Positions 1-33,277 of a stretch of DNA of 33,277 nucleotides are shown here, in pieces. The DNA comes from Acidimicrobiales bacterium (GTDB lineage: Bacteria > Actinomycetota > Acidimicrobiia > Acidimicrobiales > MedAcidi-G1), in NCBI GenBank assembly GCA_029242745.1, contig JAQWTI010000018.1, forward strand, positions 1 through 33,277, in the 5' to 3' direction. Made by a program: the position numbers and the translations under genes. The stretch's first letter is position 1. Each line of letters begins with the position of its first letter. The notes beneath the pieces are model-generated. The model had not been told where the DNA came from. It did not search any database and saw only the letters and a program-made list of their open reading frames with translations.

Positions 1-151
1 TCAAGTCCCTCCGCGCCCACTACGTAAAGTTGCAGATTGACAAAATTGCTTATCTGAGTGGTTGGCGAGGCCGTTTTGGGTCCCAGGTTTTCCGCTGAGG
101 GTTTCAAGCCCAGCGCCTACCATTTATCGGTGAATTGTTACCAAATGGGGG
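1..151. other. Left edge and leader of the Rieske operon
   Basis: Plus frame 3 is open from the window edge to a TGA at 96-98, giving 31 residues that could be the tail of an upstream gene. I do not recognise it, and the length is within chance. The rest is the leader of the oxygenase gene and ends in a run of six G at 146-151 that serves as its ribosome binding site. No convincing -35/-10 pair or hairpin was seen. Confidence 0.3.
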
Positions 152-160
152 GTGAACTTG

Positions 161-1342
161 ATGGATTCAGACAATCCGATATTTGCGACTGACCGCTACG
201 TCGGCACTCGTGTACCAATAGAGGACGCTGAGCCCCTGCCGCCTGACGTCTACTTTTCTCAAGCATGGTACGACCGCGAGATCGAGACCATCTTTCGGAA
301 ACGGTGGCTCGTCGCTACTCGCGAGGAAGAGATTCCCAATCCGGGGGACTACGTACGGCTAGACATCGTGGGTGAGCCATTGTTGATTGTCCGTGATGAT
401 GGAGGTCAAGTTCGCGCCTTATCGGCATCCTGTCGACATCGCGGTTCAGAGCTGATGACTGGCCATGGGAACTGCCGCAAAATAGTGTGCCCCTACCATG
501 CGTGGACCTACTCGCTTGAAGGGAAGCTACTTGCGACGCCTTCAATGAACGAGGCGCGTGGGTTCGACAAGTCAGAGCACAATCTCCCCAGTGTGCGTAC
601 TGAAACCTGGGGTGGCTTCGTATTCATCAATTTTGACCCTGGTGCCGTCTCATTGATGGAGTCGCTCGGCGGGCTCGTTGATCGGCTGGCCAGTTACCGC
701 CTCGAAGAGATGAAGGTCACCAAAAAGTGGGAGAACAGGTTCAACGCGAACTGGAAAATCTGGGTGGAGAACTCTCGGGAGGGATACCACGTGCGGACCG
801 TGCACCGCGAATCTCTCGACACGTTCTACCCCGGTGCCGTTCGAACCGCCTTTGAAGCTGGCGGTGAGCCAATGAGCTACGCAATTAACAGCAGCGACAA
901 TGAAAATGGCCTCTACGTCCACCGCAACCACACACTGCCCTTCGTCGACGGCCTCTCACCCCAAGACAACGAGAGCACCCACTTCATCATTCATTACCCG
1001 CACCTCCTCTTGAACGTTCCTCCTGACCGGATCACGTTTCACCAGTACTTTCCAGAGGGCCCCGAATGGACCCGGATTGTCTCGTGGTGTTGCTTCCCGC
1101 AATCCACCATCGATCTACCTGAGTTCGAGACCGAAGTCGAAGAGAAGTACTACCCCTCGATGGATCTGTTCCTCGCTGAGGACAAGGGAATATGTGAGAT
1201 TGTTCACCGAGGTATTGGTGGACAGCTTGCCAAGTTGTCCCGTTACTCGCCTACCGAGGAACGGACCGTTCACGAGTTTTCCAACTACGTGCTCGACCAT
1301 GTTCTCGGCCCGGAAACAGCCGTTGACAAGGTGTCGAAATGA
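161..1342 (+). CDS. Rieske non-heme iron oxygenase, alpha subunit
   Basis: Terminal oxygenase that would use O2 and electrons from a separate reductase to hydroxylate or N/O-dealkylate a small molecule. The Rieske [2Fe-2S] centre is complete: Cys91-x-His93, sixteen residues, then Cys110-xx-His113. The catalytic domain has the mononuclear iron ligands His210, His215 and Asp341 (in an EDKGICE motif). The residue three before His210, which relays electrons between subunits, is Glu207; most aromatic-ring dioxygenases have Asp there, whereas carnitine-oxygenase-type members have Glu. That suggests, but does not prove, an amine-type substrate. I chose ATG 161 because the G-run at 146-151 sits at proper spacing; GTG 152 in the same frame touches it. 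The stop overlaps the next gene as ATGA (1339-1342). No reductase or ferredoxin gene is in the window. Confidence 0.92.
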   Translation: MDSDNPIFATDRYVGTRVPIEDAEPLPPDVYFSQAWYDREIETIFRKRWLVATREEEIPNPGDYVRLDIVGEPLLIVRDDGGQVRALSASCRHRGSELMTGHGNCRKIVCPYHAWTYSLEGKLLATPSMNEARGFDKSEHNLPSVRTETWGGFVFINFDPGAVSLMESLGGLVDRLASYRLEEMKVTKKWENRFNANWKIWVENSREGYHVRTVHRESLDTFYPGAVRTAFEAGGEPMSYAINSSDNENGLYVHRNHTLPFVDGLSPQDNESTHFIIHYPHLLLNVPPDRITFHQYFPEGPEWTRIVSWCCFPQSTIDLPEFETEVEEKYYPSMDLFLAEDKGICEIVHRGIGGQLAKLSRYSPTEERTVHEFSNYVLDHVLGPETAVDKVSK

Positions 1343-1731
1343 ACATCCGTGAGAATATCTCCATACCTAACGTCGCTGAACCAGCCGATCCACGAGCGGG
1401 ATCACAGTGCATCCGCAAGGGCAACCTGCTTTTTATTTCCGGCCAGATCGCACTCAACGACGGAGAACTAGTTGGACCTGAAGACCCCCTTGAGCAGTGC
1501 CGCCAGTGCCTTCGACATATCGAAAGTTACGTCTCCGAAGCTGGCGGGACTCTCGACGATGTGGTGTCGCTCGACATTTTCCTCACCGACATCCAATATC
1601 GACCGGCCGCAGGTCAAGCCAGGGCAGAGTTCTTCAACGAGCCGGGCCCGAGCGCCACGGTGGTAGGAGGGGTGGATCTCGCATTCGAGGGGCTCCTCGT
1701 TGAGATCAGCGCCCGCGTAGTTCTCCCATGA
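1339..1731 (+). CDS. RidA/YjgF/UK114-family protein
   Basis: 130 residues, the usual family length (E. coli RidA has 128). Classical RidA hydrolyses reactive enamines and imines. Family features seen are the GNLLFISGQIAL strand near residues 28-39, the helix with EQCRQCL, and the C-terminal GLLVEISA strand. The catalytic arginine of RidA (Arg105 in E. coli) has no counterpart by eye: Ser105-Ala106 stand there, in PGPSATVVG. This may therefore be one of the Rid subfamilies without imine deaminase activity. Start and stop overlap the neighbours as ATGA at both ends, so it is translated with the oxygenase and the phosphotriesterase-like enzyme. An imine or enamine from oxidative N-dealkylation would be a sensible substrate; that is inference. 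Confidence 0.88.
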   Translation: MNIRENISIPNVAEPADPRAGSQCIRKGNLLFISGQIALNDGELVGPEDPLEQCRQCLRHIESYVSEAGGTLDDVVSLDIFLTDIQYRPAAGQARAEFFNEPGPSATVVGGVDLAFEGLLVEISARVVLP

Positions 1732-2789
1732 AGGGCGGGTGGGCACAGACTGTGCTGGGGCCAGTCGATGCCGCAGATCTCGGCATCACGCTGGCTCATG
1801 ACCATGTCCTCATGGACGGATCGTTTATGTATGTCGATCCGCCGGCCAGTGCCGATCAGTATCTTGCAGACGAGCAGATCACGCTCGACAACCGGGGCTG
1901 GATCGCGTACCACTGGACGTCAAGTCACCACAATGTGCATCTCGATTCTGAAGACGTGGCAATTGCGGAGTTGCAGCGGTTCGTGGCTGCTGGTGGACGA
2001 ACTGTCGTGGATCCCACCAACAACGGTTTGGGTCGCGACCCGCGTCCCCTTGTGCGTATTGCGGAAGCGACAAGCAGCCACATCATCGTGGGTTCCGGCT
2101 ATTACCTGGGGGGCACACACCCTGACGATATGGACGACCGGTCAATGGACTCCATCACCGACGAGATCATGACTGACATCTGCGTAGGAATCGGTGAGAC
2201 GGACGTGAAATCTGGACTAATCGGTGAGATCGGCTGCACCTACCCCTGGCTACCCAATGAGAAGAAGAGCCTCCGGGCCGCTGTGGCCGCTCAAGTTGAG
2301 ACTGGAGCACCCCTCATGGTTCATCCCGGTCGTGATCCGGTATCACCCGTTGAGATCACGAAAATCGTAGATGAGGAAGGCGGCGACCTCAATCGCACGA
2401 TCATCTGCCACATCGACCGCACTTGCACCGACCGGTCGTGGCTGAGCGATCTGGCAGCCACCGGCTGTTATTTGGAATACGACCTGTTCGGCAACGAGAG
2501 CTCGTGGTATCCGCCCAACCCGGCGGTCGACATGCCTTCTGATGCCGAGCGAATGGATGTTGTGCTCTGGCACTTTGAGCAAGGACTCGAGGACAAGGTG
2601 CTCCTGTCGCACGACATCGCCACCAAGCATCGGCTTCATGCCTATGGCGGTCTCGGCTACGACCATCTGCTCACCAATGTCGTACCTCGTTTGCGTCAGC
2701 GCGGGCTTTCTGAAATAGAGATCAACACGCTGACAACTGATAATCCGGCACAGATATTTGCGTTTGCGCCACCCGGAGGATGTTCCTAG
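1728..2789 (+). CDS. Phosphotriesterase-family metal-dependent hydrolase
   Basis: TIM-barrel hydrolase of the amidohydrolase superfamily, PTE/PHP branch. The binuclear metal site is visible: His24-Asp-His26 on strand 1, Glu167 in GEIG as the bridging ligand (the place of the carbamylated lysine in true phosphotriesterase), His199 in MVHPGR, His228 in CHIDRT and Asp296 in LLSHDI. A bridging Glu is typical of the PHP-like members rather than organophosphate hydrolases. Activity is probably on a lactone, ester or amide. Length 353 is normal. ATG 1728 overlaps the previous stop by four bases, so it belongs to the Rieske-RidA operon and may hydrolyse the product of those two. The native substrate is unknown. 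Confidence 0.88.
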   Translation: MKGGWAQTVLGPVDAADLGITLAHDHVLMDGSFMYVDPPASADQYLADEQITLDNRGWIAYHWTSSHHNVHLDSEDVAIAELQRFVAAGGRTVVDPTNNGLGRDPRPLVRIAEATSSHIIVGSGYYLGGTHPDDMDDRSMDSITDEIMTDICVGIGETDVKSGLIGEIGCTYPWLPNEKKSLRAAVAAQVETGAPLMVHPGRDPVSPVEITKIVDEEGGDLNRTIICHIDRTCTDRSWLSDLAATGCYLEYDLFGNESSWYPPNPAVDMPSDAERMDVVLWHFEQGLEDKVLLSHDIATKHRLHAYGGLGYDHLLTNVVPRLRQRGLSEIEINTLTTDNPAQIFAFAPPGGCS

Positions 2790-2874
2790 AGAGATGACGG
2801 CGGCCAGTTGTGTTAAACCAGCGGAAACCTCGCATGACAAACGCCCACAACGGTTCCATTCGTAGCCTCAAAGC

Positions 2875-3594
2875 ATGACTCGCCCACTCACCGACCACGG
2901 AGTTCTCACCTTCGACTGCTACGGCACCCTCATTGACTGGGAGTCCGGGATCTGGGATGCGTTCCAGCCTCTACTAGTGGCGAATCTGCCAACAGGCCTC
3001 ACACGAAAAAGCCTGATTGAAACCTTCAACGACTTGGAGGCTCAACAGCAGGCTGCAGCGCCCACCATGACCTATCCCACCGTCTTGGAGTGTGTGCACC
3101 GGACGTTCGCTGAGGATCTGGCGCTGAAGACGTCACCAATCCTCGACAATGATTTTGGGGCATCAGTCCCGTCTTGGCCAGCGTTTCCTGATTCGGCTGA
3201 TGCCCTCAGGTTCCTCTCACAACACTTCGGGCTTGTGATCCTCAGCAATGTCGACCGTGCGGGCTTTGCGGCCTCCAACGCCCTATTGGGCGTCGAGTTC
3301 GACGCCATCTACACAGCCGAGGACATCGGCTCGTACAAGCCCAATCTTTTCAACTTTGAATACCTGATTGAACACGTGAAGTCCGACTTGGGATACAGCA
3401 AATCAGACATCTTGCATACAGCCCAGGGCATTAGACACGACCACATCCCGGCCCGCTCAATAGGTCTCGACAACTCATGGATCGACAGAAATCGCTTATC
3501 GGAAACTGGTGCTGCCGGCCTTCCAGCAACCGACCACCTGTTCTTCTCGATGGCCGAGATGGTCGCTGCCGTGCAGGCTGAGTTGACCCCGTGA
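2875..3594 (+). CDS. HAD-superfamily hydrolase, 2-haloacid dehalogenase type II-like
   Basis: Motif I (FDCYGTLIDWE) supplies the nucleophile Asp14. Motif II is LSNVD around Ser124-Asn125, motif III is Lys155 in SYKPN, and an acidic motif IV lies near Asp189. The CYGT motif with a helical cap after it fits the haloacid dehalogenase/phosphatase subgroup. At 239 residues it is close to L-2-haloacid dehalogenases. Known members cleave carbon-halogen bonds or phosphate esters; which applies cannot be told here. It starts 85 bases after the previous gene with no clear ribosome binding site before ATG 2875, so it may have its own leader or be read from the upstream transcript. Confidence 0.85.
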   Translation: MTRPLTDHGVLTFDCYGTLIDWESGIWDAFQPLLVANLPTGLTRKSLIETFNDLEAQQQAAAPTMTYPTVLECVHRTFAEDLALKTSPILDNDFGASVPSWPAFPDSADALRFLSQHFGLVILSNVDRAGFAASNALLGVEFDAIYTAEDIGSYKPNLFNFEYLIEHVKSDLGYSKSDILHTAQGIRHDHIPARSIGLDNSWIDRNRLSETGAAGLPATDHLFFSMAEMVAAVQAELTP

Positions 3595-3705
3595 CAAGAA
3601 TCGCCTCATTGTTTGGAGAGGTGTTGTAAATGGGGCGAGGGGTCAGTTCCGTTGGGCCCGTGGCAGCGTTTAGGAAGAAACACGCAATTCATATCAACCC
3701 TAGGA

Positions 3706-3736
3706 TTAGTCGTTAATCAGGTACGACTGGAGGAGG
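3706..3736 (+). promoter_or_regulatory. Leader hairpin next to the ribosome binding site of the six-gene operon
   Basis: AGTCGT at 3708-3713 and ACGACT at 3723-3728 are perfect complements around a nine-base loop; G-U pairs could add two more steps and draw in the first bases of the strong Shine-Dalgarno GGAGGAGG (3729-3736). A second, overlapping dyad GATTA-N5-TAATC lies at 3704-3718. The arrangement could affect access to the start at GTG 3741 or bind a regulator. The rest of the 146-base gap (3595-3740) shows no clear promoter to me. Confidence 0.3.
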
Positions 3737-3740
3737 ACTG

Positions 3741-4607
3741 GTGTCGTCGGTGGCGGACTTCTATATCGACGTTGACGGCGTACAAACTCATGTAACAGAA
3801 GCGGGGACCGGGCCCACTGTCGTCTTGCTCCACGGGGCTGCCGTCGGTGTCGATTCGACGCTTACGTGGTGTCGCACGATGCGGGCACTATCGGATCAGT
3901 TTCGGCTCGTAGCGTTTGATCAGATCGGGTTCGGGCGAACAGACATGCCGAGAGACGGCATTTATAAGAACCGGTTAGAACGCACAGAGCATGTCCGATC
4001 GACACTACGCGCACTCGAAGTGACCACAGCTTGTCTTGTAGGGCACTCGGAGGGAGCGTTCATTGCTTCCCGTCTGGCGATCACAGATCCAGACCTTGTT
4101 CGATCGTTGGTGATCGTCACCTCAGGAGGAACGGCTCCGTACCTTGGTGAGCCAGAGGACAAGAAATGGATATCGGCATGCGAGAAGACCTACAACGACC
4201 CCCAGCGACTCAGCAACGAAGAGGCCTTCATCCAGTCTGACGCTCATCTGAGCCGGGGCAAAGACCCCGAGTACGAGGCGATTCTCAGGCAAAACTTTGA
4301 ACAGGCAAACAAATCTGGGCAAATTGAGATCTTTCAGAGAATGCCAGAAGCTGAAGTCGACTACCAGAAATACCGAGAACTGCAGGAAACCCATGTCCTG
4401 CCATACCTTTCAGAAATCGATATCCCGAGTCTTCTGATTTGGGCGGACAAGGACCCGACCGTTCCCGTAAGCAGGGGTCATGCCCTATGGGAGCGAATAC
4501 CAGCAGCAGAGATGCAGATCCTGAGTAACGCAGGCCACTACGTCATGCACGACCGACCAGAGAGCTTCAACGGCATTATCAGGTCATTCGCAGGTGTCCA
4601 ACCGTGA
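3741..4607 (+). CDS. Alpha/beta hydrolase, meta-cleavage-product-hydrolase-like
   Basis: Alpha/beta-fold hydrolase of 288 residues with the full triad: Ser103 in the nucleophile elbow GHSEG, Asp238 in WADKDP and His266 in NAGHYVMHD. The oxyanion HG is at 31-32 (LLHGAA). The overall pattern resembles carbon-carbon bond hydrolases of aromatic meta-cleavage pathways and related esterases, with a cap region around residues 130-220. GTG 3741 is preferred because it directly follows GGAGGAGG at 3729-3736. It is the first gene of a six-gene operon; its stop overlaps the ectoine-synthase-like gene as GTGA (4604-4607). The substrate is unknown. Confidence 0.88.
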   Translation: MSSVADFYIDVDGVQTHVTEAGTGPTVVLLHGAAVGVDSTLTWCRTMRALSDQFRLVAFDQIGFGRTDMPRDGIYKNRLERTEHVRSTLRALEVTTACLVGHSEGAFIASRLAITDPDLVRSLVIVTSGGTAPYLGEPEDKKWISACEKTYNDPQRLSNEEAFIQSDAHLSRGKDPEYEAILRQNFEQANKSGQIEIFQRMPEAEVDYQKYRELQETHVLPYLSEIDIPSLLIWADKDPTVPVSRGHALWERIPAAEMQILSNAGHYVMHDRPESFNGIIRSFAGVQP

Positions 4608-5290
4608 TAGTCCGCAGCGTTGACGAATATCAGTCCCTGGGACGAACGGTCGAACTTGCTGATGGACGAGCGACCTCAACGAGGCTCATCACGGCCCGTG
4701 ACGGCATTGGCTTTTCTCTCGCTTTCGTGACACTCGAGGCAGGGCTCACTTTTGACCTCTGGTACAAGCACCACTGGGAAACGAATGTGATACTGGGTGG
4801 CGCGGTGCTTCTCTCGGATCTCGAGAGGGGTAATTCTTGGGACCTGGACCGTGACTCCGTTTACATAGTCGGCCCCACGGACCGGCACCGTCTGAAAGCA
4901 CACACTCCGATAGAGGTTCTGAGCGTGTTCTGCCCAGCGGTCAACGGAGATGAGAATCACGATGCTGATGGCTCCTATCCGCCCACAGGGCCTATCCCAC
5001 CACGCTGCGAATCAATGGCAGTTCGAACTGGGTGCGACGCAGCGGTAACCGCCGTCGATGGTGTAGGCGTGGTGGTCACCCGAATTGAGGTGGGGGGGCA
5101 AGGAGAGTTTCCGGCTCAACAAGCCGCTTCTGCCTACTATTTTCCTGCCGGATCAGGAACCGCAGAAGATGAATTGGGTCTGCAGAACGAAGTTCGTGAC
5201 CGTTCAGTTGTTCTGGTGGAACCCGAGGAGGCAATCAGGTTTCACATGGCCTCACCGACTCCAGTTGTTGCTTTCTGGGCCGCCCAGTGA
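4604..5290 (+). CDS. Ectoine-synthase-like (EctC-type) cupin with C-terminal extension
   Basis: Residues 1 to about 130 match EctC by eye: the start MIVRS, STRLIT, DGIGFS, YKHHWE, the SVYIVGP strand and a late DENHDADGSYP. The iron ligands known from structural work on EctC (Glu57, Tyr85, His93) have counterparts at Glu59, Tyr87 and His95, all with the same offset of two, and the substrate-contacting Tyr52 falls at Tyr54. The tryptophan near the N-terminus of EctC is not evident. True EctC is about 130 residues; this has 228, and residues 135-228 look like a second, metal-ligand-poor cupin half. No ectA, ectB or ectD is nearby, so making ectoine here is unlikely. EctC closes a cyclic amidine by losing water, and the reverse ring opening would fit a catabolic operon; that is inference. 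GTG 4604 and GTG 5287 couple it to its neighbours. Confidence 0.8.
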   Translation: MIVRSVDEYQSLGRTVELADGRATSTRLITARDGIGFSLAFVTLEAGLTFDLWYKHHWETNVILGGAVLLSDLERGNSWDLDRDSVYIVGPTDRHRLKAHTPIEVLSVFCPAVNGDENHDADGSYPPTGPIPPRCESMAVRTGCDAAVTAVDGVGVVVTRIEVGGQGEFPAQQAASAYYFPAGSGTAEDELGLQNEVRDRSVVLVEPEEAIRFHMASPTPVVAFWAAQ

Positions 5291-6942
5291 GAAAAACAGA
5301 GGCCCTTCAGATGCGTTCAGCCGACGAGCTGATGGACATTGATCAACTAGCGTCCACGAAGCCGTACCGATTGAGTTTTGCCAGAACACTGATCCAACGG
5401 ATGACGACGGAAAGGTGGTTGATTGAGCCCAAGAAAATGGAACTAGACGCGAATGGCATCGGCACTGCGATCTACCAGGTCACAGCATCCGGACACCAAA
5501 TAACCTTTGTGGCCTTCTCCGACGACGTTCCGGACGAAAAACGCAGTGGCCGATTGTCTGAAACACGTTTCGACGGAATGGGGTTTCTCTGTCACGGCGA
5601 AGTTACGGAGGAGCGCCTCAACACAGAGCGTGAATCCATGAAATTGCGCTCAAGAGGTCGAACCGACTGGGAGACCATTGGGTGGACGCTCGCTACACGA
5701 AGCAAACGATCATTCGACCGAGTGGTGAACCTACTTTCCAGAGGAGCCCAACCGGACTTAGGCAGGCTCGCATCCGATGGTGGTTATCTATTCCGGAATA
5801 ATGGCTATTACGGCAATGGCCGCCATGGAACCCGCATGTGGCAATCGCTACCGGTCGACCACCCGCTCAGTCACCCCTATCACCCGGAAATGTTTGCCCT
5901 GTACCTTTGGCGCCAATTTAGTTTCGACCTGGTAGACGAAATGGCTCGACTCCGCTCTCCGAAGGCCACGTGTCTCCATGGCGACATCAAGCGAAAAATT
6001 GGAATCGGAAATTCAACAGGCCAGGGAATCTCCACGTTTCTGACCAAGTGGCCAGGGTGGATGCATGCATGGAACGTCTTGAGGGAGACAGCAATTGTTC
6101 AGTCCACAAACACATCGGCAAGTGAAACCGACATCGAGAGGGCCCGAACGCTTCTTCACCGTGCAGCCGCCTACATGGCGTACAGAGATGGAAGCAAGGA
6201 CCGCTACGGATGTCCAGACTCAGAACTAATTAGCGACCTCAACGCAATTGAAGCGAAGTTCGACGACCTCGTAGCAACCGGTCAATCCTGGAGTCGACTC
6301 GTGGTCTGGGCGCGCGCCCACTGTCACCCCGAGGCATCAGACCTTTTCAATTCCATCCTTACTGAGACGTACCCGGATCTAGTAGATGAACTCGATAGAG
6401 ACTTTGCAACACTGATGCTGCGCGCCACAGATGTGGCCCCCCATCAAACAGTTGCTGAACTTAGAAGTCTTATATCTGACAGATACGCGTGGACTCAGAA
6501 TTGGCTCTCTTCTCCGAATTTCTTCTACCGCTCCGAGGAGCATGGGGAACAACGAGTCGGAAGTCGTCAGGTGGACGATGGAGAGTCGATGGAAACCTTC
6601 ACTGCGCTCTGCAACGACGTGGCGGCACTATCAGATGACTTGGAGAGCTGCGATGCAAGCGAATCGGTGGGGTCGTTCCTGCTTCGCCATCCCGGTCATC
6701 GATTCCTGATCGAGCGAATCCAAACCTTCGGAACGGACACGTACGCGGAGATCCGCGCCAATGTCGCTGGAGATTCGTGGGTGCCGGCTAAAGCAGGAAA
6801 ATTTGTTCTGAGCAACTTCGGTATGGAGTTGTCCAGTGCGCACAACCATCGCTTTGTGCAGGGCATTTTCTATCAAGGTGCCCCTCTCCCTGAAGATTTG
6901 GCAACAGGGCGAAAGATGGATTGGATCTACCCGAATGTCTGA
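5287..6942 (+). CDS. Uncharacterised conserved-looking 551-residue protein
   Basis: I do not recognise a named domain. No signal peptide, membrane segment, Walker motif or zinc site is evident. The sequence looks like a folded soluble protein. Residues 15-110 look like a mixed alpha/beta N-terminal part. A glycine/asparagine-rich stretch with FRNNGYYGNG lies near 165-180, and HGDIKRKIGIGNSTGQG near 232-248 reads like a conserved ligand-binding or catalytic loop. A helical part follows, and FFYRSEEHGEQRVG occurs near 415. I have an uncertain memory of similar proteins next to DUF3726 genes in other bacteria, which fits the next gene. GTG 5287 overlaps the previous stop (GTGA); ATG 5311 is an in-frame alternative. 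The 3' end overlaps the next gene by eight bases. Confidence 0.8.
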   Translation: MRKTEALQMRSADELMDIDQLASTKPYRLSFARTLIQRMTTERWLIEPKKMELDANGIGTAIYQVTASGHQITFVAFSDDVPDEKRSGRLSETRFDGMGFLCHGEVTEERLNTERESMKLRSRGRTDWETIGWTLATRSKRSFDRVVNLLSRGAQPDLGRLASDGGYLFRNNGYYGNGRHGTRMWQSLPVDHPLSHPYHPEMFALYLWRQFSFDLVDEMARLRSPKATCLHGDIKRKIGIGNSTGQGISTFLTKWPGWMHAWNVLRETAIVQSTNTSASETDIERARTLLHRAAAYMAYRDGSKDRYGCPDSELISDLNAIEAKFDDLVATGQSWSRLVVWARAHCHPEASDLFNSILTETYPDLVDELDRDFATLMLRATDVAPHQTVAELRSLISDRYAWTQNWLSSPNFFYRSEEHGEQRVGSRQVDDGESMETFTALCNDVAALSDDLESCDASESVGSFLLRHPGHRFLIERIQTFGTDTYAEIRANVAGDSWVPAKAGKFVLSNFGMELSSAHNHRFVQGIFYQGAPLPEDLATGRKMDWIYPNV

Positions 6943-7585
6943 GTTGGCTTCCAAAACCTCTCGCCTCACCGAGTGGGAGGTCCGGACACACGGTGCGGGT
7001 GCACTCCGGGTAATGGGCGTCCCCTTCGGCGCGACTGACTCGGCTGCCCGTGTCCTCTGGTGGAATCAGGCGATGAACGTCCCGGCCATCGAATGGCTTA
7101 TGGCTAATGAGGAAACGGTCCGGGCCGCAGCCACTTCACCGCTCAGAATTGCTGATAGTGCAGCCCGGTCGATAACGGTGGATGCCAATGGCCAGTCGGT
7201 GCTTACCGCAGGTATAGCGGCATTCGATGTGGCATGTGCGGAAGTCCAAGTCGCAGTGCCGCTGACGGTGCACCTCGTCAACACGGTAGGTGTTGAGATG
7301 GCACATTATTTCGTGGCGCTTGGCCGCCAGCGAAAGGTCGCCGCCACAGTCCGGACTGAACAAACAGCAGTGACCTTTACTGTTGGAGGCGAAGTGGGAG
7401 CCGGGCGAACCGACACGTCCTTACTGGAAGACGCTCTTCGCCGCGGAGTAGCGGTCGAGGCACAAACTGCAATCGAGTTTCTAAACCGTGCACACCGGCT
7501 TTGGGTTCCTTCTTCGGAACGCTCCCGGGCGCAGGGTTCGTCCATTACCGACATCCCACCTGACCACCAGACGGAGCAGCGATGA
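6935..7585 (+). CDS. Small DUF3726-like protein of unknown function
   Basis: 216 residues from ATG 6935. The open frame extends further upstream, but this start gives an eight-base overlap with the previous stop and begins at the natural N-terminus. The first 40 residues (LTEWEVRTHGAGALRV followed by a helix and a WW-containing helix) resemble the opening of DUF3726 proteins, which begin with a helix-GAG-helix pattern. This is recall, not a search. The middle is rich in Ala, Thr and Val strands, and the end (after about residue 190) looks unstructured. It lies between the 551-residue protein and the formamidase-like gene with four- and eight-base overlaps, so the three are probably made in fixed ratio and may form a complex (inference). 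Confidence 0.65.
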   Translation: MSELASKTSRLTEWEVRTHGAGALRVMGVPFGATDSAARVLWWNQAMNVPAIEWLMANEETVRAAATSPLRIADSAARSITVDANGQSVLTAGIAAFDVACAEVQVAVPLTVHLVNTVGVEMAHYFVALGRQRKVAATVRTEQTAVTFTVGGEVGAGRTDTSLLEDALRRGVAVEAQTAIEFLNRAHRLWVPSSERSRAQGSSITDIPPDHQTEQR

Positions 7586-8472
7586 AGATCTATCTCGACT
7601 ATGACCAGACAGAGTTGGATGCTGAGTACGACCTTCGACCACTCGTCCCAAACCATCTTGAAATATTCACTCGTTATATAAGAGATGGTCAGTCAACAAC
7701 CAGTCGACAGGAGATGGTCCGAGACATCACCTACGGCCAAAATCCGAAACAGACCCTCGATCTTTTTCCCGCAGCCCCGAGACACGGGCTCGCCCCGGTG
7801 GTTTGCTTCATTCACGGTGGTTACTGGCGAAATAAGGACAAATCTGACTTCCACTACCTCGCTCCAGCGTTCACACGCGCGGGAGTCCATTTCGTGCTGA
7901 TCAACTACACACTCGCCCCGGAAGCCTCAATGGACCAGATCGTTCAGGAAAACCGGGAAGCCGTGGTTTGGCTTGCTGCCCACGCTGCAGAGCATGGGAT
8001 CGACCCGAAGCGAATCCACGTGACAGGCCACTCTGCAGGTGGCCATCTCGTGGCGATGCTCATGGTCACTGATTGGTCGTCGTTCGCGGGAGGACAGCTG
8101 GGAAGCGATGTGCTGGCCGGAGGAACAGCAATCAGCGGTTTATTTGATCTTGAACCGATACGACTTTGCTACCTGAACGAGAGCCTGCACCTAGATGACG
8201 AACAGGCGCTAAGGAACAGCCCTGTTGGGCTGACGCCAACGACGAAAACTCCGCTAATCCTCGCTCTCGGCGGAGACGAAACTTCTGAATACCATCGACA
8301 ACAGGAGGCCTTGTTGGGGTCGTGGAGTAAACATGATCTTCCCCTGTCGATAGTAGAGATGCCGGGCTTGAACCATTACGACGTAATCGACCACCTCGGC
8401 CACCCCGGAAGTGCGCTACACCATGCAGTGATTGATCAGGTCCGGGGGAGTAAGGACAGGAGCACATCATGA
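7582..8472 (+). CDS. Kynurenine-formamidase-like alpha/beta hydrolase
   Basis: 296 residues with the HGGYW oxyanion motif at 78-82, the family mark of arylformamidases and related hydrolases. The nucleophile Ser151 is in GHSAGG, and candidate acid and base are Asp232 (GGDE) and His265 (GLNHYD). The N-terminal part with LDYDQTELDAEYDLRP is typical of this subfamily. Known members cleave N-formylkynurenine or similar N-acyl and ester bonds. No other tryptophan-catabolism gene is present, so kynurenine itself is not implied. ATG 7582 and the stop at 8472 overlap both neighbours as ATGA, so it acts in the same pathway as the ectoine-synthase-like and aldehyde dehydrogenase genes. Confidence 0.88.
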   Translation: MKIYLDYDQTELDAEYDLRPLVPNHLEIFTRYIRDGQSTTSRQEMVRDITYGQNPKQTLDLFPAAPRHGLAPVVCFIHGGYWRNKDKSDFHYLAPAFTRAGVHFVLINYTLAPEASMDQIVQENREAVVWLAAHAAEHGIDPKRIHVTGHSAGGHLVAMLMVTDWSSFAGGQLGSDVLAGGTAISGLFDLEPIRLCYLNESLHLDDEQALRNSPVGLTPTTKTPLILALGGDETSEYHRQQEALLGSWSKHDLPLSIVEMPGLNHYDVIDHLGHPGSALHHAVIDQVRGSKDRSTS

Positions 8473-9947
8473 CACTTCAATTTCCGATGCTTGTCGACGG
8501 TGCCTGGGTTCCATCATCTGACGACCGTTGGATCAACTCCCACGAGCCCGGAACCGGAGAAGTGTGGGCGCAGATTCCCGCTGCTACAGAAGGTGACGTT
8601 GACCGGGCCGTAATGGCAGCCCACCGGGCTATGCGCTCTGGGCCGTGGTCCGAGATGACAGCGAGCGCCCGAGGTGAGGCCCTGGTCCGCCTCAGTGAGT
8701 TGGTTAGTGGGCATGCCTCGGTGCTTGCAGAAGCAGAAACGAGAGACACCGGAAAACTGATTCGAGAAACAACCGGGTCTGTTGATTACGTACCCGCGTT
8801 CTATAGGTACTACGGCGGCCTCGCCGACAAGATTCAGGGGCACACCCTCCCAAGTGATAAACCCGGGATGGAGATCTTCACTTACCGGGAGCCCGTGGGC
8901 GTCGTCGCAGCGATCGTCCCCTGGAACTCTCCGCAGATGCTCCTAGCCGTAAAATTGGCGCCCGCCCTCGCTGCAGGAAATGCAGTCGTCATTAAACCGT
9001 CGGAGCACGGATCGATCCCAATCCTCGAATTTGGAAAACTCGTTGAACAGGCGGGGATTCCCCGTGGTGTTGTCAACATCGTTACCGGACGAGGTGACCC
9101 GGTGGGTAATGTCCTCACCAGACATCGACTGGTGAGCCGCATAGCGTTCACCGGCGGACCGGATACCGCCCGAACGATCGTCCGCAACAGTGCTGAGAAC
9201 TTCGCTTCGGTAAGCTTGGAACTAGGTGGGAAATCACCACAGATTGTCTTTGCTGACGCAAACCTGGACAGTGCCCTAAACGGCATCGTGGGTGGAATCT
9301 TCGGTGCTTCAGGACAATCCTGCGTGGCCGGCTCCAGGCTCTACGTCCAACGCGAAATCTATGACGACTTCATAGCCCGCCTCATCGATCGAACGGAGCA
9401 GATCCGACTGGGCTCACCTCTAGACCCAGATTCAGAGATGGGCCCACTGGCGACACGTGAACAGTTGGGGCGATTTGATTTGTACGTCGGATCAACGCCG
9501 GCCGAGGGCGGGCGTGTTCTGACTGGCGGTGGTCGACCGGTAGAGCCTGCTATGGGGTGGTTCGTGGAACCGACAATCCTCGAGACGCACGCAAAAGGTA
9601 TTCGTGCTCAGGAGGACGAGATCTTCGGTCCTGTACTCGCTGTCACGACCTTCAACGATCAGGCCGATGCGGTTGAGAAAGCCAACGCCACTCAGTATGG
9701 CCTGGCAGCCGGTGTGTGGACATCTGCGGTGGAAAGAGCCCACCAGATGATCCGAGCGCTGTCCGCAGGAATTGTTTGGGTGAACACCTACAGGGCTACC
9801 TCTCCGGTCGCTCCCTTCGGTGGACTGCGAGATAGTGGAGGCGGTCGGGAGAGCGGCGCCGATGCGGTCTACGACTACACGTCGGTAAAGACAGCGTGGA
9901 TCAACTCGTCTGACGAAGTTGTGGCGGACCCATTTAAAGTCCAGTGA
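8469..9947 (+). CDS. NAD(P)-dependent aldehyde dehydrogenase
   Basis: Full-length ALDH (492 residues) oxidising an aldehyde to its acid. Seen are PWNSP at 151-155 with Asn153, the Rossmann part through NAVVIKPSE, the general base Glu251 in LELGGKSP, and the nucleophile Cys285 in GASGQSCVAGSR, with EEDEIFGPV-type and PFGGLRDSG motifs downstream. The closest feel is the betaine-aldehyde/gamma-aminobutyraldehyde group, but the substrate is not fixed by these motifs. It is the last of six overlapping genes (ATGA at 8469-8472), probably taking the aldehyde product of the upstream hydrolases. The gene ends 20 bases before the stop of a convergent gene, with no clear terminator. Confidence 0.95.
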   Translation: MTLQFPMLVDGAWVPSSDDRWINSHEPGTGEVWAQIPAATEGDVDRAVMAAHRAMRSGPWSEMTASARGEALVRLSELVSGHASVLAEAETRDTGKLIRETTGSVDYVPAFYRYYGGLADKIQGHTLPSDKPGMEIFTYREPVGVVAAIVPWNSPQMLLAVKLAPALAAGNAVVIKPSEHGSIPILEFGKLVEQAGIPRGVVNIVTGRGDPVGNVLTRHRLVSRIAFTGGPDTARTIVRNSAENFASVSLELGGKSPQIVFADANLDSALNGIVGGIFGASGQSCVAGSRLYVQREIYDDFIARLIDRTEQIRLGSPLDPDSEMGPLATREQLGRFDLYVGSTPAEGGRVLTGGGRPVEPAMGWFVEPTILETHAKGIRAQEDEIFGPVLAVTTFNDQADAVEKANATQYGLAAGVWTSAVERAHQMIRALSAGIVWVNTYRATSPVAPFGGLRDSGGGRESGADAVYDYTSVKTAWINSSDEVVADPFKVQ

Positions 9948-9967
9948 TCACCCTTGTCGGCTACTTC

Positions 9968-10333
9968 TCACTCAGACTCAGTTGTGAAAAACATCATGCC
10001 GTCTAGTGATAGCCAGCCTGGGTCGTAGTTCTTGGCAATGACCTCTCCATCAGGGCGGACAATCAAGATGGCGGGCACTGCCTCCTCGTCCTTCCCGGTG
10101 GGAGAAGAACTAGCCACTGGAACATGGGTCGCATAGAGCGGTCGGAATCCCTCAGGTAGATAACAGATGGTGGACCTTGGTAAGGCGCCATGACTTGGCT
10201 TTCCACCCGTCACCGTTCCACTGAGATACACGCGTCCTTGTTCGTCTCGTAGAAACTTGGGATAGCGGCTGATGCTCTCGAAGTGAGTCCAACTGTTTAG
10301 GAGTGGTTCAAGGCGGCGCCAACGATTGCTCAT
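9968..10333 (-). CDS. Small phage-tail-like or virion-associated domain protein
   Basis: 121 residues. The pattern is a tryptophan near the start, SWTHF, then GRVYLSGTVTGG, LPEGFRP, a run of strands, VRPDGEVIA and WLSLDGMMFF. This is the layout of the small beta-rich domain at the C-terminus of many phage tail-fibre and collagen-like surface proteins (recognition by pattern, no search). ATG 10333 has no clear ribosome binding site. It overlaps by 26 bases a longer minus-strand open frame just upstream, which lacks a start codon, so the two may be parts of one broken gene. It is the only gene here without an obvious metabolic role. Confidence 0.5.
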   Translation of the reverse strand: MSNRWRRLEPLLNSWTHFESISRYPKFLRDEQGRVYLSGTVTGGKPSHGALPRSTICYLPEGFRPLYATHVPVASSSPTGKDEEAVPAILIVRPDGEVIAKNYDPGWLSLDGMMFFTTESE

Positions 10334-10643
10334 GATTGTTGCAGTGTCCAGACAGTCGATCTTGTTCGAAACGGAAAGTGATTGAGGAGGTCACTGTAGA
10401 GCCAGTGGCCACGAGTCGAAGAACGTTGTTTGGATTACGGTCCTGAGGAACCAGAACTTCACACCAGTATTCGTCGGCGCCATCCCGAGAGAAGTTGAGA
10501 ACCGACCACGTGGCTCTTACAGGGTGAGTATTTCTCCCCGCCCTTGCTAGTTGTGGTAGCAGGCTTTGTGGCTGTCCTGGATCGTCATGTGACTGCAGCG
10601 CGATGCTGTTTCCGGCAGCGAGCCGACAATCCTTTATATAATA
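10308..10643 (-). pseudogene. Start-less open frame, probable truncated upstream part of the tail-like gene
   Basis: On the minus strand the frame is open from just after a TAA (10644-10646) to a TGA at 10308-10310, 111 codons. It has no ATG, GTG or TTG until codon 78, so it is easily missed. The translation is protein-like: LAAGNSIALQSHDDPGQ near the start, then ATWSVLNFSRDGADEYWCEV and SSITFRFEQDRLSG. No plus-strand gene covers the stretch, so it is not a shadow. It runs into the small tail-like ORF in another frame. I read it as a gene that lost its 5' end where the AT-rich promoter of the next operon now lies, with a possible frameshift near 10308-10333. A chance open frame of this length is possible but not likely. 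Confidence 0.4.
10637..10642 (+). promoter_or_regulatory. Candidate -10 element for the SDR/E1 operon
   Basis: A perfect TATAAT lies in an AT-rich patch (10631-10660), 49 bases before ATG 10691. No good -35 is found at 16-18 bases; the nearest T-rich hexamer (10609-10614) is too far. The patch coincides with the upstream end of the start-less minus frame. Confidence 0.4.
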
Positions 10644-10690
10644 TTAAGTTATAGAAAATGTGATGCCACATGACTGGTAGTGGGGTAGAG

Positions 10691-11452
10691 ATGGATTGGC
10701 AGTTGGTTCTACCTGAGTTGGAGGGTCGCACCGCGCTTGTAACCGGTGCAGCCAGTGGACTTGGATTGGCTATTGCTGAAGGATTGGCGCAGGTAGGGGC
10801 CCGAGTGGTGCTTGCAGATCTAGACGAGGAAGAACTCGAAAATGCAGTCACTACTGTTGGAGGTGATTGCCGGGGTCTCGTGTTGGACGTTGCGGATAGC
10901 GATTCCGTGTCCCAAGCAGTAGGGGAGTTGGACAGTTCCCACCCTGTTGAGGTACTGGTCAATTCTGCTGGTATCGGTGGGCGTGGTCTAGCAATCTCCT
11001 ATTCCTCAACCCTCTGGGATCAGGTCATGAGTGTGAACTTGACCGGAACATTCAATGTCTGCAGGGAGGTAGGTGCGCAGATGGTTAGCCGAAAGCGTGG
11101 GTCGATTATCAACATCGCCTCAATCGGAGGCCTTGCGGGGTATTCAGGAAGTCTCGGATACCAGGCAAGTAAGGGTGGTGTCGTACAACTCACCAGAACT
11201 CTTGCTGTGGAATGGGCGTCATCGGGAGTCCGCGTTAACGCCCTCGCTCCATCCCAGTTTGACACTCCCGTTGTGCGTAGGCAGTGGGAAGCTGAACCTG
11301 AATTGGCTGGAACATTTGCTGCACGCACCCCACTGGGACGTATTGGTGAGTGCACGGAAATAGTTGGTCCGGCGTTGTTTCTGGCGTCATCCATGTCTTC
11401 GATGGTGACTGGACACGTGTTGGCTGTTGACGGCGGATATTTGGCTCAGTGA
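10691..11452 (+). CDS. Classical short-chain dehydrogenase/reductase
   Basis: NAD(P)-dependent oxidoreductase of a hydroxyl or keto group. From ATG 10691 the cofactor motif TGAASGLG starts at residue 18, an Asp at 43 after the second strand favours NAD(H), NSAG is at 91-94, and the catalytic Ser144, Tyr157 and Lys161 (YQASK) are all present, with VDGGY near the end. ATG 10670 is an in-frame alternative without a ribosome binding site; 10691 follows GGGG at a reasonable distance. The stop lies 37 bases before the GTG of the E1 alpha gene. As it shares an operon with an acetoin/pyruvate-dehydrogenase-like E1, an acyloin or diketone reductase role is conceivable, but this is a guess. Confidence 0.92.
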   Translation: MDWQLVLPELEGRTALVTGAASGLGLAIAEGLAQVGARVVLADLDEEELENAVTTVGGDCRGLVLDVADSDSVSQAVGELDSSHPVEVLVNSAGIGGRGLAISYSSTLWDQVMSVNLTGTFNVCREVGAQMVSRKRGSIINIASIGGLAGYSGSLGYQASKGGVVQLTRTLAVEWASSGVRVNALAPSQFDTPVVRRQWEAEPELAGTFAARTPLGRIGECTEIVGPALFLASSMSSMVTGHVLAVDGGYLAQ

Positions 11453-11489
11453 CGACAACAAGCTGCGGATTGTAAGTCTGGAGGTACCG

Positions 11490-12476
11490 GTGGCCGTTGA
11501 TTTTAAAGATAGAGAAAGCAGTCTGGAGGCCTACCGGCAGCTTCTACTTATTCGTATTTTTGAGGAAACGCTCGAAGACCTTTTCGGCAAGGGAAAAATT
11601 CCCGGATTCGTTCATACCTACATCGGCCAGGAGGCCATTGCTGTAGGAGTTTGTTCAAATCTGAGGTCCGACGACTACGTCACTTCAACTCACCGAGGCC
11701 ATGGCCACGCGATCGCCAAGGGAATCGACCTGAACGGCCTTATGGCGGAGGTGTTCGGCAAGGTGACCGGGATATGCAAGGGGCGGGGTGGCTCAATGCA
11801 TGTGGCTGACTTCTCGAAAGGCATCCTGGGGGCTAACGGCATTGTGGCGGCGGGAACTGTGATCGCTGCAGGAGCCGGCCTGTCGATTCAGAGTCGAGAA
11901 CAGGATCAGGTGGTTGTCTGCTTCTTTGGTGACGGGGGCATCAACAAGGGAACCGTGCACGAAGCGATGAACTTCTGTTCAGTGAAACGACTTCCAGTGG
12001 TGTTTGTTTGTGAGAACAACCAATATGCGCAGTTCACCTCCCGCAAACTGACTACCTCTGTGAGTGACCTGTCCAAGCGAGGAGCTGCGTACGGAATGTC
12101 GACAGCGTCTTTGGACGGGAACAACGTTGTTGAGGTTGCTGAGGTATCAAAAAAAGCGATTGATGACGCCCGGAACGGCTTGGGTCCGACTTTGGTCGTG
12201 GCTGATACGTACAGGTTTGGCGGACACTACGTCGGTGATCCGCAGGCTTACCGGTCGGAAGACGAGGTAAGCAAGAGTCGCACGCGCGACCCCTTGCTTC
12301 TATTTGAGAAACACCTCGAGTCGCAGGGTTTAGTGGATCGCGATCAACTTGAATTGGAGAAAGTGGCTATTACGGAACTCGTTGATGAGGCAGTTTCCTT
12401 CGCGGAAAGAAGTGATTATCCCGAAGTTCATTCAGCAACAGATTACGTTTTTACGGATCGGATCGAGGGAAGTTAA
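11490..12476 (+). CDS. 2-oxoacid/acetoin dehydrogenase E1 component, alpha subunit
   Basis: Thiamine-diphosphate-dependent E1 alpha (328 residues). It shows IPGFVHTYIGQEA, THRGHGHAIAKG, KGRGGSMH, and the ThDP/Mg motif beginning GDG at 147 and ending in NN at 176-177 (CENNQYA). The wording is closer to acetoin dehydrogenase AcoA than to branched-chain E1, though pyruvate is also possible. The open frame begins upstream with a TTG at 11427, but GTG 11490 has GGAGGT four bases before it and gives the natural N-terminus. Its TAA shares a base with the ATG of the beta gene. The complex also needs E2 and E3, neither of which is in the window; a lone lipoyl domain is encoded convergently at 13472-13717. 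Confidence 0.93.
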   Translation: MAVDFKDRESSLEAYRQLLLIRIFEETLEDLFGKGKIPGFVHTYIGQEAIAVGVCSNLRSDDYVTSTHRGHGHAIAKGIDLNGLMAEVFGKVTGICKGRGGSMHVADFSKGILGANGIVAAGTVIAAGAGLSIQSREQDQVVVCFFGDGGINKGTVHEAMNFCSVKRLPVVFVCENNQYAQFTSRKLTTSVSDLSKRGAAYGMSTASLDGNNVVEVAEVSKKAIDDARNGLGPTLVVADTYRFGGHYVGDPQAYRSEDEVSKSRTRDPLLLFEKHLESQGLVDRDQLELEKVAITELVDEAVSFAERSDYPEVHSATDYVFTDRIEGS

Positions 12477-13453
12477 TGAGGTCGATCAGTTTCGGCCAGG
12501 CGACCGTTGAGGCAACTGCTGCCGCTATGCGCGAAGACGAGACCGTCGTTGTTACCGGTGAAGACATTGGTTGGGGCGGCAACTTTGGTCAGTTCAAAGG
12601 TTTGCTAGAGGAGTTCGGCCCAAAGAGGGTTGTGGACATGCCTATCTCTGAGGCGCTGATTCTTGGCTCAGCGGTTGGTGCTGCAGTGACGGGCCTCCGG
12701 CCAGTCGCTTCTTTGAGTTTCGTTGAGTTCACCATGGGAGCGATGGACGAGATCATTAATCAAGCGGCAAAGTTTAGGTACATGTTTGGCGGCCAGGTCA
12801 GTGTGCCGATGGTGGTGAGAGCATCTGATGGTGTCCTGCGGTCTTCCGGGGCACAGCACTCTGAGAGTTTTGAAGCGTTCTTTTCGCATATGCCTGGGCT
12901 AAAGGTGGTTGCACCGTCTAATCCGGCTGACGCCAAAGGTCTACTCAGGTCTGCCATTGATGACGATGATCCCGTTATTTACCTGGAGAATAAGAAAATC
13001 ACGTTCCGTCGGGGCCCAGTTCCCGAGGAGGACTATCGAACAGCGTTAGGCGAAGCAGCGATAGCCCGTGAAGGATCAGATGTCAGTTTGATCACTTATT
13101 CGGTGATGACTCAGCATGCGTTGGAGGCGGCGCAAGTCCTGCTCGAAGACCACTCGATAGAGGCAGAAGTTGTTGATTTGAGATCTCTTGTTCCTCTCGA
13201 CATGGAGAGTGTTCTCCGTTCAGTTGCCAAAACTCGTCGGGCAGTTGTGTGTCATGAAGCTTGGACTTTCGGTGGCTTTGGAGGCGAGATCGCAAGCCAG
13301 ATAAACGAACATCTATTTGGAGAACTGGTGGCACCGGTTCTTCGCGTGGGTGCACAGTCAGCACCTATCGCGTTTAGCCCACCGTTGGAGAGGGCGTTGG
13401 TGCCCGAAGCATCTGAAGTGGTTCAGGCGGTTCTACGTACCCTGAAACCGTAA
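12476..13453 (+). CDS. 2-oxoacid/acetoin dehydrogenase E1 component, beta subunit
   Basis: Transketolase-type pyrimidine domain (about 1-180) and C-terminal domain (about 195-320), 325 residues, the normal E1 beta size. It has VTGEDIG at 27-33, the ThDP-activating Glu59 in DMPISEA, EFTMGAMDEIINQAAK, SGAQHSESFEAFFSHMPG and DLRSLVPLD. It partners the preceding alpha gene as an alpha2beta2 E1 that decarboxylates a 2-oxoacid or cleaves acetoin and passes the acyl group to a lipoyl arm. The genes overlap by one base (TAATG). The 18 bases after its stop hold no terminator, and the lipoyl gene converges on it. Confidence 0.95.
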   Translation: MRSISFGQATVEATAAAMREDETVVVTGEDIGWGGNFGQFKGLLEEFGPKRVVDMPISEALILGSAVGAAVTGLRPVASLSFVEFTMGAMDEIINQAAKFRYMFGGQVSVPMVVRASDGVLRSSGAQHSESFEAFFSHMPGLKVVAPSNPADAKGLLRSAIDDDDPVIYLENKKITFRRGPVPEEDYRTALGEAAIAREGSDVSLITYSVMTQHALEAAQVLLEDHSIEAEVVDLRSLVPLDMESVLRSVAKTRRAVVCHEAWTFGGFGGEIASQINEHLFGELVAPVLRVGAQSAPIAFSPPLERALVPEASEVVQAVLRTLKP

Positions 13454-13471
13454 TAATTAGAGATGTGTGCC

Positions 13472-13717
13472 CTATGGGGTGTCGGAAACAATGATCCCCA
13501 GCGATTCGGTGATCTGGATAGGTTCTGAACTTGGTAAAAGCAAGATCTGCAACTGGCCACCTGCTGGTGATTCCACCTCGAGTTCTGTTTTCTCAGTCTC
13601 GATGGCGGCGAGTGCTTGGCCTTCGGTAACTGACGATCCGTCCTCCACGAGCCACTCCAGAAGAATGAACTCCTCCACAACGCCCATTTGAGGGACAACT
13701 ACAGGAACCTTTTCCAC
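13472..13717 (-). CDS. Free-standing lipoyl (biotinyl/lipoyl) carrier domain
   Basis: 81 residues forming exactly one lipoyl domain: VVVPQMGVVEE, the turn WLVEDGSSVTEGQ, and Lys43 in IETEKTELEVESPAGG as the lipoylated lysine, followed by the symmetric second half. There is no peripheral-subunit-binding domain and no E2 acyltransferase core. The start is GTG 13717, with GAAGG about eight bases upstream. It lies tail to tail with the E1 beta gene and is probably its acyl carrier. It is also in the same reading frame as the RraA-type gene upstream: only one TAG and 20 further sense codons separate them. Carrier of an E1 product is the best reading; biotin attachment is less likely given EKTE rather than MKM. 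Confidence 0.85.
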   Translation of the reverse strand: MEKVPVVVPQMGVVEEFILLEWLVEDGSSVTEGQALAAIETEKTELEVESPAGGQLQILLLPSSEPIQITESLGIIVSDTP

Positions 13718-13777
13718 ATCTAAACCTTCTTGATCGATTTCTTCTACTGCAGTTGGTTCGATTTCGCCACTAATTCG

Positions 13778-14446
13778 CTAGATGTGACCATGACGATTGA
13801 AACTTTCGAGAGGTGTCGAGCCAGTCTGCACCTCTGCACGCACGAGAGCTTCCGCCGCAATGACCTCTTCTGCCTTCTCGAGCACCTCAATGATGTGCCG
13901 TTCAGGGACCATGAGGATGCCTTCAAATTCGGCAAAAATTAGGTCTCCCGGACTCACCAGTACATTCCCGATTTCAACCGGCACCTGGTGCTCCACCATT
14001 TCCCATCTTCCGATTGCATTCATGGGACTGAGATCTCTGAAAAAGACTTGGAAGCCGATCTCTCTGAGCCCCTCTACATCCCTAAGGTTTCCGTCTAGCA
14101 CCACTCCTGCGCACCCCCGAGCTTTTGCTGCATTGCCGGTCAGTTCCCCAAAGTGGCCGACCGTTGAACCGCGGTTAACGGAAACGAGTACTGAGTCGTG
14201 TTCGAGTTCTTCAAAGACATTCAGGTACGAGGTAATTCGTTCGACTCCATCATCCCACGGAATTGTTGGTTCGATTGCCGAGCCGCGCACGGTATGGGCA
14301 ATACCAACCATTTTCTGATCTGGGAACAGGGGCCTGAGGTTGCTTGGAAGTACGGGTTCCTCTAGTCCGAGTTCGTACATTGCGTCACAAACGACGCCAA
14401 TGTAGAGACGGCGGTACCGCTCACAGATTTCCTTTATTCCAGTCAT
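13778..14446 (-). CDS. RraA-family protein (HMG/CHA aldolase-type)
   Basis: 222 residues from ATG 14446. The frame runs further upstream, but this ATG follows the stop of the M20 gene by four bases and gives the normal N-terminus. The family signature FGELTGNAAKARGCAGVVLDG leads into Arg122-Asp123 (DGNLRD), the pyruvate- and metal-binding pair of 4-hydroxy-4-methyl-2-oxoglutarate/4-carboxy-4-hydroxy-2-oxoadipate aldolases. Such enzymes split 4-hydroxy-2-oxo acids or decarboxylate oxaloacetate; RNase-E-inhibitor RraA proper is shorter and found in other phyla. It sits in a minus-strand run with an M20 hydrolase and an aminotransferase, which could feed it 2-oxo acids. Confidence 0.88.
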   Translation of the reverse strand: MTGIKEICERYRRLYIGVVCDAMYELGLEEPVLPSNLRPLFPDQKMVGIAHTVRGSAIEPTIPWDDGVERITSYLNVFEELEHDSVLVSVNRGSTVGHFGELTGNAAKARGCAGVVLDGNLRDVEGLREIGFQVFFRDLSPMNAIGRWEMVEHQVPVEIGNVLVSPGDLIFAEFEGILMVPERHIIEVLEKAEEVIAAEALVRAEVQTGSTPLESFNRHGHI

Positions 14447-14450
14447 GGAA

Positions 14451-15677
14451 CTATCCGGATTCCGTGCCCAAAAAGTGGAGAGAGGCCAAGGCGTAAATCC
14501 GCATTGATTTGGCGACGCTTGCAATCTCCAAGAACTCGTTAGGGGAGTGGGCTAGCGGAAGTAGTCCAGGACCAAATGCGGCGACGGTTGGTATACCCGC
14601 TGTTATCTGAAAGTGAGGCGCGTCGGTTGCCCCGGGAAAGGCTTCAAGTCGTGGAACTGATCCCAGAACATTCTGAGAAGCTGCGAGCAACGCTCCCACT
14701 ACGGGCTCTTCGGGTGAGATCTCAGTCGCTCCAACCCAGGTTTCAAATACAAGCTCCGCATTGAGTTCAGGATCGTCACTCATGGCAGCATCAAGGAAAG
14801 CCCGTAGATCATTTTCCATCACCTCCTGTGTCATTCCTGGGAGGGTTCGAATGTCGCAAGCGAACTCAGCAAGTCCAGGACAGATCCCGTAGAAGACGCC
14901 ACCCTGGACCATTACTCCCACATTGACAGTAGGACCCAGGGGGGAAAGTGGGTGTTCAGGATAGGTGAGTCTCTCTTTGAGCTCGTTGTCCATGCGGCTC
15001 ATTAGTCCTGCCATCTTCACGCTGGCATTTATCGCAGGTAAGCGGTCGGTGATGCTGCTGTGCATCTGTGTTCCACGGACAATTACTTTGAACAGTGCGG
15101 CACCTCGTGACACCAGATGGAGCGCCTCCCATTCTTGGTGAACTCCACTCGGCTCACCAATGATTGCTGCGTCAGCATGCAGTAAACCTTCTTCTGCCAG
15201 CCACTTGGATCCTTTTACCGAACCAGCCTCTTCGTCAGCGGTGAAAACCAGTTTCAGGGTGCCGGCCGGCAGGCCGGCTTCTTTGAGGCCAGCCGCGGCG
15301 TAGGTCATTGCCGCCACAGCGGCTTTCATGTCTCCGGAGCCCAGGCCGTAAAGTTTTCCGTCTGAGGTCACGGGGTCCCAAGGGTCGGTCTTCCAGGCGG
15401 TTAGGTCACCTGCTGGCTTGGTGTCGATGTGACCAGAAAGGATGAGGGAGGGTCCAGGCGCATCTCCGCTGACTGTGGCCAGAACGCTGGGCCTTTCTTC
15501 CTCCGGTCCAATGGCCTGGACATCGTCAATGCCCAAGGCGCGCAGCCGATCTACCACTAACTGGGCTACTGCTCGTTCGTCTCCCGGAGGGTTGGCGCTG
15601 TCAGTAGCAATCAGTTCTTTGGTGAATTCGAGTACCTCGTCCTCGTAGGAATCGAGGATCTCTGAGAGTTCCTTCAA
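14451..15677 (-). CDS. M20-family zinc hydrolase (ArgE/DapE type)
   Basis: 408 residues. The metal ligands of the family are visible: His83 in SGHIDT with Asp85, Asp116 in GSGDMK, Glu149-Glu150 in TADEE, and the late His in LAHSPNEF. A lid/dimerisation domain lies between about 185 and 300 (with HSSITDRLP). Members remove acyl groups from N-acyl amino acids or cleave small peptides. A GC-rich inverted repeat (15261-15278) lies inside the gene and is likely a codon effect. The gene lies four bases before the RraA-type gene and 44 bases after the aminotransferase, so deacylation followed by transamination is a natural reading. The exact substrate is not known. Confidence 0.92.
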   Translation of the reverse strand: MKELSEILDSYEDEVLEFTKELIATDSANPPGDERAVAQLVVDRLRALGIDDVQAIGPEEERPSVLATVSGDAPGPSLILSGHIDTKPAGDLTAWKTDPWDPVTSDGKLYGLGSGDMKAAVAAMTYAAAGLKEAGLPAGTLKLVFTADEEAGSVKGSKWLAEEGLLHADAAIIGEPSGVHQEWEALHLVSRGAALFKVIVRGTQMHSSITDRLPAINASVKMAGLMSRMDNELKERLTYPEHPLSPLGPTVNVGVMVQGGVFYGICPGLAEFACDIRTLPGMTQEVMENDLRAFLDAAMSDDPELNAELVFETWVGATEISPEEPVVGALLAASQNVLGSVPRLEAFPGATDAPHFQITAGIPTVAAFGPGLLPLAHSPNEFLEIASVAKSMRIYALASLHFLGTESG

Positions 15678-15721
15678 TGTGGCCGGTTTCCCTTCTTAAT
15701 TCTCATGGCTGTCAACTTTTG

Positions 15722-16906
15722 TTACTGAACTTCCTTGATGAACGTCGATATGGCTTCGAGGCCGCTACCTATGCTTTCGAGGTTGTTTGCTAGAGAAATT
15801 CTGACGACCTCACTGCCACCGGGTCCAAACACTTCACCCGGAGCGACAGCCACTCCGTGCTCTGCGAGTAAGCGGAGGGAGAAATCAAGCGGGGCCAGAC
15901 CAGAAGTAGATATATCGATAAGCATGTAGAAGGTTCCCTGCGTGCGAAAACCGTCTAAACCAAGATCTAGCATTCGACTCCAAGCAAAGTCACGGTTTTG
16001 CACATATGCCAACCGCATTGCCTCGATAGGTTCACGCGGCCCGGTTAGTGCCGCTTCAGCTGCTTTCTGAGAGATGGTGCTGGGGCAGGAAACCTGCGGT
16101 TCTTGGAGTGTTCTCAAGATCTGAGCCAAAGCCGGTGGTGCTGCCAAGTAGCCAACCCTCCAGCCGGTCATCGCGTAGACCTTCGAAAAGCTATAGACAG
16201 AGATGACTGGCGTGGAAGTGTCGATGGAACCTGGAGACAGGTAGGGAAGTCCATCATCGAGAATCAACTGGTCGTAAACCTCATCACTGATGACCCAGAT
16301 GCCGCGCTCGGATGTAGCGGAGAGAATGGATTCGATTCGTTCCGGGGGAATCACCGCCCCGGTTGGGTTATTCGGTGTGTTGAGAAACATGGCTTTTGTC
16401 TGCGGCGTTACCAGTGAAGCGATTCTGTCTGGATCTGGAAGGTAGCCATCGTTCTTCTCCAACTCGTAGAAGACAGGACGCCCCCCGAGTAAGCGGACGG
16501 TTTCGTCCATGTTGGGGAATCCAGGTGTTGGTAGCAGCACTTCGTCCCCCGGATTGAGGAGCGCCGCGTAGATGGAATAAAGCCCGTTCATTGCCCCAGG
16601 GGTAACTACGACTTGTTCCAACGAGGCTTTGAACCCGTTTATGGTCTGGATTTTATCGACGAGCAGTTCGCGCAACGTGGTGAGGCCACCGTTTGGGCCA
16701 TAACGGGTATAGCCAGCCGCCGCAGCATCGCTGGCTGCTTCGATTATGTGCTGAGGGGTAGTGAAAGAAGGTTCACCAACTTCGAGTCGCACCGCATCAG
16801 GATTTTGGTCAGCCGCATCAAAGAGAACCCGAATAGTTGAACGCCGAAGATCTTGAGCACGATGCGAAAAGTCGAGGGCCACTTTGGAATCAATGCCCTG
16901 GCTCAC
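15722..16906 (-). CDS. PLP-dependent class I/II aminotransferase (copy 1)
   Basis: Fold-type I aminotransferase, 394 residues. Seen are LEVGEP near 41-46, the PLP contacts around 104-109 (PGAMNG), NTPNNPTGAV with Asn180, SDEVYD with Asp208, the Schiff-base Lys242 in YSFSKVYAMTGWRVGY, and an Arg in the C-terminal VRISLANN for the substrate carboxylate. It would interconvert an amino acid and a 2-oxo acid. The start is GTG 16906, with GAGGAA about eight bases before it. It is clearly paralogous to the aminotransferase at 31656-32801, sharing long stretches such as MTGWRVGY and QEP-VSC. It leads the M20-RraA-lipoyl run on this strand. Confidence 0.93.
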   Translation of the reverse strand: MSQGIDSKVALDFSHRAQDLRRSTIRVLFDAADQNPDAVRLEVGEPSFTTPQHIIEAASDAAAAGYTRYGPNGGLTTLRELLVDKIQTINGFKASLEQVVVTPGAMNGLYSIYAALLNPGDEVLLPTPGFPNMDETVRLLGGRPVFYELEKNDGYLPDPDRIASLVTPQTKAMFLNTPNNPTGAVIPPERIESILSATSERGIWVISDEVYDQLILDDGLPYLSPGSIDTSTPVISVYSFSKVYAMTGWRVGYLAAPPALAQILRTLQEPQVSCPSTISQKAAEAALTGPREPIEAMRLAYVQNRDFAWSRMLDLGLDGFRTQGTFYMLIDISTSGLAPLDFSLRLLAEHGVAVAPGEVFGPGGSEVVRISLANNLESIGSGLEAISTFIKEVQ

Positions 16907-16957
16907 CGGAGGCTTCCTCGTGCTGGAAAAGAAGGTCTACTCATCGTTCGAGAAGGT

Positions 16958-17530
16958 TCAACCGTTTGCCACTTCGAGGTCAGGTCTTTGCCCGGGGTCA
17001 AAGTAACGGGCAGCCCAGTCGGCTCCCTGCCACGTAACGAGCCGACCTTCTCTAGGCGTTAAGCGCACCAAGTAGCGCTCCCAATCGTGAGATGGGACTA
17101 ACTGTTCCGCTCCGTCCGGCCCTGCGTACCGACAGGCCATTTCTTCGGCTACCGGAAGCCAGGCGGAACCTTCGGCAACGGCGGGACCCTCAACGATCTC
17201 AGCGGTGCATTGCGCAAGAACCTTTCGAATTCTTGGATGAGCCAGTTCCTCGACGCATATTGAGCAGCGTGGCTCACGCTTCAGGTCCTGAACCCAGAGG
17301 CTGCGCTTGCGTCCAACGACAAAAAACGCGCCGTTTGACCACTGGTACCAAAGAGGCACCACAAGCGGCCAACCATCTTCCTTGATGGTTGCCAGCTTGA
17401 TCAACCATGTGCTGTCAGGGGAGGCAAGGAATTCGTCTACCTCAGTTGAGTACATCCCTCCAGCCACTCCTTCCTCGTAGAAGCGTTCTTGGCTGAAGTC
17501 CTGTGGCGCATCTTCATCGGGGCACGACAT
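16958..17530 (-). CDS. Pyridoxamine-5'-phosphate-oxidase-like split-barrel protein
   Basis: 190 residues from ATG 17530, preceded by AGGAG at good spacing (an in-frame TTG lies just before). The pattern EVDEFLASPDSTWLIKLATIKEDGWPLVVPLWYQW followed by RKRSLWVQDLKREPRCSICVE is that of flavin- or F420-binding split-barrel proteins, not the vitamin-B6 enzyme itself. In actinobacteria many such proteins use F420 or haem instead of FMN, so the cofactor is open. It is the first gene after the divergent promoter region and lies 51 bases before the aminotransferase. Its role in the pathway is unknown. Confidence 0.8.
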   Translation of the reverse strand: MSCPDEDAPQDFSQERFYEEGVAGGMYSTEVDEFLASPDSTWLIKLATIKEDGWPLVVPLWYQWSNGAFFVVGRKRSLWVQDLKREPRCSICVEELAHPRIRKVLAQCTAEIVEGPAVAEGSAWLPVAEEMACRYAGPDGAEQLVPSHDWERYLVRLTPREGRLVTWQGADWAARYFDPGQRPDLEVANG

Positions 17531-17591
17531 CAACTACTTCTCCTCAGTTTCGGGGCCAGGGGGCGCGTAGCGTAGAACACTCTTGCGTAAT

Positions 17592-17622
17592 AATATAAAC
17601 TTTTCAATAGGCCATTTGTCAG
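17592..17622 (-). promoter_or_regulatory. Candidate promoter for the minus-strand aminotransferase operon
   Basis: On the minus strand, CTGACA (17617-17622) is followed after 19 bases by TATATT (17592-17597), each one mismatch or less-typical base from the sigma-70-type consensus. It would give a leader of about 55 bases to ATG 17530. In the same 221-base divergent gap (17531-17751), an AATTG-N11-CAATT dyad lies at 17670-17690 on the side of the plus-strand gene and could be an operator. Both are by eye only. Confidence 0.4.
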
Positions 17623-17751
17623 ACTGCTTTAGTTCCACTCGGTTTTTCGTATCACAGACGACTCCCTTCAATTGGTTGTGCTGATCAATTACGGAGGGAA
17701 GCAGGGTCCGCAATTCAGGACAATTCGTTTATCTGTAAAGGAAAAAAGATA

Positions 17752-18585
17752 ATGAGATTCGGAGCCCACCAGGGTCGTTCCTGTTTAATTGGAGATGGCT
17801 GTTATCTAGATGTAGAAATGGCCTCTGCTGGAGAGTTCAGTGAAGAGCCGATGAATGTATTTGCGCATTGGTCTTCGTTCAGAGAATGGGCAGAAGGCCA
17901 AAAACTGCTCGAAGGTGTTCCCTATCGAGATGCTGACCTCACATGTCCAGTGCCGTACCCAAGCCAGATTTTTGCCATCGGACTGAATTATCGTGACCAT
18001 GCAAAGGAATCCGCTATGGAGATTCCTGACAAGCCGATGGTTTTTACGAAATATCCGTCCTCCTTGACGGGTCCGAGAGGAGACATACACCTAGTCCCCG
18101 GCAGTTGTGATTGGGAAGTCGAGTTAGTTGTTGTCATCGGGGAGAAGGTGCGAAATATCAGCGAGGGTGAAGTTCTTCCGGTCATAGCGGGGCTGACTGT
18201 TGGGCAAGATGTGAGTGAGCGTGAACTCCAGCTTGATGGTGCGAATCCGCAATTTAATCTTGGGAAATCGCATAAGAGTTTTGCGCCGCTTGGTCCTTAC
18301 GTTGTCGGTCTTGAGGAATTTGACGATCCGTGGGATCTTGAGATTCGGTGTGAGCTCAACAACACGGTCGTGCAAGAGGCGAGGACGTCTCAGTTGCTGA
18401 ATGGAATCCCAACCTTGATTAGTTATCTGTCCAGGATTTGTGAGTTGCGGCCTGGAGATCTGATTTTTACTGGGACTCCATCTGGAGTTGGACTCGGCCG
18501 CACCCCTCCGCAATACCTAAGTGCCGGAGACGTGCTTGTTTCGACAATTGAAGGAATTGGATCGTTGGTGAACCGATGCATATGA
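17752..18585 (+). CDS. Fumarylacetoacetate-hydrolase-family enzyme
   Basis: 277 residues with the FAH core: IFAIGLNYRDHAKE at 73-86, the metal ligands Glu122 and Glu124 (DWEVEL) and Asp153 (GQDVSERE), Lys171/Lys175 in GKSHKSF, and IFTGTPSGVG near the C-terminus. Family members hydrolyse acylpyruvates, decarboxylate oxaloacetate, or hydrate/isomerise 2-oxo-hept-ene-dioates in aromatic catabolism. There is an N-terminal part of about 60 residues before the core, as in ureidoglycolate-lyase-like members. The AAAGGAAA before ATG 17752 is a clear ribosome binding site, and the leader is AT-rich. The next gene starts within its stop (ATGA, 18582-18585). Confidence 0.93.
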   Translation: MRFGAHQGRSCLIGDGCYLDVEMASAGEFSEEPMNVFAHWSSFREWAEGQKLLEGVPYRDADLTCPVPYPSQIFAIGLNYRDHAKESAMEIPDKPMVFTKYPSSLTGPRGDIHLVPGSCDWEVELVVVIGEKVRNISEGEVLPVIAGLTVGQDVSERELQLDGANPQFNLGKSHKSFAPLGPYVVGLEEFDDPWDLEIRCELNNTVVQEARTSQLLNGIPTLISYLSRICELRPGDLIFTGTPSGVGLGRTPPQYLSAGDVLVSTIEGIGSLVNRCI

Positions 18586-19538
18586 GTGAAGACACGTATC
18601 TAGTCACTGGAGCAATGGGGTGTCTTGGGTCCTGGGTAATTCGTCTACTCCTCGAAGATGGGTGCGAGGTCGTGGCGTTGGATATCAGCGAAGATGATCG
18701 TCGGCACCAACTCATCATTGAGCCCGAACACCGGAAACGAATCAACTACGTGAAGGGAGATCTAACCGACCCCGAGCAGGTGATCTCAGCGACAGAGGGC
18801 GTATCTCGAATCATTCACCTCGGCGCACTGCAGGTTCCATTTTGTCGAACAGATCGTCCCATGGGTGCGGCTGTGAATGTTGTAGGAACTGTCAACGTCT
18901 TCGAGGCAGCGCTTCACCATTCCATTGAACATCTCGTCTACGCAAGCAGTGTCGCGGTATTCGGTAATGCTGAGGACTACGAAAGCGAAACTATTGGCCC
19001 CGAAGACCAGCGGTCCCCGACGACGCTTTATGGAATCTGGAAGTGTGCAAACGAGTCAACCGCTCGCCTATTTGAATCGGACTACGCGCTTCCGAGCGTT
19101 GGTTTGATCCCGCACACGATCTATGGCCCCGGACGAGATCAGGGCCTCACCTCCCAACCCACTTCGGCGGTGCTTTCAGCGGTCAGGAAGCAAGACTTTC
19201 ATATTGAATATGGTGGCTCTCTGGCGCTCCAGTTTGCACCTGATTCCGCTAGGGACTTCATTCAAGCAACTCGGCTCGAACCGCAAGGTTCCGAGATCCA
19301 TGCGCTGGGTGGGACCGTGGCATCTATTGCTGAATTCGTCGATGGAATTCAGCAAGTAACAAACTTTACTGAAATCACGCATGGGGAGGACTCGCTGCCA
19401 TTTCCAGTGGCGGTCGACAGCACTTCGCTCGAAACAAGATTGGGAGCGCTGTCCCATACGCCACTTCTTGAGAGCATTGACCGCACTGTTCAATTGTTTA
19501 AGGAAGCAGAGTTGACTGGTTTGCCATTACCGAGTTGA
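18582..19538 (+). CDS. NAD-dependent epimerase/dehydratase (extended SDR)
   Basis: Extended short-chain dehydrogenase of 318 residues. It shows the cofactor motif TGAMGCLG near the N-terminus, an Asp after strand 2 (ALDIS) favouring NAD, YASS at the catalytic Ser region, and Tyr150-xxx-Lys154 (YGIWK). The C-terminal substrate domain starts near IYGPGRD. Members act on nucleotide sugars or on small ketones and alcohols. ATG 18582 makes an ATGA overlap with the FAH-family gene; ATG 18576, two codons upstream in the same frame, is equally possible. Between an FAH-family hydrolase and a classical SDR, a small-acid catabolic substrate is more likely than a sugar (inference). Confidence 0.9.
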   Translation: MSEDTYLVTGAMGCLGSWVIRLLLEDGCEVVALDISEDDRRHQLIIEPEHRKRINYVKGDLTDPEQVISATEGVSRIIHLGALQVPFCRTDRPMGAAVNVVGTVNVFEAALHHSIEHLVYASSVAVFGNAEDYESETIGPEDQRSPTTLYGIWKCANESTARLFESDYALPSVGLIPHTIYGPGRDQGLTSQPTSAVLSAVRKQDFHIEYGGSLALQFAPDSARDFIQATRLEPQGSEIHALGGTVASIAEFVDGIQQVTNFTEITHGEDSLPFPVAVDSTSLETRLGALSHTPLLESIDRTVQLFKEAELTGLPLPS

Positions 19539-19591
19539 GGTGTCTGTCCACCGTTAGGTACGACTACGACATGGAAAGAGAGAGGGAGAGG

Positions 19592-20314
19592 ATGACTGAA
19601 ACAATGCGTACGGCGCTGGTCACTGGCGCTGGTCAGGGAATTGGATTGGAGTGTGCTGAACGACTCCTCCAAGATGGTCTAAGTGTCGTCGCAACTGATA
19701 TTAATGCAGCCAGAACCCCCCCGTTCTCGGTGAGTAATTCCGGTGCTGAGTTTCTGCAACTGGACGTCACCGACTTGGATGCTGTTGTTGCGTTGGTATC
19801 GGAGGCTGGTCCGTTTGATGTACTCGTAAATAGTGCAGGAATTGTTGGACCAAATACGGTTCTGTGGGAGACGGAACCTGATGAATGGAAAAGAACGTTG
19901 GAGGTCAACCTGATGGGGACCTTCAACACGATCCATTCCGTCATACCGCACATGCGCGACAAGGGTTGGGGGCGCATAGTCAACATCGCGAGCATTGCAG
20001 GGAAAGAAGGAAATCCCAAACTTTCGGCTTACTCAGCGTCGAAGGCAGCAGTAATCGGCCTTACAAAGTCTGTTGGTAAGGAGTTGGCCACGGAGAATAT
20101 TTTGGTAAATGCGATAGCTCCAGCAGTTATCGCCACGCCAATGAACGAGAACACGGCCCCTGAGGTTCTTGATTACATGTTGTCCAAGATTCCGATGGGG
20201 CGGGCAGGTGAGGTGGCTGAAGTGGCGGAACTAGTTTCCTGGCTCGCTTCGGATCGCTGCAGCTTTTCGACTGCCGCGGTCTATGACATTTCGGGGGGCC
20301 GGGCCACCTACTAG
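19592..20314 (+). CDS. Classical short-chain dehydrogenase/reductase
   Basis: 240 residues from ATG 19592, which follows the purine-rich ribosome binding site GGGAGAGG; the frame is open further upstream to 19535. The cofactor motif TGAGQGIG begins at 11, Asp36 (ATDIN) favours NAD, NSAG is at 80-83, and the catalytic Ser134, Tyr147 and Lys151 (YSASK) are intact. The end, ISGGRATY, is typical of FabG-like oxidoreductases. It probably forms an operon with the FAH-family and extended-SDR genes. The 72 bases between its stop and the convergent SDR hold a weak dyad, CCACA-N7-TGTGG (20333-20349), without a T-run. Confidence 0.92.
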   Translation: MTETMRTALVTGAGQGIGLECAERLLQDGLSVVATDINAARTPPFSVSNSGAEFLQLDVTDLDAVVALVSEAGPFDVLVNSAGIVGPNTVLWETEPDEWKRTLEVNLMGTFNTIHSVIPHMRDKGWGRIVNIASIAGKEGNPKLSAYSASKAAVIGLTKSVGKELATENILVNAIAPAVIATPMNENTAPEVLDYMLSKIPMGRAGEVAEVAELVSWLASDRCSFSTAAVYDISGGRATY

Positions 20315-20386
20315 GTTGCGGCCAAAGACAAACCACATCCGCTTTGTGGGAACTGCATTCACGGAGATTGCGTCTGTGAGAAACCC

Positions 20387-21172
20387 TCAGTCGTAAGGAA
20401 TTTCGTAGACATCAGCGGTGTGGCCACCATCGACGACGAGGTCGTGACCAGTTATGTAGGAGGCTTCATCGGAAGCTAAGAAGAGAAACGCGCTGGCGAT
20501 GTCGTCAGTTGACGCCAGACGATTGAGTGGAACCTCAGGAAAGCCGTGCTTGCGCCACCGGGCCATCAACTCTTCACCGACTATGTCGGTGCTTTGTTGT
20601 GTGTCTGCTGGTCCTGGACTCACGGAGTTCACTCGCACTCCTGAGCGGGCGAGTTCAACGGCCATCGATTTCATGAGGGCGCGATCAGCAGCCTTGGTAA
20701 CGCAGTACGAAGTAAAGCCCAATGAGTGTCCTTGTGCGTCAATTGAAGCATTAAACAAGATGACGCCTGATCCCCGTTTCACCATTGATCGGGCAGCGCC
20801 TTGTGCGAGCAAAAAGTAGGCGGTGAGATTGACAGCCAAATGACGCGACCACGACTCCGAACTGATCTCTAGGACATGTTCTTCCGCCCAATGCGCCGCG
20901 TTGCACACGAGGACGTCTAGATGGTTGTCGCCATCGTGGGCTTGTGCCATCGCATCTGAACACGCAGCGCCGTCGGCCAGATCAAAACACAAGGGAACTG
21001 CTTCTGCTCCCCGTGAGCTGACCGCCTCGGCAGATTGGTCTAGCCGGTCCTGAAGCCTGTCGACCATGTAAACAACTGAGGCTCCCTCCTCTGCAAACCT
21101 CTCAGACGTTCGACGTCCGAAACCGCTTCCCGCTCCGGTAATGAACACACGCTTTCCATCGAATCGACCCAT
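20387..21172 (-). CDS. Classical short-chain dehydrogenase/reductase
   Basis: 261 residues from ATG 21172 (AAGGA upstream; the frame extends to 21205). The cofactor motif TGAGSGFG begins at 12, Asp38 follows strand 2, NAA replaces the usual NAG at 91-93, and Ser143, Tyr156 and Lys160 (YCVTK) form the active site. VVDGGHTADVYE ends the protein. The order of motifs is normal, so this is an active oxidoreductase of unknown substrate. It is the only gene on this strand between 17530 and 23632 and is transcribed away from the unknown/CocE pair, with a 273-base gap upstream. Confidence 0.92.
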   Translation of the reverse strand: MGRFDGKRVFITGAGSGFGRRTSERFAEEGASVVYMVDRLQDRLDQSAEAVSSRGAEAVPLCFDLADGAACSDAMAQAHDGDNHLDVLVCNAAHWAEEHVLEISSESWSRHLAVNLTAYFLLAQGAARSMVKRGSGVILFNASIDAQGHSLGFTSYCVTKAADRALMKSMAVELARSGVRVNSVSPGPADTQQSTDIVGEELMARWRKHGFPEVPLNRLASTDDIASAFLFLASDEASYITGHDLVVDGGHTADVYEIPYD

Positions 21173-21445
21173 GGTTCCTTCACTCCTCTCAGACCCGCGT
21201 GCCATGTCTTAGCAAATTTGACAATAAAGAGCAAGATCACCAGATGCCCAGTGCAGAATGGGGCAGGGGAAAGATCGATGGAGTGAAGGGGGCCCGTTGC
21301 TACGTGTGCTTGAGCCCATGTCGAAAGATCTTCGATGCGAGCGTTAACAAGATTTGAGTACCAGGTGCCATGAAACCGTCAAATGAGGTGGCGGTGGCTT
21401 TTCGCCATGACCCTTTTCGGATTTTCGCGAGGGTGACGTTCTAAA
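21173..21445. other. Divergent intergenic region, no gene seen
   Basis: This gap separates the minus-strand SDR from the plus-strand 139-residue gene. It holds two small dyads, TCGAA-N5-TTCGA (21321-21335) and TGGCG-N9-CGCCA (21389-21407), either of which could bind a regulator or be chance. A perfect TTGACA at 21218-21223 has no matching -10 at the usual distance. No RNA gene was recognised. Confidence 0.3.
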
Positions 21446-21865
21446 GTGCGCGCCAGGAAGGGGCTTGACTCTGAACGCAGACGGTTTCTGACAGGGGGGT
21501 TTCTGACAGACCGCCTAGAGCCGGCTGTTCAAAGTCTTGATTCTGGTGTTTCTATCTTGGAGTGTGTGGAGCGGGAGGCCGGGGATGATGGTGTTTTGTG
21601 GATCGACTACGCATTGGTGAACAGAGGCTCGGAAAGGACGAATGTCTTTGTGTATTTGCGCAAGGAGATTCCGAAGCGATCCGTGAAAGTTCTGCGCCTT
21701 GACCCAGAAGAGGTTTTTCGAGGTTCGTCTAGGGAGTTAGGTAAAAGACCGGCTGAAGAGATGTTCCTCGAGGTGGAGGCTGGATCTGGTATAGACAGCC
21801 AAACAGAAGTCTTCAAGGTCGGTAAGGCAAATTCGGCGGCCAAAGCAACAGAGGAGGAGATGTGA
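21446..21865 (+). CDS. Hypothetical 139-residue protein coupled to the CocE-type hydrolase
   Basis: I do not recognise the family. The protein is charged and soluble-looking. A strand-rich middle (LWIDYALVNRGSERTNVFVY near 50-69) resembles a small immunoglobulin-like or jelly-roll fold, and an acidic, Ala/Lys-rich tail follows. There is no signal peptide or cysteine pattern. The start is GTG 21446 with no good ribosome binding site, which is a weakness. In favour of a real gene, its stop overlaps the GTG of the hydrolase (GTGA, 21862-21865), and the hydrolase's strong ribosome binding site GAGGAGGAG lies within its last codons. Confidence 0.5.
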   Translation: MRARKGLDSERRRFLTGGFLTDRLEPAVQSLDSGVSILECVEREAGDDGVLWIDYALVNRGSERTNVFVYLRKEIPKRSVKVLRLDPEEVFRGSSRELGKRPAEEMFLEVEAGSGIDSQTEVFKVGKANSAAKATEEEM

Positions 21866-23583
21866 ATTACGAAACTCTGACTGGAATGAGTGGGGTAACA
21901 ATAGAGCGTGACGTCCCGGCCTCCATGCGCGACGGGACCGTTCTTTTAGCGGATATATATCGCCCCGAACAAGAGGGCCCCCATCCGGTTCTTCTGAGTC
22001 GTCACCCCTACGACAAACAGGCTGCACTATCAAACTTCGGGTATGCACACCCCGCCTGGTACGCCGAAAAGGGCTATCTAGTTGTTATCCAGGATTGTCG
22101 CGGCCGGTATCTTTCTGATGGAGAGTTCACTCCTTTCCTTACGGAGTCAGAAGACGGTTATGACACCGTTGAATGGGCGGCTCGGCTGCCGGGTGCCGAC
22201 GGCCGGGTTGCCATGTACGGATTTTCCTACGGCGGGGCTACCACAATGCTGGCGGCGAAGGCGGCTCCCCCCAGTTTGGCAACGATCTGCCCTGGGTTCA
22301 CGGGATCCCAGTACTACGACGGATGGACCTACCAATCAGGAGCTCTCAATCTGGCGTTTGCGGTCTATTGGTCGACCTTGCTTGGACTTGATTCCGCCAA
22401 GAGGGCCAACGATGCAGACGGTTATGCGCAGTTGGGAGCGGCTTTGGGGGCGGCTCCAGATTGGTTCAACTTTTTACCGATAGCGGATTACCCGGTGATA
22501 GCAGACCACGCAGCCTATTTCCGCGACTGGGTTGAACATTCTTCCTACGACGAGTACTGGAGTCGTTGGAGTATTGACGAGGCGTACGATCAGATAGACG
22601 TTCCTGCCATCCACACAGGTGGTTTGTACGACATCTTCCTGCGAGGAACTGTGAAGAACTTCGTAGGTCTCTCCGGTGTTCCAGAAAACTCGGCAAGCTC
22701 ATCCCAGAAACTTCTTCTTGGACCATGGACACACATGCCGTGGTCTCCAGTTGACGTTGTTGGTGGAGAGGTAAGTGCAAATGCGGTCGACGACTGGCAA
22801 GTAGCTTGGTTGGATCATCACTTGAAGGGCCAAGAGAATGGAGTTCTGGACTATCCAGTGACTGTCTATCTGCTGGGCGAAGGTATGCGGAATTTCAATG
22901 AATGGCCGCCTGCGGAGGCACGCACGGTTGAGTACTTCATGCACTCAGGGGGGCGGGCTAATTCGAAGTTCGGTGATGGTTGGCTTGACCGTGAGCGTCC
23001 CTCAGAAGAGCCGGTTGACATCTTTATCTATGATCCAGCGACGCCCACACCGAGCCTCGGTGGACATTCCTGCTGTTTCGAATCGGTCACCCCAATGGGT
23101 CCGGCAAATCAGAACACTGCTGAGGTTTCTCGAATGGTTCTCGTCTACACCACGGAACCATTGGATGAGGACATGCTCGTGGTGGGCGATGCGTTCGTCA
23201 CACTTTTTGCCGCATCTTCGGCTGTTGACACGGACTTCACGACTCGACTCTGCCTAGTCGGCCCAGATGGCTGCTCAATCAATATTCAAGAAGGAATCGT
23301 TAGGGCCCGTTATAGGGATTCCCTAGTTGACCCATCGTTGATTGTTCCTGGGCATGTCTATAAGTATCGGATCGAACTCGGGCCGGTAGCCACGAGAGTT
23401 CCTGCGGGTTCAGCGATCAGGGTCAACGTATCGAGTTCAGATTTTCCTCAATGGGACCGTAATTTCAACACGGGTGGTCAGATTGGTTTTGAGGGACCGC
23501 TGGCGGCTGTGACTGCGACCCAGACGGTTTTGCACTCCGGGTCTTTCCCATCAAGCCTCTCTCTGCCGGTGGTCCCGGGTTAG
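21862..23583 (+). CDS. CocE/NonD-family (X-Pro dipeptidyl-peptidase-like) hydrolase
   Basis: 573 residues, the size of cocaine esterase. The alpha/beta-hydrolase core carries DCRGRYLSDGEF, the nucleophile Ser122 in GFSYGG, Asp257 in GGLYDIF and His291 in GPWTHMPW, so the triad is complete and spaced as in the family. The C-terminal jelly-roll domain (about 350-573) has the usual VRYRDS-like and VNVSSSDFPQWDRN motifs. Members hydrolyse esters, acyl-amino-acid amides or X-Pro peptides. There is no signal peptide, so it acts in the cytoplasm. GTG 21862 follows GAGGAGGAG (21851-21859). It converges with the GntR regulator, 48 bases away. Confidence 0.94.
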   Translation: MNYETLTGMSGVTIERDVPASMRDGTVLLADIYRPEQEGPHPVLLSRHPYDKQAALSNFGYAHPAWYAEKGYLVVIQDCRGRYLSDGEFTPFLTESEDGYDTVEWAARLPGADGRVAMYGFSYGGATTMLAAKAAPPSLATICPGFTGSQYYDGWTYQSGALNLAFAVYWSTLLGLDSAKRANDADGYAQLGAALGAAPDWFNFLPIADYPVIADHAAYFRDWVEHSSYDEYWSRWSIDEAYDQIDVPAIHTGGLYDIFLRGTVKNFVGLSGVPENSASSSQKLLLGPWTHMPWSPVDVVGGEVSANAVDDWQVAWLDHHLKGQENGVLDYPVTVYLLGEGMRNFNEWPPAEARTVEYFMHSGGRANSKFGDGWLDRERPSEEPVDIFIYDPATPTPSLGGHSCCFESVTPMGPANQNTAEVSRMVLVYTTEPLDEDMLVVGDAFVTLFAASSAVDTDFTTRLCLVGPDGCSINIQEGIVRARYRDSLVDPSLIVPGHVYKYRIELGPVATRVPAGSAIRVNVSSSDFPQWDRNFNTGGQIGFEGPLAAVTATQTVLHSGSFPSSLSLPVVPG

Positions 23584-23631
23584 GGGTTGTTCAAGGAGTG
23601 GATCTGGGCGCTGAGGAGACGACAAGCTCAG

Positions 23632-24309
23632 TCAACCGGCAAGTTGTATAGAAGTTTGGCCAAGTTCATCCCGCAGAAGTTCCACCGTGTTGTGCAGGTC
23701 CGCAGCCAACGATTTGGTGGCGCCTTCCACGTCTTTGTTGAGCAGGCGATCGATGATGGCGTGGTGATTATCGTCAACGCTGCAGACAAAGTTTGGTTGA
23801 AGGGACGCCAAATGGATGTAGCGCTCAGAATGAGCCCATAGCACTTCGATCATGTGGCAAAGCCACTCTGATCCAGACAGTTCGTAGATTGAAAAGTGAA
23901 AGGCCCGGTGCAGGTTCAGGCCCTTTTTGAATTCATTTGCTTCCAATTCACCTACTGCCTTGGTGATAGTGGTGTCCAACGAGAGGATGAAGTTGGAGTC
24001 CATGAAGCCGGTAGCCAGGCGGAGCGCCTCAACTTCCATGAGCGTGCGCACCCTGTAGAGGTCCTCAAGAGATTCCATGGACAAGGGTGCCACGCGCGCT
24101 CCCTTGTTGATTTCAGAGATGACGAACCTCTCACTCTCCAAGAGCCGGAGTGCCTCTCTGACAGGAATAAGGCTCACTTCGTTGTCTCCGGCAAGTTTGT
24201 TCAGCCGGAGTGGAGTCCCCGGAGGGTAGGTGCCATTGAGAATTTTCGCCCTTGTGGACTGGTAGACAGTTTCCACCAAGCCACCTGATTTTGATTTTGC
24301 ACTTGGCAT
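23632..24309 (-). CDS. GntR-family transcription regulator, FCD (FadR-type) subfamily
   Basis: 225 residues. The N-terminal winged helix (about 10-75) has ILNGTYPPGTPLRLNKLA and VREALRLLESE, the recognition helix. The C-terminal all-helical FCD domain (about 80-210) carries His-containing metal or ligand motifs: HRAFHFSIYE, AHSERY and DDNHHAI. Such regulators bind an organic acid or similar effector and repress neighbouring catabolic genes. It is the only regulator recognised in the window and is divergent from the Ntn hydrolase gene (71-base gap), with the CocE-type gene convergent downstream. The most likely targets are the hydrolase and its own gene, and perhaps the transporter operon. Confidence 0.93.
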   Translation of the reverse strand: MPSAKSKSGGLVETVYQSTRAKILNGTYPPGTPLRLNKLAGDNEVSLIPVREALRLLESERFVISEINKGARVAPLSMESLEDLYRVRTLMEVEALRLATGFMDSNFILSLDTTITKAVGELEANEFKKGLNLHRAFHFSIYELSGSEWLCHMIEVLWAHSERYIHLASLQPNFVCSVDDNHHAIIDRLLNKDVEGATKSLAADLHNTVELLRDELGQTSIQLAG

Positions 24310-24342
24310 TTTTACCTAGCCCGACATTGGTGGGAGGGGTTT

Positions 24343-24354
24343 GTTGCTACCAAC
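24343..24354. promoter_or_regulatory. Candidate operator between the GntR regulator and the Ntn hydrolase
   Basis: GTTG-N4-CAAC is a perfect small dyad in the middle of the 71-base divergent gap. A wider TTGGT-N17-ACCAA dyad (24327-24353) overlaps it. Divergent placement next to a FadR-type gene makes it a reasonable operator, but the arms are short. Confidence 0.3.
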
Positions 24355-24380
24355 GGACAATCATCCTACTCTCAGGTGCC

Positions 24381-25214
24381 ATGTGCACCACCGGGGCTCT
24401 ACAGATGTCTGAAGGCAAATACCTCTTATTTAAGAATAAGGACTTCGGACGAATGAACTTCGACGACCGGATTGTTCTCACGCCAGAAATTTTTGGCGTC
24501 CGGGGGACAACGTCTTGGGCTGATAACGACTTGGGAGGCGACCAGTTCTCTGGATTCTCAATTGGAGCCAACAAGCACGGCCTCTTTTGCGCAGATTCAA
24601 ATGTGCGAGAAGAACCCGCCAAAGGCACCAACTATGACGTGCTCACTGAGATCGCTCTTACCGAGGGGTCTGATGTGGCTACTGCTGTTGCGGCTCTCGA
24701 GCAAGCGCTGAAAGTTGAGAGTTACTGGTGTGCCAATCTGATGTTGGTCGACTCCTCTAGCGTGGCTGTGGTTGAGATCAAGGGGTCCGAACTCCATTGT
24801 TCTTTTGAACCAGGTCTTGCAACCCGAACCAACCACCATGTGCACTTTGGTGTGACGGCAACTGATGATGATGTGGTTACCAGCGCGGACCGCTTGGACT
24901 GGTCGTATCAGCGTCTCTCCAGGGCTGTGGGTTTGCCTGATGTCCTGGAACTTCAGCGGAGCCATGATGGTGGAGAAACAGGAATCTGCAATCACAGTAG
25001 TTATGAGACGGTCTATTCGTACGTCCTAACGAGAACCGAAGAAGGGATTCGCCTTTCGGTCACGCAGGGTCATCCTTGCGGTAATGGCATGACCCAAGAA
25101 CTCTTGGTTCCACTTGGCGAGTCCTGGTCGATAAAAGCGGCGGAAGAATTTCGTTCAGCATTTCCTTCTGCTGACGGGGCCGTCTGGGCTCTGCTGAATA
25201 GATCAAGGCAGTGA
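24381..25214 (+). CDS. Ntn hydrolase with N-terminal cysteine (C45/penicillin-acylase-like)
   Basis: 277 residues from ATG 24381. The open frame runs upstream to 24252, but this start has CAGGTG before it and places a cysteine at position 2 (MCTTG), the hallmark of N-terminal-nucleophile hydrolases, where Cys becomes catalytic after methionine removal. FKNKDF at 17-22 and the SIGANKHGLFCADS strand pair are as in acyl-CoA:6-aminopenicillanate acyltransferase and choloylglycine-hydrolase-like enzymes. HFGVT and SHDGGETGICNHS occur later. Such enzymes hydrolyse or transfer amide-linked acyl groups. The longer start would bury the cysteine and lie in the GntR coding region. It probably acts on the amide compounds taken up by the transporter 200 bases downstream. 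Confidence 0.85.
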   Translation: MCTTGALQMSEGKYLLFKNKDFGRMNFDDRIVLTPEIFGVRGTTSWADNDLGGDQFSGFSIGANKHGLFCADSNVREEPAKGTNYDVLTEIALTEGSDVATAVAALEQALKVESYWCANLMLVDSSSVAVVEIKGSELHCSFEPGLATRTNHHVHFGVTATDDDVVTSADRLDWSYQRLSRAVGLPDVLELQRSHDGGETGICNHSSYETVYSYVLTRTEEGIRLSVTQGHPCGNGMTQELLVPLGESWSIKAAEEFRSAFPSADGAVWALLNRSRQ

Positions 25215-25235
25215 ATGGCGCGTCAGGTGGGTGCC

Positions 25236-25252
25236 ACAGAATCAACTTCTGT
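25236..25252 (+). terminator. Possible weak intrinsic terminator after the Ntn hydrolase gene
   Basis: ACAGAA and TTCTGT form a perfect six-base stem around TCAAC, 22 bases after the stop, followed by TTGCTTTTC. The stem is AT-rich and the T-run is interrupted, so it would end transcription only in part, if at all. Confidence 0.35.
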
Positions 25253-25331
25253 TTGCTTTTCAGTCGTTTGTCTTTTGGGCTTTTCCTTCAGTAGGAAATG
25301 CTATAAACTTACTCAAACTATGATATAACTT

Positions 25332-25347
25332 GCAGTCAGGTGACTGC
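25332..25347 (+). promoter_or_regulatory. 16-bp palindrome in the leader of the binding-protein gene
   Basis: GCAGTCA-GG-TGACTGC is a perfect inverted repeat with seven-base arms, directly after an AT-rich stretch (25300-25330) with -10-like TATGAT (25319) and TATAAC (25324). That is where an operator would block a starting polymerase. Two imperfect direct repeats, GCCGGTGGTT and GCCGGTTGTT (25347-25368), follow. No matching -35 was found. Confidence 0.45.
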
Positions 25348-25383
25348 CGGTGGTTATCGCCGGTTGTTGCTCAACACAGTCTT

Positions 25384-25402
25384 GAGTCTCGGATGGAGAC
25401 TC
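25384..25402 (+). promoter_or_regulatory. 5' leader hairpin before the binding-protein ribosome binding site
   Basis: GAGTCTC and GAGACTC pair perfectly around the loop GGATG. The hairpin ends about 10 bases before the ribosome binding site AGGGGGA (25414-25420) of ATG 25424. It may protect the mRNA 5' end or tune translation of this highly expressed type of gene. Confidence 0.4.
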
Positions 25403-25423
25403 GCTATACGTATAGGGGGACAG

Positions 25424-27178
25424 ATGAACGATCCGACAGAGAACAACGAACTTGATCAGTTGATTTCTGAGTATCGAGGTGGAACGGTCTCGCGCCGGCA
25501 CTTCGTAAAGATGGCGGGGAGTTTGGGAGTCGGTGTTGCGGCTGCCGGATCGATATTGGCGGCCTGCGGCTCAGATGAAGCAGCGGCTCCTGCGACGACT
25601 GCTGCTCCTGCGACGACTGCTGCTCCTGCGACGACTGCCGCGCCGACGACTACTGCTGGGCCGACCAGAGGTGGGACGCTCAAGGAAGGTTATGACCTCG
25701 ATTTTTCGAAGCATGACCCGATCACCACGAACTGGTACGACCCAGCCTTCTTTGCCATCTATGAGGCTCTCCTCACGAATGATCCTGATGGCAATGACAA
25801 TCATCAGTTGGCAACAAGTTTCAGCAAGTCGGCTGACGGCATGGAGTACCGGTTTGATATCGACCCGGCTGGGAAGTTCCATTCAGGGAAACCTGCTGAT
25901 GCTGCTGCGGTAGCTGATTTCCTGACCTTCTTTAAGGCAACATCGTTCATTGCGACGTTGGCTGCTCCGGTAGCAAGTTATGAATCCGAAGGCGACCAGT
26001 TGGTTGTCAAGATGAACAACCCTTGGGTTGGGGCTCTTGGCCCGCACAAGACCGGTTATTTCCGGGTTCTCTGCATGGACACCTGGAACGAAGCTGGGGG
26101 CATGGAGTCCACCACTTACGGGACAGAACTTGCTGATGGTACGGGTCCGTTCACACATGAGGAGTTTGTGCCCGGCAGCCATGTTCTCGTCAAGAGGTGG
26201 GACGACTACCCAGGTTCGAACACGGAGTACTTCGAAAATAAGGGAGCGGCGCATCTGGACGCTATTCGCTGGACCTTTATTCCTGAAGCCAGCCAGCGTG
26301 CAGTGCAGTTGGAAAATGGTGATATTCACACTCTTAAGGGCCCAGCCCCTCAGGACGTGAGCCGGTTGGAGAGCAACTCGGACGTCACCGTCTACCGCTT
26401 CCCTGAGTGGTCTGGCTACATCTTGACCATGAACCAGGATTGGGACGAGTACTTCGGGGATGTCAGGGTTCGGGCGGCGATTGCTCACCTGATTGATCGA
26501 GAAGCAATGAGTGACGCTGTCTTCTTCGGAGACGCAGTAGCCGATTATGGGCCACTGCCTCCGACGGACAAGTTCTACGACCCGGTGGTGGAGGAAATGA
26601 TTACCTACGACCCCGCCGCAGCTGCAGCCCTTATGACTGAAGCCGGTTGGGCCTTGAATGGTGACGGCATCTGGGAGAAGGACGGAACAGTTCTGTCGTT
26701 TGAATTTGCCGTTCAGGCCGAGTCAATTAATGAGGCAGTTGCCACTACAGCATCGGCGATGATGCGTGAAGGTGGTGTAGATGCCAAGGTCAACGTAGTT
26801 GACAGGGCGGTGATCTTCGAGAAGCAAGCCACGGAAGGTAAGGGAGCGGCACCAATGACGCTCTTCTACTGGCTGTGGCCGATTCCGATCGACGTTCTGA
26901 ACCTTTTCGTCAACAGTGCGACCATTCCTTTCCCGAACATGTCTCGTGCAAATGTGCCGGCGATTGATGCCGCTATGTCGGCGTGGACCAGCGCTGGCAC
27001 TGCGGAGGAAGGGCAAGCCGCTCAGTCGGCGTTCCAAGTGGCGTATTGCGAGAACGTGCCCTACGTTCCCATGGTTACGCGCAACGCTGTGTTTGCGAAG
27101 AGAAACAACGTCCATGGATGGCAGCCAACTCTTTGGAACCTCTATCCGTATTACAACGACGTTTGGATTGAAGGCTAA
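25424..27178 (+). CDS. ABC importer substrate-binding lipoprotein, peptide/nickel type (SBP family 5)
   Basis: 584 residues from ATG 25424, with a strong ribosome binding site (the frame extends upstream to 25340). A Tat signal with Arg24-Arg25 (SRRHFVK) and a hydrophobic stretch ends in the lipobox LAAC with Cys48, so it is exported folded and lipid-anchored. A flexible linker of APATTA repeats (about 54-79) holds it off the membrane. The rest is a family 5 binding protein: TLKEGYDLDF, FHSGKPADA, a GTGPF-like DGTGPFTHEEF, and DVRVRAAIAHLIDREAM. Ligands of this family are di- and oligopeptides, opines, nickel chelates and other amides or sugars. It heads the transporter operon; the first permease starts 33 bases later. 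Confidence 0.95.
   Translation: MNDPTENNELDQLISEYRGGTVSRRHFVKMAGSLGVGVAAAGSILAACGSDEAAAPATTAAPATTAAPATTAAPTTTAGPTRGGTLKEGYDLDFSKHDPITTNWYDPAFFAIYEALLTNDPDGNDNHQLATSFSKSADGMEYRFDIDPAGKFHSGKPADAAAVADFLTFFKATSFIATLAAPVASYESEGDQLVVKMNNPWVGALGPHKTGYFRVLCMDTWNEAGGMESTTYGTELADGTGPFTHEEFVPGSHVLVKRWDDYPGSNTEYFENKGAAHLDAIRWTFIPEASQRAVQLENGDIHTLKGPAPQDVSRLESNSDVTVYRFPEWSGYILTMNQDWDEYFGDVRVRAAIAHLIDREAMSDAVFFGDAVADYGPLPPTDKFYDPVVEEMITYDPAAAAALMTEAGWALNGDGIWEKDGTVLSFEFAVQAESINEAVATTASAMMREGGVDAKVNVVDRAVIFEKQATEGKGAAPMTLFYWLWPIPIDVLNLFVNSATIPFPNMSRANVPAIDAAMSAWTSAGTAEEGQAAQSAFQVAYCENVPYVPMVTRNAVFAKRNNVHGWQPTLWNLYPYYNDVWIEG
25586..25657 (+). repeat. 18-bp tandem repeat encoding the lipoprotein linker
   Basis: Four units of 18 bp (GCTCCTGCGACGACTGCT): two identical, the third with one change, the fourth diverged. 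They encode Ala-Pro-Ala-Thr-Thr-Ala repeats just after the lipidated cysteine. Copy number could vary between strains by slippage without a frameshift. Arg-rich antisense frames here are by-products of the repeat. Confidence 0.9.
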
Positions 27179-27211
27179 ACCTTCCCAGAGGTCGTTTCGA
27201 CTGCTACCAGG

Positions 27212-28159
27212 ATGACTGGAATTGAAAACTCCCGTTCATCCCATGCTCTGGCATGGGATGAACGGGTGGCAGCCTACGAAGAGGAAGTTAGAGCAAATCC
27301 TTGGCGTAAGAGATTAAGAGAGTTCACTCGCAACAAGCTCCTCTTTACGGGTTCCCTGTTAGGGATTGCGATAGTTGGACTTGGCTTGTTGGGCCCGTTG
27401 TTCCTGGGTAGTGACTACGCAGGACAGTCTCTGCGTAATACCCATTTACCCCCGTTTACAGATGGCTATTTTTTAGGAACAGATCAATACGGGCGGGATC
27501 TTCTGGTCAGGCTTTGTATAGGAATTCGGGTCTCGTTACTTGTGGCTGCCGCCATAACTTCCATAGCGTTGGTAGTGGGCATGGTGATGGGCATGTGCGG
27601 TGGTTTTCTGGGCGGCTACGTCGATCGGGTGGTGCGCTCAGTCACGGATTTCGTGTGGGGCTTTCCCCTTATTTTGGTGGCGGTGCTACTAGCCGGAGGT
27701 CTGGGGCAAGGGTTGCTTCCGGTCATTCTCGCTGTTGGGATAGTAAATATTGCGGCTATTACTCGTGTGGTGCGTGGCGAAGTCGTTGTTCTTCGAACCA
27801 AGGAGTTCGTAGAGGCTGCGCGCGCTTCTGGAGTCTCAAACTTCCGCATTATGTGGCGCCATTTACTTCCAAACGTAATGGCACCTGCTTTGGTGCTGGC
27901 CTCCTACTACGTGGCGGTCGCGATAATTGCAGAAGCTGGACTGTCTTTTATCGGACTAGGCGCACAGCCGCCACTCCCGAGCCTCGGGAAGATGGTGGCT
28001 GACGGCCGCGGATTTCTTAGGCTAAATCACTGGGAAAGTACAGTTCCGGGCATCGGTATAGCGGGACTGGTGCTATCGGTCAGTCTGATAGGTGATGGTC
28101 TAAGAGATGTTTTTGATCCTCAACTTCGGCATGAGGCCAAGGGAGTTGAGAAGGGGTGA
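27212..28159 (+). CDS. ABC importer permease, DppC/OppC type
   Basis: Inner-membrane permease, 315 residues. An N-terminal cytosolic stretch (1-40, with RKRLREFTRNK as in OppC) leads to a first membrane helix at about 44-65, then GTDQYGRDLL and five further helices. The ATPase-contacting EAA loop is at 201-220 (EAARASGVSNFRIMWRHLLP). It is placed before the DppB-type gene, the reverse of the usual dppB-dppC order. The ATG at 27212 has only a weak AGG before it. A perfect 36-base inverted repeat covers codons 7-18, and GTG 27266, at its edge, is a possible alternative start. Its stop overlaps the next start as GTGA. Confidence 0.94.
   Translation: MTGIENSRSSHALAWDERVAAYEEEVRANPWRKRLREFTRNKLLFTGSLLGIAIVGLGLLGPLFLGSDYAGQSLRNTHLPPFTDGYFLGTDQYGRDLLVRLCIGIRVSLLVAAAITSIALVVGMVMGMCGGFLGGYVDRVVRSVTDFVWGFPLILVAVLLAGGLGQGLLPVILAVGIVNIAAITRVVRGEVVVLRTKEFVEAARASGVSNFRIMWRHLLPNVMAPALVLASYYVAVAIIAEAGLSFIGLGAQPPLPSLGKMVADGRGFLRLNHWESTVPGIGIAGLVLSVSLIGDGLRDVFDPQLRHEAKGVEKG
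27231..27266 (+). repeat. Perfect 16-bp inverted repeat with TCTG loop at the start of the permease gene
   Basis: Left arm CCCGTTCATCCCATGC (27231-27246), loop TCTG, right arm GCATGGGATGAACGGG (27251-27266): sixteen uninterrupted base pairs, ten of them G-C. In RNA this would be a very stable hairpin between the lipoprotein and permease coding parts. There is no T-run after it, so it is not a standard terminator. A hairpin at this place usually protects the upstream binding-protein mRNA or limits permease translation. Confidence 0.85.
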
Positions 28160-29076
28160 AACATACCGCTAGTCGTCTCGTTTATACGGTCATTGTTCTA
28201 TTTGTAAGTTCTGTTGCTGTTTTCTATGCCATTCGGCTATCAGGAGGCGATGCAACAGCAGCGGCCCTTCCAGGCTCGGCAACCGAAGAATTCCGTGAGG
28301 AGTTTCGAGATCGACTGGGTTTAAACGAGCCGATTTATCAACAATACTTCACGTACATGGGTCGGATTCTCAGTGGCGATCCGGGGAACTCGTTGACCAA
28401 CAACAAGGCTCTCACCACCATGCTCTCAGAGCACGGGCGGAACAGTCTGATCCTAGGTGGGACAGCGTTTGGTCTCGTATTTCTGGTCGGTGTTCCGTTG
28501 GGAATTGTTGCTTCCCTTAGACGTAACAGTTGGGCCGATCAGGGCATCATGTCAATGTCGACCGTCGCTATGGCGGTGCCCAACTTCTGGTTAGCACTGC
28601 TTGCTGTGTGGTTGTTTGCTTCTCGACTCGGTTGGCTACCTTCGGCTGGTTGTTGTGGACCCAAGCATCTTATTTTGCCGGCGGTTGTTCTGGCTTTTGA
28701 GGGCATTGCGCTGACTGTGCGGATGACGCGCTCGTCCATGATTGAAAGCCAGAACAGCGACTATGTGAGAACGCTTCGTGCGGGAGGCCTTTCGGAATGG
28801 CGCATCACCTGTAAGCACGTGCTTCGGAACGCTCTAATACCGATCATCTCTTTAGCGGGACTACGAATAGGGCAAATAGTCGGCTATGCCCTCATTGTTG
28901 AGACTATTTTTGGATGGCCGGGGCTTGGTCAAGTATTGGTCAATGCGGTGTTGAGGAGGGACTACCCGGTAGCACAGTTCTTCTCACTTGTCTTGGTTGC
29001 TCTAGTGGTTGTAGGAAACTGGGTGGCAGATACCGGGTACACCATTGCTAATCCACGACTACGGAAGTCATCATGA
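28156..29076 (+). CDS. ABC importer permease, DppB/OppB type
   Basis: 306 residues. The first membrane helix is at about 8-27, followed by the periplasmic loop typical of DppB (FREEFRDRLGLNEPIYQQY, GDPGNS), then helices at about 97-120, 135-155 and 172-188. The EAA loop is at about 204-226 (VRTLRAGGLSEWRITCKHVL) and two more helices close the protein. It pairs with the DppC-type permease to form the translocation channel. GTG 28156 overlaps the previous stop (GTGA), and its own stop overlaps the ATPase start (ATGA, 29073-29076), so the three are translationally coupled. Confidence 0.95.
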   Translation: MKHTASRLVYTVIVLFVSSVAVFYAIRLSGGDATAAALPGSATEEFREEFRDRLGLNEPIYQQYFTYMGRILSGDPGNSLTNNKALTTMLSEHGRNSLILGGTAFGLVFLVGVPLGIVASLRRNSWADQGIMSMSTVAMAVPNFWLALLAVWLFASRLGWLPSAGCCGPKHLILPAVVLAFEGIALTVRMTRSSMIESQNSDYVRTLRAGGLSEWRITCKHVLRNALIPIISLAGLRIGQIVGYALIVETIFGWPGLGQVLVNAVLRRDYPVAQFFSLVLVALVVVGNWVADTGYTIANPRLRKSS

Positions 29077-30104
29077 GTTTCGTTGAGTCGAAAATTGGGC
29101 CAGGTGAGTCCGCACCGGGCCCAGAAAAGACTCCTGTTCTGGAAATTGAGGATCTGAGAATTTCCATCGCTAGTGCGGGATCGTCTTTTGAGGTGGTTAA
29201 AGGAGTCTCGCTCACCGTTTGTGAGAATGAGATCGTATGTTTAGTTGGAGAGAGTGGTTGCGGAAAATCGATGACCGCGCTTTCGGTCATGGGCCTTCTG
29301 CCGCGCGGGGTTGCCAGAGTCACTGAGGGCAAAATTAACTATGAGGGCCTAGATCTTCTCAGTCTGCAAAGCCGAGAACTTCGACGGTTGCGGGCAGAGT
29401 CGATTTCGATGATCTTCCAAGACCCCATTACTTCGCTTGACCCGGTATTCACTATCGGGAGCGTCCTCCAAGAGGTAGTGCGGTCACACAGGAATGTCAG
29501 TCGCGCTGAGGCTAAAGAAATCGCTGTCAGAGCGCTTGTTCAGGCCGAACTACCGGATGCGGCTGACCGCCTCGACAGCTATCCACATCAACTCTCTGGC
29601 GGAATGCGACAACGGGTCATGATTGCTCTTGCCATAGCGCTCGATCCGAGGGTCTTGATAGCCGATGAGCCCACCACTGCGCTGGACGTTACCGTTCAGG
29701 CTCAAATCCTAGAGAATCTCCGGGCACGTCAACGTGAACGGGAGATGGGGATGCTCTTGATTACCCACGATCTTGCAGTAGTTGCTTCGGTCGCTGACAG
29801 AGTAGCGGTCATGTATGCGGGTGAAATCGTTGAGGAGGCTCCAGTTGAGGAACTCTTCGCCGATCCCCAACACCCTTACACCCAGGGGCTTCTCAGGGCC
29901 CTGCCGGATATATCGGTATCACGTGCGGGTCTCTACAGCATCCCGGGTCGTGTTCCATCTCCACAGACCCCACCGCCTGGATGCTTGTTTGCCCCGCGAT
30001 GTGAGCATGTGCTTGATTCGTGCTGGGAAGGAAATCCAGAACTAAAACGTGAAGCAAATCGGAGTTTGCGCTGTTTCAATCCCCAACCCTTTGAGGTCCG
30101 CTAA
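29073..30104 (+). CDS. ABC importer ATPase, DppD/OppD type
   Basis: 343 residues. Walker A is at 59-66 (GESGCGKS), the Q-loop at Gln116 (IFQDP), the signature at 174-177 (LSGGMRQ), Walker B with Asp198-Glu199 (IADEP), and the switch His in LLITHDLAVV. The C-terminal part with GCLFAPRCEHVLDSC and a last Cys is the oligopeptide-transporter extension. These importers normally use two different ATPases; the second one, DppF-like, is encoded on the other strand at 32808-33277. The last base of its TAA is the first base of the next gene's ATG. Confidence 0.95.
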   Translation: MSFVESKIGPGESAPGPEKTPVLEIEDLRISIASAGSSFEVVKGVSLTVCENEIVCLVGESGCGKSMTALSVMGLLPRGVARVTEGKINYEGLDLLSLQSRELRRLRAESISMIFQDPITSLDPVFTIGSVLQEVVRSHRNVSRAEAKEIAVRALVQAELPDAADRLDSYPHQLSGGMRQRVMIALAIALDPRVLIADEPTTALDVTVQAQILENLRARQREREMGMLLITHDLAVVASVADRVAVMYAGEIVEEAPVEELFADPQHPYTQGLLRALPDISVSRAGLYSIPGRVPSPQTPPPGCLFAPRCEHVLDSCWEGNPELKREANRSLRCFNPQPFEVR

Positions 30105-30787
30105 TGGAACCACTTGCGATTGAGATCAGAGTCAGCGAGGAGTTGGTTGTTCGTGGACAGGAATGGCCAGTGCAGGGACCTCCAGTTGTCATGGTCCACG
30201 ATCTCAATGAAGATCTTGACTGCTGGAAAGGTGCTGACCGCCTGCTGGCAGAGCGGGGCTTTAGGGTCATCACGCTTGATTTGCCCAACCACGGACTGTC
30301 TGATGACGAATCGGAAGATGACTCACTTCTAGAAAATTTGACTGAGGTGATCAAGAGTGTTGCCGAGGTTTGGGGCCCACTCGGATTATGTTCCTACGGA
30401 TCGGTGTCTTCTGAACTCTGTGAGATGCGGGGGCCGGATGCACCAATGACGCATGTGATGATTTCACCCAGGGCTCGACAAGGGGGCTCTGGTTTACCTC
30501 CTGACCTAGAACACCAGATGTCTCAATTGGTGATTGCAGCCACGAATGATGGTGACCGATCAGAGGAGGCGCGGGCGCTATTTGACAGTCTTGGGGCTAA
30601 GAAACTTTGGGCCTCAGTGGCTGCAAACGTCCATGGCCCAGACCTAATCAAGAGTCACACTCATCTTGTCGACGATATGGCGATATTCCTTCGACGAACT
30701 CTTGTTTCGGCTCACTTAGAATGGACCGCCGCTACCCATGAAAAGGCTGCAGCCGACTTTCGTACCGCTGAGTCAGAAGGCGAATAG
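30104..30787 (+). CDS. Degenerate alpha/beta-hydrolase-like protein
   Basis: 227 residues with an alpha/beta-hydrolase N-terminal half: VVMVHDLNEDLDCW (oxyanion region, with His-Asp instead of His-Gly), GFRVITLDLPNHGLSD, and an elbow LCSYG with Ser97, where the usual first Gly is Leu. The C-terminal acid and the GHxxxxE-type histidine are not recognisable, and the protein is short. It may be an inactive or altered member, or a lipase-like enzyme with a different base. It overlaps the ATPase stop by one base, so it is made with the transporter. Its 3' end overlaps the convergent amidohydrolase gene by 15 bases. Confidence 0.75.
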   Translation: MEPLAIEIRVSEELVVRGQEWPVQGPPVVMVHDLNEDLDCWKGADRLLAERGFRVITLDLPNHGLSDDESEDDSLLENLTEVIKSVAEVWGPLGLCSYGSVSSELCEMRGPDAPMTHVMISPRARQGGSGLPPDLEHQMSQLVIAATNDGDRSEEARALFDSLGAKKLWASVAANVHGPDLIKSHTHLVDDMAIFLRRTLVSAHLEWTAATHEKAAADFRTAESEGE

Positions 30788-31642
30788 CGAGGCGGCTGTG
30801 CCGCCACGAATGAGATTTCGTTCAGCATCGCTAATGGTAGGCAGTAGGTGATCCACCAAAGCTAGTTGTTCTGGGTACCCCGGCTCCGAGAGGATCCACG
30901 GAAAGTCTGAAGCCCAGAGCATTCGACTCGCTCCGAAAGTCCCGACGAGGGCTTCTGCTACTGGAATCATTTCTAGGTAGGGGTAAGGCCCGTGGCTGAA
31001 GGCGTATTGACCAGAGAAGTGGACGTAGGTGTTTGACTTCTGAGCAACTCGAGCGAGGAGCTCCAGCGTGGGTGGTGGGATATTGGTAGTGAAGTGAGGT
31101 CGACGGTGTTCGTCCACGGCGAGGTTGTCGATAGTAACCATGAAGCCAGAGTGGTTGAACACGGTTACAAGGTCGGGAAGCAACTCCAGCACCTTTTCGT
31201 AGAGTTCGACCTGCTGTGGTTCGGAATAGAACCAGACCCGTAAACCACGTTCCTCCATTGCCTGGAAGAGTGGGAATAGTTCATACTCTTCGGGGTCGTC
31301 GGCCAGGGAGGCGTTGGGGTCAACTCCGCTAACTCGGATTCCTTGGATCCCACTGGTTTCCATCCGACGGTCGAGATCTTGTGCGATGTCGACTGATTCG
31401 GGGTCATGGTTGCCGATGCCAACGAATTGCCCAGGAAAATGGTCTCGAAGATCGGTTAGATATTCATCTTGGGGGCCGAGGGGTACGACGATCGCCTTGT
31501 CCACACCTGCCGTTTCCATTACCTGGAGCAAATCCTCGGCTAGTACTTCCATCTCGGCATCGGCCATCCCTGGGTAGACAGTGCGCGGGTAGGCCGCGGA
31601 TACCGCCTTAAAGAGATGAAGGTGGGCGTCGATTACTTCCAT
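30773..31642 (-). CDS. Amidohydrolase-2-family metal-dependent hydrolase or decarboxylase
   Basis: 289 residues from ATG 31642, with GGAGG before it (an in-frame TTG at 31648 also exists). A TIM barrel beginning MEVIDAHLHLF gives His7 and His9 as metal ligands. A middle FNHSG supplies another His, and WASDFPW near the end supplies the catalytic Asp. This branch includes ACMSD-like decarboxylases and 2-pyrone-4,6-dicarboxylate lactonase-like hydrolases. The substrate is unknown. It is last in a minus-strand run with the second ABC ATPase and the second aminotransferase (13 bases upstream), converging on the transporter operon. Confidence 0.9.
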   Translation of the reverse strand: MEVIDAHLHLFKAVSAAYPRTVYPGMADAEMEVLAEDLLQVMETAGVDKAIVVPLGPQDEYLTDLRDHFPGQFVGIGNHDPESVDIAQDLDRRMETSGIQGIRVSGVDPNASLADDPEEYELFPLFQAMEERGLRVWFYSEPQQVELYEKVLELLPDLVTVFNHSGFMVTIDNLAVDEHRRPHFTTNIPPPTLELLARVAQKSNTYVHFSGQYAFSHGPYPYLEMIPVAEALVGTFGASRMLWASDFPWILSEPGYPEQLALVDHLLPTISDAERNLIRGGTAASLFAF

Positions 31643-31655
31643 GATCAACCTCCGG

Positions 31656-32801
31656 TTAACTTCCTGTCTCTTCGATTAAGCGACGTATCCCCTCGTAGAG
31701 CTGGTCGGGTGCCGTCGCCAAGGAAATACGCACTCTGTCCTCGTTGCCGGGTCCAAATGTGGAACCGGGAACTACTGTGACTTGGTGCTTGTCGACTAGG
31801 TCCATGGCAAAATCCACGTCGGACCTCTGTGAACTGCTGACATCAATCCACATATAGAAGGCACCACCTGGCTTGAGCGCCGATATGCCGGAGGAGGAAA
31901 GAAGACGGTTCACCTCGTCCCTCCGTTCCCGGTAGGCATCTCGCATTTCACTGATAATTTCCTGTGGACCATCCAGCGCGGCTAAGGCCGCATATTGAGC
32001 GGGAGCATTTACGCAACTAACGGTCGGCTCTTGGCACTTGCGAACCAGAGCAGCAATCGCAGGGGGGGCCACTGCGTAGCCGACTCTCCAACCGGTCATC
32101 GAATAAGTCTTTGAGAAACTGTGTATGCAGACAACGCGGCCGTCGCTGTCCTGCGAAGCAGCAGAAGCGTGAGTGCCTTCGAAGACGATCTTGTCGTAGA
32201 CCTCGTCGGAAATCACGTAGATATCGGCACGGCGGGCGAATTCAATGATCTCGGACATCTGAGTCTGGTCGATTACTGCCCCAGTTGGGTTGCAGGGCGA
32301 GTTGATTAATACCGCTTTGGTTCGATCAGTTAGAGCAGATTCCAACTGTTCGATCGTGGGTACGTGCCCGTTGCTCTCGTTGGTCGAGACCATGACTGGT
32401 CGGATGCCGAGCAGGGTCATTTGCATTAGGTAGTTAGGCCAAGACGGGCTCATAACAATTACTTCATCGTCTGGATTAGCGATGGACATAAGGGTCGTGT
32501 AGAGGGCGGCCATGGCCCCGGTTGTTACAACTACATCTTCCATCTTGGTGTCGCGACCAGTATCTGCTGTGAAGATCCCGGCAATTCTCGCCCTTAGTTC
32601 AGGAATGCCAGGATTTTCTGTATACCGAGTCTTTCCACTTCGGGCCGCTTTGTCAGCCGCGTCCAAGACGTGCTGTGGGGTTGGGAAGTTGGGTTCACCT
32701 ACTTCCAGTCGGATGCAATCGGTCAGGCCGAATGCTCGATCCATTATCACTCGGATCCCTGATCGGGGCATTGAGGAGACAGAGCGTGAGAGTGGTTTCA
32801 T
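31656..32801 (-). CDS. PLP-dependent class I/II aminotransferase (copy 2)
   Basis: 381 residues from ATG 32801 (AAGGA just upstream). It has LEVGEPNFPTPQH near 32-44, TTGAMAALYT near 93-102, SPCNPTGAV near 168-176, SDEVYDK near 198-204, the Schiff-base Lys231 in HSFSKTYSMTGWRVGY, and VRISLATA for the carboxylate-binding Arg. It is clearly paralogous to the gene at 15722-16906, with similar length and motif wording throughout. It follows the DppF-like ATPase by six bases and precedes the amidohydrolase by 13, so transport and amino-group removal are linked here. The amino donor cannot be told. Confidence 0.94.
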   Translation of the reverse strand: MKPLSRSVSSMPRSGIRVIMDRAFGLTDCIRLEVGEPNFPTPQHVLDAADKAARSGKTRYTENPGIPELRARIAGIFTADTGRDTKMEDVVVTTGAMAALYTTLMSIANPDDEVIVMSPSWPNYLMQMTLLGIRPVMVSTNESNGHVPTIEQLESALTDRTKAVLINSPCNPTGAVIDQTQMSEIIEFARRADIYVISDEVYDKIVFEGTHASAASQDSDGRVVCIHSFSKTYSMTGWRVGYAVAPPAIAALVRKCQEPTVSCVNAPAQYAALAALDGPQEIISEMRDAYRERRDEVNRLLSSSGISALKPGGAFYMWIDVSSSQRSDVDFAMDLVDKHQVTVVPGSTFGPGNEDRVRISLATAPDQLYEGIRRLIEETGS

Positions 32802-32807
32802 AGTTCC

Positions 32808-33277
32808 TTAGATCACCGACTTAATTGCAGGGAAATGACAGGCGACTAGATGGCCGTTACCGGCATCGGTCAAAGGTGGTTCAACATCGCGGCATAGATC
32901 CTCGGAACGGCCTATGTCACACCGGGATTGGAAACGACATCCCGGCGGTGGGTTTACCGGACTAGGCGCATCGCCTTCAAGCAGGATTCTCTTCCTTGTC
33001 CGCTGTTTGCGTGGATTGGCTACCGGGGCCGCCGAGAGGAGAGCGTGGGTGTAGGGGTGGGTTGGTTCTGAGAAAAGTGTCTCTACATCAGCCTGTTCTA
33101 CGATCTTGCCGAGGTACATGACGGCTACTTCGTCGCAGATCTGCCTCACTACTGCCAGATCATGACTTATAAACAGGTATGTGAGTGCTAGTTCTTGTTG
33201 GAGTTCAAGCAACAGGTTGAGGACCTGGGCCTGAATGGAAACGTCAAGAGCGGAGACCGGTTCGTCGCAGACAATAA
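32808..33277 (-). CDS. ABC importer ATPase, DppF/OppF type (partial, cut by window edge)
   Basis: C-terminal 155 residues; the frame is open to the right edge, so the gene starts outside. The Walker B and D-loop ([11 protein letters not shown]) is read right at the edge (33237-33275), upstream of the first internal start codon at 33212. It is followed by [26 protein letters not shown] with the switch His, [10 protein letters not shown], and the peptide-importer C-terminal extension with [11 protein letters not shown]. Walker A and the signature motif lie beyond the window. This is the expected partner of the DppD-type ATPase at 29073-30104, although it is on the opposite strand and in another transcript. 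Confidence 0.93.

Follow-up and report, generated by a model that had tools for sequence, protein, structure and literature searches.

The window, i.e., the whole stretch of 33,277 nucleotides analysed here, contains a six-gene operon whose most likely role is catabolic, namely the opening of a betaine-like N-heterocycle different from homarine. Its core is formed by an uncharacterised protein of 551 amino acids (U551) and a small protein derived from the Ldh_2 family (D3726), and sequence comparisons assign the operon to a second class (class II) of this U551-DUF3726 system. We infer that the class II module uses the U551-D3726 pair to open a non-homarine N-heterocyclic ring, class I being the homarine module, and give this reading of reactions and substrate a probability of about 0.5. 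Gene order, gene pairing and co-occurrence, the split into classes and the residue changes are observations. The window points to a second substrate for the pair, and to an EctC-derived enzyme that probably lies outside ectoine chemistry.

Six consecutive open reading frames on the + strand (3741-4607, 4604-5290, 5287-6942, 6935-7585, 7582-8472 and 8469-9947) overlap at their five junctions by 4, 4, 8, 4 and 4 bases (GTGA, GTGA, ATGTCTGA, ATGA and ATGA, respectively), as the first-pass annotation had described with overlaps of 4-8 bases; the fourth frame is taken from the in-frame ATG at 6935, and an earlier GTG at 6836 was also among the listed frames. All six genes are found in the same order in the congener UBA2974 (locus L020), with proteins 64-83% identical, so the arrangement is not due to chance. 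There, start codons at four of the five junctions give identical overlaps (4, 8, 4 and 4 bases), and for EctC/U551 no start codon other than TTG was found, with overlaps of 17 or 44 bases. The exact six-gene order was found in these two genomes only. The sigma-70 scan returned no promoter-like sites (3.0 expected), and the terminator scan showed no excess (3 found, 5.8 expected).

U551 (5287..6942, +), which would be the ring-opening component, represents an uncharacterised family of about 550 amino acids. The pair is widespread, occurring in Archaea, in Alpha-, Beta- and Gammaproteobacteria and in the window's own phylum, yet no Pfam or NCBIfam model was found for U551: the window protein matched nothing in Pfam at E<=1 or in NCBIfam at E<=0.01, and only chance-level matches were obtained with seven aligned members against Pfam (single matches, best E 0.083) and with the family profile against the PDB (best E 0.69). 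The AF2 model, built from the two sequences of the window and UBA2974, reached a pLDDT of 41, with no usable fold, and viral contigs scanned for more usable relatives yielded none. Among 397 genomes of the order, 49 have a U551 match, as do 168 of 72,556 plasmid records. Long open frames in two loci (L004 and L005) were considered as U551 fusions and rejected, the extra stretch being low-complexity and rich in Arg, Ala and Gly; a similarly long frame is present in L075.

D3726 (6935..7585, +) is the regular partner of U551. Of 59 loci, 58 have both; this count is partly circular, since the D3726 profile was refined iteratively on the very open reading frames that were counted (weakest match 22 bits, in L102); the sole locus without D3726 (L094) runs into a contig end. 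Loci no longer than 6,500 bases are omitted from this set, as are L013 and L128-L130 (duplicates or neighbours of others), and the 59 loci do not equal 59 independent events because several come from one species or genus. The earlier proposal that two uncharacterised proteins are central to the operon is borne out by this pairing. Its label "DUF3726-like" holds for the family rather than for the window protein, which has no PF12525 (DUF3726) match at E<=1, whereas three alphaproteobacterial counterparts (L010, L016 and L019), including those of roseobacters, do match this model. Partial matches of counterparts to PF02615 (Ldh_2; 5e-9 and 8e-8) and an hhalign comparison with Ldh proteins (E=1.5e-4, probability 51%) relate D3726 to the N-terminal part of the malate/L-lactate dehydrogenase family, from which it differs in being truncated, the complete Ldh being a separate gene in class I operons. 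The imine reductase DpkA is also an Ldh_2 family member. The D3726 profile gave chance-level matches only against the PDB (best E 0.43), and a text search of the literature available to us for "DUF3726" returned no paper.

A dipeptidase gene lies near the pair in 53 of the 59 loci, and two of the six loci lacking it (L104, on the upstream side, and L127) run into contig ends. Of the 59 loci, 20 have an ALDH gene within 9 kb and 22 a full-length Ldh, so that the five-gene class I set is not universal. In four roseobacter loci, LysR borders a set with the order ALDH, dipeptidase, U551, DUF3726, Ldh, accompanied by a BCCT transporter. BCCT/glycine-betaine transporters adjoin U551 in Natrinema, Pseudomonas, roseobacters and Aminobacter, and Liv, Pot or Opp types in others. 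The roseobacter loci are also adjoined by soxBDAG-like genes resembling N-methylglutamate dehydrogenase (Mgd). Their beta subunits in Aliiroseovarius and P. inhibens M646 are 73-74% identical to an R. leguminosarum copy adjoining glnT and three glutamate-synthase-like genes, versus 54-55% to a copy near a serine hydroxymethyltransferase gene; for the alpha subunits (including a partial one from TM1040) the values are 54-55% and 40-44%, respectively. A Paracoccus aminophilus copy is closer still (80-81%) and adjoins folD and purU, with no glnT/mgs-like genes in the stretch seen. The Mgd reading of these genes rests on one reference neighbourhood. Phaeobacter loci also hold Rieske, ALDH and FAD oxidoreductase genes nearby, so that glycine betaine and sarcosine oxidation would fit equally well. 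For the TM1040 ALDH, the best-fitting models are those of 2,5-dioxovalerate/alpha-ketoglutarate semialdehyde dehydrogenase, whose cut-offs it does not reach. Within the stretch seen, the copy of P. inhibens DSM 17395 is flanked by no Ldh and no sox-like genes.

The class I roseobacter U551 operon is probably the homarine operon homABCDER. This catabolic operon, reportedly with N-methylglutamate as product, is that of Ferrer-Gonzalez et al. (Nat Microbiol 11:1531, 2026). On the basis of synteny, it is quite likely that class I is the pathway from homarine (N-methylpicolinate) to N-methylglutamate. If so, U551 and its Ldh_2-derived partner would, by elimination, carry out the ring-attacking, ring-opening step, ALDH would oxidise a semialdehyde, the dipeptidase would remove an N-acyl (formyl) group, and Ldh would reduce an imine. 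Participation of Mgd in homarine catabolism is cited as reported in a 2026 paper (PMC13390433). The pathway had been called undescribed, which fits the window operon as a different class and does not fit the core pair, which probably belongs to the described homarine pathway.

In the U551 tree, the window protein forms a clade with those of Mesorhizobium and Bosea (100/99), joined by Natrinema (99/93), and falls outside the roseobacter group; in reduced trees of chosen subsets (22 and 23 rows) it joins whichever class II relatives remain. Class II branches are long, and the tree tool warned of long-branch joining. Eight residues are common to the window type and Mesorhizobium/Bosea, e.g., Trp255, which is His in 55 of 56 others, including Natrinema, unlike Mesorhizobium/Bosea (L051 and L052 were omitted as duplicates from the tree and the residue counts). 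The loci of Mesorhizobium ciceri (pMc1284/pMc1192) and Bosea sp. NBC_00550 share with the window the U551 clade and residues, D3726, a similar ALDH and an Opp-type transporter, and in Mesorhizobium also the first alpha/beta hydrolase. They differ in encoding an "amino acid synthesis" protein, an aldo/keto reductase and another alpha/beta hydrolase (PcaD-like in Mesorhizobium), and no counterparts of the window's cupin or second hydrolase were found in them. Literature searches returned no study of these class II loci and nothing on these genes.

Compared with class I and the presumed homarine operon, the window operon shares U551 and D3726, an ALDH and a putative N-acyl hydrolase step, and differs in having no dipeptidase, Ldh or LysR gene, in the addition of an EctC-derived bicupin and two alpha/beta hydrolases, one of them formamidase-like, and in another type of ALDH. 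Its U551 is 31-32% identical to the roseobacter copies, with His255 replaced by Trp. Pfam scans of 30 window proteins showed neither a full-length Ldh_2 protein nor LysR, and no dipeptidase was found among these proteins or near the pair of UBA2974. As the helper enzymes are swapped relative to the homarine-type set, the target is probably a different nitrogen-containing ring. Should class I prove to be the homarine operon, the eight-residue difference and the swapped helpers would provide a direct route to asking what determines substrate choice.

The first hydrolase (ABH1; 3741..4607, +), which starts with GTG preceded by GGAGGAGG, is nearest to meta-cleavage-product hydrolases and has a GHSEG nucleophile motif; it scores 88.8 bits against the HsaD model, well under the equivalog cut-off of 400. 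It is 44% identical to a Mesorhizobium ciceri hydrolase encoded about 8 kb from class II U551, and relatives at E<=1e-50 occur on only two of 72,556 plasmids, both from M. ciceri and both at that distance. This co-occurrence concerns one species. ALDH (8469..9947, +; GQSC and ELGGK motifs) resembles betaine-aldehyde/phenylacetaldehyde dehydrogenases, below cut-offs; among 16 chosen loci it is 41-46% identical to the ALDHs of the Mesorhizobium, Bosea and Natrinema loci, and 31-35% to the U551-nearest ALDHs elsewhere, except for 52% in L092. Alternatively, the operon could serve the catabolism of carbocyclic aromatic compounds or esters, nitrogen being irrelevant, with ABH1 as a true meta-cleavage hydrolase and U551 as an aromatic-ring or CoA-type enzyme, a view favoured by the closeness of ABH1 to meta-cleavage-product hydrolases, by the likeness of ALDH to phenylacetaldehyde and HpaE dehydrogenases and by Rieske, FAH and E1 genes nearby. 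However, no extradiol dioxygenase appeared among the Pfam matches of the 30 window proteins, related loci carry the BCCT/glycine-betaine transporters mentioned above, though other types elsewhere, and RidA and the second hydrolase fit nitrogen chemistry, and we regard this alternative as unlikely. The second hydrolase (ABH2; 7582..8472, +; HGGYW and GHSAGG motifs) is lipase/kynurenine-formamidase-like: the label "formamidase-like" finds some support in a kynurenine formamidase match (1.4e-14), which is nevertheless outscored by a lipase, the best PDB match (6e-39), and two esterases.

Degradation of homarine itself, with the hydrolases replacing the dipeptidase and Ldh supplied from elsewhere, would account for the U551-D3726 pair and an ALDH being held in common. 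The window genome, however, carries a further copy of class I type, accompanied by dipeptidase, D3726 and Ldh genes and with no ALDH seen in its vicinity, to which the window U551 shows just 28% identity; together with the other ALDH type and the lack of Ldh_2 among the scanned window proteins, this makes homarine an improbable substrate.

The cupin (4604..5290, +) had been regarded as the element around which the operon is built, a view that is not supported, given that the full-length protein of 228 amino acids occurs in two of 397 genomes of the order (two of 17 of the genus), against the U551/D3726 pair in nearly all loci. Any EctC match was found in 37 of the 397 genomes, among 102 plasmid records matching EctC none covered 80% of the cupin, and over the 59 U551 loci the cupin model matched the congener's locus only. 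The name "EctC-like cupin" is correct as to Pfam (PF06339 Ectoine_synth, 5e-29; 101.6 against a cut-off of 27), whereas the NCBIfam ectoine synthase score stays under the cut-off (108.6 versus 128 bits) and the protein is a bicupin, with an EctC-like N-terminal cupin (about residues 1-127) and a second cupin half (about 138-227), instead of the approximately 130 residues of single-cupin EctC. The cupin fold and the metal ligands Glu-57, Tyr-84 and His-92 (P. lautus numbering) are retained, the latter as E59, Y87 and H95. In contrast, the substrate residue Thr-40 is replaced by V42 and the conserved Cys (104/105) by S107, both T and C being present in 28 of 28 EctC proteins of the order, and Trp-21, also a substrate residue, is gone, with no Trp at residues 11-45; a Trp at residues 15-30 occurs in 20 of those 28 and hence is not universal there. 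Asn-38 was discarded as evidence, since other EctC rows inspected also lack it. The AF2 model of the bicupin (two sequences, pLDDT 62) has bicupins as its top Foldseek matches and resembles BacB in fold.

An ectoine-related operon, in which the cupin would act as ectoine synthase or ectoine hydrolase feeding the hydrolases and ALDH, agrees with the Pfam match and the intact ligands. Hydrolysis of synthetic ectoine derivatives has been described for EctC of H. elongata (PMC6344544), and solitary EctC proteins with unresolved role are reported (PMC5924519). The altered positions and the restriction of the cupin to the congener's locus argue against it, as do the lack of a second EctC in the window genome (94.7% complete) and of any match to the EctA model there, a negative to be read beside controls that matched in seven of 14 cases and above the cut-off in none. 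We therefore consider an ectoine role very improbable; the bicupin has probably left ectoine chemistry, and such cupins should not be called ectoine synthase. That the genes instead make a small modified metabolite, as the fold resemblance to BacB might suggest, is hardly credible, because hydrolases, dehydrogenases (ALDH and E1) and a transporter of uptake type prevail and no synthetase, carrier protein or ligase appeared in the Pfam matches of the 30 window proteins.

Under our preferred reading, a non-homarine N-heterocycle as target, U551/D3726 would open a different N-heterocyclic carboxylate, probably methylated or betaine-like, ABH2 would take the place of the dipeptidase as N-acyl hydrolase, ALDH would oxidise the aldehyde, and product-specific hydrolysis would fall to ABH1 and the EctC-derived bicupin. 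What stands of the operon as initially proposed is a single operon of catabolic character whose parts fit steps on N-acyl bonds and aldehydes; the cupin as its centre does not. A trigonelline-like pyridinium betaine is our guess for the substrate. Trigonelline degradation by TgnABCD involves an N-formyl product formed when the ring is opened, along with an ALDH and a hydrolase. These steps would suit the window parts, whereas the six window genes lack the flavin monooxygenase pair. The S. meliloti pSymB locus (L017) was rejected as a trigonelline/stachydrine locus: the text seen of PMC12239276 mentions stcD only and is silent on the locus. More tentatively, and with less conviction than the main reading, U551 and its shrunken Ldh_2 partner may constitute an undescribed enzyme type that opens pyridinium-type N-heterocycles, lacks a recognised cofactor site and has diversified over several classes of substrate, the non-homarine class of the window having recruited the bicupin as a ring or amide hydrolase.

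Upstream of the operon lie genes for a GbcA-like Rieske oxygenase (152-1342, +), RidA (1339-1731, +), a PTE-like hydrolase (1728-2789, +) and a HAD type II protein (2875-3594, +), which possibly form one pathway with it; their membership is uncertain because UBA2974 has other genes there. Downstream, Pfam matches define a catabolic block (10670..16906) of SDR, E1 alpha, E1 beta, RraA-like, M20 peptidase and aminotransferase genes, whose order is kept in UBA2974 with 75-88% identity, the aminotransferase being cut by the locus end. Further along, an Opp-type ABC transporter (25340..30104, +), also found in the Mesorhizobium and Bosea class II loci, may represent the uptake system.

Inspection of ORFs and junctions bore out the first-pass annotation of six overlapping plus-strand genes at 3741-9947. 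They encode, in order, an alpha/beta hydrolase (ABH1), an EctC-like cupin of 228 aa, an uncharacterised protein of about 550 aa (U551), its small partner D3726, a second alpha/beta hydrolase (ABH2) and an ALDH. A strong ribosome-binding-like stretch, GGAGGAGG, lies directly 5' of the GTG start of ABH1; judged by eye, none is clear for the EctC-like cupin gene or for U551, a pattern compatible with translational coupling. The sole relative from a scan of named genomes was 'Candidatus Microthrix sp. UBA2974', entered once in counts; NCBI taxonomy places a Microthrix relative in Actinomycetota, Acidimicrobiales. UBA2974 keeps all six genes in unchanged order (64-83% identity), with equal overlap length in four of five junctions, as well as a downstream block (75-88%) of SDR, E1 alpha, E1 beta, RraA-like, M20 and aminotransferase genes. 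The upstream genes differ: GbcA-like Rieske, RidA, PTE and HAD in the window, and EamA, GCV_T and VanA-type oxygenase genes in UBA2974. Full-length cupin was found in 2/397 genomes of the order and 2/17 of the genus, and ABH1 (E<=1e-40) in 2/48 genomes of the family; on present sampling, the six genes thus make up an accessory island of a single genus. Two further observations concern the flanks. A 121-aa minus-strand ORF (window 9968-10333) shows 88% identity in UBA2974, exceeding all six operon genes, and 5' of the UBA2974 operon (L020:5665-7661) two adjoining frames each match VanA-type oxygenase C-termini, the first without a Rieske domain match.

The U551-D3726 core is spread far more widely. 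U551 matched 168 of 72,556 plasmid records, 5/296 genomes of the phylum by single-protein search and 49/397 of the order by profile search (own genome counted in both), and its carriers include Natrinema (Archaea), Pseudomonas, Variovorax, Sinorhizobium and roseobacters. Of 59 loci whose flanks were usable, 58 have a D3726-type ORF downstream on the same strand, 53 a dipeptidase close by, 20 an ALDH found within 9 kb and 22 a full-length Ldh. Pfam gave no match for the window U551 and, for seven members of the family, nothing beyond single chance-level matches (best E 0.083). At conservation of 93% or more across 60 sequences, 15 columns are Arg, 11 Gly, 6 Glu and 2 Asp, with His and Cys absent; the most conserved His column stands at 92%, and the window has Trp there. 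A usual metal or Fe-S site is not evident family-wide, and the class I His and carboxylates may be ligands. The window D3726 has no meaningful Pfam match (best E 0.059). Its Natrinema and G087 counterparts show partial Ldh_2 matches just below the curated cut-off (5e-9 and 8e-8), and those of roseobacters and Aminobacter match PF12525. A single profile comparison also aligned D3726 collinearly with the N-terminal parts of operon Ldh proteins (E=1.5e-4, probability 51%). We read D3726 as a truncated Ldh_2 relative, with the greater part of the dehydrogenase lost. In 19 acidimicrobial loci (L109-L127), the dipeptidase is 70-78% identical to a proteobacterial one in 15/19 and U551 46-60% identical to its best reference in 19/19, which suggests transfer between phyla. 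A protein annotated 'amino acid synthesis family' (PF06684) or a BLAST relative recurs near U551 of differing classes (L011, L012, L137, L092, L093, L108); its PDB relatives are uncharacterised.

In class I, LysR with ALDH, dipeptidase, U551, DUF3726 and Ldh, accompanied by a BCCT or glycine-betaine transporter, is found in Aliiroseovarius, Phaeobacter (M646, P. porticola), TM1040 and Aminobacter sp. MDW-2; the P. inhibens DSM 17395 U551 copy is without Ldh over the stretch seen. The homarine operon is reportedly homABCDER, with N-methylglutamate as product, and five structural genes with a regulator match class I synteny. We put the probability that the class I set is the homarine operon at about 0.7. 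If so, ALDH, dipeptidase and Ldh take late steps, which would leave the ring to the U551-DUF3726 pair. DpkA is an Ldh_2 enzyme. According to published abstracts, this imine reductase is applied in making N-methyl amino acids. The models that come closest to the TM1040 ALDH are those for 2,5-dioxovalerate and alpha-ketoglutarate semialdehyde dehydrogenases, with scores short of the cut-offs.

In four roseobacter loci soxBDAG-like genes adjoin the set; none occur in the portions seen of the Aminobacter and DSM 17395 loci. Two of the roseobacter loci have beta subunits 73-74% identical to an R. leguminosarum copy adjoining glnT and three glutamate-synthase-like genes, as arranged in gmaS-mgsABC-mgdABCD, and 54-55% identical to a copy near a serine hydroxymethyltransferase gene. 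The alpha subunits (with part of the TM1040 one) show 54-55% versus 40-44%. This higher identity to the glnT-side copy favours N-methylglutamate dehydrogenase over sarcosine oxidase. It falls short of proof, because a still closer Paracoccus aminophilus copy (80-81%) sits with folD and purU in a stretch that, as far as covered, holds neither glnT nor mgs-like genes, and because Rieske, ALDH and FAD-oxidoreductase genes lie close by in the Phaeobacter loci. N-methylglutamate dehydrogenase (Mgd) is involved in homarine catabolism according to a report cited in a 2026 paper (PMC13390433). The window's genome has a second U551 locus (L081, G000:C4:58000-74000), of class I type, with dipeptidase, D3726, convergent Ldh and a Rieske gene.

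Given that class I-type copy, the window copy would not simply be its genome's homarine operon. In a tree of 60 U551 proteins, window and UBA2974 group with Mesorhizobium and Bosea (100/99), joined next by Natrinema (99/93), a grouping at which, as the program warned, long branches meet. Taking out Mesorhizobium/Bosea leaves the window with Natrinema (22 rows; 97/95), and taking out Natrinema leaves it with Mesorhizobium/Bosea (23 rows; 100/99). Four of the 6/59 dipeptidase-free loci (L007, L011, L012, L020) are precisely those grouped here with the window; the other two, L104 and L127, reach contig ends. Eight U551 residues are common to the window type and Mesorhizobium/Bosea and rare elsewhere, including a Trp replacing the His of 55/56 other U551 proteins, Natrinema's among them. 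In a comparison of 16 loci, identity to the window ALDH is 41-46% for the Mesorhizobium, Bosea and Natrinema ALDHs and 31-35% for the ALDH closest to U551 in the other loci, with one exception (52%) near the class I-type L092. Among 72,556 plasmids, two, each from M. ciceri, carry an ABH1 relative (E<=1e-50), roughly 8 kb away from U551. Opp-type transporters occur at the Mesorhizobium and Bosea loci and in the window, 15 kb downstream of the operon. These comparisons place the window operon in another class (class II), with few members.

The cupin is EctC-derived and, by the tests made, no ectoine synthase. By alignment, with EctC residue roles drawn from PMC6344544, it keeps three metal ligands (E59, Y87, H95) and counterparts of Tyr-52, Arg-25, Ser-23 and Phe-106. 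Against ectoine synthase stand Thr-40 changed to Val, a conserved Cys changed to Ser and no Trp at the Trp-21 position, the last weak evidence alone since just 20 of the order's 28 other EctC rows have this Trp. The AF2 model (pLDDT 62, two sequences) also has two cupin halves, with bicupins such as DR1152, BacB and YlbA as best Foldseek matches (TM-scores near 0.6), and the window's genome (2.44 Mb, 94.7% complete) gave no EctA match and no further EctC.

We infer that an N-heterocyclic carboxylate would be imported and its ring opened by the U551-D3726 pair, giving an N-acyl enamine and an aldehyde, the latter to be oxidised by ALDH. ABH2 would cut the N-acyl bond, taking the dipeptidase's place, and ABH1 and the bicupin would work on remaining C-C, ester, lactone or amide bonds. 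Candidate class II substrates are trigonelline-like betaines, given that these are plant and algal products and that legume-symbiont plasmids carry the Mesorhizobium class II genes. ABH2 relatives on four other plasmids adjoin RidA, PNPOx-type, flavin-reductase, FAH and tryptophan-degradation genes, neighbours that suit nitrogen-ring work and point to no one substrate. The window holds more catabolic genes at 21862-25214 and 31656-32801 (S15-type hydrolase, GntR regulator, AAT-like protein, second aminotransferase).
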